Assembly: GCF_000576575.1 (NCBI RefSeq)
Contig: NZ_AWQS01000001.1
Location: forward strand, 1-64,000
Direction: 5' to 3'
DNA: 64,000 bases
Source: Intrasporangium chromatireducens Q5-1
Lineage (GTDB): Bacteria; Actinomycetota; Actinomycetes; Actinomycetales; Dermatophilaceae
Shown: positions 1 to 64,000 of the stretch, piece by piece
How the letters are laid out: each line of letters starts with the position of its first letter
Position numbering within the stretch: position 1 is the stretch's first letter
Position numbers and translations under genes: made by a program
Notes under the pieces: generated by a model
Told to the model about the DNA's origin: nothing
The model's input: the letters and a program-made list of their open reading frames with translations, nothing else
Database searches by the model: none

Positions 1-2372
1 TTCTTGACGAACTGCGCCTCGTCGAGCACGAGCCCGCGCCACTGCCGCGCGCGGAAGCCGTCCTCGTCGAGGCGGAAGATGGCGTATGACGTCACGACGA
101 CGTGGGCGCCGACGGTGGCCTCCGCGACCGGGACCCCACGCCGCCGCTCGGTCTCGGTGAGCCCCACAACGTGAAGGTTGGGCGTGAAGCGGGCCGCCTC
201 CCGCAGCCACGCGCTGACGACGCTGGTGGGCGCGACGACGAGCAGGGGCTCGTCCGGAGTGAGCGACCCTGCCGCCCGGGCGCGCTCGGCCATCGCCAGG
301 GTCTGGAGCGTCTTGCCGAGGCCCATGTCGTCGGCGAGGATGCCGCCGAGGTCGTGATCCCAGAGCAGGGAGAGCCAGTGGTAGCCATCGAGCTGGTAGT
401 GCCGCAGCTCGGCGTCGACGCCGGCCGGCACGTCCGGCCGAGGGAGGTCCTCGAGCATGAGCAGTGCACCGACGGACCGAGCCCACCGCTCGCTCTGGTG
501 CGTGACCACGCCGAGCTCGACGAGCTCGGCCCACATGCCGGCCTGGAAGCGGTTGATGCGCAGCCGGTCCGGCTCACGGTCCTGCAGCCCTCGGGCCTCG
601 GCGACGATCCGCCGCAGTGCGCGCAGGGCGGGCACGTCGAGGGAGAACCACGTGCCGTTGTCGAGGATGAGGTGCTCCTCGCCGAGGGACAGCGCGGTGA
701 GGAGCCGCGCGAGGGGCACGGGGTGGCCGTCGACGGTGATGTCGATGCCGAGCCCGAACCAGTCGAGCTGTGGCCCGTCCTCGGCAGGGGAGGAGAAGAG
801 GTCGCCGGGCTCGGGGTCGCTCGTTGAGACGGAGACGAGCGGTGCGGCGGTCGTCTCCGTGTAGGCGGGCAGGTCGCCGGCGACGGACACGTCGATGTCG
901 TCGCGGCGCTCGAGCTCGGGCAGCACGTCCCGGACGAAGCGAACCGTGTCCATGCCGGTCAGTTCGGGGTCCGCCACGACGGCGACACCGGTGAGGTCAT
1001 CCTTGGCAGTGCGCAGCCCCGGCACGGCGTCGAGGACGTCGAGGCTGGTGAGCAGGGCCTGCTCGGCCGCGCTGTCGCGGGCAACGGGAGGGCCGCCGCG
1101 CGCGCCGTCTCCGCGGAGTGGCACGTCGATCCGGTCGCGTCCGACGTCGTAGCGGAAGGCCCAGTGCAGGCGCAGCCGGTGCTCTGGCTCGACGGTGAGC
1201 CGCAGGGCGAGCCGGGGCGGCAGGACCTCCGGCAGCTCGACGGTGTCGTCGCTGGAGATGACCCGGGCCTGCTGGCGCAAGGTCGGGTAGTAGTGCTGAA
1301 GGAAGCGGTCCACGTCGGCGGCGGGGACGTGGACGGTTCGCCCCATCAGCGCCGCGAGCCCCGGGTCGACCGCCTCGGCGAACCGGGCGAGCACCAGTTC
1401 GTCCTGCAGCTGGACGAACAGCCCGTGCGGCGGCGAGCCGATGACGTGCCGTGGGCCGTCAGTGGGGAGCGAAGGCGGGAGGTTGCCGCGCACCGTGAGC
1501 GCGCCGGCGCTCGTCGTCGACAGGTCGAGGACCGGGGCGATCGGTTCCGGCAGGAGACGGACCGCGTGCTGGCCACGGTTGCCCGTCACGAGCGTGACCC
1601 CCGCCGCGAGCGCCTCCTCGAGGAGGCGCCAGAAGGCCAGGCCCAGGTCGTCGACCGCGACGGTCTGGTTCGACGAGTAGAAGTAGCCGTTGGTGCGGGT
1701 GCGCTCCCACAGCTGGAAGGCGCGGACCGCGGAACGGTGCTCCGGGTTGATCGCGCCGCTGCGATAGCCGTACTCCAGGTCCTGCCAGCTCACGCCGGTG
1801 CGCACCCAGCCGCCGTTGGCTCCCGCGGTGAGCGGCCGCAGCGTGAGGCGCGGCTGCGCCTGGCTCTTGGCGAAGCGCGTCGCTGGAGTGCTGACCTCGG
1901 CGAGGAGTGCCAGCGGCTTGCCCCGGCTCGTGTCCGCGGCGGGAGCAGCAGGGCGAACGATGGCGTCGAAGACCGTTTGCCAGGCGGGCGGTTCCGCGGA
2001 GCCGGCCAGTGCCGGGTCACGCGGGCTGCCTGCAGTGTCGAGCCCATCGACCCCTGCGATGCCCCGCGCGGCGAGGACCGCCGCGACGACGTGCTTGCAG
2101 TCGAGCTCCATGGGGCACGTGCACGTGCTCGACCAGGAGAGACCCTCGCCCTGCGCGTCGTCGCCATCCTCGTCGAGGCTCACCGTCGTCGTGTAGGCGC
2201 TGGCGCGGTGACCCTTGACCTTCGCCACGACGAGGGTGCCGCCTCTGCCGATCGTGCACTTCACGACCCGGTTCTGGCGCGAGTAGCGGCGCCCGCGGTC
2301 GACCGTCGTGTCGCCCAGCTCGGCGCGGAGGTGCGCCTCGTCGAGGAACGTGAGCCAGGGTGCAGCGGTCAT
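1..2372 (-). CDS. SNF2-family DEAD/DEAH helicase with SWIM zinc finger (3' end cut by window)
   Basis: The ATG at 2370-2372 opens a frame that stays open to base 1, so about 790 residues are visible and the C-terminal helicase half lies outside the window. Near residue 70-85 a SWIM zinc finger (C-x-C-P...C-K-H-V) is visible. A long SNF2_N linker region follows, then Walker A DDMGLGKTLQTLA and the DEAQ box LVLDEAQFVKN near the window edge. This is the usual layout of actinobacterial SWIM-SNF2 ATPases, which translocate on double-stranded DNA; their substrate in the cell is not established. The gene is divergent from the acetoacetyl-CoA synthetase gene, with about 130 bases between the two starts. 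Large plus-strand open frames over it are shadows. Confidence 0.9.
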   Translation of the reverse strand, partial: MTAAPWLTFLDEAHLRAELGDTTVDRGRRYSRQNRVVKCTIGRGGTLVVAKVKGHRASAYTTTVSLDEDGDDAQGEGLSWSSTCTCPMELDCKHVVAAVLAARGIAGVDGLDTAGSPRDPALAGSAEPPAWQTVFDAIVRPAAPAADTSRGKPLALLAEVSTPATRFAKSQAQPRLTLRPLTAGANGGWVRTGVSWQDLEYGYRSGAINPEHRSAVRAFQLWERTRTNGYFYSSNQTVAVDDLGLAFWRLLEEALAAGVTLVTGNRGQHAVRLLPEPIAPVLDLSTTSAGALTVRGNLPPSLPTDGPRHVIGSPPHGLFVQLQDELVLARFAEAVDPGLAALMGRTVHVPAADVDRFLQHYYPTLRQQARVISSDDTVELPEVLPPRLALRLTVEPEHRLRLHWAFRYDVGRDRIDVPLRGDGARGGPPVARDSAAEQALLTSLDVLDAVPGLRTAKDDLTGVAVVADPELTGMDTVRFVRDVLPELERRDDIDVSVAGDLPAYTETTAAPLVSVSTSDPEPGDLFSSPAEDGPQLDWFGLGIDITVDGHPVPLARLLTALSLGEEHLILDNGTWFSLDVPALRALRRIVAEARGLQDREPDRLRINRFQAGMWAELVELGVVTHQSERWARSVGALLMLEDLPRPDVPAGVDAELRHYQLDGYHWLSLLWDHDLGGILADDMGLGKTLQTLAMAERARAAGSLTPDEPLLVVAPTSVVSAWLREAARFTPNLHVVGLTETERRRGVPVAEATVGAHVVVTSYAIFRLDEDGFRARQWRGLVLDEAQFVK

Positions 2373-2505
2373 GGGCGTCCTGCTGGTCGTGCGTGGCGGT
2401 CGGCGTTCAGCCTACGGCTGCGCACTCCACCGTCTGCCCCGGCCCGGCAGCGGCGTCCGTAGCATGTGGCCGGGACCGCCGAGCGCGAAGGAGCCGAGGA
2501 CAGAG

Positions 2506-4467
2506 ATGGTCGAACCCCTGTGGACGCCAACCGAATACCAACTGAGGGACAGCGCCCTCGCGCGCTTCCAGCGGCAGGCGGCGCAGCGGCATACCGTCCC
2601 GTCGGAGGGGTTCGACCCACTCTGGCGCTGGTCCACGACGGAGGTGGCCGATTTCTGGTCCGAGGTGTGGGACTGGTTCGGACTCCCGCCCCGCCCGGCA
2701 GACGCGCCCGTCCTCGAGGGCGACCACATGCCCGGCGGCTACCGCTGGTTCCCCGGCATGCGGCTCAACTATGCGGAGTTCCTTCTGGCACAGGGAGATC
2801 CGGATGACGTGGCCGTCATCGGCACGACCGAGGCCGGCGGCCGCCGCGCCCTGACCCGGCGTGAGCTGCGCGAGCAGGCGACGGCCTTCGCGGCGACCCT
2901 GCGCCGGCTCGGCATCGGGGAGGGCGACCGGGTCGTCGGCTACCTGCCCAACGTCCCCGAGGCCGTCGTCGCGTTCCTCGGCACGGCCCTGATCGGCGCG
3001 ACGTGGAGCGCCGTCGGGCAGGACTACGCACCCAGCGCGGTCGTGCACCGGTTCGGCCAGCTCGAGCCGCGCGTGCTCGTCACGGCGGACGGCTACCACT
3101 GGGCCGGGCGGCAGGTCGACCGCCTCCCCAGCGTCGACGAGCTCACCACGGGGCTGCCCACCATCGAGCACACCGTCGTCGTCTCGCATCTCGGTGCTGC
3201 GGCGCCGGAGGGGACGATCGCCTGGTCCGATGCCGTCAGTGCGAGCGACACGGAGGAGCCGCTCGAGCCGGCCCCGGTGCCGTTCGAGCACCCGCTCTGG
3301 GTCCTCTACTCGTCCGGCACGACCGGCCTGCCGAAGGGCATGGTCCACAGCCACGGCGGCATCCTGCTCGAGCTGCTCAAGATGCTCTCGCTGCACATGG
3401 ACATCGGTCCGGGCGACCGCTTCTGCTGGTACACCTCGCCGAGCTGGGTCATGTGGAACATCCAGACGTCCGCTCTCGCGGTCGGCGCGAGCATCGTGTG
3501 CCACGACGGCTCGCCGGTGCACCCGACGCCGGCGCGCCTCTGGGAGGTCGTCGCCGACGAGCAGGTGACCTTCCTCGGCATCTCGCCGGGTTTCCTGCAG
3601 GCCTGCGAGAACGCCGGCCTGCGCCCGGGCGAGCAGTTCGACCTGTCGCACCTGCGTGCGATGGGCTCGACCGGCTCGCCGCTCGCCCCGCACCTGCACG
3701 AGTGGGCGTATGACGCTGTCGGCCCGGTCCCGCTGTGGTCGGTCAGCGGCGGAACCGACGTCGGCAGCGGCTTCGCCGTGGGGGCGCCGACCGTGCCGAT
3801 CTGGCCGGGCGAGATCTCCGTGCCGTCGCTCGGGGTCGCCCTCGACGCGTGGGACGACGACGGCAAGCCGGTGCGCGGCATCGTCGGCGAGATGGTCATC
3901 ACCCAGCCGATGCCGAGCATGCCGCTGCACTTCTGGAACGACCCCGACTTCGAGCGCTACCGCGACGCGTACTTCACGGTCTACCCGGGAGTGTGGCGCC
4001 ACGGCGACTGGATCACCATCACCGAGCGCGGCTCCGTCATCATCCACGGCCGGTCCGACTCGACCCTCAACCGCAACGGCGTCCGGATGGGCAGCGCCGA
4101 CATCTACTCGGCCGTCGAGACGATCCCGGAGGTGCTCGAGGCGCTCGTCATCGGTGCAGAGCAGGCGGACGGCTCCTACTGGATGCCGCTCTTCGTCGTC
4201 CTCGAGGACGGCCGCGCGCTCGACGACGACCTCGTGGCGCGGATCAAGGCGGCGATCCGCGACAAGGCGTCACCCCGGCACGTCCCCGACGAGGTCCGCC
4301 AGGTCCGCGCCGTCCCGCACACCCGCACCGGCAAGAAGCTCGAGGTGCCGGTCAAGCGGATCCTGCAGGGCCTGCCGATCACGCGGGCCGCGAACCGGGA
4401 CACGATCGACGACCCGTCGCTGCTCGACGACTTCATGCGGATCCGGCAGGAGCGCTACCCGTCCTGA
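2506..4467 (+). CDS. aacS: acetoacetate--CoA ligase (acetoacetyl-CoA synthetase)
   Basis: A 653-residue ANL-superfamily adenylating enzyme, the usual length for acetoacetyl-CoA synthetases. It would activate acetoacetate (or a close short oxo-acid) to the CoA thioester with ATP in the cytoplasm. The ATP-binding loop YSSGTTGLPKGMVHSHGG, the GGTDVGSGF segment, the HGRSDSTLNRNGVRMGSADI hinge region and the C-terminal RTGKKLEVPVK catalytic lysine region are all present in order. The start at 2506 is preferred because GAGGA lies 5 bases upstream; the frame is open further 5' but those codons lack a ribosome-binding site. Acetyl- or propionyl-CoA synthetase is less likely, given the N-terminal domain and length. 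Confidence 0.93.
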   Translation: MVEPLWTPTEYQLRDSALARFQRQAAQRHTVPSEGFDPLWRWSTTEVADFWSEVWDWFGLPPRPADAPVLEGDHMPGGYRWFPGMRLNYAEFLLAQGDPDDVAVIGTTEAGGRRALTRRELREQATAFAATLRRLGIGEGDRVVGYLPNVPEAVVAFLGTALIGATWSAVGQDYAPSAVVHRFGQLEPRVLVTADGYHWAGRQVDRLPSVDELTTGLPTIEHTVVVSHLGAAAPEGTIAWSDAVSASDTEEPLEPAPVPFEHPLWVLYSSGTTGLPKGMVHSHGGILLELLKMLSLHMDIGPGDRFCWYTSPSWVMWNIQTSALAVGASIVCHDGSPVHPTPARLWEVVADEQVTFLGISPGFLQACENAGLRPGEQFDLSHLRAMGSTGSPLAPHLHEWAYDAVGPVPLWSVSGGTDVGSGFAVGAPTVPIWPGEISVPSLGVALDAWDDDGKPVRGIVGEMVITQPMPSMPLHFWNDPDFERYRDAYFTVYPGVWRHGDWITITERGSVIIHGRSDSTLNRNGVRMGSADIYSAVETIPEVLEALVIGAEQADGSYWMPLFVVLEDGRALDDDLVARIKAAIRDKASPRHVPDEVRQVRAVPHTRTGKKLEVPVKRILQGLPITRAANRDTIDDPSLLDDFMRIRQERYPS

Positions 4468-4516
4468 CAGCGCGAGGAGGTCTGTCGACATCAGTCAACC
4501 GGCACCCTCCTACCGC

Positions 4517-4551
4517 TTGACATCTTCGGAACGTGTTCTGAAGATGGAGGA
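4517..4551 (+). promoter_or_regulatory. toxin-antitoxin promoter with palindromic operator
   Basis: TTGACA at 4517-4522 is a consensus -35 box. A 26-base inverted repeat (4521-4546; 12-base arms CATCTTCGGAAC / GTTCTGAAGATG with one mismatch around GT) overlaps it and runs to just before the antitoxin ATG. A -10 at 4540-4545 (GAAGAT, weak) with 17-base spacing would place transcription start at or next to the ATG at 4552, giving a leaderless mRNA. The GGAGG at 4546-4550 is only one base from the ATG, too close to serve it well. Autorepression by the antitoxin complex is the expected use of the palindrome. Confidence 0.7.
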
Positions 4552-5019
4552 ATGTCAGCCGCCACGGTCTCCCGCTCTGTGCGTTCCTCGGAGCTCTCTC
4601 GCAATCCTGCTGCCGTGTTCAAAGCGGCCGAGGACGGTCCGGTCACCATCACCCGTCGGGATGGTGAGAGCCTCGTTCTGACCAAGAGCAGCGATGCCAA
4701 GAGGCAGCGGGCCGGACTCGAGCTCGCCGCGCACCTGGTGGCTGCATCGCTCTCGCCCGAGGATCAGCCGTTCGAGGAACGGCTACGACTGCCGTTCCCC
4801 TGGACGGAGTTCCTGACCGCTGAGGATCGAGCAACGTTCGCCAAGGAAGTCGTCGATGTTGCCCGTGCCTGCGCGGCCGTGTCGCAGTTCGACCACCTTC
4901 TCGTGACGATCAAGGCATGGCAGTCGACCGCCGAGGCACTCGCATCCGGCTACACCGCGGACGAGGACCTCGACTGGCTCGATGAGCCGGTGCACGCTCC
5001 CGACCCGCGCACCGAGTGA
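4552..5019 (+). CDS. Phd/YefM-like antitoxin with long C-terminal extension
   Basis: 155 residues. The N-terminal ~50 residues (VRSSELSRNPAAVFKAAE...PVTITRRDGESLVLT) match the Phd/YefM DNA-binding fold. The remaining ~100 residues are an acidic, mostly helical tail, longer than in typical 80-90-residue antitoxins, and probably the toxin-neutralising part. It is followed by the toxin gene with a GTGA overlap, and a 26-base palindrome sits directly upstream. The family role is autorepression and neutralisation of the partner toxin. Confidence 0.8.
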   Translation: MSAATVSRSVRSSELSRNPAAVFKAAEDGPVTITRRDGESLVLTKSSDAKRQRAGLELAAHLVAASLSPEDQPFEERLRLPFPWTEFLTAEDRATFAKEVVDVARACAAVSQFDHLLVTIKAWQSTAEALASGYTADEDLDWLDEPVHAPDPRTE

Positions 5020-5357
5020 GCGCCGCCAAGTCGGGGACGGTGCCGCGCCCACTCAAGAGGGGCGAGTTCCGTATCCAGTTCGCGACTTCCCAGGCAGCCA
5101 AAGGATGGGAGGCCCTGCTCGGTACGACGCGCAACGCGCTGGTGGACGCGTGGGACTTCTTGACCCGTACTCCTCAGGAATCCTCGTTCCGATGTCATCA
5201 ACTCAAGGGAGAACTCGCTCGCGTCACGCATCACGGGGAATCTCACGAGAGGTGGCAGTACGAACTCCCTGGGGGCGCGCGCATCTGGTTCTACGTCTCC
5301 GGTCAAACAGTCTTCCTCGTCGACGTTCACACCCATCACCCGAACCAGACGAAGTGA
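5016..5357 (+). CDS. RelE/ParE-type toxin, partner of the upstream Phd-like antitoxin
   Basis: 113 residues starting at a GTG that shares four bases (GTGA) with the antitoxin stop, so translation is probably coupled. The body has the compact alpha-then-beta layout of RelE-like proteins: basic helices around FATSQAAKGWEALL, then LKGELA, a WQYELPGGARIWFYV strand pair and a final VFLVDVHTHH strand with a histidine-rich tail. This resembles the actinobacterial RelE-like/plasmid-stabilisation toxins that act on ribosome-bound mRNA or gyrase; which target applies here cannot be told. A perfect actinobacterial DnaA-box sequence (TTGTCCACA, 5363-5371) follows the stop, probably by chance. Confidence 0.75.
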   Translation: MSAAKSGTVPRPLKRGEFRIQFATSQAAKGWEALLGTTRNALVDAWDFLTRTPQESSFRCHQLKGELARVTHHGESHERWQYELPGGARIWFYVSGQTVFLVDVHTHHPNQTK

Positions 5358-5447
5358 CGCGGTTGTCCACAGGTGGCTGGGCTTGGTCGGCGCGTGCCGC
5401 GCCTGAGGTGACAGGCTGGCGGCTCGAGGCAGACGGAAGGTGGGCCG

Positions 5448-6851
5448 ATGGGCAAGAGCAGCCGGAAGCGCCGTGACGGGCAGGGCGTCAGGCGGGGTGC
5501 AGGTTCCCGGAGTCAGGGCGACGCGTTCGGGCCGGGACGCGCCCGCTCCGCGATGGGCGACATGCCAAGTGCGCCTGACCCCGAGGGCCTTGCGGCGCTC
5601 GTGCCGCAGCTGGTCAACGACGGGCTGATGGCCCTGGACCGTGGCAACGGCGCGGCGGCGGACGACGTGGCGGTCGCCTTCGCGCAGGTGTGTGCCGTCC
5701 CCGTGGCCCGGCGCATCGTCGTCACCCACCTCGGCACGGCGCTGACCGACGCGACGACCGAGGCGTGGCAGCGCGGCTGGCAGCCGGCCGACGTGCACCG
5801 CTACACCGGCCGCGTCCTCGGCACGGCCGAGCAGGCGCTCGCCGTTGACGTCATGAGCCTCGAGCTGCAGCGCTACGCCACCGCCACCGTAGATCCGCGG
5901 TGGCTCGGCCAGCTCGACGAGCTGGACGCGCGTGTCTGGTGGGCGCCATCCCAGACCCTGCTCGACGCGCACCGCGAGCGTGGGCTCGACTGGCTGACCC
6001 TGCTGACCCGGACCCTGTCCGTGCTGCACCTGCTCGTGCGGCTGCCGCGGCTCGAGCTTCTGACGCCCCTGCCCGGGACCGTGGTCGCGCCTCGTTCACC
6101 CAAGGATGGCTCGGGCGGCGCGGACCATCCCGCCGTCGACGAGCGGATCCTCTCCCGCGTGCGACAGCTGCTGGCCAAGGCGGAGTCGACGACGTTCGAG
6201 GCGGAGGCGGAGACGTTCACCGCGGGTGCTCAGGCGCTGATGGCGCGGCACAGCATCGATGCGGCCCTGCTCGCCGCCAGCGACGGCAGCCCGGGCGCTG
6301 GGGACGCACCTCAGGGCCGCCGGATCGGCATCGACAACCCCTACGACGGACCCAAGGCGATGCTCCTCAACGCTGTCGCTGCGGCCAACCGCTGCTCCAT
6401 GGTGTGGAGCCGCGAGCTCGGTTTCGGGACTGTCGTCGGCTTCGAGGCCGACCTCGAGAGCGTCGAGCTGCTCTTCACGTCGCTGCTCGTGCAGGCCACC
6501 CGGGCGGTGACCTCCGCCGGCTCGCGGACGGACGTCTACGGCCGGAGCCGGACGCGGCCCTTCCGGCAGTCGTTCCTGTCTGCCTACGCCCACCGGATCG
6601 GTGAGCGGCTCGAGCAGGTCATGGCGGAGGAGGTCGACGCCGCCGCGGCGGCCGACGGAGGCGGTGGACGCGAGCTCGTCCCGCTCCTCACGGCACGGAC
6701 GGAGGAGGTGAAGCGGGTCGTGGAGGACTGGTTCCCGACCGTGCGGAACCAGACCGTCCGCACCGGACGTGACGCGGAGGGGTGGCACTCGGGCCGCGCA
6801 GCTGCCGACCGGGCGCACCTCGGCGCCGGCGACGAGATCGGGTCCGCCTGA
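5448..6851 (+). CDS. DUF2786 domain protein
   Basis: 467 residues. The N-terminal tail is basic and low-complexity. A middle segment starting DERILSRVRQLLAKAEST and continuing through FTAGAQALMARHSID is the DUF2786 signature. The second half is a mixed alpha/beta domain (residues ~290-450). The function of this family is unknown; members occur in actinobacteria and in phages. The ATG at 5448 has GGAAGG-type spacing. No partner gene is evident, and a strong hairpin closes the gene. Confidence 0.8.
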   Translation: MGKSSRKRRDGQGVRRGAGSRSQGDAFGPGRARSAMGDMPSAPDPEGLAALVPQLVNDGLMALDRGNGAAADDVAVAFAQVCAVPVARRIVVTHLGTALTDATTEAWQRGWQPADVHRYTGRVLGTAEQALAVDVMSLELQRYATATVDPRWLGQLDELDARVWWAPSQTLLDAHRERGLDWLTLLTRTLSVLHLLVRLPRLELLTPLPGTVVAPRSPKDGSGGADHPAVDERILSRVRQLLAKAESTTFEAEAETFTAGAQALMARHSIDAALLAASDGSPGAGDAPQGRRIGIDNPYDGPKAMLLNAVAAANRCSMVWSRELGFGTVVGFEADLESVELLFTSLLVQATRAVTSAGSRTDVYGRSRTRPFRQSFLSAYAHRIGERLEQVMAEEVDAAAAADGGGGRELVPLLTARTEEVKRVVEDWFPTVRNQTVRTGRDAEGWHSGRAAADRAHLGAGDEIGSA

Positions 6852-6861
6852 CCGGGCGCTA

Positions 6862-6892
6862 CGTCACTGCTCACTCTGAGTGAGCAGTGACG
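6862..6892. terminator. bidirectional hairpin terminator
   Basis: Perfect 14-base arms CGTCACTGCTCACT / AGTGAGCAGTGACG around CTG, 11 bases after the DUF2786 stop and 52 bases before the end of the convergent YjbR gene. There is no U-tract, as is common for GC-rich actinobacterial terminators. Confidence 0.75.
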
Positions 6893-6943
6893 CAGGGAGC
6901 TGCCGGCGTTCTCGGTGCGTTCGCGCGTGCGACAGTCGCCTAC

Positions 6944-7312
6944 TCAGCGCGCGTCGAGGTCGGCGGCCAGCTCCTCCGGAGCCCGCATCCGCCAGGCGTC
7001 CGTGACGAGCTCGGTGAGCCGGTCGAGGTCCACCTCGGCCAGGCGCAGCATCACGAGCGGCATCTCGTCATAGGCAGGTGTCGTGAAGAAGAGCTCGGGC
7101 TCGCCGAGCAACAACGCCTGCTTCTCCGCCTCGTCCCCGACGAAGAGCACGGCGATGTCGGTCCGGATGACTCGTCGGTGGCCCGGCTTCCGCTCCGGGT
7201 AGGACCAGACGAAGCCCTTCTTGCCGACGCGGAAGTCGAAGCCTTCGCTCTCGATCTCCTCGACGTGGGGCAGGCCGAGGGCGAGGCGGCGTACGTCGTC
7301 AGCATCGGCCAT
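6944..7312 (-). CDS. MmcQ/YjbR family protein
   Basis: 122 residues with the family pattern: N-terminal DDVRRLALGLPHVEE, a central KGFVW...RTDIAVLF strand region, and a C-terminal helix AEVDLDRLTELVTDAWRMRAP. YjbR-like proteins have a double-wing CyaY-like fold and are annotated as DNA-binding, but no cellular role is established. The gene is monocistronic, convergent with the DUF2786 gene and divergent from the ABC exporter. Confidence 0.85.
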   Translation of the reverse strand: MADADDVRRLALGLPHVEEIESEGFDFRVGKKGFVWSYPERKPGHRRVIRTDIAVLFVGDEAEKQALLLGEPELFFTTPAYDEMPLVMLRLAEVDLDRLTELVTDAWRMRAPEELAADLDAR

Positions 7313-7460
7313 GGCGGGTGTCCTCCTGGGGTGTCGCCCTCATTCTCCCGCCCGAGCAGTCCCGCTGGCCCGGTGCCACCCGAGCGGTCCCGCGCGAGAG
7401 GTCCCACCGGAGAAAAACGGGAGGCGGGCTGTCGGTGGTGGTCGGTAGCGTTCTGTCACT

Positions 7461-10400
7461 GTGACGATGACGCGGCTGGAACAGGACGAGACCCCGAGAA
7501 CGCAGCAGGACGCAGGCGCAGGGGCCGTGCTCCCGGCGGGCCGCACCCCCGTCGACTGGCGCCGCGTTCGTCGCCCGCTCACCATCGTCTGCTTCAGCAT
7601 GTCCCTCACGGGCGCCATCGCGGCGTCCCTCGGCTCGATGGTCGCCGGCCGGCTCGCCGAGCACGCCACCTCGACGCTGGTGTGGCTGCTCGCCATGTGC
7701 GTCATCGGCGGCGCCGTCATCGACACCGTCGCCAAGATGATGTGGGCCATGGTCTGCGACCGGGCCGAGGGCAAGCTGCGCGCCGACCTGCTCGACGCGG
7801 CGATGGACCAGCCGCTCTCCGAGCTGTCCGAACAGGCCGTCGGCGAGGTGCTCGACCGCATCGACGACGACACCTGGGAGGTCGGCCAGCTGATGCGCTG
7901 GGGCGTGTGGCAGGCCGTGCGCACCCTGCTCGCCTCCGGCCCCCTCTGGGTCGTCGCCAGCGTCGCCTGGTGGCCCGCCGCCTTCCTCTTCCCTCTGACC
8001 GGCTTCCTGACCTACTGGGTCGTGCGCAAGCTGCTGCCCCAGGTGGCCGAGCGCAAGGTCGTCGAGGAGGCGGCCTGGACCGACCACGCCGCCTCGACGG
8101 AAGAGGGCGTCGCGGCCCGTGACGACCTGCGCACCGCCCTGGGTCAGGCGCACGTGCTGCGCCGCAACGCCCGGATGGCCGCCAGAGTCCACGCAGCGCT
8201 CGACAAGGTGCTGAGGGTCGAGGCCCGGATCACCCGGCGCAGTGGCGGGCTGCTCCACGGCGCACTGGCCGCGGTCGCGGTCGTCGGCACCGCCCTCGTG
8301 CTCGCCGGTGACCTTTCGACCGCCCGGCTCGTCACGCTCTTCCTCGTCACGACGATGTTCGTCGGTGGCGTCGACATGCTGGCCCGGCACCTGCCTGACC
8401 TGCAGGAGGGCTTCGGTGCGGTGCTCCGGCTGCGGGCCATGCTCGGCGCCCCGGCGGAGCCCACCGGCGGGCTGCCGCTGCGCGACGGGTCGCTCGACGT
8501 GGAGTTCCGCGACCTCGAGTTCAGCTATGGCACCGGCACGTTCGCGCTGCGAGGCATCGACCTCGTTGTCCCGGCCGGGCACACGTGCGCGCTCGTCGGG
8601 CGCACCGGCTCGGGCAAGTCCACCCTGGCCTCGCTGCTCTCCCGCGCGGTCGAGCCGCCGCGCGGCAGTGTCTTCCTCGGCGGCACCGACGTGCGCGACC
8701 TCGACCTGCAGCAGCTGCGCGCCGCGGTCGGCGTCGTCACCCAGCGCACCGAGGTCCTGGCCGGCACGCTCGCGGAGAACATGACGCTCTTCGGTGACGT
8801 GCCGCGTGCCCGCATCGAGGCGGCCGTCGCCGAGCTCGGGCTCACCGACTGGGTGGCCGGCCTGCCCGACGGGCTCGACACCATGCTCGGCCCGGGTGGC
8901 ACGACCCTGTCGGCGGGCGAGGAGCAGCTCGTCGCCTTCGCCCGGCTGCTGGTCCGTGACGTGCGCGTCGTCGTCCTCGACGAGGCGACGGCCCGGATGG
9001 ACCCGGTCACCGAGGCCCGCGTCGTCCGCGCCGCCGACCGGCTCATCTCGGGACGCACGGGCATCCTCGTCGCCCACCGGCTCTCCACGACCGAGCGGGC
9101 GGAGCAGGTCGCCGTCCTCGAGTCGGGTCGGGTCGTCCAGCAGGGCCCGCGAGGTCGGCTCGCCTCGGCCGACGGGCCGTTCCGCCGGCTCCTCGAGGCC
9201 GCCGCGCACGAGGTCGTCGTCGAGGAGCACCACCACGAGGACGCCGCTATCGGCTCGGTGCGTCGCAGCACCACCCCGCCGCCGCCCCCGGTGTTGAAGC
9301 CGACGCCGAGCCTCGGGCGGCAGGTCCTCCACGCGGTGCGCGTCCAGCCGCAGTGGGGCCTGCTCGGCGCCTCGCTCTTCCTCGTCGCCTCCCTGACCGG
9401 AGCGTTCGGTGCCGTCACCGGGTGGATCTGGGGCCTCGTCGTCACCGACCTGCAGGGCGGGCGCAACCCCGGCTGGCTCACCGCAGCGCTCGTCGTCTCG
9501 CTCATCGTCGGCCCGCTCGTCCTGTCGCAGGCGTTCCGCTCCTATCCGCACTGGTGGGTCGAGGTGCGGCTCCGGGTGCGGGCCGCGGTGCTGGCCGGTC
9601 AGACGGCCCAGCGTCGGCTCGTGCGCACCCCGCCGGGTGAGGTCGTCGCACGCACGATGGACGCCGACCGGCTCGCCCGCTACACCGACCGCTGGGTCGA
9701 CTTCGTCAACGGCCTCATCGTCGCGTCGATGACCGCCCTCATCGCCGGGACGTGGCTCGCGGGTGCGGTGCTGCTCACCGTCATGGTCATCTCCGCGCTC
9801 GCCTCGACGCTCGGCCGGCCGGTGGCCGGCCGCTCGGCCGCGGCGGCCTCGACGGCGCGGGCGAACTTCGGCCGGTCGCTCGTCTCGGCGCTCGAGTCGA
9901 TCCGCACGGTCAAGCTCGCCGCGGCCACGCCGCAGGTCCACTCGCACCTGCGCCGGGTCGACGGCGGCCGGGTCGACGCTGCCGTCCGGGAGCACCGGGT
10001 CCAGGCCCTGCTCGACGGCGTGCCGATCGTCATGGTCCAGGGCGGCGTCGTCGCCGCGTGGGCCGGCTATCTCCACGGCACGTGGCCGCTCGCGATCACT
10101 CTGCTCGTCGCGAACGCCGTCAGCGGCTTCGACTGGTTCGGCCGGGTCGCCGGCTCGGTCGTCACCGAGGCGCCCGGTGTCCGGGCCTGGATGAACGCCA
10201 CGAGCGAGCTCGCCGGTGGCGGCGACCTGATGGACCTGCCGCCCGGCATGGACCTCGTCCACGGCCTCGCGAACGAGCCGGAGCCGGGTCCGCGCGAGCC
10301 GCTGCGCAGCCTCACCCTCCGTGGGCTCACGGCGGTCCACGACGACGGCACCATCGGCGTCGAGGACGTCGACCTGCACGTCGAGGCGGGCGAGCTCGTC

Positions 10401-10985
10401 CTGCTCCTCGGGCAGGTCGGCTCCGGCAAGTCGAGCCTGCTCTCGTCGCTGGCCGGGCTGACGGCCCACACCGGCGACGTGCTCTGGAACGGGCGGCCCC
10501 TGGCCGAGCCGGAGGTCGAGCTGCGGCCGGGGCGGGTCGCCCACATCGCCCAGGTGCCGCGGGTGCTCTCGGGCACCTTCACCGGCAACATCAGCCTCGA
10601 CCACGCCGACCGTCAGGTCGAGCCGGCCCTCGCCACGGCGCGGATGGAGCGCGATGTCGCCGAGGCCGGCGGCCCTGACGCACTCGTCGGGCATCGCGGC
10701 GCCCGGCTCTCCGGCGGGCAGGTGCAGCGCCTCGCGCTGGCCCGGGCGCTCGCCTGCGAGGCCGAGCTGCTGCTGGCCGACGACGTCTCCTCGGCACTCG
10801 ACGCCGCCACCGAGATCGAGCTCTGGGCCGCTCTGCGCTCCGGCGGGGCGACCGTCATCGGCGCGACAAGCAAGGCCGCCGCGCTCGCTCAGGCCGACCG
10901 CGTCGTCGTCCTCGACGGCGGCCGCGTCGTCGAGACCGCCCCGTGGCGAGAGCTCGCGCAGCGCTGGGGCCACCTGGCTGGCTGA
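7461..10985 (+). CDS. fused ABC exporter (TMD-NBD-TMD-NBD) with one degenerate ATP site
   Basis: 1174 residues made of two complete ABC half-exporters. The N-terminal membrane domain (~40-330) is followed by NBD1 with Walker A GRTGSGKST (~378), signature LSAGE (~483), Walker B VVLDEAT (~506) and switch histidine VAHRLS (~538). The second membrane domain (~650-930) leads to NBD2 with Walker A GQVGSGKSS (~985), signature LSGGQ (~1083), Walker B LLADDVS (~1103) and ATSKAA where the switch histidine should be. NBD2 thus lacks both catalytic Glu and His, while NBD1 has the altered signature. Both defects fall in the same composite site, as in heterodimeric exporters. Substrate unknown; drug or lipid export is plausible. 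Start GTG 7461; ATG 7467 is an alternative. Confidence 0.9.
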   Translation: MTMTRLEQDETPRTQQDAGAGAVLPAGRTPVDWRRVRRPLTIVCFSMSLTGAIAASLGSMVAGRLAEHATSTLVWLLAMCVIGGAVIDTVAKMMWAMVCDRAEGKLRADLLDAAMDQPLSELSEQAVGEVLDRIDDDTWEVGQLMRWGVWQAVRTLLASGPLWVVASVAWWPAAFLFPLTGFLTYWVVRKLLPQVAERKVVEEAAWTDHAASTEEGVAARDDLRTALGQAHVLRRNARMAARVHAALDKVLRVEARITRRSGGLLHGALAAVAVVGTALVLAGDLSTARLVTLFLVTTMFVGGVDMLARHLPDLQEGFGAVLRLRAMLGAPAEPTGGLPLRDGSLDVEFRDLEFSYGTGTFALRGIDLVVPAGHTCALVGRTGSGKSTLASLLSRAVEPPRGSVFLGGTDVRDLDLQQLRAAVGVVTQRTEVLAGTLAENMTLFGDVPRARIEAAVAELGLTDWVAGLPDGLDTMLGPGGTTLSAGEEQLVAFARLLVRDVRVVVLDEATARMDPVTEARVVRAADRLISGRTGILVAHRLSTTERAEQVAVLESGRVVQQGPRGRLASADGPFRRLLEAAAHEVVVEEHHHEDAAIGSVRRSTTPPPPPVLKPTPSLGRQVLHAVRVQPQWGLLGASLFLVASLTGAFGAVTGWIWGLVVTDLQGGRNPGWLTAALVVSLIVGPLVLSQAFRSYPHWWVEVRLRVRAAVLAGQTAQRRLVRTPPGEVVARTMDADRLARYTDRWVDFVNGLIVASMTALIAGTWLAGAVLLTVMVISALASTLGRPVAGRSAAAASTARANFGRSLVSALESIRTVKLAAATPQVHSHLRRVDGGRVDAAVREHRVQALLDGVPIVMVQGGVVAAWAGYLHGTWPLAITLLVANAVSGFDWFGRVAGSVVTEAPGVRAWMNATSELAGGGDLMDLPPGMDLVHGLANEPEPGPREPLRSLTLRGLTAVHDDGTIGVEDVDLHVEAGELVLLLGQVGSGKSSLLSSLAGLTAHTGDVLWNGRPLAEPEVELRPGRVAHIAQVPRVLSGTFTGNISLDHADRQVEPALATARMERDVAEAGGPDALVGHRGARLSGGQVQRLALARALACEAELLLADDVSSALDAATEIELWAALRSGGATVIGATSKAAALAQADRVVVLDGGRVVETAPWRELAQRWGHLAG

Positions 10986-11013
10986 CCGGCTGGGCGCCCG
11001 TCGCGCTGAGACA

Positions 11014-11135
11014 CTGCACACTCAGAGTGTGCAGGGTCGCAGCGTGCTCCCGTTGCGGTCCCCGCCCGTATGCCGCTCACCGCGCCCCGCAGGGACGGTG
11101 ACCTCTCGTGCGGGGCTCGGCTCAGCGGCATACGG
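11014..11135. repeat. hairpins and GTATGCCGCT inverted repeat after ABC gene
   Basis: Two elements lie between the ABC gene and a convergent membrane-protein gene. First, CTGCACACT/AGTGTGCAG (11014-11022 and 11026-11034, 3-base loop) is a terminator-like hairpin. Second, CCGTATGCCGCT (11066-11077) pairs exactly with AGCGGCATACGG (11124-11135), enclosing a nested GCCCCGCA/TGCGGGGC stem (11084-11091/11109-11116). The GTATGCCGCT arm recurs in other intergenic hairpins of the window. Confidence 0.7.
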
Positions 11136-11166
11136 CATGAGGTTCAGACAACTCCAACCGAGCGGG

Positions 11167-11823
11167 TCAGGTGGTGGCGTAGCTCGGCTCGGCGACGGGA
11201 CGCGGCTCGGCGAGGACTCCGGCGACGAGCCCACCGAACCCGAGCAGGAGGAGCGCCGCGGACGTCGGGACGGCCCAGGCGCCGAAGTTGCTGCCGACGA
11301 ACTCGACCACGAGCCACGCCCACAGCACCGGGCCGGCCCAGCGGAACGGCAGTCGGGAGCGGAAGTGCGCGATCGACAGCAGCAGGAGGCCGAGCACCAT
11401 GCCTGCCAGCCCGAGGAGGAAGTAGGGCACCATGTGTGGCGACTCCTCCTGGGCGGTGAGCAGCTGCCCGTAGGTGTCCCGGTGCTCGGGGTCGCCCGCC
11501 ATGACGAGCTGGGTGATGGCCCACGAGCCCGGAACGGTGTGCCCGAACGCGCTCAGCACCGCAAGGATGCCGCCGATGACGGCGAGCCGAGGGGCCCGCG
11601 GGCGCAACCAAACCGCGAGGCCCACCGCGGCCACCGCGAAGGCCAGCTGGGACCACAGGAACAGATGAGTGGCCGCGCCCGCCCGCAGCGGAGCTGCGGC
11701 GAATGCAGCAGGCCAGTCGGCGCGACTGTCAGGCAGGTTCGGTTGGAGGACGACGAAGCCGAAGGAGAGCAGTGCGAAGGCGGCGACAGCGGTGGCCGTG
11801 AGGATGCGAAGGGTTCTGGTCAT
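11167..11823 (-). CDS. hypothetical integral membrane protein
   Basis: 218 residues from the ATG at 11823. An N-terminal hydrophobic helix (TLRILTATAVAAFALLSFGFVV) is followed by an extracytoplasmic loop and about five further hydrophobic segments. The charged loop AGDPEHRDTYGQLLTAQEESPHM lies in the middle and resembles the extracellular loop of DUF4386-like or respiratory-accessory membrane proteins, but I do not recognise the family with confidence. It is divergent from the sensor kinase gene, with about 110 bases between starts, so co-regulation is possible. The open frame continues upstream, but codon use there is not convincing. Confidence 0.65.
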   Translation of the reverse strand: MTRTLRILTATAVAAFALLSFGFVVLQPNLPDSRADWPAAFAAAPLRAGAATHLFLWSQLAFAVAAVGLAVWLRPRAPRLAVIGGILAVLSAFGHTVPGSWAITQLVMAGDPEHRDTYGQLLTAQEESPHMVPYFLLGLAGMVLGLLLLSIAHFRSRLPFRWAGPVLWAWLVVEFVGSNFGAWAVPTSAALLLLGFGGLVAGVLAEPRPVAEPSYATT

Positions 11824-11932
11824 GTCGCCATGCAAGCCGCCCACGGCGCCCTCCGGCATCGGTCCACAGGGGACTGCGATGTCAACTCCAGGATGATCCC
11901 GCAGGCCCGGCTGGTCTCCTATGGTTGGCGCC

Positions 11933-13165
11933 ATGACGCTCACCCGGAGCCGCGTCATCGACGCTCTCGTCGTTGTTGCCGTGCTCGTCAGCGGCCTCGG
12001 TGAGGTCTGGGTGCCTTTCGACTCCAGACAGGGTGACGGCAACCTGACCTGGACCACGGTCCAGGTCGTCGTCGTCGCCATCGCGCTGTGGTGGCGGCGG
12101 GTGCAGCCGTTGCGCACGTTGGCTGTGGTGCTCGCCTGCTTCGTCCTGCCGGAGCTGGTCACCACGGGATTCCTTTTGTTCTTCGGCAGCTTCGTGCCGA
12201 TCTGCATCGCGGTCTACTCAGCGGCCCGGCATGGCGTCGGACGGCAACCGTGGCTCGCCGGGGGGTTGACGGCCGCCGCCTTCGTCTATGGCGACCTCTT
12301 CATCGAGCTCCTCGGCGGCCTGACGGAGATGCTCTACCACTGCGGCGTGCTCATCGTGTGCTTCGCCGTCGGCCGTCGCCAGGCGGTCCTGGCCAGGCGG
12401 GCCGAGGAGTCGCAGCGACAGGCGATCCGGGCCGAGGTCGAGGCAGCGGAGCGCGCTGCCCAGGCGGTGCTCGAGGAGCGCACCCGGATCGCGCGGGAGC
12501 TGCACGACATCGTCGCCCACGCGATGAGCGCCATGGTCGTGCAGGCCGGCGCCGCCGAACAGGTCGTCGACGAGGACTATGAACGGGTTCGCAGTGCCCT
12601 CAGGGCGATTCGCGAGACGGGAGCGGAGGCGCTCGGCGAGATGCGCCGACTCGTCGCGGTGCTCCGTGACGACAACGACCTCGGCCTCCTCGCGCCGCAG
12701 CCGGGGCTCTCCGGGCTCGCCAGGCTCGTCGACGACGCGCGACGGAGCGGGCTTCCGGTCGAGCTGACGGTGTCCGGCGAGGAGCGAGGCCTGCCCGCGG
12801 GAGTCGACCTCGCGGCCTACCGGATCGTGCAGGAGGCGCTGACCAACGCGCGTCGGCACGCCTGCGAAGCGACCTCGGTCACCGTGGACCTCCGGTTCGC
12901 CGCCGACCGGCTCGACCTCGAGATCCGCGACGACGGCACGGCCAGCGCGGTCACGGCCGGTTCCGGCCACGGCCTGGTCGGGATGCGGGAGCGCGTCGCC
13001 CTCTACGGCGGGACGCTGCAGACGGGACCCCTGCCGGAACGCGGGTTCCTCGTCCGGGCGACGTTGCCGCTCGCGATGTTGCCGCTCGCCCCGTCGGCGC
13101 TACCGGGGCCCGCGCCGTCGAGGCTGTCCGACTCACCCACTCCGACGGGTGGTGCTCCGGCATGA
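11933..13165 (+). CDS. NarL-type sensor histidine kinase
   Basis: About 410 residues. Four to five membrane helices occupy residues 1-150, then a coiled linker rich in E/R/A. The HisKA_3 dimerisation motif RIARELHDIVAHAMS carries the phospho-accepting histidine at about residue 191. The C-terminal HATPase_c domain has an N-box ALTNARRHA, RDDG and GHGLVGMRER. The start at 11933 is chosen because TATGGT at 11920-11925 is a good -10 box seven bases upstream, implying a leaderless transcript; the in-frame ATG at 11921 is the alternative. It overlaps the response regulator gene by ATGA. The signal is unknown. Confidence 0.88.
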   Translation: MTLTRSRVIDALVVVAVLVSGLGEVWVPFDSRQGDGNLTWTTVQVVVVAIALWWRRVQPLRTLAVVLACFVLPELVTTGFLLFFGSFVPICIAVYSAARHGVGRQPWLAGGLTAAAFVYGDLFIELLGGLTEMLYHCGVLIVCFAVGRRQAVLARRAEESQRQAIRAEVEAAERAAQAVLEERTRIARELHDIVAHAMSAMVVQAGAAEQVVDEDYERVRSALRAIRETGAEALGEMRRLVAVLRDDNDLGLLAPQPGLSGLARLVDDARRSGLPVELTVSGEERGLPAGVDLAAYRIVQEALTNARRHACEATSVTVDLRFAADRLDLEIRDDGTASAVTAGSGHGLVGMRERVALYGGTLQTGPLPERGFLVRATLPLAMLPLAPSALPGPAPSRLSDSPTPTGGAPA

Positions 13166-13812
13166 CGCGCGTGGTCATCGTCGACGACCAGCAGCTCCTG
13201 CGAGAGGGCTTCCGGCTCATCCTCGAGCGAGCCGGCATGGTGGTCGCCGGGGAGGCCGCCGACGGCGTCGAGGCGGTCGACGTGTGCCGCGCCGAGCGAC
13301 CGGACGTCGTCCTCATGGACGTGCGCATGCCCCGTCTCGATGGGATCGAGGCGACTCGCCGCATCGTGGCAGCTCAGCCTGAGGTCCGAGTGATGATGCT
13401 GACCACCTTCGACCTCGATGACTACGTGTATGCCGCCGTGCACGCGGGCGCCAGCGGGTTCCTGCTGAAGGACGTGTCGCCGCAGGACCTGGTCCACGCG
13501 GTGCAGGTCGTGGCCCGTGGCGAGGCGATGCTCGCCCCGGGACCGACGCGGCGGCTGCTCGCACGCTTCGCAGCGGCACCGCCGAACGCCGAGACGCCAC
13601 GGCCGGACGTCACGGAGCGGGAGTGCGCCGTCCTCCGGCTGGTCGCGAAGGGCCTGTCCAACACCGAGATCGCGGCTGAGCTCTTCCTCTCGGAGGCGAC
13701 CGTCAAGACGTACGTCTCGCGGCTGCTCACCAAGCTCTCCCTGCGTGACCGGGTGCAGTTGGCCGTCCTCGCCTATGAGTGCGGGCTCGTCCGCGCCGGC
13801 GGTCAAACGTGA
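13162..13812 (+). CDS. NarL/LuxR-family response regulator
   Basis: 216 residues. The receiver domain has acidic residues in VVIVDDQ, the phosphorylated Asp in VVLMDVRMP (residue ~53), Thr in MLTTFD and Lys in FLLKDVS. The C-terminal LuxR helix-turn-helix begins at VTERECAVLRLVAKGLSN and ends at LTKLSLRDRVQL. The start overlaps the kinase stop (ATGA), so the two proteins form a two-component system. Candidate targets are the flanking membrane-protein gene and the downstream sugar porter, on position alone. Confidence 0.93.
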   Translation: MTRVVIVDDQQLLREGFRLILERAGMVVAGEAADGVEAVDVCRAERPDVVLMDVRMPRLDGIEATRRIVAAQPEVRVMMLTTFDLDDYVYAAVHAGASGFLLKDVSPQDLVHAVQVVARGEAMLAPGPTRRLLARFAAAPPNAETPRPDVTERECAVLRLVAKGLSNTEIAAELFLSEATVKTYVSRLLTKLSLRDRVQLAVLAYECGLVRAGGQT

Positions 13813-13938
13813 GGTGAGCCTTCCGTCGCGACCAGAGCTCTCACCGCGCTGGGGTCAGCTGGCCGGGTGACGTGTTTCGGTGCTGCCTGAGTGGGGCACC
13901 CGACGGGGGAGGGGGTTCCATCTCTGGGAGGACATCCC

Positions 13939-15399
13939 ATGAACGACAACCCGTCGGAACATCGGCCGGAACAGCGGCAGGGCCGCCCGCAAGAGCCTGA
14001 CCAGGGCGGCGCGAGCATCACCAGCTTCTTCCACGAGCTGCGGCAGACGAACAGCGGCGTGCTCCTGCGCATCTCGGCCATCGCCGCCATCGGTGGCCTG
14101 CTCTTCGGCTATGACACCGGCGTCATCTCCGGGGCGCTGCTCTACATCAAGGACGACCTGCACGCCGGGACCCAGGCGCAACAGTGGATCGTCTCGACGC
14201 TGCTCCTCGGCGCGATCCTCGGCGCGGTCCTGTCCGGGTATCTCGCCGATCGGATCAGCCGCAAGTACACGAAGGTCATCTCCGGCATCGTCTACGTGAT
14301 TGGGGCGCTCGGCTGTGCCTTCGCGGTCAACGTGCCGATGCTCATCGGCTTCCGGTTCGTGCTGGGCCTGTCCGTAGGGACCGCATCCTTCGTGGCGCCG
14401 CTCTACATCTCCGAGGTGTCGCCGCCTCGGATCCGCGGCGGTCTCGTCTCCTTCAACCAGCTGGCCATCACGAGCGGGATCCTGCTGTCGTATCTCGTCA
14501 ACTTCGCCTTCAAGGACGCCGCCAACAACTGGCGCTGGATGCTCGGCGTCGCCGTCATCCCTGGCGCCGCCCTCGCGATCGGGATGCTCACCGTGCCGCA
14601 CACGCCCCGGTGGCTGATGGAGCAGCACCGTGAGGACGACGCCCGCGGCGTCCTCCAGAAGCTGCGCGAAGGGGACGGCAAGGACAGCGACGTCGACGGC
14701 GAGATCGACGAGATCAAGGACGCGGCCAAGAGCGAGCGCTCCTCAAAGCTCGGCGACCTCTTCCACGGCCGGCTGCGGCCGCTGCTGTGGATCGGGCTCG
14801 GCCTCGCGATCTTCCAGCAGTTCGTCGGGATCAACACCGTCATCTACTACGCCCCGACGATCCTGGCGGACACCGGCCTGACCAAGAGCGCCTCGATCAC
14901 CCAGACTGTGTTCGTCGGCGTCACGAACGTCGTCTTCACCGTCGTGGCCGTGCTGCTGCTCGACCGAGTCGGTCGGCGCAAGCTGCTGCTGACCGGCACG
15001 GTCGGCCTCACCATCGCCCTCGCCGTGCTCGGCGTCTACTTCACGTCGAGGACCCTGCAGCAGCAGGCGGGTTGGCTCGCCCTCGTCGCGCTGCTCGTCT
15101 ACATCGCCTCGTTCGCCATCGGGCTCGGCCCGGTGTTCTGGCTGATGATCTCGGAGATCTATCCCACCGGCGTGCGCAGCAAGGCGATGTCGGTCGCCAC
15201 GGTGGCGAACTGGGCGGCGAACTTCGTCGTGGCCGTGACCTTCCTCAGCCTCGGGCAGGCGATCACCCGGCAGGGCACCTTCTTCCTCTACACCGGGATC
15301 GGTGTCGTCGCCTTCCTCTTCTTCCTGTCCCGAGTGCCCGAGACGAGCAACCGCAGCCTCGAGGACATCCAGCAGGAGCTGACGGCCCCGCGCAGCTGA
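13939..15399 (+). CDS. sugar porter family MFS transporter
   Basis: 486 residues from the ATG at 13939, which has GGAGG seven bases upstream; an earlier in-frame start is not supported. Sugar porter signatures are intact: GGLLFGYDTGVISGALLYI in helix 1, LADRISRKYTK after helix 2, TPRWLM after helix 6, QQFVGINTVIYYAPTIL in helix 7, DRVGRRKLLL, and the C-terminal VPETSNRSLEDIQ. These fit proton symport of a hexose, pentose or polyol (XylE/GalP/IolT group); the sugar cannot be assigned. The acidic, Gln-rich N-terminal tail (residues 1-30) is longer than in E. coli homologues. Confidence 0.9.
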   Translation: MNDNPSEHRPEQRQGRPQEPDQGGASITSFFHELRQTNSGVLLRISAIAAIGGLLFGYDTGVISGALLYIKDDLHAGTQAQQWIVSTLLLGAILGAVLSGYLADRISRKYTKVISGIVYVIGALGCAFAVNVPMLIGFRFVLGLSVGTASFVAPLYISEVSPPRIRGGLVSFNQLAITSGILLSYLVNFAFKDAANNWRWMLGVAVIPGAALAIGMLTVPHTPRWLMEQHREDDARGVLQKLREGDGKDSDVDGEIDEIKDAAKSERSSKLGDLFHGRLRPLLWIGLGLAIFQQFVGINTVIYYAPTILADTGLTKSASITQTVFVGVTNVVFTVVAVLLLDRVGRRKLLLTGTVGLTIALAVLGVYFTSRTLQQQAGWLALVALLVYIASFAIGLGPVFWLMISEIYPTGVRSKAMSVATVANWAANFVVAVTFLSLGQAITRQGTFFLYTGIGVVAFLFFLSRVPETSNRSLEDIQQELTAPRS

Positions 15400-15438
15400 C
15401 CGCCGACCCGGGTCGCCAACCCGTTGAACCCGCCCCCC

Positions 15439-15566
15439 GGTTCGAGGTATTCGCCGGTCACCACTGACCGGTAAATACCTCGAACCAGCCGAAGGGGCCC
15501 CCGTTCGAGGTATTCGGCGGACACCACTGACCGGTAAATACCTCGAACCAGCCGAAGGGGCAGGGG
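15439..15566. repeat. tandem 63-base repeat, each unit a long palindrome
   Basis: Two direct copies with a 63-base period (15441-15503 and 15504-15566) sit between convergent transporter genes. Each unit has outer arms TTCGAGGTATT / AATACCTCGAA. Unit 1 also has inner arms CCGGTCA/TGACCGG around CCAC, so 15439-15486 folds into a nearly continuous 22-base-pair stem. Unit 2 differs at a few inner positions and loses the inner pairing. A GCCGAAGGGG spacer follows each palindrome. Transcription termination for both genes or an extragenic palindromic repeat family are the likely explanations. Confidence 0.85.
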
Positions 15567-15579
15567 AGGGAGCGACGGG

Positions 15580-16587
15580 TCAGGAGGCGATGGGCTCCGT
15601 CTGCCGGGCGTCGGCGCCGGCGTCGGCAGGGAGCGGCCGGCGGCGCAGGAAGGCCGCGAGCAGCGCCCCGGAGATGTTGTGCCACACGGAGAAGACCGCG
15701 CCGGGCAGGGCCGCCATCGGGCTGAAGTACTGCGCGGCGAGGCCCGCGGCCAGACCGGAGTTCTGCATGCCGACCTCGACGGCCACCGTGCGCCGCACCC
15801 GCTCGGGCTGCTTTGTGGCCACAGCGAATCCGTAGCCCACGGCATACCCGAGGCAGTTGTGCAAGACGACGGCGGCGAGGACGAGCACACCGGCCTCAAC
15901 GATCTTGGCCGCGCTGCCCGCGACGACGGCCATGACGACGAGCGAGATCGCGACGACGGAGATCCACGGCAGCACCGGCAGGGCGCGCGCCACGAGGCGA
16001 GGCAGCAGGAGGCGCACGACGAGCCCGAGCGCGACGGGCAGCAGCACGATCGTGGCGATCGACTTCGCCATGCCGCCGCCGTCGACGGGCATGTACTGGC
16101 CGGCCAGCCACAGCGTGAGCAGCGGCGTCATGAGCGGCGCGAGCAGCGTGGAGACCGAGGTCATCGCCACGGACAGCGCCGTGTCGCCCTTCGCGAGGTA
16201 GGTGACGACGTTCGAGGAGGTGCCACCCGGCGCGCAACCGACGAGGATCACGCCGGCGGCGAGCTCGGCGGGCAGGTGGAGTGCCCAGGCGACAAGCCAG
16301 CCGAGCAGCGGCATGATGAGGTACTGCGCGACGACGCCGAGCAGGACCGGAAGCGGGCGGGTCGCGACGAGCCGGAAGTCCGGCACGGTGAGGGTCAGCC
16401 CCATCCCGAACATGATGATGCCGAGCAGTGGGTTGATGATCCCGCCGAGTGGCTTGAAGGTCCCGGGCAGGAAGAACGCGACGAGCGCCGCGACGATGAT
16501 CAGGGCCGGGAAGACGCTGACAGCGATGCGAGCGCTGCGGTCCTCGGCGGAGGTGGACGGGGTGGTCTGTGGGTTCGGCGCGGTCAC
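15580..16587 (-). CDS. bile acid:sodium symporter (BASS) family transporter
   Basis: 335 residues with about ten membrane helices. Characteristic BASS/PanS segments are present: GMGLTLTVPDF near helix 2, ILVGCAPGGTSSNVVTYLAKGD containing the helix-crossover Na+ site, and VEVGMQNSGLAAGLA in the second repeat. Bacterial members move organic acids (pantoate, ketopantoate, pyruvate, bile acids) with sodium; the substrate here is not evident. Convergent with the sugar porter, monocistronic. Confidence 0.88.
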   Translation of the reverse strand: MTAPNPQTTPSTSAEDRSARIAVSVFPALIIVAALVAFFLPGTFKPLGGIINPLLGIIMFGMGLTLTVPDFRLVATRPLPVLLGVVAQYLIMPLLGWLVAWALHLPAELAAGVILVGCAPGGTSSNVVTYLAKGDTALSVAMTSVSTLLAPLMTPLLTLWLAGQYMPVDGGGMAKSIATIVLLPVALGLVVRLLLPRLVARALPVLPWISVVAISLVVMAVVAGSAAKIVEAGVLVLAAVVLHNCLGYAVGYGFAVATKQPERVRRTVAVEVGMQNSGLAAGLAAQYFSPMAALPGAVFSVWHNISGALLAAFLRRRPLPADAGADARQTEPIAS

Positions 16588-16659
16588 GTCGCGTCAGTGT
16601 GCCAGTCCTGTCCGCATGGCGAAACCGGAGAACCGCACGCTGAGACGCTCCGCACGGTT

Positions 16660-16691
16660 CGTATGCCGCTCAGCCAGCTCAGCGGCATACG
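16660..16691. repeat. GTATGCCGCT inverted repeat
   Basis: CGTATGCCGCT (16660-16670) and AGCGGCATACG (16681-16691) are exact inverted arms around CAGCCAGCTC. The element lies upstream of the BASS gene and past the end of the gene ending at 16799. It shares its arms with elements at 11066, 26627 and 27414. Confidence 0.7.
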
Positions 16692-16728
16692 TCTCCTCGA
16701 TCTCGGGGTGCGTGAGAGTCGAGCGCAC

Positions 16729-16797
16729 TCAGCGCGCCGGAGCGTCCGCGGGGGCGCTCTCGAGGTGGCGCTTCAGGCCGGTCCAATCGCCACCCGC
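16729..16797 (-). pseudogene. orphan 3' end of an SRPBCC-family gene
   Basis: Translating this strand gives DWTGLKRHLESAPADAPAR followed by TGA, which closely matches the C-terminus IWTGLKEHLES of the intact SRPBCC protein encoded at 17183-17644. The matching stretch starts right after the stop of the small gene at 16799, with no SRPBCC body in front of it. It looks like the remnant of a tandem duplication whose middle was replaced or deleted. Confidence 0.6.
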
Positions 16798-16798
16798 G

Positions 16799-17080
16799 TC
16801 AGAAGGAGCCGACGACCGGGCAGACCTCGACGCTGCGGACGACCGGCGAGCCGGCCTGGTCGGGCACGACGGGCTGGCCGACCGTGAGCCTCCCAGCGAG
16901 CCCCTTGGCGGACGCCTCGTCGTCGAAGGTGACGACCGAGGTGCCAACGCCCTCGCCTCGGAAGATCCAGACACCCGAGCGGGCCCCTGCTTGTCTGGCC
17001 CTGGGAATAATCACGTCATTGAGCAGGGCGTTCCCACTGCCTTCTCCGGCGCCCTCGACGACCACGAACACGGCGAACAT
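16799..17080 (-). CDS. hypothetical small protein
   Basis: 93 residues starting FAVFVVVEGAGEGSGNALLND after the Met. Short strands, a GVWIFRGEGVGTSVVTFDDEASA segment and a C-terminal PVVRSVEVCPVV strand suggest a ferredoxin-like alpha+beta fold of the stress-responsive/ABM type, but I do not recognise a named family. ATG at 17080 has AAGGGGGG four bases upstream; the in-frame ATG at 17101 is less well placed. It lies between the intact SRPBCC gene and the SRPBCC remnant. Confidence 0.6.
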   Translation of the reverse strand: MFAVFVVVEGAGEGSGNALLNDVIIPRARQAGARSGVWIFRGEGVGTSVVTFDDEASAKGLAGRLTVGQPVVPDQAGSPVVRSVEVCPVVGSF

Positions 17081-17182
17081 GTGGCCCCCCTTCTGGGTCA
17101 TGGCATGCTCGCAACGTAGGCCGATTCGCTGAGCACCGTTGGCGGATCAAGAAGATCGCCGCGAATTCCCTGCCCGGAGCCG

Positions 17183-17644
17183 TCAGCTCGCGGCCTGGGT
17201 GGGGGTGCGGCTCTCGAGGTGCTCCTTGAGACCGGTCCAGATGCGCCGCTCGTTGCGCTGCCCGAGGAGGGCCATGAGCGGCTTGAGCAGACGCAGGGCC
17301 CCGGTGGGGCGCAGCTGCCACCGCCAGCTCATCCGGGTCCCGGCGGGCACCGCCTCGAAGGTCATCCCGCCGACGATGAGCATGCCCTCGAGGTTGGTCG
17401 TGGACTCGATCCGGTGCGGCCGGTCGACGCCGGTGAACTCGACGACCATGCTCGTCCCGTGACGAAAGCTGGTGACCGTGGCGGCGAACCGGGTGCCGAC
17501 CCCGATCGGGCCTGGCGTGATCTTCGCGCTGGCGGTCATGGTCGGGTTGTACAGCGGCTCGTTGCGCTCATCGACGACGAAGTCGAAGACCTCATCCACG
17601 GGCCGGTCGATCTCGATGCTCCCGCTGACTTCAGGCTGCCACAT
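17183..17644 (-). CDS. SRPBCC family (polyketide cyclase/dehydrase-like) protein
   Basis: 153 residues beginning with the family pattern GSIEIDRPVDEVFDFVVDERN, a central helix-grip sheet and a C-terminal long helix RRIWTGLKEHLES. Such START-like proteins bind hydrophobic ligands or act as stress proteins; the ligand is unknown. A remnant of the same C-terminus lies 390 bases downstream, indicating past duplication. Confidence 0.85.
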   Translation of the reverse strand: MWQPEVSGSIEIDRPVDEVFDFVVDERNEPLYNPTMTASAKITPGPIGVGTRFAATVTSFRHGTSMVVEFTGVDRPHRIESTTNLEGMLIVGGMTFEAVPAGTRMSWRWQLRPTGALRLLKPLMALLGQRNERRIWTGLKEHLESRTPTQAAS

Positions 17645-17796
17645 GGCGGCTCACGTCCTCCCTCTCGATGCTCCTCCCGCCCTCCACCGTGGTGCCGCAC
17701 CACGGGAACGGGCAGGGTCCAACGTCCTCCCCAATCGACAGCACGATGCCGGCGATCGAGAGCACGACGGCCCGAGCGCCGGACAGGCTTCGTGCT

Positions 17797-19290
17797 TCAG
17801 AGCACGACGCGGCAGGCGAGCTGGAGGGCGAGCCGGGCCTCAGGGTCGTGCAGGTCGATCCCGACCAGCCCCTGGATGCGCTGGACCCGCGTCGACACCG
17901 TGTTGCGATGCAGCCCGAGCCGCTCCGCCGTCGCGACGATCGAGGACTCCTCGTCGAGGTAGGCGGCCAGGGTCTGCCGTTCGACCTCGCTCAGGGGAGC
18001 GAGCAGGGAGGCAGCCGCCGAGGCGAAGGTGTCGCCTCCGGTCCACGCGAGGAGCAGCTGCTCGAGTCCGAGACTGTCCACGTGCACGAACCACCCGGAC
18101 CGGGCGCTGTCGGCGGCCAGACGGGCCGCGTCGCGGGCCTCACCGAGTGTCGCGGAGAGACCGGTGGGGCCGGACGCGAGCGACCCGACGCCGGTTGCGA
18201 CGGTGAACGAGGCCTGGGCGGACCGGTGCAGCTCGTGCAGGTCCCGCACCCGCGCGGCGACGACGGCGGGGGACGGCGGCTCAGGGAAGGTGAGCCACCC
18301 GGTGACCCCGCCACCGCGGGTCGTCGCGTGCGAGTCGACCGGGATCCGGATGAGCAGCGAGGAGACGAGCCGGAGCAGCTCCAGCGGGTCGAGGCGGCCA
18401 CGACCGACGATGCGGAAGCCGACGTGGTACCCGTTCGTGCGCCACCCGCGGGCCTTCATCCGCTGCTCGAGCTCGGCATCGACGTTGCCTCCGGACTCCA
18501 GAAGGTCGCCGAGCAGGCCGGACGAGCGCGAGGCGTCGCTGACGGCCTCGACCTCGTCGATCAGCAGCCGCGCGGCGACCATCGGCATGACGACCTCGAC
18601 CGCGGTCGACAGGGCGTTGCGGTACGCGGTGGAGGCGTCCTTGCCGTGCAGCGCGACCCGCAGCGCCTGACGGGTCCGGCTCTCGACCGGGACTGAAGCG
18701 ACGAGCCCGTCCGGCGACTCGGCGATGTCGAGCCAGCGGTCGAAGGTGATCTGCTTCAGGAGCGACTCCGGGATCGGCTCGCCGGCGCCCTGCAGGATGC
18801 CCTCCTGGTCGATGAGGGCGATCCCGTGCCCGACGTTGGCGTTGATGTGCCGGAGCAGGTCGCCGAGGTCGTCGGCGCGGTATTCGATGGAGCGCGCGAT
18901 CCGTTGCACCATCCAGAGGGCCAGGGCGTCACGCGCCTCGAGCAGCTGCCAGCACGCCCGCGCAAGCCGGGTGGGATGGTCCGTATGGAGCAGGGTGAGG
19001 CCCAGCCGCTCGGCCAGCGCGCGGCTGCCGGGCCCGGGCGCCTCTCCGGTCAGGGCGATGCCGGTGAAGCCGCGGTCGTGCACGCGCCGCAGCAGGGCGT
19101 CGACCTGCCAGGAGGCTCCGGGCGCCGGGTCGATGAGCACGGCGAGGCCGTCGTCCACCTCGGCGGGCAGGGCATCCTCACCGATCTCGACGACGGCCTG
19201 CGTCCAGACAGCGCTCGTCCCGTGCAGGACGGTCAGCCCGCCCGTGTCCGGGTGCTCGAGCAGGGCCTCGAGCGACAGTTCCGCGCTCAC
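17797..19290 (-). CDS. PucR/CdaR-type transcriptional regulator
   Basis: 497 residues from a GTG that shares GTGA with the stop of the upstream DUF917 gene. The N-terminal ~130 residues match the PucR domain of purine-catabolism regulators. A GAF/GGDEF-like middle follows, and the C-terminal HTH_30 domain reads AYLDEESSIVATAERLGLHRNTVSTRVQRIQ. PucR-type proteins sense nitrogen-compound availability and control catabolic genes. Its place as last gene of the permease/hydantoinase/DUF917 cluster points to control of that cluster. Confidence 0.88.
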   Translation of the reverse strand: MSAELSLEALLEHPDTGGLTVLHGTSAVWTQAVVEIGEDALPAEVDDGLAVLIDPAPGASWQVDALLRRVHDRGFTGIALTGEAPGPGSRALAERLGLTLLHTDHPTRLARACWQLLEARDALALWMVQRIARSIEYRADDLGDLLRHINANVGHGIALIDQEGILQGAGEPIPESLLKQITFDRWLDIAESPDGLVASVPVESRTRQALRVALHGKDASTAYRNALSTAVEVVMPMVAARLLIDEVEAVSDASRSSGLLGDLLESGGNVDAELEQRMKARGWRTNGYHVGFRIVGRGRLDPLELLRLVSSLLIRIPVDSHATTRGGGVTGWLTFPEPPSPAVVAARVRDLHELHRSAQASFTVATGVGSLASGPTGLSATLGEARDAARLAADSARSGWFVHVDSLGLEQLLLAWTGGDTFASAAASLLAPLSEVERQTLAAYLDEESSIVATAERLGLHRNTVSTRVQRIQGLVGIDLHDPEARLALQLACRVVL

Positions 19291-20324
19291 CCGGTCTCCT
19301 CGAGCCCCTCGATGCCCCAGTGGATCGCCTCGGCCTGGCGACGACGGCTCGGGCTCGCGAGCCACCACGCGGGGGCCGGCAGGGACAGGAGCACGAGGTC
19401 CTTGCCGACCGCCACCTGGTCGACCTCGAGGACCGCCATCGTCGTCGCGTCGAGGGCGACGATGATCGTTGGGGTCGCGGCGACGACGACGCCGTTGCGC
19501 ACGAGCGCGACGAGCTCGGACCGCGCGACGAGCCGCAGCACGGCCCCGTCGTCGGCCTGCACCTCGAAGGAGACGACCCCCGGTGCGGTCCGCTCGTGCC
19601 GGGCGTCGATGACCCGTCCGGTGCCGAGCAGGCGACCGCCGAGCGAGTCGGCCAGCGCCGGTAGGTCGGCCCGGATCGCATCAGCCGACGCCCGACCGAT
19701 CGCGAGGGCACGCGCCACGGTGCCGGTCATGGCGTGCGCGTGCAGGTCGCCGACCGTGAAGCCGCCGAACGCCGTGCCGGCCCAGCCGCCGTTGCACTCG
19801 ATGGCCGTGCGGATCACCCGCTCGACGTCCCGGGGGCGCGCCCCCTCGACGACGGCGACCCCACCCGGACCGGCCGACGCGGCCGCGACGATGCCGGGCA
19901 GCCCGTCGACGAGGACGGAGAGCTGGTCGAAGTCGGGCAGCGCCCGTCCCATGCAGTCGGCGTCGACGAGGTCGCGCGAGCCGGCGAGCTGGAGGTTGGC
20001 CAGTCCGTTGATGCCGGCCGCCTCGATCGAGCAGATGACCGCGTCCTCGACGCCGAGCCACCGTTCGATGGCGCGGATCGCCGGGCCGAACGGGTCGAGC
20101 CCGGGGAGCTGCTCCTCGAGCAGGAAGGTCGAGCCGCCATAGCCGACGGCGATGCACGGCCGGTCCGGGTCGAGCTCGGCGGGGGAGTGGACGGTGATCG
20201 GCCACGTCGCAGAGTTCTCGAGGACGAGGGCGCTCAGGTGGGGCGAGCCGGCGCCGCCTGCGCCGAGCATCGCGAAGCCGCGGGCGAGCGACTCGAGGTC
20301 GTCGCGCTGGAGTGCAAGTGGCAC
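19287..20324 (-). CDS. DUF917 family protein, divergent third paralogue
   Basis: About 345 residues from GTG 20324. It aligns with its two upstream neighbours along its length (LARGFAMLGAGGAGSPH, VDADCMGRALPDF). Motifs they share are changed here: GTGGGGDP becomes GAGGAGSP, MGAPTVMVEK becomes YGGSTFLLEE, and GG(I/V)NS becomes AAGINGLAN. It may have lost catalysis or changed substrate, or serve as a partner subunit. Two strong hairpins separate it from the preceding DUF917 gene, and TACGCT six bases before the GTG could be a -10 for a leaderless transcript with the regulator. DUF917 is linked by name to S-methyl-thiohydantoin desulfurase; chemistry here is unproven. Confidence 0.8.
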   Translation of the reverse strand: MPLALQRDDLESLARGFAMLGAGGAGSPHLSALVLENSATWPITVHSPAELDPDRPCIAVGYGGSTFLLEEQLPGLDPFGPAIRAIERWLGVEDAVICSIEAAGINGLANLQLAGSRDLVDADCMGRALPDFDQLSVLVDGLPGIVAAASAGPGGVAVVEGARPRDVERVIRTAIECNGGWAGTAFGGFTVGDLHAHAMTGTVARALAIGRASADAIRADLPALADSLGGRLLGTGRVIDARHERTAPGVVSFEVQADDGAVLRLVARSELVALVRNGVVVAATPTIIVALDATTMAVLEVDQVAVGKDLVLLSLPAPAWWLASPSRRRQAEAIHWGIEGLEETG

Positions 20325-20369
20325 CCGACCAGCGTAGGTGCACGCCGGCCGGGTGCCGGGAGGGGGCGG

Positions 20370-20440
20370 ATGGCGCTGCCCGGGGGAGGAGGGCAGCGCC
20401 ATACCGCCGTGGGCCTGACGGAGGGGGGAGCCGTCAGGCC
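20370..20440. terminator. double hairpin inside the DUF917 cluster
   Basis: ATGGCGCTGCCC (20370-20381) pairs exactly with GGGCAGCGCCAT (20391-20402), and GGCCTGACGG (20412-20421) pairs with CCGTCAGGCC (20431-20440). The second hairpin's right arm contains the stop codon of the second DUF917 gene. On the minus strand they lie directly after that gene, so they probably end or attenuate transcription before the third paralogue and the regulator. Confidence 0.7.
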
Positions 20441-21549
20441 GTCGTCGCCTCCGAGAGGGCGAGGCCCTCGACCGGGGCGAACGTCTCGTCGAGCCCGAAC
20501 GCCGACGGCCCGAACGCGGCGAGGGCCTCGGGGGTGCGCATCATGTCGGGCGTCGAGATGCCGAGCACCCGGACCCGCTGGCCGTAACGGAGTCCCTCGG
20601 TCGTGATCGGCTCGGCCGACTCGCTCTCGACGACGCAGATGAGGTCGGGCACGATCGCGACGAGCTCGCCGTTGCGCAGCGCGATGAGGTTCTCGTTCTG
20701 GAAGCGGATCTCGAGCTCCTCGTCGTGCCCGTCGGTCGGGGCGATCCGGGCGACGCCCTTGGCGAAGCCCTCGGTCGTGCGCCGGTCGACGTCGACGACC
20801 TTGCCCTCGAAGAGGGTCCGGACATGGGCATAGAGCGTCGTCGACAGGGTCTCGGCGATGGCCTCGAACGGCGACCGGTTCGCCTCCCGGGCCTCGCGAA
20901 TCGCGCGGCCCAGCGTGAGCGCCATCGACAGCGTCCGCGGCACGGCCGTGCGCTTCACGTCGGCGCCGGACATCGCGTACTCCGCGATGTGGCCGACCCC
21001 ACCGAGCCGGATCGTGATCGCGCGGGCGAGCCACTCCATCTGCCGGTCGTCGTCACCGGTGTCGATGATGACCCGCTCGCCGCGCTCGCCGGCGAGAGCG
21101 AGCGGCGAGCCGTGGACGCCATACACGGCGAAGGTCTCCATCGACAGCTCGGGGAAGGCACGCCCCATACCGTCCGCGTCGACGACCGGCAGGCCGGTCT
21201 CGGCGGCGACGATGAGCGGGATCATCGAGTTGATCCCGCCGCACTCGATCGGCATGGTCGCGTCGGCCTTGCGCCCGAGGTGCTCCTCGAGGATGCGCAG
21301 CGAGAGCGACGGCTCGGTGCCGGCCGGGATCTTCTCGACCATGACGGTCGGCGCGCCCATCTGGGCGGTCGGGATGACGAAGAGGTCGTCGTCGATCTCG
21401 TCGGGGTCGAGCACCGTGATGGCGCCGTCGCCGAGAACCCGCTCGACGAGCATCTGCCCGATGTAGGGGTCGCCGCCGCCGCCGGTGCCGAGGAGCGTCG
21501 CGCCCCGCGCCAGGTCGGACAGGTCGTCCTTGGTGATCTGCCAGCTCAT
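20434..21549 (-). CDS. DUF917 family protein, second paralogue
   Basis: 371 residues from the ATG at 21549, overlapping the preceding gene's stop by ATGA. Conserved features: GTGGGGDPYIG (residues ~20-31), QMGAPTVMVEKIP (~65), CGGINSMIP (~105), VDADGMGRAFPEL (~125), and a C-terminal beta-rich PDLICVVESESAEPI...GQRVRVLGI region. DUF917 proteins are typically next to hydantoinase/oxoprolinase genes, as here. It is closest to the first paralogue and keeps all motifs that the third one has lost. Confidence 0.88.
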   Translation of the reverse strand: MSWQITKDDLSDLARGATLLGTGGGGDPYIGQMLVERVLGDGAITVLDPDEIDDDLFVIPTAQMGAPTVMVEKIPAGTEPSLSLRILEEHLGRKADATMPIECGGINSMIPLIVAAETGLPVVDADGMGRAFPELSMETFAVYGVHGSPLALAGERGERVIIDTGDDDRQMEWLARAITIRLGGVGHIAEYAMSGADVKRTAVPRTLSMALTLGRAIREAREANRSPFEAIAETLSTTLYAHVRTLFEGKVVDVDRRTTEGFAKGVARIAPTDGHDEELEIRFQNENLIALRNGELVAIVPDLICVVESESAEPITTEGLRYGQRVRVLGISTPDMMRTPEALAAFGPSAFGLDETFAPVEGLALSEATTA

Positions 21550-22682
21550 CGGACCGCCTCCAGGGTGTCTGTCGGAGCGAGGGTGGTGTCTGCGGTGCCG
21601 CGGCGGTCGCCGGGGTCGGGCGTGCCGTCGAAGCGGTGCGTCGTGACGGGATAGCCGAAGTAGCCGGGCCCGACCATCTCGAGCGCGGCGGGGGAGTGCC
21701 ACCGCTCGTCGGCGGGCGCGGCGATGACGCGGACCCGCTGGCCGTAGCGCAGCGCCTCGGTCGTGATCGGCTCGCCGGAGTCGTGCTCGAGCACCATGAT
21801 CAGGTCGGGCGTCGTGACGAGGACCTCGTCGCCGAGCTGGGCCATCAGGTGCTCGTTCTGGAAGGAGAGCTCGAGGGTGCCGGCCTCGCCGTCGATGCGG
21901 GCGTGGCCCCGGGCGAAGCCGGCCGTCGTGGCCCGCTCGACGTCGACGACCTTGCCGGCGAACAGCTCCCGCCCGCGCAGCTCCTCGACGGCCCGGGCGA
22001 CCGGGTCCTCGTTCGCGGTGCGGGCCTGCGCGATGGCGGCGCCGACGGCGGTCGCCTGGCTGAGCGAGCCGAGCACCATCGTCTGGCGGAACTGGGCGCC
22101 CGACTGCGGGAAGAGCGTGATGATGACCGAGCAGCCCATCTCGACGCACGCGACGCGCGCGATCCGCTCGGCCCAGAGGTTGTCGATCGTATGGAGCACG
22201 CCGGTGTTGCCCTTCTCGTCGGCGAACGCCATCGGCGAGGCCGACAGGCCGAAGAGGGTGGGCAGCACCATCTGCAGCTCGGGGAAGGCCCGGCCCATCG
22301 CGTCGCCGTCGACGAGCGGCAGGCCGAGGGCGGCGGCCGCGGCGACCGGGATCGTCGAGTTGACGCCGCCGATCTCGGCGCACGCGATGTGGGTCACCGG
22401 CGCGTCGAGGAGCGGCTCCATCGCCCGGAGCGGGGCGACGACCTCGTCGAGGGAGGGCAGCTTCTCGACCATGACGGTCGGGGCGCCCATCATCGCGACC
22501 ATGACGACGACCGCGTCGTCGGGCAGCTCGTCGGCGGGCACGACGGTGACGGGGCCGTGGGTCTCGATGGCCTGGGTGGCGAGGAGCGCACCGATGTGCG
22601 GGTCACCGCCTCCGCCGGTGCCGAGGACCGCCGCGCCCCGGGCCAGGTCGGGGACGTGCTGCGTGTCGAGGGTCCACGCCAC
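21546..22682 (-). CDS. DUF917 family protein, first paralogue
   Basis: 378 residues from GTG 22682, one base after the hydantoinase-like gene's stop, so translation is likely coupled. It shows GTGGGGDPHIG, MMGAPTVMVEKLP, GGVNSTIP and VDGDAMGRAFPEL, all matching the second paralogue, and the same C-terminal domain with GQRVRVIAA. Two intact copies plus one divergent copy in a row suggest subunits of one complex or enzymes for successive or alternative substrates. Confidence 0.88.
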   Translation of the reverse strand: MAWTLDTQHVPDLARGAAVLGTGGGGDPHIGALLATQAIETHGPVTVVPADELPDDAVVVMVAMMGAPTVMVEKLPSLDEVVAPLRAMEPLLDAPVTHIACAEIGGVNSTIPVAAAAALGLPLVDGDAMGRAFPELQMVLPTLFGLSASPMAFADEKGNTGVLHTIDNLWAERIARVACVEMGCSVIITLFPQSGAQFRQTMVLGSLSQATAVGAAIAQARTANEDPVARAVEELRGRELFAGKVVDVERATTAGFARGHARIDGEAGTLELSFQNEHLMAQLGDEVLVTTPDLIMVLEHDSGEPITTEALRYGQRVRVIAAPADERWHSPAALEMVGPGYFGYPVTTHRFDGTPDPGDRRGTADTTLAPTDTLEAVR

Positions 22683-22683
22683 G

Positions 22684-24231
22684 TCAGACCCCCATGTCGA
22701 GGTCGCCGACGGCCTTGGCCCGGATCCGGGTCGCGTTGCCGGGCAGGTAGGGGATCGGCACCTCGTCGAAGTCGACGATCGAGACGGTGGCCGGCTTGGC
22801 CCCGGCGGCGATGGCCTTGTCGACGGCCTCCTGCCGGACCGCGTCGAGGGTCGCCTCGCGGCGGCCGGGCTCGACGGCGAAGACCTTGTCGATCTCGCCG
22901 CCGACCTGGGCGATGGAGGCGCCGATGGCGTTGGCGACGGCGTAGTTCTCCGGCCGGTGGACCTTGCCGAAGAGGGGGATCTCGTCGGGCAGCAGGATCG
23001 AGCCGCCGCCGACGGCGACGACGGGGATCGGCTCGGCGGAGGTGCGCATCCGGTCGACCGCCTCGGAGACCCGCACCGCGATGCTCTCGAGGGCGCGGCG
23101 CACCAGGTCGGGGTCGAGATGGGCGACGAGGCTGCGGTCGCCCATGTCGGCGCGGCCGGCGGCCACGGCGAGGTCGGACGCGGTCAGCTGGTTGCCGCCG
23201 AAGACGAGCGCCTCGGAGGTCAGCTTGTAGCCGACGGAGTGCGGGCCGACCATGGCGCTGCCGGTGTCGACGTGGCTGCCACCGCCGATGCCGAGGGAGA
23301 GCACGTCGGGCATCCGGAAGTTCGTCCGGATGCCGGCGACCTTGACCTCGGTCGTCGTCTCGCGGGGGAAGCCGTTGACGAGCAGGCCGATGTCGGAGGT
23401 GGTGCCGCCGATGTCGACGACGGCGCAGGTCTCGAGGCCGCTCGTCGCGGCGGCGCCGCGCATCGAGTTCGTCGGGCCGGAGGCGAAGGTCGCGACGGGG
23501 TACCGCCGGACGTAGTCCTCGTCCATGAGGGTGCCGTCGTTCTGGCTGAGGAAGATCGGTGCGTCGATGCCGTGCGCACGGACCGCCGCGGTCAGGCCGT
23601 CGACGATGGAGACGGCCATCTCGCGCAGGGCGGCGTTGATGATCGTCGCGTTCTCCCGCTCGAGCAGGCCGATCCGGCCGATCTCGTGGGAGAGCGAGAT
23701 GGCGACGTCCGGGCCGAGCTCGGCGGCGATGACGTCGGCGGCCTCGACCTCGAGGTCGTGGTTGACCGGGCTGAACACGGACGAGATGGCGACCGAGCGG
23801 ACGCCGTGCGCGGCCATGTCGGCGGCGTGCCGCTTCAGCTCGTCGTGGTCGATCGGCGAGATCGGCCGGCCGTCGAACTCGTAGCCGCCGTGGGCGAGGT
23901 AGGCGCGGCCGCTGATCGCGTCGCGCAGCCGGGCCGGCCAGTCGACGAGGGGCGGCAGGGCGCGGGTCGCCGGCAGGCCGAGGCGCAGCGCGGCGGTGGG
24001 GGCGAGGCGGCGGGCCTCGACGAGGGCATTGATGAAATGCGTCGTGCCGATCATCACGGCGCTGACGGCGGCGCCCTCGAAGGCGTGCTGGGCGCGCAGC
24101 TGCTCGATCGCCCTGACGATGCCGCTCGTCACGTCCTCGCTCGTCGACTCCTTGACGCCGGCGAGGACGCGGGTGCCGTCCATGAGCACGGCATCGGTGT
24201 TCGTGCCACCGACATCGATTCCGATGTGCAT
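22684..24231 (-). CDS. hydantoinase/oxoprolinase family protein (HyuA-like)
   Basis: 515 residues. The N-terminal ASKHA ATP-binding motif IGIDVGGTNTDAVLMDG is at residues 3-19, a second phosphate motif CAVVDIGGTTSDIGLL is near residue 265, and SLGIGGGSHVDTGSAMVG follows. This is the hydantoinase_A subunit type, which uses ATP to open five-membered cyclic amides such as 5-oxoproline or hydantoins. No HyuB-type partner is present; the DUF917 proteins occupy that position. Start ATG 24231 has AGGAGAG at good spacing, so the longer open frame is not used. Confidence 0.9.
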   Translation of the reverse strand: MHIGIDVGGTNTDAVLMDGTRVLAGVKESTSEDVTSGIVRAIEQLRAQHAFEGAAVSAVMIGTTHFINALVEARRLAPTAALRLGLPATRALPPLVDWPARLRDAISGRAYLAHGGYEFDGRPISPIDHDELKRHAADMAAHGVRSVAISSVFSPVNHDLEVEAADVIAAELGPDVAISLSHEIGRIGLLERENATIINAALREMAVSIVDGLTAAVRAHGIDAPIFLSQNDGTLMDEDYVRRYPVATFASGPTNSMRGAAATSGLETCAVVDIGGTTSDIGLLVNGFPRETTTEVKVAGIRTNFRMPDVLSLGIGGGSHVDTGSAMVGPHSVGYKLTSEALVFGGNQLTASDLAVAAGRADMGDRSLVAHLDPDLVRRALESIAVRVSEAVDRMRTSAEPIPVVAVGGGSILLPDEIPLFGKVHRPENYAVANAIGASIAQVGGEIDKVFAVEPGRREATLDAVRQEAVDKAIAAGAKPATVSIVDFDEVPIPYLPGNATRIRAKAVGDLDMGV

Positions 24232-24274
24232 GTCTCTCCTAGGTGTTGCGTTCGGCTGAGAACGGATCGCGCGC

Positions 24275-25606
24275 TCAGGCGATGGGCTGCGGCTCGGTGA
24301 CGGCGCCCCGGGTGCGGGTCGGGGCGGCGCCCACCCCGCGGACGAGGCCGAGCTTGCCGGCTGCGACATACAGCACGATCGACAGGACGAGCGAGGTGAT
24401 GCTCGGGATGCCCCACGTGACGACGTAGCCGACGACCGATGCGATGAGCCAGACGACAAGGGTGGCCGGCACGACGCGCGGCGCGGTGGTCGGCAGCGTC
24501 TCGCTCGGGCGGGTGGCGTCGAGCTCGCCGCGCCACTGCTTCACGACGAAGTACTCGGCGATCATGATCCCGGCGATCGGCGGGAAGGCGACACCGAGGA
24601 CGATGAGGAAGTCGGTGAAGTGGCCGAGGATGCCGACGGCGGCGAGGACCGAGCCGACGACGCCGAGCACGACGGTCGTCGAGACGCGGTGCAGGTCGCG
24701 GCGGAAGGCGGTCGAGATGAAGTTCACCAGGCCGAGGGACGACGAGTAGAGGTTCCAGTCGTTGATCTTCAGGGTGCCGGTCAGGACGATGAGCAGGCCG
24801 ACGAGGCCGACCGACGACGTGACGATCGCGACGATGTTGCCGGTGCCGGCGGCGTGGGCGAGCAGCACGCCCGCGAGGCCGATGACGAACTCGCCGAGGG
24901 TGACGCCGACGACGGTCTGCTTGACGACGTCCTTGCCGGAGCGGTTGTAGCGGGTCATGTCGGCGGTGATGATGGCGCCGACGATGAGGCCGCCGGCGAC
25001 GATCGCGGTGCCCTGGCCGACCGACATCGCGGGGCCGGGCGGTGCCGACCGCACGAGGTCACCGAGCGAGTGCCGGCTCAGCTCGGAGACGATCGACCAG
25101 CCGACGAGGGCGAGGAAGAGCGGCACCGTGATGTTGGCCAGCCACTGCATGCCGCCGAAGCCGACGGCGACGATCGCCGTGACGATGAGCCCGAAGATCA
25201 GGCACCAGGCCCAGACGGGCAGCGCGCCGGGGATGAGCGCCTCGAGGGACTCGGCGGAGATGGCCGACTGGATGCCGAACCAGCCGATGAGGCTGATGCC
25301 GATGGCGAGCCCGACGAGGGACGCCCCGACCTCGCCGAAGCCGGTCCACCGGGCGAGGAGCGCCGTGTTGAGGCCCTCGCGCTGGCCGATGATGCCGACG
25401 ACGCACATGATCACCTCGAGGATGATCGAGCCGAAGAGGAAGGCGAGGACGGCGTTGCCGAACGTCATCCCGTAGCCCAGGGTCGCGCCGAGCAGGAACT
25501 GGGAGAGGGCGCTGACCTGGCCGAAGCGCTGGATCGAGATGCCGAACCAGTGCCGTCGGGCCGCCGGGGCCACCCGTGAAAGGGCGAAGTCGTCTGCGTG
25601 TGCCAT
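24275..25606 (-). CDS. NCS1-family permease (cytosine/hydantoin type, CodB-like)
   Basis: 443 residues with about 12 membrane helices. The N-terminal RHWFGISIQRFGQVSALSQF and GYGMTFGNAVLAFLFGSIIL are characteristic of cytosine-purine-hydantoin permeases; ADMTRYNRSGKDV and KINDWNLYSSSLGLVNF follow in the later helices. It would import a nitrogen heterocycle by ion symport. It is the first gene of the minus-strand cluster, 43 bases before the HyuA-like gene, so it probably supplies the substrate of the downstream enzymes. Confidence 0.9.
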   Translation of the reverse strand: MAHADDFALSRVAPAARRHWFGISIQRFGQVSALSQFLLGATLGYGMTFGNAVLAFLFGSIILEVIMCVVGIIGQREGLNTALLARWTGFGEVGASLVGLAIGISLIGWFGIQSAISAESLEALIPGALPVWAWCLIFGLIVTAIVAVGFGGMQWLANITVPLFLALVGWSIVSELSRHSLGDLVRSAPPGPAMSVGQGTAIVAGGLIVGAIITADMTRYNRSGKDVVKQTVVGVTLGEFVIGLAGVLLAHAAGTGNIVAIVTSSVGLVGLLIVLTGTLKINDWNLYSSSLGLVNFISTAFRRDLHRVSTTVVLGVVGSVLAAVGILGHFTDFLIVLGVAFPPIAGIMIAEYFVVKQWRGELDATRPSETLPTTAPRVVPATLVVWLIASVVGYVVTWGIPSITSLVLSIVLYVAAGKLGLVRGVGAAPTRTRGAVTEPQPIA

Positions 25607-25826
25607 GGATGGCGTCCCTTCAGGAGGAGGTGAACGCCGTCACCGTAGGTCGCACCCCCCGCCCCACAGCAATGGGCGCTCTGCACAAATTCGCGGGAGA
25701 AGAGGGCGTCGTGCACAGCGGAGTGGGCCGCCGGCAGTACCAGACCGAGCCCGGGAATATAGTTAAAATCTAAACCGTTGTCCGGAACTGAGACAACCAA
25801 CAGAAGACCTTCGATGGAGGCTTGAC
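25607..25826. promoter_or_regulatory. divergent promoter region
   Basis: 220 bases between the permease start (minus) and the DUF981 start (plus). For the plus gene, an unusually AT-rich patch GAATATAGTTAAAATCTAAA (25756-25775) contains candidate -10 boxes TATAGT (25758-25763) and TAAAAT (25764-25769), and GGAGG lies at 25816-25820. No convincing -35 or regulator palindrome was found for the permease side. Confidence 0.5.
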
Positions 25827-26567
25827 ATGCTGAGCGCAACAGCGGCTCTGGCGGCAGAGGGCTTGAAGACGGACTGGAGTCTGTCGCCCACCTACAACAC
25901 GATCATGGCGGTGGCGGCAGGTGCCGGGCTCATCACGCTCGTGTGGTTCATCCGGGACCTCTGGGTGAAGCAGGAGCGGAACATCGAGGGCTACGCCTTC
26001 GCGTTCGGCATCCTCGGCTTCATCCTCACCACGACGGGCCTGCACATGACCCTGACCTGGCCGATCAAGGGACTCCCTTGGGACAACATCATCTTCGGTG
26101 AGACCTCGCTCGGCTTCGGCGTCCTGCTCGCCGCGACGTCGTGGTACCTGTGGCGCAACCGCGAGGCGCTCCGCACCGCCGAGCGTCCCATCAAGGTCCT
26201 TGCCGACCTGGTCCGCCCGATCTCGCTCTTCGTCTTCGGCCTCGGCCTCGCGCTCGTCGGGATCGGCGTCGCCGGCCTCTGGTACCAGTTCTTCGTGGCC
26301 CCGGCCGAGGAGCCGATCTCGGGCCTGTTCGCCGACTACCCGATCGTCGAGGCGATCTTCATGTCCGGCCTGTTCTTCCTGGTCGCGCTCGGCGCGCTCC
26401 TCTTCCCGTGGGCGGTCAAGCGTGAGGCGGTCGTCGGTCGCCCCGGCACCGTGCACCGGGTCGCCGGCTGGGCCTGGGTCGTCGGTGGCCTCGGGTTCTT
26501 CCTCTTCGGCGCGCTGAACTTCTTCACCCACATCGGCCTGATCTTCAACACGAACGTCCCCAGCTGA
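25827..26567 (+). CDS. DUF981 family membrane protein
   Basis: 246 residues with about seven hydrophobic helices. Segments such as YAFAFGILGFILTTTGLHM, TWPIKGLPWDNIIFGE and AGLWYQFFVAPAEEPISG match the DUF981 family of actinobacterial integral membrane proteins. The conserved His/Trp/Asp residues in the first half could sit at a metal or heme site, but no function is known. Monocistronic; followed by two stacked hairpins. Confidence 0.8.
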   Translation: MLSATAALAAEGLKTDWSLSPTYNTIMAVAAGAGLITLVWFIRDLWVKQERNIEGYAFAFGILGFILTTTGLHMTLTWPIKGLPWDNIIFGETSLGFGVLLAATSWYLWRNREALRTAERPIKVLADLVRPISLFVFGLGLALVGIGVAGLWYQFFVAPAEEPISGLFADYPIVEAIFMSGLFFLVALGALLFPWAVKREAVVGRPGTVHRVAGWAWVVGGLGFFLFGALNFFTHIGLIFNTNVPS

Positions 26568-26586
26568 TCGTTGGGCTCGTTCGCCC

Positions 26587-26662
26587 GGAGGGCGCGCCTT
26601 GGCGGTCGCGCCCTCCCCACCAAGCGGTATGTCGCTGAGCCAGCTCAGCGGCATACCGCTTG
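26587..26662. terminator. two stacked hairpins, second with GTATG(C/T)CGCT arms
   Basis: GGAGGGCGCG (26587-26596) pairs with CGCGCCCTCC (26607-26616), giving a perfect 10-base stem 19 bases after the DUF981 stop. Immediately after, a 19-base arm CAAGCGGTATGTCGCTGAG (26621-26639) pairs with 26644-26662 with one mismatch and a 4-base loop. The second belongs to the GTATGCCGCT repeat group. Confidence 0.75.
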
Positions 26663-26718
26663 CGTGCGCTCGGGGCGGGGCAGCGCAGACTGAACGGTGA
26701 CAACCAGAAGGAGTGAGC

Positions 26719-27327
26719 ATGAAGATCGCGGTGTTCGGAGCGACGGGGATGGTCGGCTCGCGGGTGGCGGCGGAGGCCGTGGCGCGCGGGCATGAGGTGA
26801 CCGGCATCAGCCGGCGGGGCGGCGAGGTGCCCGGGGCCCAGTCGCGCACGGGTGACCTCGGCGACGCCGACACGGTGCGCGAGGTCGCGGCTGCGAGTGA
26901 CGTGGTCGTGCTGGCGACTGTGCCGAGCCGGATGGGCGGCGACCACGAGGGGTGGCTGGACGCGGTGCGCACCGCGCTCGCGAACGTCGGCTCGACGCGC
27001 GTCGTCATGGTCGGCGGCGCGGGCTCGCTTGAGCTGCCCGACGGCACCCGGCTCGTCGACGCGCCGGGCTTCCCCGAGGAGTACAAGCCCGAGGGGCAGA
27101 CGATGGCGGCGGCGCTCGACATCTTCCGGTCGGCGCCGGAGAGCGTCGACTGGACGTTCCTCTGCCCGGCGCCGGTCATCATGCCGGGGGAGCGGACCGG
27201 CACGTACCGGGTGGGCCAGGACTCGCCCGCCGGTGACGAGATCAGCGCGGAGGACTTCGCCGTCGCGCTCGTCGACGAGATCGAGCGGCCGGCGCACGGC
27301 CTCGCCCGCTTCACCGTCGCGAACTGA
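26719..27327 (+). CDS. NAD(P)-binding protein, NmrA/SDR-like
   Basis: 202 residues. The dinucleotide-binding motif KIAVFGATGMVGSRVAAEA is at the N-terminus, followed by GDLGDADTVREVAAASDVVVLAT and VVMVGGAGSLEL, as in atypical short-chain dehydrogenases of the NADH-flavin-reductase/NmrA group. No Tyr-x3-Lys catalytic pair is visible, so it may act as a redox sensor or reductase. ATG 26719 is five bases after AAGGAG. Confidence 0.85.
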   Translation: MKIAVFGATGMVGSRVAAEAVARGHEVTGISRRGGEVPGAQSRTGDLGDADTVREVAAASDVVVLATVPSRMGGDHEGWLDAVRTALANVGSTRVVMVGGAGSLELPDGTRLVDAPGFPEEYKPEGQTMAAALDIFRSAPESVDWTFLCPAPVIMPGERTGTYRVGQDSPAGDEISAEDFAVALVDEIERPAHGLARFTVAN

Positions 27328-27375
27328 CACGGCCCGGCGCCACGGGCTGCGGCAGCACTGGACGCGGACGAGGCA

Positions 27376-27408
27376 CGCCCCGCGCTCACGTGACGTGGGC
27401 GCGGGGCG
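27376..27408. terminator. hairpin terminator between convergent genes
   Basis: CGCCCCGCGCTCACG (27376-27390) pairs with CGTGGGCGCGGGGCG (27394-27408) with one G-T mismatch and a TGA loop. It lies between the NmrA-like gene and the convergent secreted-protein gene. A single arm of the GGCATAC repeat follows at 27411-27424. Confidence 0.75.
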
Positions 27409-27443
27409 AGCTCAGCGGCATACCGCCATTGGTGGCAGTGAAG

Positions 27444-27938
27444 TCAGCCCTGGGGCTGCTCGCAGCTGCCGAGGTCGAAGGTGAAGGTCGAGCCCGGCGA
27501 CGAGTGCGAGACCATCTGGACCTTGCCGGCGACGCCACCCGTCGAGCTGTGCAGGACGAAGTGGTCGGTCTCGGTGAAGACCAGCGGGTTGTTCTCGTCG
27601 ACGGCCTTGCCGCCGAACCACGAGGCGCCGGAGACGGTGTAGGTGCCACCGCTCGCGTCGACGAGGGTGACGTTGTGCGGGACGATCGTCCCGGTGACGT
27701 GGAAGATGCCCTGCCCATCGATGGTCATGTTCTGCGACATCGTGATGGAGCCCTGAGTGACCGTGAGGTTCCCGAGCGGGGCGGCGCAGGTGAAGACGTC
27801 GCCGGTGACGTCCTGCGTGATGCGGAATGAATCGGTCTGAGCGGCCGCGCGCGCGGACCCAGCTGCTACGGCCGTGAGTCCGAGGGCCCCGACCGCCGCG
27901 ACCGCCGCCAAGGCAGTGCGACTACGCATTGAGCTCAT
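27444..27938 (-). CDS. secreted protein with signal peptide, function unknown
   Basis: 164 residues. The N-terminal signal peptide is basic (SSMRSRT) then hydrophobic (ALAAVAAVGALGLTAVAAG) with probable cleavage after SARAAA. The mature ~130 residues are beta-rich, with two cysteines (one in VFTCAAPLG, one in LGSCEQPQG at the C-terminus) that could form a disulfide. The composition resembles small extracellular actinobacterial beta-sandwich proteins. ATG 27938 has GGGAGA upstream; the longer open frame has no support. Confidence 0.75.
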   Translation of the reverse strand: MSSMRSRTALAAVAAVGALGLTAVAAGSARAAAQTDSFRITQDVTGDVFTCAAPLGNLTVTQGSITMSQNMTIDGQGIFHVTGTIVPHNVTLVDASGGTYTVSGASWFGGKAVDENNPLVFTETDHFVLHSSTGGVAGKVQMVSHSSPGSTFTFDLGSCEQPQG

Positions 27939-28126
27939 GTGTATCTCCCTCTCCCGTGGTGCCCGGGCCGCTCGTCGACCCCGGCAAGGTGGGGCCTGCC
28001 CCACCCACCGAGAAGGTGCGTGCGCTGGGGTCCGGTGAGACTCAGAACGGGAAACGTGGAGGAAGTTCGCAGGAAACGCGCCCATTCTGGGAAACCGATG
28101 AGAGCGATAGGTGGCGTTCCATGTGG

Positions 28127-28702
28127 TCAGGACCGCTGCGGTCCGCGGAGGCCGCGGAGCAGTAGGTCGAGGGTGTCCCTGGCCCAGCTGGGGCGGGCGC
28201 GACCGTGCCGGAGGAGCTCGCCGAGGTAGGCCCCGAAGAGCAGGTTGGCCAGCGACTCGGGGTCGATGCCCTCGCGTAGCCGGCCGGCGGCGGCATCGGC
28301 CTCGATCTCGTGCTGGAGGGCCTTGAGCCGGCCGACCAGGAGCCTCCGGAGCGACTTGCTGAAGGCCGGGTCGGAGTCGGCGAGCACCGCGGCGATCGCT
28401 CCCCGGCCAAGCTGCCGCTCGACCAGGTTGCGGACCTGCTCCAGCTCCCAGCGAAGTTTGTCCTCCAACGGCAGCTCCGCGGTGGGGAACGGCGCGGTGC
28501 TGAGGAGGGCGAGTGCCGCGTCGATGAGCGCCTCCCGATCCCGGTAGCGCCGGTAGATCGTCGTGCGCGCGACCCCTGAGCGGGCCGCCACGGTGTCGAT
28601 GTGGATGGCGCTCGGGCCTCGCTCGCGGAGCAGCGCGAGAGTTGCGTCGGTGATCAGCTCGTCGGTGTGCGGGTCGCGCGGTCTGCCGCGTGATGGTGTC
28701 AT
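28127..28702 (-). CDS. TetR-family transcriptional regulator
   Basis: 191 residues. The N-terminal HTH (DELITDATLALLRERGPSA, VAARSGVARTTIYRRYRDRE) is typical of TetR; the C-terminal all-helical domain holds a ligand pocket. ATG at 28702. A palindrome 35 bases upstream (28737-28759) is the likely operator, lying between this gene and a divergent 54-residue membrane-protein gene that the regulator probably controls. Confidence 0.9.
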   Translation of the reverse strand: MTPSRGRPRDPHTDELITDATLALLRERGPSAIHIDTVAARSGVARTTIYRRYRDREALIDAALALLSTAPFPTAELPLEDKLRWELEQVRNLVERQLGRGAIAAVLADSDPAFSKSLRRLLVGRLKALQHEIEADAAAGRLREGIDPESLANLLFGAYLGELLRHGRARPSWARDTLDLLLRGLRGPQRS

Positions 28703-28736
28703 GGCGCGTCCCCTCGGGAACAAACGGTGCACGTTA

Positions 28737-28759
28737 TTCGCTACATGAAGTGTAGCGAA
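28737..28759. promoter_or_regulatory. TetR operator palindrome
   Basis: TTCGCTACA (28737-28745) and TGTAGCGAA (28751-28759) are exact 9-base inverted arms around TGAAG. The position between the divergent TetR gene and small membrane-protein gene, in a short AT-rich patch, suits an operator controlling both. Confidence 0.75.
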
Positions 28760-28797
28760 AAAAACGGCTGTGCCGCCGCCCGACAAGGAGACCAACC

Positions 28798-28962
28798 GTG
28801 CCCGAGACCAAAGTCCTGATCCTCGCCATCCTCGCGACGCTGTTCGTGATCGGGTGGTCTGTCTTGGGCATTGCGGATGCGTTCCGCGGTGACAAGCCCC
28901 AGGTGACTGCGGACCCCGAGCCGAGCACGGAGCCGCAGAGCGAGCTCGCGCGCCGCCCCTGA
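28798..28962 (+). CDS. small single-pass membrane protein
   Basis: 54 residues from GTG 28798, with AAGGAG seven bases upstream. The N-terminus VPETK is followed by one hydrophobic helix (VLILAILATLFVIGWSVLGIA) and a charged, Pro/Glu-rich tail ending in SELARRP. It lies 38 bases past the TetR palindrome, so it is probably the regulator's target. Function is unknown; small membrane proteins under TetR control often modulate a transporter or envelope stress response. Confidence 0.65.
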   Translation: MPETKVLILAILATLFVIGWSVLGIADAFRGDKPQVTADPEPSTEPQSELARRP

Positions 28963-28999
28963 CTGATCGCGTGAGGCTCACGCGCTCCCGGATACGTCA

Positions 29000-29033
29000 G
29001 TGGGCTGGTCGACGTGTATGTCGACCAGCCCAC
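29000..29033. terminator. bidirectional hairpin terminator
   Basis: Perfect 14-base arms GTGGGCTGGTCGAC / GTCGACCAGCCCAC with a 6-base loop, between the small membrane-protein gene and the convergent kdgT gene. Confidence 0.8.
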
Positions 29034-29045
29034 CGGGTTGGGTCG

Positions 29046-30095
29046 TCAGGAGGTTGCGGGGCTCAGCTGTGGCTCGAAGGCCGCGGTTGCTTCCGTGCCC
29101 TCGTACATCGCCTCTTCGTTGTCCGGGGTGATGCCCAATGCCGCCTGTCGGCGGGCGATGTAGGCGACCAGGAAGGGCGCTGCGAACGCCGTCGTCACGA
29201 CCGCCGCCGCGACCTGGGCCGTGGCCGTCCCCTGGACCGCGAGGAACGTCGGGTCGACGGCCGCCACCGCGGCGGGGGTCGCGATGGCGTTCCCGGCGGT
29301 GGTGGCCTCGCAGGCGGCGGCCACGACGTTGCGGGTCGGGCGGGGGTGCTTCCGGACCTTGTGCCAAAGGATCAGCGCGCCCATGGCGAGACCGCCGGAG
29401 ATGACGACGGTCGAGAGGCCGAGCAGGATGCCGACCGCGCCGGAGGTGAACAGCACCCGGAAGTCGATGCCGGCGCCGAGGGCGAAGGCGGCGAACGGGA
29501 TGATGAGCTTCTCGCCGGGAGCGAGGAAGCCGCGGATGATCTGGCTGGTGTTGCCGAGGACGAAGCCGAGGATCATCGGGAAGATCGCCGCGAAGAGCGC
29601 CATGAGCGGCATCTGTGCCAGCCCGGCTGCGCCGAGCGCGATGAGGGTGAGGAACGGCCCGTCATTGACGGACAGGACGGAGATCGCGCCCTTGTCACTC
29701 TTGTTGCCGAACTGGCTTGTCAGGGCGACGTAGAGCGAGCCGTCGGAGTTCGACATCGCCGCGATGATGGCGAGCGGCAGCAGGCCCCAGAGGTTGCCGT
29801 CCGGGGTGAGGAAGGCGACGGACAGGCCCACGGCGACGGCGGCGCCATACTTCGCGAGCATGAGGACGATGCCCTTCTCGACCGAGGGCAGGGCCGCCCG
29901 CACGTCGATCTGGGCACCGATGCACATGAAGAAGAGGCCGATGAGGACCGGTGCGCCGCCCTTGAACAGGGCCGTCGTGAAGCTGCCGATCTCGAGGGAA
30001 CCGGGAGCCAGCGTGTTCACGACCGCGCCGAGGAAGAGCGGTACCACCATGAGAGCGCCGGGGATACGTCCGACGGCGCGCAGGAATGAGTCCAT
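29046..30095 (-). CDS. kdgT: 2-keto-3-deoxygluconate permease (KdgT family)
   Basis: 349 residues with about ten membrane helices. Family segments include GAPVLIGLFFMCIGAQIDVR, AMSNSDGSLYVALTSQFG and CEATTAGNAIATPAAVAAVDP. KdgT imports 2-keto-3-deoxygluconate, a pectin and uronate breakdown product, with protons. No KDG kinase or aldolase is nearby. It follows the SDR gene on the same strand at 57 bases, so the two may be co-transcribed. ATG 30095 has AAAGG at good spacing. Confidence 0.85.
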   Translation of the reverse strand: MDSFLRAVGRIPGALMVVPLFLGAVVNTLAPGSLEIGSFTTALFKGGAPVLIGLFFMCIGAQIDVRAALPSVEKGIVLMLAKYGAAVAVGLSVAFLTPDGNLWGLLPLAIIAAMSNSDGSLYVALTSQFGNKSDKGAISVLSVNDGPFLTLIALGAAGLAQMPLMALFAAIFPMILGFVLGNTSQIIRGFLAPGEKLIIPFAAFALGAGIDFRVLFTSGAVGILLGLSTVVISGGLAMGALILWHKVRKHPRPTRNVVAAACEATTAGNAIATPAAVAAVDPTFLAVQGTATAQVAAAVVTTAFAAPFLVAYIARRQAALGITPDNEEAMYEGTEATAAFEPQLSPATS

Positions 30096-30152
30096 TCCCT
30101 TACCTTTCAATCGTCTTTGACCAGAGAGGGGGGTGAGGAGGGAAAGGGTCCC

Positions 30153-30956
30153 TCAGCCTTGGTCACCGCCGCCGACGGGCAGCACGGTTCCGGTGATGTA
30201 GGAGGCATCGTTAGAGGCGAGGAACAGGATCGGTGCTGCCTGCTCTGCGAGGGTGCCGTAGCGCTTGACGTAGGTGCTGTCGACGGTCTGGTCGACGATC
30301 TGCTGGTACCAGGCGTGGTCCTGATCGGTGAGCACGCCGTCGTTGCGAGGGATCTTCCTCGGCGGTGCTTCGGTGCCACCTGGTGCGGTGGCGACGACCC
30401 GGACTCCCTTGGCGGCGGCCTCGAAGGCGAGGGACGCGGTCAGGGCGTTCACTCCGCCCTTCGATGCCGCGTAGGGAACCCGGTTGATGCTGCGGGTGGC
30501 GATGGACGAGACGTTGACGATGACGCCCTGGCCGCGCTCGACCATGTGGGGGAGGAACGCCCGGCAGCCCCAGAGAGTCGGGAAGAGGGAGCGGCGGACC
30601 TCCTGCTCGATCTCGTCGACGCCGTACTGCTCGTAGGGCTTCGTCCAGATCGTGCCGCCGACGTTGTTGATGAGGATGTCGACGTGCCCCAGAGTCGAGA
30701 CCGCGTATTCGGCGAGGGTGGCAGCGCCGTCGAACTGCTCGAGGTCGCACTCAAAGAAGTGGGCCTGCCCTCCGCGTTCCTCGATCTCGGCGACCACATC
30801 CTTGGCCAGCGGCGAGCGGTCCCCGATGATGACGCGGCCGCCCTCAGCCGAGATGCGCCGCGCGACCTCGGCGCCGATGCCCTGAGCGGCTCCCGTGACC
30901 ACGACCGCCTTGCCCTCGAAGCGGGCACGGGTCGTGTTGGGGGGTGTAGAGCTCAT
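30153..30956 (-). CDS. short-chain dehydrogenase, BenD/XylL-like
   Basis: 267 residues: Rossmann motif VVVTGAAQGIGAEVARR, NNVGG, catalytic Ser in VNVSSIATRS, and the Tyr-x3-Lys pair in PYAASKGGVNAL. The C-terminal VATAPGGTEAPPRK and the TVLPVGGGDQG ending are strongly reminiscent of benzoate-diol dehydrogenase (BenD). However, no benABC dioxygenase genes are in the window and its neighbour is a KdgT permease, so a sugar-acid or other diol substrate is possible. Confidence 0.82.
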   Translation of the reverse strand: MSSTPPNTTRARFEGKAVVVTGAAQGIGAEVARRISAEGGRVIIGDRSPLAKDVVAEIEERGGQAHFFECDLEQFDGAATLAEYAVSTLGHVDILINNVGGTIWTKPYEQYGVDEIEQEVRRSLFPTLWGCRAFLPHMVERGQGVIVNVSSIATRSINRVPYAASKGGVNALTASLAFEAAAKGVRVVATAPGGTEAPPRKIPRNDGVLTDQDHAWYQQIVDQTVDSTYVKRYGTLAEQAAPILFLASNDASYITGTVLPVGGGDQG

Positions 30957-31030
30957 GAGTGTCTCCTCGGGATGCGCCGTTGCCGTCGCTCGACAGGATG
31001 GCAGCCGGTTAGCGCCGTGAGAAATATCGG

Positions 31031-31050
31031 TTAAGGCCTCATTAAGACCT
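31031..31050. promoter_or_regulatory. direct repeat TTAAGnCCT upstream of SDR gene
   Basis: TTAAGGCCT (31031-31039) and TTAAGACCT (31042-31050) are spaced 11 bases apart, one helical turn, 75 bases upstream of the SDR start and 140 bases before the divergent PH-domain gene. This fits two half-sites on one DNA face for an activator or repressor; no regulator gene is adjacent. Confidence 0.4.
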
Positions 31051-31192
31051 GCCGAGACTCAATCGGGGTTCCATGCTGGCCTCATCGCAGCGGGTGGTGC
31101 CAGGGGGCTGAGCGCTTGCGCCGTGCCTCCCGGGTGAACTGATCGGATGGCCCAACATGCCACTCTGGCTCAGTTGTGATAGTTGAGTGGCC

Positions 31193-31567
31193 ATGATCGA
31201 CTTCGCGAACGGTTCCGTCTTCAAGCTCAGCCCGACCAGCCCACAGGAGATCGGGCCGCAAGTGGCTGAGCTCCTCATCCCCGGTGAACAGATCGTGGCC
31301 TGCTTCAAATCGGTCCGTGACTTCGTTGTCTTCACGGACAAGCGGCTGATGGCGGTCAACGTGCAGGGCATCACCGGCAAGAAGCGCGACTTCACTTCCT
31401 TGCCCTACAGCAGGATTCAGGCGTTCTCCGTCGAGACTGCAGGCACCTTCGACCTCGATGCGGAGCTGGACCTGTGGTTCAGCGGGATGGGCAAGGTGAG
31501 GCTCGAGTTCAAGGGTCGGGTGGACATCCGCGGCATCGGCAAGATGATCGCTGGCTATGTCCTCTGA
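31193..31567 (+). CDS. bacterial PH-domain protein (bPH_1)
   Basis: About 124 residues covering a single bacterial PH domain: LLIPGEQIVACFKSVRDF, VVFTDKRLMAVNVQGITGKK, SLPYSRIQAFSVETAGTFDLDAEL. This matches the PF08000-type family, whose members oligomerise but have no agreed function. The start may be ATG 31193 or GTG 31187; neither has a clear Shine-Dalgarno sequence, and GATAGT just upstream could be a -10 for a leaderless transcript. Confidence 0.88.
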   Translation: MIDFANGSVFKLSPTSPQEIGPQVAELLIPGEQIVACFKSVRDFVVFTDKRLMAVNVQGITGKKRDFTSLPYSRIQAFSVETAGTFDLDAELDLWFSGMGKVRLEFKGRVDIRGIGKMIAGYVL

Positions 31568-31741
31568 GAGCGCGAGGCGGCCCTCACGCATTGGATGAAC
31601 CCGCCACTGGGGCTTCACATGGCCTCAACGAAGGCGTCTCCCGGGGACGGCTCGTCGAAACTTCTCCAAGCCGACGGGACACGCGGCAACAGAACGGCTG
31701 GAATAGCGCAACAAAAGGTTGCGGTGTTAGACACTCAGACC

Positions 31742-32806
31742 GTGTGGCACCGTGGCAGTTCTCAGGAGCGCCGGCGCCGACGGGAACTCGCGGGTGACGC
31801 CAGGGCCGGTTCCTGGGCGCGAGGTCGAGCCCGTCTCGAGCAGAGAGCATTCGTCCGAGAGAACTGGATTCGGTTCGCGCTCTTCCTGCTCGCGGGTTTC
31901 TTGGTGTGCCTTGGAGTCTCCTGGACGATGCCGAACGACTTGCTGCGTGGTGTGGTCATCGGGGCGTTCCTCGTAGCCCTCCCGTCGGCGGTCTGGGTGC
32001 TCACCATGCAGTTCACCGGCACTGCGCCAGTCATGATGGGCGACGAGGCCGAGCAATGGACAGCTACGGAGCTTCGCCGCCTCTCACGTCGCGGATGGCG
32101 CGTCATCAACCACGTAGCTCTGCGCGAAGACGACATCGACCATGTCCTGGTCGGTCCCGGTGGCGCTTACGCGGTCGAGACGAAGTGGAGCAGTTCTTGG
32201 TCTACTTCCTACGGGCGAGACCGGGTTCTTGAAGGAATCGAGCAAGTGCGGGCCAACGCCAGACTGCTGAAGTTGTGGCATCCCCTCAAGCAGCTCGCCA
32301 TCACGCCCCAGCCAGTGCTGGTGATGTGGGGACCCGGCTTGTCGAAGCTAAACTCCCAAGACCGGGTTCGAGTGGTCAACGAAGTGACCGTTGTCGTCGG
32401 GTCGGCACTCCGCCCTTGGTTGAGGAGTCTGGACAACGGCGTCTTGTCTGAACAACAGATCTCGGGCGCATGGTCGGCACTAGAGGCACACCTCGAAGGT
32501 CGCGACCGTGCGGACAGTGCGCTCCACCGGGTCCCTACCTCTGTGGCGGAGGCGGTAGCCAGACTGGCGCTGGCGGTCGGGTTTGCCGCCTTTGGGATTG
32601 CGGCCTTGGGTCAAATCCTGAACTGGACGCAGTCGATGCCGCTCACCCTCTCCTTGGCCTGCGCGCTGACCCTGCCCGCTGGCCTTCTGATTCCGTCCCC
32701 TCGCTGGCGGTGGATGGCTTGGGGCTGGGGAGCGGGCCTTGGATTGCCCAGCGCAGCGCTCCTCGCGTCGGAGCTTGTTGCCTTCATCGTGCAGCCCGTC
32801 CTGTAG
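31742..32806 (+). CDS. NERD-domain membrane protein (nuclease-related)
   Basis: About 354 residues from GTG 31742; the open frame reaches 31595, but the first ~50 codons look non-coding. A basic N-terminus precedes two membrane helices (~35-80). The NERD domain follows, with GDEAEQWTATELRRLSRRGWRV, the DIDHVLVGPGG active-site Asp and VETKW (E-x-K), a restriction-endonuclease-like core. Two or three C-terminal membrane helices end the protein. NERD proteins are often found in defence islands and in PglW; nuclease activity is predicted, not shown. Confidence 0.8.
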   Translation: MWHRGSSQERRRRRELAGDARAGSWARGRARLEQRAFVRENWIRFALFLLAGFLVCLGVSWTMPNDLLRGVVIGAFLVALPSAVWVLTMQFTGTAPVMMGDEAEQWTATELRRLSRRGWRVINHVALREDDIDHVLVGPGGAYAVETKWSSSWSTSYGRDRVLEGIEQVRANARLLKLWHPLKQLAITPQPVLVMWGPGLSKLNSQDRVRVVNEVTVVVGSALRPWLRSLDNGVLSEQQISGAWSALEAHLEGRDRADSALHRVPTSVAEAVARLALAVGFAAFGIAALGQILNWTQSMPLTLSLACALTLPAGLLIPSPRWRWMAWGWGAGLGLPSAALLASELVAFIVQPVL

Positions 32807-32861
32807 CTCTTCGGGGCTCTTCGATCCGCAAAACCGGGGCCATGTCGCGGTCAGGTGTCCC

Positions 32862-33584
32862 TCAAGACCAAACGGTGTAGGTCCAGAGCGCAGCGTCAAG
32901 TAGCCGCAATGGCGAAGTGTCGAGGCGCAGCTCCCGGCCTTGGGCGCGGCCGTGGATCTCACCGGGTAGCGTCTCGAGACGCTCGTTGATCTCCTCCTCC
33001 TGGAGCAGACTTCTGAACACTTGCCAGTCGAGCCGAAAGTCGTTCAGCTTGAGGATGCCGAGGTGCGAGCAGACATTGTTGTCCCTGACGGGGAAGAGCC
33101 CGGGCCGCTTTCGCGCGCAAAGTTTGCTCGCGGTCACCCAAGGATTCGACTTCTTCGCCGTTGTCGAGGACAGCGCCGACTTCACTGCCGTGTAGAAGGA
33201 CTCCATCTCCTTGAGCGTCTGCCCGCCTGCCGTCGCCAGGGCCGCCGGCTGCGGCAGTTGAGCGAGGCTCTCAAGTACCGCGTTCCGGTGGTGACCCGAG
33301 TCCAACAGGCGACGCGTCGCTGCAGGACCAATGTCAACACTCAGCAGGGAGACGGCATGAAGGTCCGCTGCCGTAACGTCTTGAGTGTCATTCGCCGGGA
33401 GCGAGGCGAACGAAGCGCCGGCGTAGTTGCCTGACACGTCGTAGAAGGCAGCGAGTCGTTCCTCGACGGGCTTCTTCGTTCCGTGAGATGACAGTGCGGT
33501 GAGCGCTTGGCTGCGCGCTTGGTCGACAACGTCAACGTCGACGACGGGCCACTCTTTTGGCACGAGGATGGTATCGGTCGGCAT
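32862..33584 (-). CDS. DUF6308-like protein
   Basis: 240 residues from ATG 33584. The C-terminus with LDTSPLRLLDAALWTYTVW resembles the DUF6308 ending (LRxLDxALW), and the middle VTASKLCARKRPGLFPVRDNNV is the conserved core I associate with that family; the assignment is from memory. It is the last gene of a three-gene minus-strand unit with the cysteine-pair protein (10 bases upstream) and the exonuclease-BRCT protein. Function unknown. Confidence 0.6.
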   Translation of the reverse strand: MPTDTILVPKEWPVVDVDVVDQARSQALTALSSHGTKKPVEERLAAFYDVSGNYAGASFASLPANDTQDVTAADLHAVSLLSVDIGPAATRRLLDSGHHRNAVLESLAQLPQPAALATAGGQTLKEMESFYTAVKSALSSTTAKKSNPWVTASKLCARKRPGLFPVRDNNVCSHLGILKLNDFRLDWQVFRSLLQEEEINERLETLPGEIHGRAQGRELRLDTSPLRLLDAALWTYTVWS

Positions 33585-33594
33585 GGGCGCCACC

Positions 33595-34140
33595 CTAGCC
33601 ACGGCAGTAGGCGCAGGGCCCAGTTGCAGGCAGGATGGTGAAGCACGTGATGCAAACGCGGTCACCCATCTTCTCGCCTCCGGAGTGAGCGGCGGATGAG
33701 GCCTTCTTTGTCGGCTTCATGGCTGAGGTGCTCCGGTCGCCTCGTTTCCGTGGTTGCTTGGCGACGCCCTTCTTGGGCTTCTTCAACCCATTCCGACTCG
33801 CCCGCTCGTCGATGCGCTCCTGGGCCGCTCGGGCACGCCGCCGGGTCTTGGTATGGGGGGCATCCGGTGGCACTTGGACATGTAGCCCGGGTAGGCCAGC
33901 GGCTCGAAGGATCTTGCGCGCTGCAGAGATGACTTTCTCGTCGTCGATGCACGGCTGGCATCGCGCGCCCCCCGGATACTTGGCATTGCACGTCCGGCAA
34001 CGCCGGTCCGGGTCGTGGTCTCCGCGGATATCGCGGATGTCGTTACCGGGGGCGGTTCTGCGCTCTGACCCGCCACGGGGTGCCAGGCGAACGAGACCTG
34101 GAGAGATGCCACCGCCGTGTAGACGGACGCGACCTCTCAC
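33595..34140 (-). CDS. double zinc-ribbon basic protein
   Basis: 181 residues from a GTG sharing GTGA with the exonuclease gene's stop. It holds two four-cysteine clusters: RRCRTCNAKYPGGARCQPC in the middle and VCITCFTILPATGPCAYC at the very C-terminus, both C-x2-C-x9-C-x2-C. Between them lies a highly basic Lys/Arg-rich linker (~70 residues). This suggests a nucleic-acid-binding partner of the exonuclease. I do not recognise a named family. Confidence 0.68.
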   Translation of the reverse strand: MRGRVRLHGGGISPGLVRLAPRGGSERRTAPGNDIRDIRGDHDPDRRCRTCNAKYPGGARCQPCIDDEKVISAARKILRAAGLPGLHVQVPPDAPHTKTRRRARAAQERIDERASRNGLKKPKKGVAKQPRKRGDRSTSAMKPTKKASSAAHSGGEKMGDRVCITCFTILPATGPCAYCRG

Positions 34141-35426
34141 GGTGCGACCTGTGACAGCAGCTTCTCGAAGGCGTCCTCTGTCACGACGGGGATGCCGTAG
34201 CGTCGTGCCTTCTCGGCCTTCCCGCTCAGTGAGTTGGGATCTGCCGCAACAAGGATCGCGGTGGACTTCGTCAGGCCACCACAAGAGAGGCCCTTCCGCT
34301 CGACTGCCTGTTCCCATGCCGAACGCGGACGGCCCATCTCTCCGGTGAAGCAGACCCGGTCCCCTGGGGACAACTTCAGGCCGGAGGTTGCCACCGCGCT
34401 CCCGGCGCGGTGGCGGCCGTGTTCCGGCTCTGCCGCGAGTTCCAGGGCCATGTTCACATCGCCATTGGCCAGTCCCAGCATGGCTGCGACCCGCTCGAGG
34501 TCAGCTCGCTCGTCCTCGGTCACGACGCCGTCATCCAGTGCCACTTCGGCCATGGCCCGAAGGTAGTCGGCGTGCAGGTCGATGACTTGTCCTCTGGTCA
34601 GTCCGCTCTCCAGAGCGACATTGATGAGCTGGTCCTTCTCGTGCTCCGCGAGAAATCGATCGACGAGGGCGGTCTCCAGGACGGCCAGATACCCATCGAC
34701 GCGCGGATCCGCCGCCCGCGGCATACGGGAGACGATGCGGTCCAGCCATTGATCCTGGGGGACATCCCGAGCCTGCCTGCGCCCGAAGATTCGCAATTCC
34801 GGGTAGACCCCTGGGAAGGGCGGCCACGTATAGCCCCGCGTGCTGTGAAGCCTCTCAAACCATGGCGGCTTGAAGTCCGACATGTTGAGGAAGTACGCCA
34901 AGAGCCCCGCGGTGGCGAGAGCGTCGCCCGCGGCGGAGTGTGCGTTTTCGAGCGGTAGGCCGCAGGCATTGCAGCAGTCCACCAACCGACGGCTTGCCCC
35001 GTTGATGAAGCTGGTTGACCACTGCATCGTGCACACGCCATGAAGCGGGAGGTTTTCAAGTGGTATGCCGGAGCGGATGAACTCGTGCGCGAGAAACCGT
35101 AGGTCGAAGGTTGCGTTGTGCGCCACGATCGTGCGGCCCTCAACAGCGCGGAGGATGTAGGGCGCCACTTGGCGAAACGTAGGCGCGTCGAGGACGTCAG
35201 TAGAGCTGATGCCATGAATCCGCGTCGGGCCGACGTCGCGTTGCGGATTCACAAGTGTCGACCAGTGGTCGCGTATATCCCCTTGGTCGGAGACATAGAC
35301 AACCGCGATCTCCACGATGCGATCGTGCTTCTCGGGAAAGAGGCCGGTTGTCTCGACATCAATGACGGTGTACCCGCTCACGCTTCGCGTCCCTCCCGTT
35401 TCGAGATCCTCGTCGAGCGGCACCAT
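34137..35426 (-). CDS. DEDDh exonuclease with C-terminal BRCT domain
   Basis: 429 residues. The DnaQ-like exonuclease domain (residues ~15-180) shows VIDVETTG (Asp, Glu), HNATFDLRFL (Asp) and HSAAGDALATA (His, Asp). A TerB-like helical region follows (ALDDGVVTEDERADLERVAAML, ~300-340). A C-terminal BRCT domain (DRVCFTGEMGRPRSAWEQ, IPVVTEDAFEKLL) ends the protein. This combination resembles actinobacterial epsilon-like repair exonucleases. It heads a three-gene operon. ATG 35426 or GTG 35423 may be used after GGAGG. Confidence 0.85.
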   Translation of the reverse strand: MVPLDEDLETGGTRSVSGYTVIDVETTGLFPEKHDRIVEIAVVYVSDQGDIRDHWSTLVNPQRDVGPTRIHGISSTDVLDAPTFRQVAPYILRAVEGRTIVAHNATFDLRFLAHEFIRSGIPLENLPLHGVCTMQWSTSFINGASRRLVDCCNACGLPLENAHSAAGDALATAGLLAYFLNMSDFKPPWFERLHSTRGYTWPPFPGVYPELRIFGRRQARDVPQDQWLDRIVSRMPRAADPRVDGYLAVLETALVDRFLAEHEKDQLINVALESGLTRGQVIDLHADYLRAMAEVALDDGVVTEDERADLERVAAMLGLANGDVNMALELAAEPEHGRHRAGSAVATSGLKLSPGDRVCFTGEMGRPRSAWEQAVERKGLSCGGLTKSTAILVAADPNSLSGKAEKARRYGIPVVTEDAFEKLLSQVAP

Positions 35427-35521
35427 AGTCCTCCACCCCGACAAGGCGCGATCATCTGCGCGTCCAGCGCGAATCCCTTCGAAACGCAGACACTTCTGAG
35501 CCATTGTGTGAGACTCCCCGC

Positions 35522-35968
35522 ATGGTTGCGCCGAGACGAAGGCCGGTGAAGACGTCCGCGACCACCGTGAAGCGCATGGTTGAGCCCGCGAACTGTCGCT
35601 GCGGTCGGCATGCCAAGACGTCGCCGCATCTCTGGTCCGTGTACGTCCTTGAGGTCGAGGGAACCGGCGGGGATGTGTACGTGGGTTGCACTTGGCATAG
35701 TCCAGAGGTCCGCCGACAGCAGCACATCGATGGTCCCAAGAAGGGCCGGGTATTCAAGAAGGCGGGAAACAGTGTGGGCGCTCTGCGCCCGGACTTGGTC
35801 ACCGATCTCGAGCCGCTGACGAACTTTGCACTGGCTCAGTCTGCGGAGACTTACCTCGCCGAGATCCTGAGATCCAAGGGGTTCACCTTCACGGCGGTCA
35901 CTGAGCCAACTTCCTCCGTCTCCGAGACGATGTGGCCACCGCGTGCTTCAATCGTTTTGACGCTTTGA
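35522..35968 (+). CDS. GIY-YIG-like nuclease-domain protein
   Basis: 148 residues. A basic N-terminus with a C-R-C motif is followed by WSVYVLEVEG and VYVGCTWHSPEVRRQQH, which fit the two-strand GIY-YIG core and its following arginine helix; the usual GIY and YIG triplets read VYV here. The last 50 residues are not conserved in any way I recognise. It is divergent from the exonuclease gene and lies directly before the Fe-S nuclease gene. Confidence 0.6.
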   Translation: MVAPRRRPVKTSATTVKRMVEPANCRCGRHAKTSPHLWSVYVLEVEGTGGDVYVGCTWHSPEVRRQQHIDGPKKGRVFKKAGNSVGALRPDLVTDLEPLTNFALAQSAETYLAEILRSKGFTFTAVTEPTSSVSETMWPPRASIVLTL

Positions 35969-35994
35969 AGTCGAATTGTAAGGGTTGGGTCGTT

Positions 35995-38733
35995 TTGGGC
36001 TCGCTGAGCACAGGAGGAGGCAGCAGCGCGGTCGCGGCCTCGGCACATGCTGGCTGCGAGAGGTTCCGCCACACCGATCCGATGATCGTGGGGATGAGCC
36101 GGCGCAAGGTGGCCGCCCAGCTGGGCTTCCCCGACACAACCGCGGGCATTCCCGAGGCCCGCTGGATGCGGGCAATGACCTTCGAGCGACTCGTGCGCCA
36201 CGAACGGTTCGTCTCCCCGCTCATTACGACGACGATCGGCCGCCTCGGACTCCCACGTCCTGCTGGCGTGTGGCGCCGGGACGCGCGGGTCAGTGCGTCT
36301 GCAACTGCAACGGCGCTTGGACAGGCACACCTCAAAGCCGTTCACGAGGACGTCGCATCCCTCATCACCAGCCTGGCTCTGCCCTTCGTGGGTCTCGAGG
36401 ACGAGCCGTCCGCGACGCCTGTCAAGCCCGACTTCGCGGTCGTTGCACCGCGGCGCGATCCCGGCACTGACACGGTCATCGGTTCGTGGCTCGTCATGGG
36501 CGATGCCAAGGACTACGAGCGCGTCCGCTCGAGGATCGGCGACGCGCGCATGCTCAAGGGCTTCCTGCAGGTCGCCCTTGGCGCGGCGAGTGCCGAGGCG
36601 TGGTCGGCGCTCCCCAATGGTATGGCGGTGCATCGTTTCGGCGTCCTCGCTGTCCCACGGAATGCCTTTCTCCAGCCGGAGGCAGTGGTCGAGGACCTGA
36701 CGGACCACCGTGCGGAGGTCCTCGCCCGCGTGGCGGAGCGCAACGAGGTGCTCGCGGAGCGAGCCCAGAGTGAGCTCGCTCCGTCTGAGCTCCACGACTT
36801 CGTCGAGCACCTCGCCGCCGAATACGACCCCAGCTCCTGTCCCGCGTGTGCCATGTTCACGTTCTGCCGCAACGAGGTTCGCAACGCGACCGACCCAGAG
36901 GCGCTTCTCGTGGAGATCGGCGTGCGCAAGGAGCACCGGCCCGGCCTGCGCGGTCTGCTCGACCGGTCCGGCGTGACGGGGAGGGTGCCCGACTCCGTCG
37001 TCGCGTCCGTGCGCGCAACCATTGAAGGTATGCCGCTGAGTTCCGGTCAGCGGCGCATCGACCCCGCCGCGGTGGTTGGGTCGGTCAATGTGGTGCTCGC
37101 CAAGTCGGATGCCGCCGCTCTGGGCGTCCATGGGATCGCCCTGCAGCGCGTCCAGAAGTCAGGCAAGCCGACTGCCTGGGCCCTCCGCACCTTCGACGAC
37201 CCGCAAGCCCCCGCGACGCGCCTCGCCATCATGGATCTCTTGGGCAGCCATATCGACAGGGCCATGGCTGACTTAAAAGCGTTGGCACCGGGAGAGCCGA
37301 GCCCTGTGCACCTCGTCGTGCCGGACCAGGTCACGGCCGACGTCCTCGTCTCCATTGCAGACTCGCTCGCTGGCGTCGAGACGAGCCGGCTCCGCTGGGC
37401 CCGCGACTTGGAGCAGGGGCGCCCGGCCCTCACTTTCGACGGCGAGCCAGCCGTCGTGCCCAAGGCACTGACGGCGCGGCAGCGCCTTGCCGTCAGCTTC
37501 CTGCTCGAGGCCGACCGGGCCCGCGCCATGAAGTTGCGAATCCCGATCGTGGACCTTCGCGAGGTCATATCGCGACATGTTGTGGCCGGAGGACCCCAAG
37601 GCGATAGCGGCCGCCTGGACTACCTCGTCAGGTGGGCGGAGGCAACCGAGCCACTCGATCATCGTGCTGTGTCTGACGAGATTGCGGCCAGCGAGCACAC
37701 GCCGGGAGCCCGGCTCTCGAACGCGCGGTCCGACGCGATCCACCAGGCGCGCGGACGAAACGGAGCCCCGAAGAGGGGCCGCCGGCCGGGTTACGTGGAG
37801 CTCGTCGAGGAGGAGCTGGACTACAGGGTGGGCGTCGTGGACCGCGCGCTCGCCTACCTCTCCTCCATTGAGGACTCCCGACTACGGGAGATCTACCGGG
37901 CCCTGGAGGGCGATGCCCAGGCGATCTGGCGTAGACGCCTCCACCTTCACGCCTCCGACCTTGTCCGCTTGGGGAGGACCTCGTGGTGGTGGCGGAACAA
38001 CCTCGTCGACCTGCTGGACGAGGATGCTCGCTGTCTGTCCCAGTTGCAGGCACTGGGCAACCCTCAAGCCGCCAAGGACCTCGCGCTCGACGCCGGCACT
38101 CGCGAGGTGGCGCTCGCGACCGTGGTCGGTCTCGCCCCGATCCGGCTGCAATTGAATTCACGGCGGATCTCCGCCGGGTCGACAGTGGTCGTCCTGCACA
38201 TCAACGGCGAACCCTCGGTGGAGGCGCCCACCACGACGCGAAAGATCCAGAAGGGCTCGTTCAAGTTCGGCCAGCTCCCGATCGGGCCTCTCGAGAGTGA
38301 CGGCAGTGGCAGCGCAGCCGTTTGCTGGTCCCCCAAGGTTTGCCCCGCCCTCGAGGTTGGTGATGAGCTCGTCATCGCCGACGACGCATGGTTCAACCCG
38401 AAGGGTCCGTTCAAGTCTGGGCATGAGATCTCGGTGAGCAGGCCTGGGCAGGACACGGACAGCGCCCCGCAGGCAACCTGTGACGAGACCTCCTATTCCG
38501 ACGACCCGGAGAGCCACGCCTACTGCTGTCGACCACATGAACGAGCCGAGGCGGACACCGCCGACTGGATCGCCGAGCGCCGGGCGAGTGGTCGGATGAA
38601 CCCCGAGGTCTGGCCACCAATCGTCGACGACGACCAGTTCGACACCCCGGCCATAGGCGCGCCCACCGAGTCGGACGCAGCAGTTGTTGCGTCGAGCCCC
38701 AGCGAGTACCTGACGATCGATGACCTCGACTAG
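35995..38733 (+). CDS. Fe-S cluster PD-(D/E)XK nuclease, Cas4/Dna2-like, with beta-barrel C-terminus
   Basis: 912 residues from TTG 35995; GTG 35932 in the same frame is an alternative, but the codons before 35995 look non-coding. An N-terminal GCERFRH cysteine (~21), nuclease motifs KPDFAVV (~Asp146) and GDAKDYE (~Asp170/Lys172), then CPACAMFTFC (~282, 285, 291) reproduce the order of the Fe-S nuclease domain of Cas4, AddB and Dna2. The central ~400 residues are unassigned. The C-terminus (~750-830) is strand-rich and ends CPALEVGDELVIADDAWF, like the beta-barrel before the motor in Dna2/Upf1 helicases. It overlaps the helicase gene by 14 bases. Likely a DNA end-processing or defence nuclease. 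Confidence 0.72.
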   Translation: MGSLSTGGGSSAVAASAHAGCERFRHTDPMIVGMSRRKVAAQLGFPDTTAGIPEARWMRAMTFERLVRHERFVSPLITTTIGRLGLPRPAGVWRRDARVSASATATALGQAHLKAVHEDVASLITSLALPFVGLEDEPSATPVKPDFAVVAPRRDPGTDTVIGSWLVMGDAKDYERVRSRIGDARMLKGFLQVALGAASAEAWSALPNGMAVHRFGVLAVPRNAFLQPEAVVEDLTDHRAEVLARVAERNEVLAERAQSELAPSELHDFVEHLAAEYDPSSCPACAMFTFCRNEVRNATDPEALLVEIGVRKEHRPGLRGLLDRSGVTGRVPDSVVASVRATIEGMPLSSGQRRIDPAAVVGSVNVVLAKSDAAALGVHGIALQRVQKSGKPTAWALRTFDDPQAPATRLAIMDLLGSHIDRAMADLKALAPGEPSPVHLVVPDQVTADVLVSIADSLAGVETSRLRWARDLEQGRPALTFDGEPAVVPKALTARQRLAVSFLLEADRARAMKLRIPIVDLREVISRHVVAGGPQGDSGRLDYLVRWAEATEPLDHRAVSDEIAASEHTPGARLSNARSDAIHQARGRNGAPKRGRRPGYVELVEEELDYRVGVVDRALAYLSSIEDSRLREIYRALEGDAQAIWRRRLHLHASDLVRLGRTSWWWRNNLVDLLDEDARCLSQLQALGNPQAAKDLALDAGTREVALATVVGLAPIRLQLNSRRISAGSTVVVLHINGEPSVEAPTTTRKIQKGSFKFGQLPIGPLESDGSGSAAVCWSPKVCPALEVGDELVIADDAWFNPKGPFKSGHEISVSRPGQDTDSAPQATCDETSYSDDPESHAYCCRPHERAEADTADWIAERRASGRMNPEVWPPIVDDDQFDTPAIGAPTESDAAVVASSPSEYLTIDDLD

Positions 38734-40222
38734 AACCGTTCTGCGTTTCACGCCGCCCACTGCAAGGGTCGGCGACGCTCTCCATCACGCCTCGGCTGCC
38801 GCCGGCAACGTCGAGGCGACGACGCAGGCCATCGAGACCCTCTCTGACACGCTGACTGGCTCGGCGCCATACGAGAGGATCCTCCTGCGCGCCGCGGCGG
38901 GCGCTGGGAAGTCGTACGCGCTCAAGCGAATGGTTGAAGATGCGCTGGCGCATAGGAAGTGCGCGAGAGTCGGGGTCACCGCCTTCGCCAACAAGCAGGT
39001 CTTCCCGCTGGCCGAGGACCTCGGTCGCCAGCTGGGGCGGGAACGGGTCTGCATCTTGGTGTCGAGGGCTCGGGCTGCCGACGTGCCGGACACCCTGCTC
39101 GAGCATGCGACGGTCGTGTTCGGGATGAGCCAGCTGCCGGAGGAGGCAGAGGTCTTCCTCATGACCTCGCACATGCTGGAGCGGGCTGGATGGTCGATCA
39201 AGGACCAACTGGGACCGGCCGCGGACGGCGAGCACAGCTTCGACGTGCTCTTCGTCGATGAGGCCTGGCAGTTGCCCCTGCACCGCTATCGCAGGGTGGA
39301 CCGCTTCGCTCCCGTTGTCGTCGGCGTCGGAGACGTCGGCCAGCTGCCGCCGATCGACCCGAACCAGAACCCGTGGCGCGGAGACCCGGGCTACAACCCC
39401 TACCGTGCTTGGCCGACCGCCTACGCGGCTGATGCGGCGACGTGGTCGACGGACCTTCCAGCGGTGTGGCGACCGACGGCGGCCCAGCTGCCGCTGTGGC
39501 GAGCCTTCTACAGTGAGTGGGAGGGGTTGAACTGTGTTGCGGCGCCAGGTGATCGGTCCATTGTGTTGGGCCGTCGGCTGCGGGGAGATGCGTCCGCTGT
39601 CTGGTCCGAGGTCGCTGCAGGCGTGCCCACCCTTGTTGAGGTGGAGGGGCTCGACGAAGCCGAAGCAGCCGACATCGACCTGCCGCTGCTCGGTGTCGTC
39701 GAGGGGCTGCTGGATCAGCTGCTGAGGGTGGGCTTTGAGCTCCGCTCGGCACAGTACGACGGCGCTGGACTCCCGGTCGGCGAGCGTGTGGTGAAATCGG
39801 CCGACCCGCAGGGTGATCCACTGATCGCCGTTCTCGCGACCCGGAACCAGGCGGTCGACGACGCAACCGAGATGGTTGAGCGGCTGGTCGCCAAGCACGA
39901 CCTGGCTGATGGAGTGATCGTCGCCTCGACGGTCGACTCCTGGCAGGGCCAGACGAATGGCGTCACCGTTGCCATCCATCCACTGTCGGGAGCGTCAGCG
40001 CTCGACGAGTTCAACTCCGCCTTCGGGCGACTGGCTGTCACGTGCACGCGCGCGACGCACGGGTTGCTCATGGTGAGCCGGTCGGGATTGCGGGACCTGC
40101 TCGCCGTTGCGCCCGCCCGTCCGGGCATCCCGCTAGGTGAGCCTGGCCCAAGAGAGCTGCCCAGGCAGACCCACCAGCGGATCCTCGACGCGTTCGCCCG
40201 GACGACCATCGCTGGGACTTGA
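38720..40222 (+). CDS. SF1 helicase, Dna2/Upf1-like
   Basis: 500 residues. Walker A RAAAGAGKSYALKR (~58-71), Walker B VLFVDEAWQLPL (~176-187), motif III GVGDVGQLPPI (~202-212), motif V STVDSWQGQTNGVTV and motif VI RLAVTCTRATHGLLMVSR place it in superfamily 1B. It lacks its own N-terminal beta-barrel, which the preceding protein appears to carry, and its start lies inside the upstream nuclease gene. Nuclease and motor therefore probably work as one complex. A stand-alone helicase of a phage-defence module is the alternative. Confidence 0.85.
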   Translation: MTSTRTVLRFTPPTARVGDALHHASAAAGNVEATTQAIETLSDTLTGSAPYERILLRAAAGAGKSYALKRMVEDALAHRKCARVGVTAFANKQVFPLAEDLGRQLGRERVCILVSRARAADVPDTLLEHATVVFGMSQLPEEAEVFLMTSHMLERAGWSIKDQLGPAADGEHSFDVLFVDEAWQLPLHRYRRVDRFAPVVVGVGDVGQLPPIDPNQNPWRGDPGYNPYRAWPTAYAADAATWSTDLPAVWRPTAAQLPLWRAFYSEWEGLNCVAAPGDRSIVLGRRLRGDASAVWSEVAAGVPTLVEVEGLDEAEAADIDLPLLGVVEGLLDQLLRVGFELRSAQYDGAGLPVGERVVKSADPQGDPLIAVLATRNQAVDDATEMVERLVAKHDLADGVIVASTVDSWQGQTNGVTVAIHPLSGASALDEFNSAFGRLAVTCTRATHGLLMVSRSGLRDLLAVAPARPGIPLGEPGPRELPRQTHQRILDAFARTTIAGT

Positions 40223-40418
40223 CGTTGCTGCGTCGCTCAATTCACCTGTGCTGGAACTACTTGACCGCGTGCTGAGCGGCCCTGTTCAGGTGGTCCTCCC
40301 GGTCACGCCATCAGACCTGTTCCCAACTACTCGTTCTTCGCAACCTTCCGCCCTCCGACCCGTCGTGGAGGCTCAAGTTCTCCACCGACGGGCAGGGGAA
40401 TGCCATTCGTTCAGCGGA

Positions 40419-40790
40419 TCAGGCAGCGCCAGCCTGACTGTCGGGTGACGGAGCCCAATCACAGACCCCGCAGCGACGGAGATTGGGTCGACCCTTCCGC
40501 GCTTCGGCCTCGAAGTACGCCCTGAAACCCTTGCTTCTCGCCAGACCACACGGGCGGTCGGCGTTGTGGTAGACGGTACGAGCAGGCCCGAGCTTGTCGC
40601 GCAGCAGGACGACGACGTCGTGCTGGTGCGCTGCCAGCTCCGCTTCGTCGCGGTCGATCCGGTCGAGTGTCCTGCGAAGCGTGGTCAATGCCGCTTCGGC
40701 CCGTTCATAGGCGCGACGGCGCCGGTCTGTGAGGTCTGCCATCCGTGTCGCGATGAGCTGGGCGGCCCTGTCTTGCTTGTTCGTACACAT
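40419..40790 (-). CDS. small coiled-coil/zinc-knuckle protein, paralogue of the 41521-41835 product
   Basis: 123 residues. An N-terminal charged coiled coil (~20-60, many Arg/Glu/Ala) precedes H-x5-C (His75, Cys81) and C-G-V-C-D-W (Cys107, Cys110). The order and spacing match the gene at 41521-41835 (His64, Cys70, Cys95, Cys98). The four ligands predict one zinc site. AAGGAG lies six bases before the ATG. It is the last gene of a three-gene unit; no named family is recognised. Confidence 0.65.
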   Translation of the reverse strand: MCTNKQDRAAQLIATRMADLTDRRRRAYERAEAALTTLRRTLDRIDRDEAELAAHQHDVVVLLRDKLGPARTVYHNADRPCGLARSKGFRAYFEAEARKGRPNLRRCGVCDWAPSPDSQAGAA

Positions 40791-40849
40791 GGAAGTCTCC
40801 TTGAGGTTGTTCAGGCGGCGAGTGGCAGGTCGGCTGCTGGCCTATTGAG

Positions 40850-41524
40850 TCAGGCTGGCGGCGCGAGACCGACGGTGGCAACGTTCCAGAAGGTCTCGTG
40901 CAGCGGCAGGACTGTCACGATGTCGTAGGTGTCTCGGCCCGCCACGAGGACCGCGGCAAGCGGGTTGCAGTTTGGAACCATCAGTGGGGCGACGAAGCAC
41001 CAAGATCGTGCGGGCTCGTACCAGTACCGGGAGACCTGGACCTCCCCGGACAGGACGAGGTCCTTCATCTTCGAGATCGCCGTGCAGACCACCGCGTGCG
41101 AGACAGGACCCCCGTACCGCTCAGGGTGATCGAGCAGATGCCGTGACCCGGTAGCGGCAATCAGGCGGCGAGGGTCGAACCGCTCGCGTTGCTCCCAGGG
41201 GAGCTGGTTCAGCCCTCGGAACGTCTGGGGCTGCTCGGATTCATGGATCATCCCGACGACATCGATCCCGTCGCCGCGCCAGCGCGTGCGGACTGCCAGT
41301 CGTTCTCCGGAACGCGTTCGCAATGACGACGGATGGACGTTTTCGTCGCCCACTCGCACGTCGCACAAGCGCGCGAGCGAGACCTCGACGGTGTAGGTGA
41401 CGAGCTGGGTCAACCCGGCACGGACCTCCGGCTCAGGCTCACGACGGATCAGGCGTTGGTCGGTGATGCGCCTCAGGCGACGCACCACCGGTTCGCTCAC
41501 ATAGACGCGGGGCCAAGGCATCAT
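40850..41524 (-). CDS. unknown protein between two zinc-knuckle paralogues
   Basis: 224 residues from an ATG sharing ATGA with the upstream zinc-knuckle gene. The N-terminus PRVYVSEPVVRRLRRITDQR is basic and helical, and the second half contains hydrophobic strands (VLVAGRDTYDIVTVLPLHETFW). No transmembrane helix, Walker motif or catalytic signature is visible. Position suggests it works with its neighbours. Function unknown. Confidence 0.6.
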   Translation of the reverse strand: MMPWPRVYVSEPVVRRLRRITDQRLIRREPEPEVRAGLTQLVTYTVEVSLARLCDVRVGDENVHPSSLRTRSGERLAVRTRWRGDGIDVVGMIHESEQPQTFRGLNQLPWEQRERFDPRRLIAATGSRHLLDHPERYGGPVSHAVVCTAISKMKDLVLSGEVQVSRYWYEPARSWCFVAPLMVPNCNPLAAVLVAGRDTYDIVTVLPLHETFWNVATVGLAPPA

Positions 41525-41835
41525 GATGCGGTCCCCCAGTTGCAGGCGGTGCACTTCGTCCAACCGCGTTCAACAGCGAAGCGGTAGCTGACCTTCTTGT
41601 AGCTATCCCGTGAGCGCACTCGCTTGCACGGGTTGTCGACCGCGTGGACGATCGACACTGGAGGGCCGGGAGTCGTCCGGACGAGAACCTCGTCCGGTTC
41701 TACAACTTCTTCACTGGCACGCAGTTCTGCCAACTCTTGTTCCAGAGTCGTTAGCGCTGCGGACACCCGGTCGCGGAACTTGCGTAGTGCCGAAAGCTCG
41801 CTGTCTCGCATCGCCACATCATGCGACTCAGACAT
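41521..41835 (-). CDS. small coiled-coil/zinc-knuckle protein
   Basis: 104 residues. A helix-rich N-terminus (SELSALRKFRDRVSAALTTLEQELAELRA region, ~12-41) is followed by H-A-V-D-N-P-C (His64, Cys70) and C-T-A-C-N-W (Cys95, Cys98). This pattern recurs in the paralogue at 40419-40790. GAAGGGG precedes the ATG at good distance. It is the first gene of a three-gene operon that begins in an AT-rich patch directly after the BREX terminator. Confidence 0.65.
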   Translation of the reverse strand: MSESHDVAMRDSELSALRKFRDRVSAALTTLEQELAELRASEEVVEPDEVLVRTTPGPPVSIVHAVDNPCKRVRSRDSYKKVSYRFAVERGWTKCTACNWGTAS

Positions 41836-41879
41836 AATAATCCCCTTCTCAAGAATTAAAATTAGTAGTTCTGCGGGAT

Positions 41880-41910
41880 AAAAAAAACTCCGCATCTCGA
41901 TCGATGCGGA
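41880..41910 (-). terminator. rho-independent terminator after the BREX operon
   Basis: On the minus strand TCCGCATC (41910-41903) and GATGCGGA (41896-41889) form an 8-base stem with a 6-base loop, followed after one G by eight U (41887-41880). This lies 135 bases past the brxHI stop and directly upstream of the zinc-knuckle operon. A U-tract terminator is uncommon in DNA this GC-rich. Confidence 0.85.
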
Positions 41911-42045
41911 TTGAGGAAGCATATTCAGATTCTGATTAACATCCGGACAACCGATGAGCGAATTAACCTGTGGGGTAACGCTATTCACGGGCAAGCACCT
42001 CAACAGGACTCAGGGTACGCCCAGCCAGGCTGGGCCGCAAGGGGT

Positions 42046-44211
42046 TCACGAGATATCGCTCGAAGGGCTGACGAGGGGGGTGCAGGCGACGACCTCTGCG
42101 CCCGGATGATCGCCATTCCGAGACGCCAAGGTCGCCACTGCCAGCTCCTGTGGAAGCAGCTCGGCGAACTTGAGCTTCCTCAGCGCCTGCTCGCTCACAG
42201 GCGGCACCGCGCCGGCCAGGTCGTCGCCCGCAACAGCCCGCGCCGCCCGCAGCGCGGACGCTACAGCGCCCGCCGTCGCGTCGGACCGCAATGGCACATT
42301 GAGGTTCCCCGCGCTCCACTCGTCGAGGAGCTCCGGTGCCACCAGGCCGAGCGCAGCGGTCAGCACCGCGTTGGCTCGCATCCCCGCGAACGTCCACCAT
42401 CGGACGCGCCCGTCCTCCTCTGCGACCACCCTCGCGTCCTCGGACACCCGATGCGCATACTGCGCGCGCAGCGCCTCGAGCCGGGCCACCGCACGCGTCG
42501 ACAGCACCACCCCGGACGGGGTGGCCCCGAGCAGCACCCGACGGATCGCATTCGACAGCTCGAACGAGTAGGCCCGGGGTTCACCCATCCACGCGGATCG
42601 CCCCGCCCGATCGCTCGGCTCGACGTGGGCCCGCCGCCGACGCCAGTCGACGTGCTTGACCTCCCATGGTCGGCCGGCCAGCGCGATGACCCGCGGGCCA
42701 GCCGCCTTCGTCACCAACAGCATCGGGTCGATGCTGCCGACCTCCCGTCGGCCATGCAGCACCGTCAGCTCCGGCGCGGCGGTGAAGACGGCCAGCAGCT
42801 CCATGAAGTTGCGCCGTCCATACCGCGCCTCCGCCGTCGGCCCGACGAACGCCAGCCCTTGGTCGACGTCGAGGTGTTCCGTCGCGACGAGCCACCGGCC
42901 GATCGACTCGAGCTCATCGCCCCCGGCCAGGCCCAGGTGCTCCATCCATGCGGCCTCATCCTCAAGGGAGATCCGGCCCTTTTGCAGCGCCGTCCCGAGG
43001 AGCTGCTGTGCAGCGATGTGCAGCGGAGATGGCGGCGCTACGACCGGCTCGACGAACCCCTCACCCAACAGCAACAACAGTCCGGCGGCCCGGAGGAAGT
43101 CCTCGTCTTCGACTCCAAGGAACGTCATGTTTCGTGACGTCCCAGGACGCCGCCCGGTCCGTCCGAGTCGCTGGAGCACCGACGCGACGGTCGCAGGGGC
43201 CCCGAGCTGGATCACTCGATCGAGGTCGCCGACGTCGATCCCGAGCTCGAGAGTCGAGGTCGACACGATGACGCAGTCGCGCGCCGTCGCGAAGGCGGAC
43301 TCCGCCCGGCGCCGCTCGTCGAGCGACAGCGACGAGTGGGACACGAACGTCTCGACCTCGAGCGCGCGCAGCTCCACGGCGAGCGACTCCACCGTCTTGC
43401 GCGAGTCCGCGAAGACGAGCCGCTTCTCACCCAGATGTATGCCGCTCAAGACCTTCGCGGCGTTCCTGACGTTCCCGACGTAGTCGAGTGAGAGCTCGGG
43501 CGCTCCAGCGCTCTCGACAGCAGGTGCCACGACCGACCGCGGCCGGGCCGCCGAGTGTCGGCCCCCCTGCAACCATGAAAGCAGCGCCTCCGGATTGCCG
43601 ACCGTGGCGGACAGACCGATCCGCTGCAACGGCCGTCCCGCAACGGAACTCAGCCGTTCGAGCACAGCAAGCAGGTGCCAGCCCCGGTCGTCCCCGGCGA
43701 AGGCGTGGACCTCGTCGACGACGACGGCCTGCAGGTCCCGGAACATGTGCTCCGCGTCGAGCAGCCGCGAGACGAGCATCGCTTCCAGCGACTCGGGGGT
43801 TGTCAGCAGGATTGAGGGACGGTTGACCGCCTGTCGTTTGCGGTCACCTGCACCGGTGTCGCCATGCCGGACTTGGGCCGCCCGGCCCAGCCACGCGGCA
43901 TACGCGGCAACTCTCGGTTCCAGATTGTTGAGCAGTGCCTTGAGCGGGCAGACGTAGAGCACGGACAGACCGGTCCAGGCCTCGTGCTCCATCCGGGTCA
44001 GCAGCGGGAAGAGCGCCGCCTCCGTCTTGCCCCCGGCTGTCGGCGCGATGAGCAGGCAGTCCTCCCCGCGAAGGACAGGCTCCACGGCGGCCGCCTGCAA
44101 GGGTCGCAGGCCGGACCAGCCCAGGGCGTTGACCACGTGGTGCTGCACGACCGGATGAAGCCGGTCGAAGGCCGCCAGCTCCGACGACGTGCCGGACGCC
44201 ACGTCAGTCAT
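42046..44211 (-). CDS. brxHI: BREX-2 Lhr-like helicase BrxHI
   Basis: 721 residues. Walker A APTAGGKTEAALF (~56), DEVH box VVVDEVHAFAG (~170), SAT motif IGLSATVGNPEAL, and helicase C motifs ELGIDVGDLDRVIQ and QRLGRTGRR are intact, followed by the winged-helix and C-terminal domain of Lhr-type helicases. Adjacent brxD, pglZ, pglY, pglX and pglW identify it as the helicase of a type 2 BREX (Pgl) system. It overlaps brxD by 8 bases and is the last gene of the operon. Lhr homologues unwind DNA or RNA-DNA hybrids; its precise task in phage restriction is not known. Confidence 0.92.
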   Translation of the reverse strand: MTDVASGTSSELAAFDRLHPVVQHHVVNALGWSGLRPLQAAAVEPVLRGEDCLLIAPTAGGKTEAALFPLLTRMEHEAWTGLSVLYVCPLKALLNNLEPRVAAYAAWLGRAAQVRHGDTGAGDRKRQAVNRPSILLTTPESLEAMLVSRLLDAEHMFRDLQAVVVDEVHAFAGDDRGWHLLAVLERLSSVAGRPLQRIGLSATVGNPEALLSWLQGGRHSAARPRSVVAPAVESAGAPELSLDYVGNVRNAAKVLSGIHLGEKRLVFADSRKTVESLAVELRALEVETFVSHSSLSLDERRRAESAFATARDCVIVSTSTLELGIDVGDLDRVIQLGAPATVASVLQRLGRTGRRPGTSRNMTFLGVEDEDFLRAAGLLLLLGEGFVEPVVAPPSPLHIAAQQLLGTALQKGRISLEDEAAWMEHLGLAGGDELESIGRWLVATEHLDVDQGLAFVGPTAEARYGRRNFMELLAVFTAAPELTVLHGRREVGSIDPMLLVTKAAGPRVIALAGRPWEVKHVDWRRRRAHVEPSDRAGRSAWMGEPRAYSFELSNAIRRVLLGATPSGVVLSTRAVARLEALRAQYAHRVSEDARVVAEEDGRVRWWTFAGMRANAVLTAALGLVAPELLDEWSAGNLNVPLRSDATAGAVASALRAARAVAGDDLAGAVPPVSEQALRKLKFAELLPQELAVATLASRNGDHPGAEVVACTPLVSPSSDIS

Positions 44212-45544
44212 CGGCGCCGATGTCGAGGACGATGTCGTCCAGGGACCCGCCAGCGCCTGCCGTCCGCTCCTCCATCGTCAGCTCGCTGGTGTTCACCGTC
44301 AGCGCATAGTGCTGCCGCGGGTCGAAGTCGTCATACACATCAACCCGGTCGAGCACGTCCGCGACGAGCTTCTTGAGGAACACCCGGGGTGCGACGCCGA
44401 CCCGGCCACCCAGCCGGCCAGCGACCGCGCCTGCGAGCTCAGCGACATACCCGTCATCGACGTGAGTCCGCACCCTCGACTCGTGGGGCGAGCCGCCGGC
44501 ATACAGGTCTCTCACCTTCACCCCGAGCGAGACGAGCGAGGAGTGGTCGAAGCCCGGCAGGCGGATCTGCACGGCCCGGGGGTTGTCGAAGCGTGGGTCG
44601 GTGGTGAAGTCGGTCGCGAGCCGCTGTGCGAGCGGGGGCAGCCGCGGCACACCGGACGGACCCTCGAAGAAGGCCGGTGTCCCCGTGATGAGCAGGTAGA
44701 GCCCCGGGAAGCGTCCGGCGTCGACCTCGTCGATGAGCTGTCGCAGCGCGTTGAACGCCTTGTCCCGCACATCGCCGCGCACGCGCTGCAGCGTCTCGAC
44801 CTCGTCGAGGACGAGCACGAGCCCGGGATGGCCGGCGTCGCGCAGCACGGTGAGCAGCCCCTGCAAGAACCCCATCGCGCCGAAGTGGTCGAGCTCGCCT
44901 CGGATGCCGGCGGAGCGCTTCGCAGAGGCGGCCACTTGCGGTTGGCCACCCATCCATGCGGCGAGGCCGTCGGCTGCGGCGGCGTCCCCGCCGACGACGG
45001 CGCGCCGATACCCGCGCAGCGCCTGGGCGAAGACCGGGGTGCGTGAGCTGACCGCAGCCAGCCGGCGCTCGAGCAAGGCGTCGACTGCTGCGGTCATGGA
45101 GGACTCGTCGGCGAAGCCCAATGATGGGTCGGCCTCAATGGCGTCCGACTCGAGCGTGAAGAGCCACGAGTCGAGGATCTGCCGGAAGGCGCTGGGCTGC
45201 ACCGAGGAGGTCCGGAGCGATTCGGTGATCCGGCGATACACCGTCTCGAGCCGGTGCAGCGGCGTTTCTGTCTCGGAGATCTGCACCTCCGCCGCGGCGA
45301 ACCCCTGCTTGAGCGCGCGCTCGGAGAGATGCCGCGTGAAGAACGTCTTGCCAGCGCCGTAGTCGCCGCGGATGGCCTTGAAGACCGAGCCACCGCCCGC
45401 GACCGTCTCGAGCTCACCATCAAGAGCCGGCGTGTAGCGGTCGAGCCCGACAGCGAGCAGGTCGAGACCCGCCTCCGGCACGGTCCCGCGGCGCAGGGCG
45501 CCGATCACCTCGGTCCGTCGACGGTTCGACACCTCCATCGTCAT
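44204..45544 (-). CDS. brxD: BREX-2 ATP-binding protein BrxD
   Basis: 446 residues. Walker A KAIRGDYGAGKTFFTRHL (~57-74), Walker B LVLVLDEVETLQRVR (~248) and a C-terminal domain of about 150 residues make this an AAA-type ATPase of the BrxC/D group. Four-base overlap (ATGA) with pglZ and 8-base overlap with brxHI indicate one transcript. It is an essential component in type 2 BREX, although its step in restriction is not defined. Confidence 0.9.
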   Translation of the reverse strand: MTMEVSNRRRTEVIGALRRGTVPEAGLDLLAVGLDRYTPALDGELETVAGGGSVFKAIRGDYGAGKTFFTRHLSERALKQGFAAAEVQISETETPLHRLETVYRRITESLRTSSVQPSAFRQILDSWLFTLESDAIEADPSLGFADESSMTAAVDALLERRLAAVSSRTPVFAQALRGYRRAVVGGDAAAADGLAAWMGGQPQVAASAKRSAGIRGELDHFGAMGFLQGLLTVLRDAGHPGLVLVLDEVETLQRVRGDVRDKAFNALRQLIDEVDAGRFPGLYLLITGTPAFFEGPSGVPRLPPLAQRLATDFTTDPRFDNPRAVQIRLPGFDHSSLVSLGVKVRDLYAGGSPHESRVRTHVDDGYVAELAGAVAGRLGGRVGVAPRVFLKKLVADVLDRVDVYDDFDPRQHYALTVNTSELTMEERTAGAGGSLDDIVLDIGADD

Positions 45545-48348
45545 GCGCTCACCCCGAACTGCTCGCGGAGCAACCGTTGGTCGAGCACGACGGTCTGCCC
45601 GTCGGCGTCGACGCCGACGACGTTGTAGCCCTCGACGTTGAGCAGCTGACGCACCTGACTCAGTGCGCCGTCGACGCGGAAGGCCGGCACGCCGAGGGTC
45701 GTCGCGACGACGGTGCGCGACAGGCGAGCCCCGGAGGCGCTGCTGAGCGCATCGAGCAACGACCGCACCTGGTCGTCCCGGATCGCCAATCGCGGCAGGG
45801 TCTTTCGCTGTGCCGCGTAGACGTCGGTGGCGCAGACCTTGGCGCCCACCGACTCGCTAACGCGGGCTCCGTCGGCCGGCGCGTCCGCGGGCTCGTCGAA
45901 GAGCGTCGGACCGTGGTCGACGGGTCCCTTTCCGCCACGAGAAGGTATGCCGCTCAGCTCGCTCCGCAGATCAGGCGCAGCCGGCGCCCCGGCAGTCACG
46001 AGGGCGTTTGCGGTCGACCACCACAGCGGCTCCTGAGGTGCAAGGAGCGGCAGCCCTAGGTCGTTAGTCTTGTCGTCGGGCAGCAGCACCACGACGGGGA
46101 CGACGACCTCCTGGGCGCTTGCCCCACCGTGGTATCCGGCCTTGAGTGGCCCGTAGCGCAGGCCCTCGCGCACCGCGAGGATCGCGCTGTGGTCGTCAGT
46201 AAGGACGCGCCGGCCGATGACAAGCACCTCGTCATCCTGGGCGGGGGCGGAAGTGCCGCGGGACCGGCCGCTTGTGAGGTCGGCCGATGGCCGTTGGTCG
46301 CCACGTCGCCGCTCGACGACGTGACCGTGGTCGGCGGTCATGATCACCGTGCGGCCGGCGGCGCGGGCCCGGCTGAGCAGCGCCGAGAGGTGCTTGACCT
46401 CGTCGGTGGCCCACACCTTGCCGACGGGGTCGCTGCGGTCGAGCGCGTCGTCGATGCTGTTGAGCACGACGGTGACGAGCCTCGTCCCCTCTCGGTCGTC
46501 GATGGCGGCACCGACTCCGTCGGCGACGAGGGCGCCGGGTCTGGTCGTGTCGACGCCCTTCTTGTGGAAGAGGGCGGCGCTGATCTTGCCTGCCCTCTGT
46601 GTCAGCTCTGCATAGCCAGCACGCTCGACATCCTGGCCACCCCGCGTGAGCGTGCCGCACAGCAGTGAGGCCCGGCTCACCTCGGTGAGCGAGGGCAGCA
46701 CGGCCAGGGCGCCTGCCCGTCGGCTCGCGCCTTGCGATGCCCCGGCTTCGACCCAGCCGAGCGACCCGGTCGCGTCCGCGATGATCTCGGTGGCCGCGGC
46801 AGCGCTCATGCCGTCCATGACGAGCAGCAGCGTTGGCGTCTTCTTGGCCATCGGCATGACGAGCCCGGACATGAGCGCCTCGAGGTTCCACACCGGGGCC
46901 GGCAGTCCCTCTGATGCCGCGGCAGGGTTCAGGTCAGAGCTCACCGCCTGGGCCAGCCGACGGGCGAAGCCGTGCTCCTCACGCTGCCGGCGGGCCACCG
47001 CCGCGTCGTAGACGAGGTGAAGGGCTGTCGACAGCTCCTCGTCGTCGACGCCAGTGTCGACATCGTTGATCGCGGCATCGGCCCAAGCGCCATGGTCGAG
47101 GTGGGATCGCACGTGCTCGACCAGCGCGGCGTCATCCGGCAGCTCCGGAGAGACCAGCCACCGCCAGAGCCGGACGGCGGAGCGGAAGGCGACGACCTCG
47201 CCCGAGGGGCGGTGTCGCTGCGCGAGGCGGTGGCGTTCGCAGAGACGCCAGGCCTTCTCGATCGCCTCTGTTGCCGCTGGTTCACTCGGTCCGCCGAGCG
47301 CTGCGACGCCTCGACGCAGGGTGGCGCCGAGCAGGGCGAGCCGCCTCCGGAAGCCACTCGCGAGCAGGTCCGAGTGGATGGTGAGCGAGGCCGCGTCGAG
47401 GTCGGCGAGGTGCTGGTCAGCGCGCTGCAGGATCCGCTCGACATGGGCGTCGTTCCGGTCGTTGCGGGCCAGCTCTGACACGACCGCCACGGCGGCGGAG
47501 CCGAGGGCGGACAGAGCGTCAGCCGAGGGCAACGGCTTGCCGAGCAGTGGCTCGAGCCGCACCCTGGCCAGTGCCGCGACTTGAGACTCGCCGGCATCGA
47601 GGTGTGGCGAGCCGATGACGCTGAGAGCCAAGCCGATTGGCACGAGGTCGTGGACCGAGGAGTGCTGAATGATGCGCCGAACGGGTGTCTCCGCGGGTCC
47701 GGTGCTCTCGGCGACCCAGTCGAGCATGGCGTCGGCGAGCGCGTCGCCGAAGTCCTCACGCAGCCTTTCAAGGGCGCCCATCGACTGCGGAGGCACCGAC
47801 CAGTTGAGAACGGTGATGGCGTCGATGACGTCGCCGACCAGACCCAGGTGCTCGCGGGCCACGCTCGAGAAGGCATGCGCGCGCGTGAGGACTCCGGCCG
47901 GGGCCGGTGGCCAGCCAGTTGCCGGCTTCGCAGCCAGCAGTCCGGTGGCGACCTCACGACCGTTCCGGACCTTCGTCAGCGAGGGCGCGACCCCGGTGGC
48001 CGAGAACGACTGGCGGATGGCCTCCCATGCATTGGGGCGGCGCAGGTTGTTGCCGACCAAGTGCGCGAGGACGCCGGCCCCGAGATCGTGCTCGGAGCGG
48101 TCGGTCACGATGACCGTCCAGTCGCCGTCACGGTGCTCACGCAGCACCTCCCGCGCGGCCAGGGCCGACCCCGCAGCGCGGATGACGACCCGTTGGCCCT
48201 CGTGGGTCAGCTCGGTGTCCTGAGCCGAGTCTGGGCGACCAAGGACCCCGATGATGCCCGAGGGGTATTTGCTCCGTTTGACGATGTCGATGATCGCCAA
48301 CAGCATCGGCCGGTCGACCGGCAGCACCGAGCTCGTCGTGACGGTCAC
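45541..48348 (-). CDS. pglZ: BREX-2 alkaline-phosphatase-fold protein PglZ
   Basis: 935 residues. The PglZ phosphatase-superfamily core appears in the middle (LLLVMDGMSAAAATEI, ~509; VIMTADHGHV, ~671). Long N- and C-terminal regions are typical of type 2 PglZ; the C-terminus has a small winged-helix-like region (TLGVPAFRVDGALSQVRQLL). PglZ is the marker protein present in all BREX types. It overlaps pglY by four bases. In Streptomyces Pgl, PglZ is linked to nucleic-acid modification/toxicity control by the methyltransferase. Confidence 0.92.
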   Translation of the reverse strand: MTVTTSSVLPVDRPMLLAIIDIVKRSKYPSGIIGVLGRPDSAQDTELTHEGQRVVIRAAGSALAAREVLREHRDGDWTVIVTDRSEHDLGAGVLAHLVGNNLRRPNAWEAIRQSFSATGVAPSLTKVRNGREVATGLLAAKPATGWPPAPAGVLTRAHAFSSVAREHLGLVGDVIDAITVLNWSVPPQSMGALERLREDFGDALADAMLDWVAESTGPAETPVRRIIQHSSVHDLVPIGLALSVIGSPHLDAGESQVAALARVRLEPLLGKPLPSADALSALGSAAVAVVSELARNDRNDAHVERILQRADQHLADLDAASLTIHSDLLASGFRRRLALLGATLRRGVAALGGPSEPAATEAIEKAWRLCERHRLAQRHRPSGEVVAFRSAVRLWRWLVSPELPDDAALVEHVRSHLDHGAWADAAINDVDTGVDDEELSTALHLVYDAAVARRQREEHGFARRLAQAVSSDLNPAAASEGLPAPVWNLEALMSGLVMPMAKKTPTLLLVMDGMSAAAATEIIADATGSLGWVEAGASQGASRRAGALAVLPSLTEVSRASLLCGTLTRGGQDVERAGYAELTQRAGKISAALFHKKGVDTTRPGALVADGVGAAIDDREGTRLVTVVLNSIDDALDRSDPVGKVWATDEVKHLSALLSRARAAGRTVIMTADHGHVVERRRGDQRPSADLTSGRSRGTSAPAQDDEVLVIGRRVLTDDHSAILAVREGLRYGPLKAGYHGGASAQEVVVPVVVLLPDDKTNDLGLPLLAPQEPLWWSTANALVTAGAPAAPDLRSELSGIPSRGGKGPVDHGPTLFDEPADAPADGARVSESVGAKVCATDVYAAQRKTLPRLAIRDDQVRSLLDALSSASGARLSRTVVATTLGVPAFRVDGALSQVRQLLNVEGYNVVGVDADGQTVVLDQRLLREQFGVSA

Positions 48349-51300
48349 TCGCGCACCTGCCAGCTGACGTCCACCTCTCGGTCGCCGTGGCTCTCGAGGA
48401 ACTGCCGCACCTGGCGCAGCAGCTCATCGTTGCTCGCGCCCGGTGCCCGTCGGGCGTTCCCACGGATGCTGGAATCGAGGGGAGGTGGAGTCGGGTCAGG
48501 CTTGGGTGGCCTTCTGCGGGCGAGCCACTCGAAGATCTCACGATCGGCTTGCCCAAGAGCGGTCGCTGCCGCCGATACGATCTCGTCGCCGCCGATCGCC
48601 TTCTGCAGTCTTTGGACAATGCCAGCAGCGGTGTCGGACTCCTCGCCCTCACCCTGCATGGCCTGACGCACTGGAGCGAGCCGGTCCCACTCGAAGCTCC
48701 GAAGTGCCATCGTCACCGCTTCGGCCGACGACAGTGACTTGCCGGCAGCGGCTGCGCCCGTGCCGAATCCGGCCGTGGCGATGCGCTGCACGAGGGCCAC
48801 GCCGTCAAGGTTCCGCAGCTGCTGGACCAGCTCTGCGGTCCGACGGGCTGTGGTCAACCGATCGGTGGCGTCGCCCGCATCGATGCCGACTCGCTCGTTC
48901 GCCACCTCGATGGCCGTGACGAGATCTGGCTGCACCTGCGCGAGCGTGGTCGCGCGCGTCCTGACCTGACCGACGAAGTCGGCGACTCCGGGCGCGGTGA
49001 GGAAGGACGCGCCGTGCACCCCGAAGAGCTGAGCCGCCGCCGCTGTCGCGTCAGTCCACTCCGCCTGCGTTGGCATCGGCTGCGAGCGCAGCTCCATGCT
49101 GGGCTGCAACTGCCCCGGCTCGGGAGCAGCAGGCAGAGCAGAGCCATGGTTGAACCACGCACGTTGCCGCAGCGCGGCCCACGTGATGATGACGAGGTCG
49201 CTCATCGGAGTCACGAGACCCTTGGCCGGCGTCACCGCATCGATCCACGAGCGCATCTCGGCCACGGTCACCGGGTCATCCGGTGAGACGCCGCTCTCCT
49301 GCTGGCGTCGCCCGAGCGCCCGCTCGAGCTCCTGGCTCCACGGGGTGAAGCGGTCGTCGCCGAGGATGTAGTACATCTCGGAGGCCGTGCCGACACCGAG
49401 CGGCCCGGCGATACGCCGAACGCTCGCCTGGTCGCCTTGATACTCGACCCGCTTCTCCTTGTCGGCAACGGCCCGGTGCACGTGCGCGGCGACCGCCCGC
49501 AGCTGCGGCAGCCGGATCTCGACGTCGCCCGGCTCGAAGTGCGGGTGCCCCGGATAGGTCGCGTCATAGGCCTGCTCGACGAGGTGCCGGAACGCGTCAC
49601 CGAGCGTCGCGCCGACCGGCCGCTGCGGCACGAACTCCCGGTCGAGGGAGACGAGGATCCGGTCATGACCCGGGTCGTCGAGGAGCGTGTTGGGTCGACG
49701 GCTCGCGGCGCCATACGCCTGCTGGATCGCGTCCTCGAGGCTGCGCCGCAGCGTGCTGCGATGCGACTCGAGGATGTTGCGCGCCAGCGCACGATCGGTC
49801 TCGCTCAGGTGGTCGGCGTGCGCCTGCCAGCGCTCGCCGGACCCTTCGAGGAGCCAGCCGAGGATGACGAGCCGGCTCAGCTCGGTGACCTTCTCCGGCG
49901 CGAGGAAGTAGGGGAGCCAGACGATGGTGCGTGACTGGAAGTCACGGGCGATCATGCCCTCGAGTCGCTCGAGGTCCTCGCTCGTCGAGTGTCCCTGCTC
50001 GTCGAAGGGGTGGTCGATGACGAGGCGCCAGCTGCCGGGGTTGGCGCGGAAGTGGTCCTCGGAGAGCCAGCTGCTGTCGCGGACGTTGCCGAAGATGACG
50101 TCGACCTTGCGCCGCGTCCCGCGCCAGATGACCTCGTGCTCGTAGGCGCCTTGGATGTCGGGCTTGTCGAGGTCGATGCCGAGGCTCTCCGCAACGAGCG
50201 TCTTGACGAGCTCGCGCCGGCGACCCTCGTTGTCCTCGCCCTTGGCCCGGTCGACGATCGACTCGTAGTCGACGTCGGACAGCTGCACCCGGACGGTCGG
50301 GTTGGCGCCGGCGCCGTCGATGCGGATCTCGGGCACGTCCCTGGCCCACGTGCGCACCTTGGAGAGCACGACGCTCGCCTCGTTGCCGGGCAGCGGGGAC
50401 AGGATCGACCCGTGGTTGAGCGACGCGAGTCTGGCGCCGGTCAGCGACTTGAGCGCGGGCACGTTCGGCGCGACGGCAGAGAGCAGCAGCGTCTTGGCGA
50501 GCCGGTCGTCGGAGCGGTATGCCGCTGACACCGTCTCGGGTGCGTCGCGCAGTTGCGCTTCGGTGACGTTGTGCTGCTCGCGCAGGAGCCGCTGCAGCTT
50601 CTCCGAGTAGAGCTTGTTCGCCGACTTGAAGAGGGCGGCCGCGTCGGCGTCGAGGACCTGGTTGCCTCGGACGATGTAGTCGAAGGAGTCGCCGACCGGG
50701 ATGACGCTGTCGACCGTGAGGGTCTCGCGCTGGTCGACGAGCATCTGCTGCATGACCTTGAGCGCGGTGCGCTCGCGCTGCATCACCGAGGCGAGGGCAC
50801 GGAGCGTCGACACGAGCGCGGGCGAGAAGGGATAGGTGAGACGGAACGCCTTCTCGTCGGCGCCGCGGTGGCTGTCGTCGGTGTTGACGCCGTCGAGCAG
50901 CACGTCCCAGACCCGCGGGTTGCGGTCGATCCGCTCGAAGGCGTCGGCGATGACCTGCTTGGCGTGCTCGTCCTTGGGTCGGAGCAGCCGCTTGCTCGCG
51001 ACGTAGGGCAGGTTCTCGTCGCCGAGCTTGATCGTGGCGAAGCGGCCCTCCTGGTGCTTGAAGGCCCGGTCGAGGGCCTCCTGCTCTGCGCCGCTTGCGC
51101 CCGAGTCGGCGAACCAACGCCGCAGGTCCATCTGGCGCGCGACGAAGGAGATGAGGGGGATGTCGCGAACGCCCGTCGACGACTCGACGAGCTTGGTCAG
51201 CTTCTGCGCCTCCCGCGCGAAGAACTCCTTGTTCGAGACCTGGAAGGCGAGCCACAGCACGAGCTCGTCGAGGAAGAGCACGACGGCGTCATACCCGAGG

Positions 51301-52067
51301 GCTTTTGCGTGGCGGGCGATTGCGGCGAGCCCGGTGTCGATGTCGACGAACTCCGCCTGCTGCGTGTAGGCCCCGAAGTACGTGTCGACGAGGGCGCTCG
51401 CGAGCTGCTGGCGCTCCTCCGATGACGGATCCAACGAGCGGGCGAGGCCGTAGGACTCGGCGTTCCACGTGCCGGTGTTGAGCACGCCGCCCCACACGTC
51501 ATCGGGTGCTGAGGCAGCGTTCTTGTTGAGTCCCGCGAAGAACTCGTCGTCGCCGAGGCGCGACCGCAGCCGGTCCGCGTCCGCGAGGAGTGCATCCGAC
51601 TTGTGCACGGCCGGCAGCGGTGCGTCGGGGTGCAGGGCTTTGACCTGCCGCAGGTAGCCGTCGAAGAGCGCCTGCTCGAGGCTCTTGGCGCCGAGCAGGT
51701 GGAAGGCGAGGGGGAGGATCTTGCGCCCCTCGAGGTCCGGGTCGTGCTTGGCGATGACGACCTGGAGGTCCTGCTGAGCCCGGGCCGCCGGCTCGTGCGT
51801 CAGCAGCGCATGGAGCACTGCCATGAAGTGCGACTTACCGGACCCGAACGAGCCAGCGAGGAACGCGCCGCGGCTGACCCCGGAGGTGACCGCCTCCCCA
51901 ACCAGGCCCAGGGCCTGGTCGAAGGCTGCTGCGAGCGCAGGCGTGACGACGTAGTTCGCGATCGTCGACTCCGCCGCGGAGTGGCCCACGGAGTCAGTCA
52001 GCCGCAGGACGTAGTCCTCCGCCCCGGTGTGCTCCGGGATCCGGATGACGTCTTTGAGCAGTGTCAT
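48345..52067 (-). CDS. pglY: BREX-2 ATPase PglY
   Basis: 1240 residues. Walker A AGSFGSGKSHFMAVLHAL (~71-88), Walker B DAVVLFLDELVLWLAF (~260) and a very long C-terminal region are characteristic of PglY, the large BrxC-like ATPase of type 2 BREX. It overlaps both neighbours by four bases (ATGA). PglY ATPase activity is required for Pgl phage resistance in Streptomyces coelicolor, as I recall the literature. Confidence 0.92.
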   Translation of the reverse strand: MTLLKDVIRIPEHTGAEDYVLRLTDSVGHSAAESTIANYVVTPALAAAFDQALGLVGEAVTSGVSRGAFLAGSFGSGKSHFMAVLHALLTHEPAARAQQDLQVVIAKHDPDLEGRKILPLAFHLLGAKSLEQALFDGYLRQVKALHPDAPLPAVHKSDALLADADRLRSRLGDDEFFAGLNKNAASAPDDVWGGVLNTGTWNAESYGLARSLDPSSEERQQLASALVDTYFGAYTQQAEFVDIDTGLAAIARHAKALGYDAVVLFLDELVLWLAFQVSNKEFFAREAQKLTKLVESSTGVRDIPLISFVARQMDLRRWFADSGASGAEQEALDRAFKHQEGRFATIKLGDENLPYVASKRLLRPKDEHAKQVIADAFERIDRNPRVWDVLLDGVNTDDSHRGADEKAFRLTYPFSPALVSTLRALASVMQRERTALKVMQQMLVDQRETLTVDSVIPVGDSFDYIVRGNQVLDADAAALFKSANKLYSEKLQRLLREQHNVTEAQLRDAPETVSAAYRSDDRLAKTLLLSAVAPNVPALKSLTGARLASLNHGSILSPLPGNEASVVLSKVRTWARDVPEIRIDGAGANPTVRVQLSDVDYESIVDRAKGEDNEGRRRELVKTLVAESLGIDLDKPDIQGAYEHEVIWRGTRRKVDVIFGNVRDSSWLSEDHFRANPGSWRLVIDHPFDEQGHSTSEDLERLEGMIARDFQSRTIVWLPYFLAPEKVTELSRLVILGWLLEGSGERWQAHADHLSETDRALARNILESHRSTLRRSLEDAIQQAYGAASRRPNTLLDDPGHDRILVSLDREFVPQRPVGATLGDAFRHLVEQAYDATYPGHPHFEPGDVEIRLPQLRAVAAHVHRAVADKEKRVEYQGDQASVRRIAGPLGVGTASEMYYILGDDRFTPWSQELERALGRRQQESGVSPDDPVTVAEMRSWIDAVTPAKGLVTPMSDLVIITWAALRQRAWFNHGSALPAAPEPGQLQPSMELRSQPMPTQAEWTDATAAAAQLFGVHGASFLTAPGVADFVGQVRTRATTLAQVQPDLVTAIEVANERVGIDAGDATDRLTTARRTAELVQQLRNLDGVALVQRIATAGFGTGAAAAGKSLSSAEAVTMALRSFEWDRLAPVRQAMQGEGEESDTAAGIVQRLQKAIGGDEIVSAAATALGQADREIFEWLARRRPPKPDPTPPPLDSSIRGNARRAPGASNDELLRQVRQFLESHGDREVDVSWQVRE

Positions 52068-55000
52068 GATCGCGGCTTCCTGCCTCGAGGTGATGCGGCC
52101 GGGCGCCAGGCTTTCAGCTGGTCGATCGTCTTGCCCACCTGGCTGGCGCGGTCACGGAGCTGCTCCTCGCAGAAGTCGGCCATGTTGACGCCGTAGGTCG
52201 GGTCGATCTCGTCGTGCCACTGCCGCACCCAGGGTTGCAGCTCGGCGAGGCCCGCGACGAGGGGGACCAGGCGGTCGTCGTCCCAGCCCTCGGCCTGGCG
52301 CTCGCCGATGAGGGTGGCCAGAGCCAGGAACTGCTGGGCGTGGTCCCAGCCGGCCCAGCCGAGAACGAGGGTCGGGTCCGTCTCGCGGCCCGCGTCCGGA
52401 TAGAGGATGAAGCGTTCCTTGGGCACGTCGAGCTTGCCCCGGGCCTGCCACCACGAGGCCTTGCGGAAGTCGGCGTTGGTGTACTTCGGCGGGACGGGAA
52501 TTGGCCTCTCGGCGTCGGTGAGGGTGCCGGCGTCCTCCTTGCGCTGCAGGTGCCAGGTGTGCTCCCACGCCTCCCGCTTGCGCAGGCCGGAGTCCTTGAG
52601 CCGGTATGCCGCGAGGTACGGCACCGCTTCGTCGGTGAGCAGCGCCCCCAGGGAGGTCGTGAGGGACTGGTCGCGCTTGCCGGACCACAGCTCGAGAACT
52701 CTGACCAGGTCGGCGTCGCGGGCCACGAGGTCGGCGAGCTGCCCGATCGACTTCGGCATCGGCCGGCCACTCTGGTCGAACCAGTACGTCCGGTCCTCGA
52801 GTCGGTCGAGCAGCCACGTGCGAAGCGCCTTGTCGACCTGCTTGTCCCACGGCTCGCTCACCCAGCGGCGCTTGTGCTCGGGCTTCTCGAGGAGGCGGAT
52901 GAACTTGTCGGACTCGATGAGGTCGAGCCGACGCTGGACGAGCTCGTGGTAGTCAGCGGGCCAGTGGGCGGGGATCTCGGTGATCGACGTCGAGCCGTGG
53001 CGTGAGAACCACGCCGTCTGCTCGTCACCGGCTGCGACCTTGCGGGCCAAGGCGATCTCGAAGGCGCGCTCGCCGAGGGACACCTCGGGAACGTCACCGG
53101 AGTAGGTCAGATCCTCGTCGATGAGGCCGTAGAGCCGGTAGACCTCCCAGTCGAGCTCTTCCTGCTGCGCGATCATCCGTCCACGCAGGGCCTGGTACTG
53201 CTTCTGTGCCGCGGCAAGTGCGTCGCTGGTTGGCACGTCTGATTCTGCAACGGCAGCCGGCGTCGACGCAGCCAAGTCCTGGGCCAACAAGTCCATTAGC
53301 CGGCCGCTCTCGAGCGGTAGGCGGCTGGTCAACGGAAAGTCTTGAAGCGTCGTGCCAGTGAACTCGTATCGGGGCTCCCAATCTTCGTCGCCGATGCCGC
53401 CACCGATTCCACCATTGCCTTTGTTGTGGCTGTTTTGCTTGAGCCAGAAGCAGGCCGTCGACGAGTTGAGGACGCCGAGAAGGGCGAGGTGGTCGTCCTC
53501 CGTCGCTTCCTTCGGCAGCTTGATGACCGGCGCCGACTGTTTGAACACCTTCCCGCCCCGGTCGAGCACGAAGTGGTTGTGCGTCGCCACAAACGCCATC
53601 GCGATGCCAAGCGGGATGTTGAACCGCTCGGGGTGCCACCTGCTGAATTCGAACCAAGTGAGTCCAATCTCTGCGTGAGTCCCACCCGGTTCCCGCCGCT
53701 CGGCGAGGCCAGCGCGATTTCGCCAGAGAAGGCGGGCAACTGCAGTGTTCTCGAGGGATGCCTTGTATGTGGCGTCGTAAGGAAAGAGCGTCTCCGTGTG
53801 TGGACTGAGCGCGTAGTCACGAACGACGTCGCCGGTTACAAGGGGCTTGATGAACGACGCGGGGACCGTGGCCCGGCTCCAAGACCCTGGGGCCCCGAAG
53901 TAGGCATCGTCAGAGCCGGTGTGGCAAGTGCGTCCGATCAGGAGGACGACGTCTCCTAGGCTTTGCCGACCAGCGTTGATCCGGTCAAGCAGGTCCGATG
54001 ATCCGCCGCCCGTGAGGCTCCACGGGTGAGCGGACAGGGCGGACCGAGCGAGGTCGGCAATGCTGACGTAGTCACCATCGAAATCTGCACGCTCGATGTT
54101 CTCAACGATTTGGGTCCAGACGAGGCCCTTGGCCGGATCCTTCGGCTGACCAGGTTCGCCGCGGACGCCCAGCACTGCCCTGACGGTTTCGCCGACCGGT
54201 GTTTGTGGCCGTCCCACGAGGATCACCGTCGGCGTACCGTGGCCGGGAATGTAGGCGCCCGACGTATCGACAACGAGCCGGAGGTCCTGCTTGGCGAGGA
54301 ACTCCTCGATGAGCTTCGAGCCGAACTCCCGCTTCATGAACGAGTTCGACGTGATCTGCCCCGTCCACCCGGCGGGCTGGTCTCCCTTGCGACGCTTGGC
54401 CAGTTCGAAGAATCGCTCCATGAACGGCACCGTCAGCGCATACGTGCCCTTGCACGTCGAGTACAGCTCGCGATACCGGGCGTTGAGCGTCTTGTCCTTG
54501 ACCGTGATGTAGGGCGGGTTCCCAACGACGACGTCATAGTTGCTCGGCGTCAGGATCTGCCGCAGCGCGTCGAGGTCCTCTGTCGCATAGGCGAATCCGC
54601 TGATCTCGGAGTCAGCGTCGAAGCCATCGAACTGCAGCGACAGCTGGTGTCCGCCGTGGAGCAGCGAGTCACCGGCAGCGAGGTTCAGCTTGAATCCGGG
54701 CGCATCCTCGAGGGACCGCAACCCGCACGCCTGGAGTGCCGCGACGATGAGCCGGAACCGTGCGATGGCCACTGCGAACGGGTTGAGGTCGACGCCGTGG
54801 ATCGCGTCGAGCGCCTTCTGCACGCGCGCCTGGACCTCGAGGCCCGGCGCGTGTGTCGCCCACCGGTCATTGAGCCGGGCGAAGGCGCCGAGCAGGAAGT
54901 GCCCCGAGCCGCATGTCGGGTCGATCAGGGTGAAGCCGTCGAGGGGTCGCTCGGCGAGGGCTGGCTCCATGGTCTGGTCGAGGATGAACTCCTCGACGAA

Positions 55001-55648
55001 CTCCGGCGTCTGGAGCAGCGCGAACGTCTTCTTCGCGTAGTCCGACAGGTCCTGGTACAGGTCCCCCAGGAACCGCGTCGAGAGGCCACCAACCGTCGAA
55101 AGGTCACTACCCGTCGAAAGGCCACTGTCGGTGAAGTCTCGGACCAGGTCACCGTCGTCGGTCTTGGCCCGCCAGAAGTCGACGAGGTCCTTGGCGGCCT
55201 GACCCGACGGGCTGACCAGCCAAAGGGCCGAGTGCTCGTCGACCAGTGCCTGAGTGGCCTTCACCATGCGAAGGTGCTCGACCGCCTGCAGGATCCACTC
55301 CCGGGCGGTGTGCTCGGGGTTGGCGCGGAAGTAGGCGAGCTCCGCATCGAGCGCCTCCTGGCGACGCTCAGGCGGACCGGCCAGCCACACCTTGCTCAGC
55401 AGGCCGTTGTCCTCACAGAACCGGATGAAGACGGTGGTCAGCACCCACGCGACAGCGACCTGGGTGATCCGGTCGTCGCGCCAGGCCTGCCACGACAGGG
55501 CCGTCCGCTCCTTCGCGGTGGCGTCGCGGTGATGCCCTTGCCATGCGTGGAGAACGTCAGGCTGGGACTCGACCCGCTGACGCAGGTCGTCCTCGAGAGA
55601 GAGGACGACCTTCTTGAGGTCCCTCGTCAGATCAGGGGAGATTGGCAC
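52064..55648 (-). CDS. pglX: BREX-2 adenine-specific DNA methyltransferase PglX
   Basis: 1194 residues. Motif I DPTCGSGHFLLGAF (~247) and catalytic motif IV NPPYITV (~376) identify an N6-adenine methyltransferase. The C-terminal ~500 residues are the target-recognition and BREX-2-specific region. PglX gives host methylation that marks self DNA in BREX. It follows pglW with a 25-base gap and overlaps pglY by four bases. The sequence motif it recognises cannot be read from this sequence. Confidence 0.94.
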   Translation of the reverse strand: MPISPDLTRDLKKVVLSLEDDLRQRVESQPDVLHAWQGHHRDATAKERTALSWQAWRDDRITQVAVAWVLTTVFIRFCEDNGLLSKVWLAGPPERRQEALDAELAYFRANPEHTAREWILQAVEHLRMVKATQALVDEHSALWLVSPSGQAAKDLVDFWRAKTDDGDLVRDFTDSGLSTGSDLSTVGGLSTRFLGDLYQDLSDYAKKTFALLQTPEFVEEFILDQTMEPALAERPLDGFTLIDPTCGSGHFLLGAFARLNDRWATHAPGLEVQARVQKALDAIHGVDLNPFAVAIARFRLIVAALQACGLRSLEDAPGFKLNLAAGDSLLHGGHQLSLQFDGFDADSEISGFAYATEDLDALRQILTPSNYDVVVGNPPYITVKDKTLNARYRELYSTCKGTYALTVPFMERFFELAKRRKGDQPAGWTGQITSNSFMKREFGSKLIEEFLAKQDLRLVVDTSGAYIPGHGTPTVILVGRPQTPVGETVRAVLGVRGEPGQPKDPAKGLVWTQIVENIERADFDGDYVSIADLARSALSAHPWSLTGGGSSDLLDRINAGRQSLGDVVLLIGRTCHTGSDDAYFGAPGSWSRATVPASFIKPLVTGDVVRDYALSPHTETLFPYDATYKASLENTAVARLLWRNRAGLAERREPGGTHAEIGLTWFEFSRWHPERFNIPLGIAMAFVATHNHFVLDRGGKVFKQSAPVIKLPKEATEDDHLALLGVLNSSTACFWLKQNSHNKGNGGIGGGIGDEDWEPRYEFTGTTLQDFPLTSRLPLESGRLMDLLAQDLAASTPAAVAESDVPTSDALAAAQKQYQALRGRMIAQQEELDWEVYRLYGLIDEDLTYSGDVPEVSLGERAFEIALARKVAAGDEQTAWFSRHGSTSITEIPAHWPADYHELVQRRLDLIESDKFIRLLEKPEHKRRWVSEPWDKQVDKALRTWLLDRLEDRTYWFDQSGRPMPKSIGQLADLVARDADLVRVLELWSGKRDQSLTTSLGALLTDEAVPYLAAYRLKDSGLRKREAWEHTWHLQRKEDAGTLTDAERPIPVPPKYTNADFRKASWWQARGKLDVPKERFILYPDAGRETDPTLVLGWAGWDHAQQFLALATLIGERQAEGWDDDRLVPLVAGLAELQPWVRQWHDEIDPTYGVNMADFCEEQLRDRASQVGKTIDQLKAWRPAASPRGRKPRS

Positions 55649-55673
55649 CCCGGCAACTCCTTCTCCATCACGG

Positions 55674-58600
55674 TCACTGCACGGCAGCGGCGGTCAGCCC
55701 GTCGACCCATTCTGGGTCAACAGTCACAAACTGGGTCGGCGCGGCCAGGGGAACCGGCTGCCCATCGAGCACCGAGCCGCGGTTGGCCCCGAGCTGCGGC
55801 ACGACGAGCCAGACCGCGCGGGCCCGCGCCGTGCCGAGGTCGGTCCAGCGAGCCAGCAGCGCCATGTTGTCGTAACGAGCCAGCGGGGCGGCGTCGGCCA
55901 GCACGACCGGACCGTCCCCTTCCGCGGCGAGAGCATCCTCCACGGCGGCAGTGACACCGGGCCACGCCTGCTTGACCAGAGCACCCAGACCCTGCGCCGC
56001 GCGGCTCGTCGGCACCTCGGCATCGGCGGCCAGGACCATGTCCCATGGCACCCCTGACCTCGCCGCCTGCGAACGAAGGGCGTCGAGAAGGACACCCGTG
56101 ATGTCGACGAGGTGAGCGGCATACCGGCTGGCGACCCCCTGCTGGAAGCGGTCGAGACGGCTGGCGGGGACCCCGAGCGCGAGGAAGGACCGCGTGCGCA
56201 GAGACTCCTCGACGCGGCGCCCCAGGTCGCTCTGGCTCGTGATCGGCAGGGAGCGCACGTCGATCGTCGAGTGACGCGACTCGAGGCCCGTCGTGTCACC
56301 CGTGTGGGTCGGCGAGCGGAAGACGCGGCGGGCATCGTCATACAGCAGGTCGAGCCCGGCTTCGCGGATCAGCGCGTCGAGGCGCGGCCGCTGCGGGAGC
56401 GGAGCGAGCCCGGGGAAGCGCACCTGCACGCGGCGGCGGATCTCGTCGGGGGAGAGCGCCTGGTCCTTGGTGACCTCGCCGAAGGACAGCCGCAGGGCAA
56501 CGGTTGGGCTGAGGTCGCGGTGGTGGAGGTCGCCGGCGGCGGTGGCGGCAGCGTTCTCACTCACGGCGGCCGCGAGATGGGCCAGAGGCGTTGCACCGTT
56601 GAGTGCGTCGGGGATCTCGGTGAGCGTCGCGGAGTCGAGGATGGGACGGAGCCGCTCGTTCACCCGCGCGGCTGGGACGAAGGCCTGCACAGGTTCGGCC
56701 GCGCGCGCGATGAGGTCGTCTGCTGCTCGGCCGGCGTCCTCGGCCAGGTCGAGCAGCGACTGGTCGTGGGCGATGAGGATGTAGCGGTCGCGGCGACGGA
56801 TGAAGGTCGCGGGCAGGGCGTCCTCGTCGATGCGGCGCAGCTCCCGCACCCGCTCCATGGCGATCCGAAGCAGCCCGGAGGCGAGCCGGTGGTCGGGGCG
56901 CGGGTCGTCGGCGTCGCCACGGAAGGAGCGCTCGATGGCGGTCGATGCCTCGGCAGCGGTCAGGACGTTGCCATGGTCGGCGAGAGCCCCCATGAAGATG
57001 GTGACGAGGCGCTCGAGGATCGCGCGGGTCGTCTGGTCGGAGGCCCAGGTGCTCTGCAGCTCGGCGAGGATCTGGCCGGCGCGGGCCGGGCTGACCGGGT
57101 CGGGCAGGTGTGCGGCGAGGGCCGCTTGGGTCGCGAGCGCGTCGACGGTCGTGCCGTAGCCGAGCAGCACACGGGTCATCTGCGCGTGCGAGGTGACACC
57201 GGTCCCGGTGGCTGCTTGGAGGAGGCGCTCTGCGGCTGCCTCGATCGTGTCGTCGGCGGCGGCACGGTCGGCTGGCGACTTTGGCGCGGCGACGTCGCCG
57301 AGTCGCTTGCGCCACTCCTTCATCCGGCGCGTGATCTGCAGCCGCGTGGAGTTGGCCACGCCGCGGAGGCGCGAGATGCGCACCGGGTCGATCGCGAGGA
57401 GCTCGCCGACGGTCGCAATGCGCTCAGGCTCGAGCGCCGAGAGGGCGCGGGCGGTGAGGCCGGACTCGGGCAGCGGGGTGTCGAGGGTCGCCGCGGCAGC
57501 CTGGGCGTCAGCGGTCTCGTCGGGGGCAGTCGTCGCGTCGGTCGTGAAGATCGCCCGCCACGCCTGCCGCATCTCCTCGGCCGTCTGGTGGCGCGCCTTC
57601 GCGCTCCGAGCAAGGGCCGTGGTGAAGAAGGCGACCAGCAGGTCAGCGATGGCGGGGTCGAACATGTCGTGCCGGATGGTGGCGTCATCCGGGATGGTGT
57701 CGGGCTTTGCGTTCGGGTCGTCGCCGTAGGTGGGCGTCTGCCCGGTCGCCATCTCGAAGAGGACGACGGCAGCGGCATACCGCTCGGCTGCAGAGTCGAA
57801 GTGTGCGCGCTTGCCGGTGAGGAAGGGATCCAGGTAGGGCGGGGTGCCTGCGCTCGTCGCTGAGGCGGCGGCGCCGCTGAGTGAGAAGTCGAAGAGGACG
57901 AGGTGCTTGGTGCGGTCGCCGCGGCCCTCGCGGATGCCCAGGTTGGAGGGCTTGATGTCGCGGTGGTCGACGCCTGCCTTGTCGAGGGCCACGACGGCGT
58001 CGAGCAGCTCGGTGCCGTAACGCTCGAGCAGGTCGAGCGACAGTCGAGTGCGGCTCAGCAGCTCGTTGCCCAGAGTCTGCTCACCGGCGCTCTCCAGCAG
58101 GAGCGCCTCGCGGCCGCCCACGGTGATCGGGCCCTCGACGAGCTTGACGATGCGCGGGTTGTTGAGCGCCCTGAGGGTGTCCGCCTCGGCGTGGAGGCGC
58201 TTGGCGGCGTCGTCGTGGAGCGCGACCTTGAGGACGCGGTCGGGTGCGTTGGCAGGAGCGTCGTGGTCGGTGACGAGCAGTCCGACTGCGGTCGAGCCCT
58301 GACCCAGTCGGCGCCGGAGCGTGAAGCGGTCGCTGAGGGGTGCGCCGGGGGTCGCCTCGAGGGGGTCGGTGGCCGACTCCTCGGGGCGAAGGGCTGCCTG
58401 CTCCGCTTTGTCGAGCAGGGTGAGGAAGGTGTGGATGTCACCGGTGCGCTTGGTCGGTGCCGGCTGGGTGGCGCCGAGGACGAGACTCCGGAGCTCGCTC
58501 GGCACCTGGGGCAGCTCGACGGAGAGGTCGAGCCCTTGCTGGGCGGCCAGTCGCGTGTTGAGCTCAGCAGGGGTGCCGGCGGCCGCGCGCTGGGCGATGA

Positions 58601-59927
58601 CGTAGAAGGAGAGAGCCCCGAGGCCGAAGACGTCGATGCGGACGCGGTCTGCCGCCTGGCTCCATGCGCCCTCGGGAGCCTGGAAGGCTTCGGTCCAGCG
58701 CGACTCGGAGCTGCTGTCCGGCTGCGCTGCGAGGGCAGCCTGCTCGGCGCCCTTGAGGGTCGTGACGCCTTGGAGAGTCGTGTGGGTCAAGCTGGCGGGG
58801 TCGGCCATGCCGGCGCCGGCCCAGCCGCCCACCCGGATCTTGACCTCGCCGGTGCCAGCGATGTCCTTGACCCAGATGCAGCGTGGGGACAGCTCGCGGT
58901 GGACGACCTTGTTGGCATGGGCGTACTGAAGCGCCTCGCCGATCTGGCGAATAATCGACAGTTGGGTCGTCAGCGAGACGCCGTGCGGCTGGTCGGCCAT
59001 CCAGAGGTCGAGGCGCTGCCACGACTCGTCGTAGTCATAGACGAGGCCGGTGCCGAGCTCGGACTGGACCAGGTCCTTCGGCCGCATGATGCCGTCGTGC
59101 TGGAGGCGGCCCATGAGCTGGTACTCGTGCTCGAGGGTTCTCGCGACCTTGACCGTTTCGCTCTGGGGTGCCCCCTCGGGAACGACGTGGAAGCGGATCC
59201 GGGCACGCTGCTGTTGGGCGACCTTGTGGTGCGCGAGCCACTCCTGCCAGCCCTCGCCCGCCGCGAGGGGCTGGGCCGTGATGGTCCACGAGCCAGCGGT
59301 GCGCTCACGGCGCTGGACGAGACCGATCCGCTTCATGAGGGCGGCGAGGATCTCCTCCTGGTTCGGGCCGATCGCCTGTTTGTGCGGCTCCTCGAGCAGC
59401 CGCTCAGAGATGCCCGGGAGGTGGGTCCTGTCGGTCAGGTCGTCGATGCCATAGAGACCGATGGCGCTGCTAGGCGGTAGGTCGCAGACGATGTCGGGGT
59501 GGTGGAGGAAGACCGACTCCTGGATGAACGGAACGATCAGCTTGGAGTCGGTGATCTTCGTGCCCTGCTCCTTGCCCCAGTCGTAAAGGGCATCGGTGAG
59601 CTTTGACGCCAGGTACTGGGCCTTGCGGCGAGCGAGCTTGAGGGGTGAGTCCTCGGCGCGCTTGCCCGGGCGGAGCCAAGTGTGGTCGTCCCCCGTGAGG
59701 CGACCGGAGTAGTACTTGAGCTCGACAAGGTGGAGTCTGCTGCGGCCGAGGACCAGGAGGTCGACCTCGTGCCACCGGCCGCGAGAGTCGCGGAACTCGA
59801 AGTTCGACCAGGCGCGGAAGGGTGACTCGTCGGGCAGGAGCGCCTTGACGAGGTTGAGGCCCTCCGTCTCGTGCGTGAACTGCGACGGCGACACCTCGAC
59901 CCAGCGGTCGTGACCCCCTGTCGCCAT
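55674..59927 (-). CDS. pglW: BREX-2 NERD/serine-threonine kinase PglW
   Basis: 1417 residues from ATG 59927, eight bases after GGAGAG; an earlier in-frame start is less likely. Domain order: NERD domain (~50-75; EVDLLVLG...LVELKYY); a first kinase-like domain (~250-430) with HRELSPRCIW and GGWAGAG in place of HRD and DFG, so inactive; a second domain with Lys in VLKVALHDD, HRDIKPSNLG (~654) and FDFSLSG (~677), predicted active; then a long C-terminal region of ~700 residues. PglW kinase activity is needed for Pgl. It heads the BREX operon. Confidence 0.93.
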   Translation of the reverse strand: MATGGHDRWVEVSPSQFTHETEGLNLVKALLPDESPFRAWSNFEFRDSRGRWHEVDLLVLGRSRLHLVELKYYSGRLTGDDHTWLRPGKRAEDSPLKLARRKAQYLASKLTDALYDWGKEQGTKITDSKLIVPFIQESVFLHHPDIVCDLPPSSAIGLYGIDDLTDRTHLPGISERLLEEPHKQAIGPNQEEILAALMKRIGLVQRRERTAGSWTITAQPLAAGEGWQEWLAHHKVAQQQRARIRFHVVPEGAPQSETVKVARTLEHEYQLMGRLQHDGIMRPKDLVQSELGTGLVYDYDESWQRLDLWMADQPHGVSLTTQLSIIRQIGEALQYAHANKVVHRELSPRCIWVKDIAGTGEVKIRVGGWAGAGMADPASLTHTTLQGVTTLKGAEQAALAAQPDSSSESRWTEAFQAPEGAWSQAADRVRIDVFGLGALSFYVIAQRAAAGTPAELNTRLAAQQGLDLSVELPQVPSELRSLVLGATQPAPTKRTGDIHTFLTLLDKAEQAALRPEESATDPLEATPGAPLSDRFTLRRRLGQGSTAVGLLVTDHDAPANAPDRVLKVALHDDAAKRLHAEADTLRALNNPRIVKLVEGPITVGGREALLLESAGEQTLGNELLSRTRLSLDLLERYGTELLDAVVALDKAGVDHRDIKPSNLGIREGRGDRTKHLVLFDFSLSGAAASATSAGTPPYLDPFLTGKRAHFDSAAERYAAAVVLFEMATGQTPTYGDDPNAKPDTIPDDATIRHDMFDPAIADLLVAFFTTALARSAKARHQTAEEMRQAWRAIFTTDATTAPDETADAQAAAATLDTPLPESGLTARALSALEPERIATVGELLAIDPVRISRLRGVANSTRLQITRRMKEWRKRLGDVAAPKSPADRAAADDTIEAAAERLLQAATGTGVTSHAQMTRVLLGYGTTVDALATQAALAAHLPDPVSPARAGQILAELQSTWASDQTTRAILERLVTIFMGALADHGNVLTAAEASTAIERSFRGDADDPRPDHRLASGLLRIAMERVRELRRIDEDALPATFIRRRDRYILIAHDQSLLDLAEDAGRAADDLIARAAEPVQAFVPAARVNERLRPILDSATLTEIPDALNGATPLAHLAAAVSENAAATAAGDLHHRDLSPTVALRLSFGEVTKDQALSPDEIRRRVQVRFPGLAPLPQRPRLDALIREAGLDLLYDDARRVFRSPTHTGDTTGLESRHSTIDVRSLPITSQSDLGRRVEESLRTRSFLALGVPASRLDRFQQGVASRYAAHLVDITGVLLDALRSQAARSGVPWDMVLAADAEVPTSRAAQGLGALVKQAWPGVTAAVEDALAAEGDGPVVLADAAPLARYDNMALLARWTDLGTARARAVWLVVPQLGANRGSVLDGQPVPLAAPTQFVTVDPEWVDGLTAAAVQ

Positions 59928-60017
59928 GTTGGTTGCTCTCCCCGAGTTCTCGCTCACTGACCCCAGCATTCGGGACAATACCCTCCCAGGCGGACAGGAC
60001 CAGGCCCGACTCCTATG

Positions 60018-60821
60018 TCAGCCGCGGGGCCTTCGAGACGTACCCTTGGATCCCGACGCCGTGAATCGGATGGTGTAGGTCACCTTCAGTCGCTCTGCTT
60101 GGCTGGCGATCCGTTTAACATCAGTCTTTATGTTCGCAAATTTCGGGACCGAGATGCTTGCAGCAACATCGAGAGTGCGCTGAGACTCGCTACTCAAGTC
60201 GACCGTCAGGGTCCGATGTTCCATCCGGTTGTGTGGTACATCGCGGGACCTGATCAGATTGGCCAACTCTCCGTCTTGGGATAGCGCATGGTCTTCCAAA
60301 AATGCTCTGGCTAGCTCAATGTCTGGGTCAGAGCCAGGGAACTCATCAAAAAGGCGGAATGCTCTGCTCAAGTCGGCCGTGGAATCAGACCTCACATTGG
60401 TCTTGACTCCTCTCCCCACCAATGTGCCGTCAGCTTGGATTTCAGTGCGCTCGCCAGTGCGGGTGTTCTCGATGGCATCAACCGTCACACTGACCGCACC
60501 CAAGAGTTGTGCCAAGTGGGACAGAAGTGTGTACTTCTCGAGAGCAAAAGCCCTCGACGCGTTATCGACCAACTCGTAGTAGTTTTCCGAGAAGGGGCTC
60601 TGCAAAAGAACGTTCCCGGCTTGGATGAGTCCAGCCCGATCAAGGGAGCGAACTAGAGCGTCGGTGTATTCCTGGGCGCCGGATTCCAGGATCGCTAATT
60701 CGGGGCGCCGCGCGATCTCACGGCCGTCCTCCAAGTCGATCTGATCCGTGTGTAGAGGATCTAGAACCCAAATGACTCGGCGGCGACGGGGTTGGGCCGG
60801 GAGTGATTGAAACTCAGGCAT
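60018..60821 (-). CDS. unknown protein, third gene of operon upstream of pglW
   Basis: 267 residues from ATG 60821, preceded by GGAGAAGAG and overlapping the upstream gene by eight bases. It is soluble and helix-rich up to ~150 (ALVRSLDRAGLIQAG, LEKYTLLSHLAQLLGAV), then acidic. The strand-rich tail IRFTASGSKGTSRRP is basic. No domain is recognised. Codon use and GC are lower than in the BREX genes, suggesting recent acquisition. It ends 91 bases before pglW on the same strand. Confidence 0.6.
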   Translation of the reverse strand: MPEFQSLPAQPRRRRVIWVLDPLHTDQIDLEDGREIARRPELAILESGAQEYTDALVRSLDRAGLIQAGNVLLQSPFSENYYELVDNASRAFALEKYTLLSHLAQLLGAVSVTVDAIENTRTGERTEIQADGTLVGRGVKTNVRSDSTADLSRAFRLFDEFPGSDPDIELARAFLEDHALSQDGELANLIRSRDVPHNRMEHRTLTVDLSSESQRTLDVAASISVPKFANIKTDVKRIASQAERLKVTYTIRFTASGSKGTSRRPRG

Positions 60822-61254
60822 CTCTTCTCCATCGAAAGGGGAAGCATCCCCGTGGCTCGCTCTCCTTGATCGTCGCTGCAATGTCTTGGATGTGGGCGGT
60901 ATCGATAGTGGCCCCCACGGACTCAGCGAATCGGGTTATCCGTGCAGCTAGCGAGTCCTTGCTCTCGTGTGCAAGGCCATAGCGATTGATCAACATCGTG
61001 ATAGACGGCCGGAACTCTTCGTTCGGAGATGCAGAGTTTAGGGAGAACTCTACGACGGTTTCACCACGTCTTCGAGCGATAAATCCGTTGGGAAGGAGCC
61101 GTGAGGCGCGTCGGGATTGCGCAAGTGACGAGATGTGTGCGACGACCTGCGACCTTTCCGCTTCCTCCGCATGCGAAGTGCGTCTGCCATCGATCTCAAT
61201 CACGTCGGGCGCCGATGGGTCTCTCAACTGAGTCCAGAGGGCTATAGACTTCAC
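60814..61254 (-). CDS. unknown protein, second gene of operon upstream of pglW
   Basis: 146 residues from GTG 61254, overlapping the end of the interrupted GTPase gene by GTGA. The N-terminus VKSIALWTQLRDPSAPDVIEI and the middle VVEFSLNSASPNEEFRPSITML suggest an alpha/beta protein; the C-terminus has a basic end (FPFRWRRDA). No family is recognised. Translation would depend on reading through the stop-interrupted upstream frame, unless an internal start is used. Confidence 0.6.
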   Translation of the reverse strand: MKSIALWTQLRDPSAPDVIEIDGRRTSHAEEAERSQVVAHISSLAQSRRASRLLPNGFIARRRGETVVEFSLNSASPNEEFRPSITMLINRYGLAHESKDSLAARITRFAESVGATIDTAHIQDIAATIKESEPRGCFPFRWRRDA

Positions 61255-61877
61255 TTGAATGTCTCCAGAATGCTGATACCCAATCTGCTGATCTCCGCCT
61301 CATCCATCAAATTTGCAGCATAGACTTTATCTGCGCGGAGTAACCGTTTCAGGTCTCGAACCGTCGTGTGCGATTCGATTTCGCCACGAACTTCTGCGTC
61401 CGCGAAGCCTGCGTGAGTGATGATAAGGATGGGTCGGTTCTTAGGATTCCAAGACCCGACTTGGTCCGCGGCCCGGCGAGTCAGATCCTTCGGGCTGTGG
61501 TGAGGTGCTGCGCTCGACGGCCTCTCATCCATCAACTGACGCCAGGACGCAAGGAACAGTGGTTAGTCGGCGTTGCGGGCCTTTTCACGGGCATCTTTCC
61601 ATGCGCTCTTATCCCCTGAAAAGTCTATGATCTTCAACTTGAGCCCAACCGTCTCGAGCTTCACGTCACACTTGAACTCTCGTCGCGCCTGCGTTGGTAT
61701 GTATTGGCGGCGTATTTGTCCCGTATGTAGAAAGTCGGTCAGTGTTGACTTCCCCGTCATTCGCGGCCCGAGCACAACGATCTGTTTTCCCCGGGCCGCG
61801 TCAACAAGGGACTTGCCTAAGAGGCCCGCCGCGGCCAGGGCTGCAGCGGCGACGGCGACGATGAGTGGGATGGGCAT
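61251..61877 (-). pseudogene. membrane-anchored small GTPase, interrupted by an in-frame TAA
   Basis: ATG 61877 (AGGAG five bases upstream) opens with an N-terminal membrane helix (PLIVAVAAAALAAAGLLG). A P-loop VVLGPRMTGKSTLTDFLH and DFSGDKSAW (switch II) follow, and then TAA at 61563-61565. The frame continues unchanged for 103 codons with PLFLASWRQLMDERP and ILIITHAGFAD, the G4-like motif, to 61251. Reading through gives ~208 residues, the usual size of an SRP-beta/Arf-like GTPase. A single base change to a tyrosine codon would restore it. Nonsense mutation, sequencing error or a real split are the options. Confidence 0.7.
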
Positions 61878-62110
61878 GGTGCTCCTAGTAACTGGCACTG
61901 GCGCGGCCAGTCTGTCACGGCTGGCGTTGCTAGGGTGCGTTTCAACCGGTAGGCCGAGGATGGCTGGCGTTAGACGCTTAGTGTCTCGTGGCGCGGCGTG
62001 CGTCCTAGTAGGCATGGCTAGAGTGACGATGTCATTGCGGCCCGACGGGCTTCCTGCACGGACATGCCCCCACCCGCACGAGTTACTTCGTGCTGCCTGG
62101 GGACCTTTTC

Positions 62111-63979
62111 GTGCATCTGCTACGCACCTCCGTCGAGGGCTTCTCCGCTCTTGAGCTCCGCCTCGCTGACCACCTATCCGAGCAGATGTCGATCCAGACC
62201 GGCCACCGGCCCGCCCCGGGTGAGGTGAAGTCCTGGCAGCGGAGCCTCCCAGTCCTCCGCGCCGACCTCGTCTCGGCTGGACTGGGTGCCGTCGAGATGC
62301 TGATCGAGTACCAGCTGCCGCTCACGAGCAAGCGTGCCGACGTCGTCCTCGCTGGCCGGCATCCCAAGACCGGCGACCCGTCATATCTGGTCGTCGAGCT
62401 CAAGCAGTGGAGCTCGGCGGAGCAGTTCGAGGACAGTGAACACCTCGTTCGGGTCGATGGCTACGGACACCGCTCCGTCACCCACCCATCCCTGCAGGTT
62501 GCCGGCTACTGCGACTACCTCGCAGACTTCGCAACCTACCTGGCCGACCATTCGCACTCGCTGGCCGGAGCGGCATACCTCCACAACGCGACGGACCACG
62601 CGGTGTCGGACCTCTTCGAGTTGACCCCACCCAACGGCATACGGCTCTTCACCGGTGAGCGACGCGGCGCGTTCGTCGACTACCTGCGCGAGCACTTCGC
62701 CCCCGGTGAGAGCGGCGCCGACGCTGCGGACATGCTGCTGCGCAGCAAGATCGCGCCGAGCAAGCAGCTGCTCGCCGTCGCGGCTGAGGAGGTCCAGCAA
62801 CGGGAGCAGTTCGTGCTGCTTGACGAGCAGCGGGACGCTTACGAGCACGTGATGTATGCCGTTGAGCGGGCTCGCCGCTCGAACGTGAAGACCGCCGTCG
62901 TGGTGAGTGGTGGCCCGGGCAGCGGCAAGTCGGTGATCGCGCTCTCCCTGATGGGCGAGCTGTCGCGGCAGGGCCGGACGGTCATGCACGCGACCGGCTC
63001 GAGGTCGTTCACCCAGACACTGCGCCGGGTGGCCGGGAAGCGCGCGCCGAAGGTGCAGAAGCTCTTCACCTACTTCAACTCGTTCATGACCGCGGAGCCG
63101 AACGACCTCGACTGCCTTATCCTCGACGAGGCGCATCGGATCCGGGAGACTTCGGTAAGCCGCTACACCCGCAAGGAGCTGCGGTCGATCGGGCGGCCGC
63201 AGGTGCACGAGCTGCTCTCCGCAGCGCGGGTGCCGGTCTTCCTGCTCGACGAGCACCAGGTCGTGCGGCCCGGCGAGATGGGCACCGTCGAGGAGATCGA
63301 GGCGCACGCCGCCGCGCTGGGGCTGCGGGTCGAGCACATCAACCTCAACGACCAGTTCCGGTGCGGTGGGTCGGAGCTCTACGTCGACTGGGTGCTGCGC
63401 CTGCTCGGGCTGGCCGAAGGCGGCCCGGTCAAGTGGGACGGTGACGACGGGTTTGATGTTTCCGTCTCCGACAGCCCCGAGGAGCTCGAGCACGTCCTAG
63501 CCAAGCACGACTCCAACGGCTACACCGCGCGGATCGCCGCCGGCTACTGCTGGCCATGGAGCGACCCTCGACCGGACGGAACGCTGGTGCCGGACGTCCA
63601 GATCGACGGATGGTCACGGCCCTGGAACGTCAAGGGCGAACGCGGTGTGGGTGGAGCGCCTCCCTCAGCATTGTGGGCGAGTGACCCTGCTGGTTTCGGG
63701 CAGGTGGGCTGCATCTACACGGCGCAGGGTTTCGAGTACGACCACGCGGGCGTCATCATCGGGCCTGACTTCGTGTGGCGGGAGGGCCGGTGGCTGACAG
63801 TGCGCGAGGGTAGCCGGGATCCGCTCCTTATGAAGCGGACGCAGGTCGATGACGCACAATTCGATCGCCTAGTGCGGAACGTCTACAAAGTGCTCCTGAC
63901 GCGCGGGATGCGCAGCGTGACGATCTACGCCACGGACCCCGCGACCCGAGACTTCTTGCGGAGCATCGTCCGAACATAG
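62111..63979 (+). CDS. DUF2075 helicase with N-terminal PD-(D/E)XK nuclease domain
   Basis: 622 residues from GTG 62111, which has GGGGA upstream; GTG 62090 is an alternative start. An N-terminal nuclease-like domain holds ADVVLAG (~Asp75) and YLVVELKQW (~97, E-x-K). The DUF2075 (Schlafen group 3-like) helicase domain has Walker A VVSGGPGSGKSVIALSL (~268), LDCLILDEAHRIRE and a C-terminal GQVGCIYTAQGFEYDHAGV. DUF2075 proteins are common in defence islands. It is divergent from the interrupted GTPase operon. Confidence 0.85.
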   Translation: MHLLRTSVEGFSALELRLADHLSEQMSIQTGHRPAPGEVKSWQRSLPVLRADLVSAGLGAVEMLIEYQLPLTSKRADVVLAGRHPKTGDPSYLVVELKQWSSAEQFEDSEHLVRVDGYGHRSVTHPSLQVAGYCDYLADFATYLADHSHSLAGAAYLHNATDHAVSDLFELTPPNGIRLFTGERRGAFVDYLREHFAPGESGADAADMLLRSKIAPSKQLLAVAAEEVQQREQFVLLDEQRDAYEHVMYAVERARRSNVKTAVVVSGGPGSGKSVIALSLMGELSRQGRTVMHATGSRSFTQTLRRVAGKRAPKVQKLFTYFNSFMTAEPNDLDCLILDEAHRIRETSVSRYTRKELRSIGRPQVHELLSAARVPVFLLDEHQVVRPGEMGTVEEIEAHAAALGLRVEHINLNDQFRCGGSELYVDWVLRLLGLAEGGPVKWDGDDGFDVSVSDSPEELEHVLAKHDSNGYTARIAAGYCWPWSDPRPDGTLVPDVQIDGWSRPWNVKGERGVGGAPPSALWASDPAGFGQVGCIYTAQGFEYDHAGVIIGPDFVWREGRWLTVREGSRDPLLMKRTQVDDAQFDRLVRNVYKVLLTRGMRSVTIYATDPATRDFLRSIVRT

Positions 63980-64000
63980 CCGTTGATCCGGCGGCGCAAC

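What the first reader, a model, noticed from the sequence alone, without database searches (positions are those of the whole stretch)
35995..40222. Split Dna2-like machine: Fe-S nuclease and SF1 helicase in two overlapping genes
The order Cys - PD-(D/E)XK - Cys-x2-Cys-x5-Cys, then a long linker and a beta-barrel, then a separate gene with the complete SF1B motor, is the order of Dna2 cut just before its motor. The gene starts overlap and both products are otherwise unmatched. A dedicated nuclease-helicase for DNA ends or for phage defence is likely, possibly with the GIY-YIG-like protein upstream.
Basis: partly seen in the sequence, partly recalled or inferred. Interest (0 to 1): 0.62.

Follow-up and report, generated by a model that had tools for sequence, protein, structure and literature searches.

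The report
Two-gene Dna2-like nuclease-helicase defence module
Two overlapping bacterial genes encode an iron-sulphur DNA nuclease and a matching DNA motor that always travel together in actinobacteria, usually beside restriction or other anti-phage systems, so they probably form a previously undescribed machine for destroying foreign DNA.

Summary
At 35995-38733 (+) lies a 912-aa protein (NUC) with an N-terminal Cys, PD...D-x-K and C-x2-C-x5-C, the signature of 'iron-staple' RecB/Cas4/Dna2-type nucleases. At 38720-40222 (+), overlapping by 14 bp, lies a 500-aa SF1B helicase (HEL) whose best solved-structure match is Dna2 (Foldseek E 2e-14). I found about 60 homologous loci, all in Actinomycetota, some on Rhodococcus plasmids. 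NUC and HEL are adjacent wherever the contig allows, and never fused. The four Cys, the PD motif and the catalytic Lys are invariant.

NUC also has a central, possibly RNase H-like domain and an invariant C-terminal Cys/His cluster. The pair sits in an operon with type III Mod-Res (18 loci), beside a type ISP enzyme (15), other type III (2) or type I (2) systems, in this window beside a complete type 2 BREX, and in about 20 loci with no restriction system within 10 kb. The tree shows repeated partner switching.

Best reading: a helicase-nuclease that degrades foreign DNA, able to stand alone but often coupled to ATP-dependent restriction. Function and complex formation are inferred. The GIY-YIG partner idea is not supported. 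Closest precedents: Bad/Dna2 and UvrD-Cas4 fusions of type III loci.

The parts
35995..38733 (+). NUC: 912-aa iron-staple PD-(D/E)XK nuclease protein, TTG start
   Evidence: AlphaFold2 mean pLDDT 90.4
36055..36057 (+). C21, first cluster Cys
36427..36432 (+). P145-D146, nuclease motif II (PD)
   Evidence: 56/56
36502..36510 (+). D170-A-K172, nuclease motif III (D/E-x-K)
   Evidence: D 55/56, K 56/56
36838..36867 (+). C282-x2-C285-x5-C291, remaining cluster Cys
   Evidence: 56/56 each
37081..38094 (+). central domain, RNase H-like order of elements in the model (residues about 363-700)
   Evidence: secondary structure; weak RNase H/Hsp70/glucokinase fold hits
38479..38538 (+). C829, H841, C844, C845, H848: invariant Cys/His cluster, probable metal site
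   Evidence: 56/56 each
38720..40222 (+). HEL: 500-aa SF1B (Upf1/Dna2-type) helicase
38720..38733 (+). 14-bp overlap of NUC stop and HEL start
38891..38914 (+). HEL motif I AAAGAGKS
39257..39268 (+). HEL motif II DEAW
39329..39352 (+). HEL motif III GDVGQLPP
39923..39958 (+). HEL motif V region ASTVDSWQGQTN
40028..40054 (+). HEL motif VI RLAVTCTRA
42046..59978 (-). context, not part of the module: complete type 2 BREX (BrxHI, BrxD, PglZ, BrxC/PglY, PglX, PglW)
34137..35504 (-). context: PADLOC candidate PDC-S48 (DEDDh exonuclease plus BRCT)
35504..35968 (+). context: GIY-YIG-like ORF, not a consistent partner

Best explanation
NUC and HEL are two subunits of one DNA-degrading machine that works like bacterial Dna2 (Bad): HEL, an SF1B motor, loads on single-stranded DNA or an ss-ds junction and translocates; NUC, carrying an Fe-S-stapled PD-(D/E)XK domain, cuts the DNA strand as it is fed through. 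Its main job is most likely anti-phage/anti-plasmid defence: attacking ends or forks of foreign DNA, including ends made by a neighbouring ATP-dependent restriction system (type III, ISP, I) or DNA singled out by BREX, with some loci working alone. Shown: sequence signatures, invariance, constant pairing, tree congruence, genomic context. Inferred: complex formation, polarity, substrate, cluster occupancy, and the defence role itself.
For: Invariant nuclease and cluster residues and helicase motifs. Pairing in 59/59 records, median gap 2 bp, never fused. NUC and HEL distances correlate at r 0.91-0.93, against NUC-Mod 0.18 and NUC-Res 0.63 in the same loci. HEL best fold = Dna2, then IGHMBP2/Upf1; NUC nuclease fold near MGME1/RecE. 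Operon with Mod-Res (HEL-Mod gap under 60 bp in 14 of 17) and ISP within 311 bp in 15 of 16 records. Genome-level co-occurrence with the same Res family p 4e-5 and with full-length ISP p 6e-4 in about 390 genomes. Partner switching on the tree, 14 changes. Plasmid-borne copies. Patchy: 4 of 98 relatives, 9 of 395 in the class counting fragments.
Against: About 20 loci have no restriction system within 10 kb and some sit among housekeeping genes, so a role in repair or elsewhere is possible. No complex was modelled. The own genome also has a fused TM0106-type helicase-nuclease, so a Dna2-like activity is not unique to this pair. Linkage inside defence islands can occur without functional coupling. 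The RecB-family QxxxY motif is not present in its usual form (KGFLQVALG).
Confidence: 0.55

Rival explanations
1. NUC-HEL is the cutting subunit of the restriction systems it sits with: the type III Res beside it translocates but cannot cut, and recruits NUC-HEL as its nuclease.
For: The Res beside NUC-HEL ends in PDF...DPHG (Lys replaced by His in 17 of 18; L067 not matched by the pattern), and the unrelated Res in L029/L039 has PDF...IEVSGG (Lys replaced by Ser). The two intact Mod-Res loci without NUC-HEL have another nuclease nearby: a UvrD-PDDEXK fusion (L091) or an HNH protein (L092). The genes form a four-gene operon.
Against: The type ISP partners keep an intact Mrr-type nuclease domain. 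NUC-HEL also stands alone. PD-(D/E)XK enzymes with other residues at the Lys position can be active (general knowledge).
Confidence: 0.17
2. NUC-HEL is a DNA repair or end-resection pair, co-selected with restriction systems to repair self-inflicted breaks or replication damage.
For: Dna2 and AddAB do this; stand-alone loci among housekeeping genes; UvrD-Cas4 fusions, which also neighbour NUC-HEL, were proposed to have ancillary DNA-processing roles (PMC5704561).
Against: Very patchy distribution, plasmid carriage, partner switching and defence-island context, a decayed copy in Nocardia elegans.
Confidence: 0.15
3. NUC-HEL is a fully independent two-gene immune system, like Gabija, and its nearness to restriction and BREX genes is only defence-island clustering.
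For: About 20 loci without any restriction partner within 10 kb; other defence genes nearby in some.
Against: The type III and ISP links are too tight and recurrent (same operon, or divergent within 311 bp) for loose island clustering.
Confidence: 0.13

Closest known systems
Bad, the bacterial DNA2-like helicase-nuclease of Geobacillus (PMC7430649), and eukaryotic Dna2
   Same: Four-Cys iron-staple nuclease N-terminal to an SF1B motor; an extra central domain of unknown kind also exists in Bad; HEL's best fold match is Dna2.
   Different: Here two separate genes and never fused; no sequence similarity found for NUC; extra C-terminal Cys/His cluster; linked to restriction systems, a link not mentioned in the passages of the Bad paper read here.
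TM0106 family (TIGR03491): fused RecB-like nuclease, DEDD/RNase H-like domain, SF1B helicase
   Same: Same order of parts, including four Cys and a middle RNase H-like domain; HEL matches its motor (hhalign 96%, E 3e-9).
   Different: One polypeptide; NUC shows no profile similarity to it; a normal TM0106 protein is present elsewhere in this genome.
UvrD-Cas4 fusions linked to type III restriction (PMC5704561)
   Same: SF1 helicase plus Cas4-like nuclease linked to Mod-Res and sometimes stand-alone; such fusions (family F5) sit near NUC-HEL in 12 loci.
   Different: UvrD-type (SF1A) motor, single fused gene, no RNase H-like domain.
Nuclease-protease pairs acquired by several immune systems (PMC12799240)
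   Same: A two-gene effector pair recurrently joined to unrelated immune systems.
   Different: Different enzymes and activation; no protease here.
AddAB / RecBCD / AdnAB
   Same: Multi-subunit helicase-nuclease; AddB carries the iron-staple nuclease.
   Different: SF1A motors, housekeeping, not known as parts of restriction operons (general knowledge).

Membership tests
Iron-staple (Fe-S) RecB-family nucleases | Four conserved Cys, one before and three (C-x2-C-x5-C) after the nuclease motifs | tested here: met
Iron-staple (Fe-S) RecB-family nucleases | PD...(D/E)xK catalytic residues | tested here: met
   P145, D146, K172 56/56; D170 55/56
Iron-staple (Fe-S) RecB-family nucleases | PD-(D/E)XK fold | tested here: inconclusive
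   MGME1, RecE and lambda exonuclease among the best fold matches, probability up to 0.99 but E 0.02 or worse; a phage exonuclease at E 1.9e-3, probability 0.99. Likely met.
Iron-staple (Fe-S) RecB-family nucleases | QxxxY motif | tested here: inconclusive
   Q192 invariant but followed by VALG
Iron-staple (Fe-S) RecB-family nucleases | Bound 4Fe-4S cluster | not testable with these tools
   needs purified protein
SF1B (Upf1/Dna2) helicases | Motifs I, II, III (GDxxQLPP), V and VI of SF1B type | tested here: met
Dna2 / Bad | Nuclease and SF1B helicase in one polypeptide | tested here: not met
   separate genes in all loci
Dna2 / Bad | Detectable homology along the nuclease part | tested here: inconclusive
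   no Pfam or PDB-sequence match; Dna2 not among the listed fold matches of NUC; Bad sequence not at hand
TM0106 (TIGR03491) | Profile match over nuclease and RNase H part | tested here: not met
   NCBIfam scan of NUC empty
UvrD-Cas4 fusion of type III loci | UvrD-type SF1A motor fused to PF12705 nuclease | tested here: not met
   F5 is that kind of protein
Known PADLOC defence systems | Match to a PADLOC model over most of the protein | tested here: not met
   none for NUC, only E 0.04 to 0.07 for HEL

The most novel reading that the evidence does not exclude
The pair is an exchangeable cutting module: a family of type III-like systems whose Res has lost its usual catalytic Lys hands DNA to NUC-HEL (or, elsewhere, to a UvrD-Cas4 fusion or HNH nuclease), so that recognition/translocation and destruction are separate, swappable parts, the same pair also serving ISP, type I and BREX systems.
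Probability: 0.17. Interest if true: 0.8.

Novelty: new variant of a known kind. Interest (0 to 1): 0.55.

Why it matters
It adds an undescribed helicase-nuclease pair, absent from the defence and protein-family libraries searched, that recurs with four kinds of ATP-dependent restriction or modification systems. If it degrades DNA after recognition by those systems, it would show that their cutting or clean-up step can be outsourced to a portable module; the loss of the usual catalytic Lys in two unrelated type III Res families beside it makes that directly testable. It also gives a natural two-subunit Dna2-like enzyme in which nuclease and motor can be studied apart.

Tried and rejected
GIY-YIG neighbour as a component: rejected, 2 of about 60 loci. 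Fused homologues: none found in genome contigs, class and phylum samples, plasmids or phages; the Nocardia elegans hit that runs from NUC into HEL is a frameshifted remnant. Viral relatives by sequence: none. Remnants of Mod, Res, ISP or Hsd genes around the window pair: none. Membership in TM0106 by profile: not met for NUC. Dead type III nuclease as full explanation: weakened by intact ISP nucleases, Res copies without NUC-HEL and stand-alone loci. A complex could not be predicted: single chains only. One family scan failed on wrong coordinates.

Full report
Observation. NUC (35995-38733) and HEL (38720-40222) are real, co-directional and overlap by 14 bp. The TTG start at 35995 is preceded by AAGGG and matches where homologues begin. 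NUC has C21, P145-D146, D170-A-K172 and C282-x2-C285-x5-C291. Across 56 homologues these are invariant except D170 (Val in one); C21 was found in every row that reaches it and in the DNA upstream of the 12 truncated rows checked. HEL keeps all SF1B motifs in 51 homologues. Neither protein is named by Pfam, NCBIfam, PADLOC or PHROGs beyond weak generic helicase hits to HEL, and NUC has no PDB sequence relative.

Structure. The AlphaFold2 models are confident (NUC pLDDT 90.4, pTM 0.91; HEL 85.4, pTM 0.85). HEL's best solved match is Dna2 (5ean, E 2.3e-14), followed by IGHMBP2 and Upf1. NUC's nuclease matches MGME1, RecE and lambda exonuclease (probability up to 0.99, but E 0.02 or worse, so suggestive only). 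The middle of NUC (about 363-700) has a strand/helix order like an RNase H fold and draws weak RNase H, Hsp70 and glucokinase matches; whether it is catalytic is unknown, although D444, D449, D456 and D471 are invariant and D372 nearly so. A C-terminal C829/H841/C844/C845/H848 cluster is invariant. A giant-virus protein (Yasminevirus A0A5K0U8I2, 892 aa) matches NUC over 789 columns (E 8e-7, TM-score 0.36).

Distribution. A scan of 84,980 species genomes gave 56 loci, all in Actinomycetota; plasmid records gave two, both Rhodococcus; viral and phage collections gave none. In evenly drawn samples, 4 of 98 close relatives and 9 of 395 genomes of the class have a match, two of the nine being short fragments, so the pair is rare and patchy. 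NUC and HEL are adjacent in all 59 records that hold both (L022 and L074 are one locus), median gap 2 bp, 25 overlapping; L031 and L080 end before HEL. They are never fused. Their distances are strongly correlated (r 0.91; 0.93 within type III loci), far above NUC-Mod (0.18) (Mod also carries the variable target-recognition domain).

Context. In 18 loci NUC-HEL is followed by a type III Mod and a Res-like helicase, with HEL-Mod gaps mostly under 60 bp and Mod-Res overlapping by 4 bp. In 15 distinct loci it lies next to a single-chain type ISP enzyme, usually divergent within 311 bp. Two loci have another type III pair (L029, L039), two a type I system (L015, L016/L026). The window has a complete type 2 BREX beginning 1.8 kb away. 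Roughly 20 loci show no restriction genes within 10 kb; some sit among metabolic or housekeeping genes, and three are undecided because the contig ends. On the NUC tree the type III and most ISP loci fall in two well-supported sides, with switches to BREX, type I and other type III on the ISP side and to ISP on the type III side; 14 changes in all. In the genome samples, co-occurrence with the Res family (p 4e-5) and with full-length ISP (p 6e-4) is far above chance (samples of 395, 395 and 385 genomes drawn the same way, so the tables are approximate).

Partners' nucleases. The type III Res beside NUC-HEL has PDF...DPHG, i.e. His at the Lys position, in 17 of 18 (L067 not matched), and the unrelated Res of L029/L039 has PDF...IEVSGG. 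Res of the DPHG type also occur without NUC-HEL (L091, L092, L093): near a UvrD-PDDEXK fusion, near an HNH protein, or with a broken Mod. A more distant Res (L094) keeps E-G-K. ISP enzymes keep D...Q-x-K. So an outsourced-nuclease model is possible for type III loci but cannot explain all contexts.

Mechanism. By analogy with Bad, which is a 5'-3' ssDNA translocase and ssDNA endonuclease with a four-Cys cluster (PMC7430649), I infer that HEL pulls DNA and NUC cuts it, and that the substrate is foreign DNA, including ends made by neighbouring restriction systems. The complex, polarity, metal occupancy and defence activity are untested.

Known relatives. Dna2/Bad and TM0106 have the same order of parts in one chain; TM0106 is present elsewhere in this genome, and its motor but not its nuclease is detectably similar. 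UvrD-Cas4 fusions linked to type III Mod-Res were described in PMC5704561 and correspond to the F5 neighbours here. NUC-HEL is thus a new variant of RM-linked helicase-nucleases, with a Dna2-type motor, separate genes and extra domains. Literature searches found no description of this pair, within the open-access library only.

Noticed in passing
window 42046-59978 (-): Complete type 2 BREX (Pgl) cluster: BrxHI, BrxD, PglZ, BrxC/PglY, PglX, PglW.
   Followed up: partly
window 34137-35504 (-): DEDDh exonuclease with TerB-like and BRCT parts, near full-length match to PADLOC candidate PDC-S48.
   Followed up: no
window 40419-40790 (-) and 41521-42003 (-): Two short paralogous ORFs (31% identity, E 6e-9) ending in C-x2-C-x-W, flanking an unmatched 237-aa ORF between HEL and BREX.
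   Followed up: partly
window 62090-63979 (+): Schlafen group 3-like helicase protein whose family also occurs in five other NUC-HEL loci.
   Followed up: partly
window 35504-35968 (+); L028 14261-14578: GIY-YIG-like small protein next to NUC-HEL in two loci, 57% identical, on opposite ends of the pair.
   Followed up: yes
L013, L018, L044, L050 and other type III loci: Type III Res subfamily with DPHG in place of the usual D/E-x-K nuclease motif.
   Followed up: partly
L029 14220-17267; L039 14212-17262: A second type III Res with IEVSGG (no Lys) beside NUC-HEL.
   Followed up: partly
L065 after HEL: Short remnants of Mod and Res directly after HEL in Cellulomonas sp. Leaf395, i.e. a decayed four-gene operon.
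   Followed up: no
L081 10001-10513 and following: Frameshifted, internally deleted NUC-HEL remnant in Nocardia elegans.
   Followed up: yes
window 32862-33665 (-); L013 11069-11737: DUF6308 gene near NUC-HEL in the window and directly upstream of it on the Rhodococcus plasmids.
   Followed up: no
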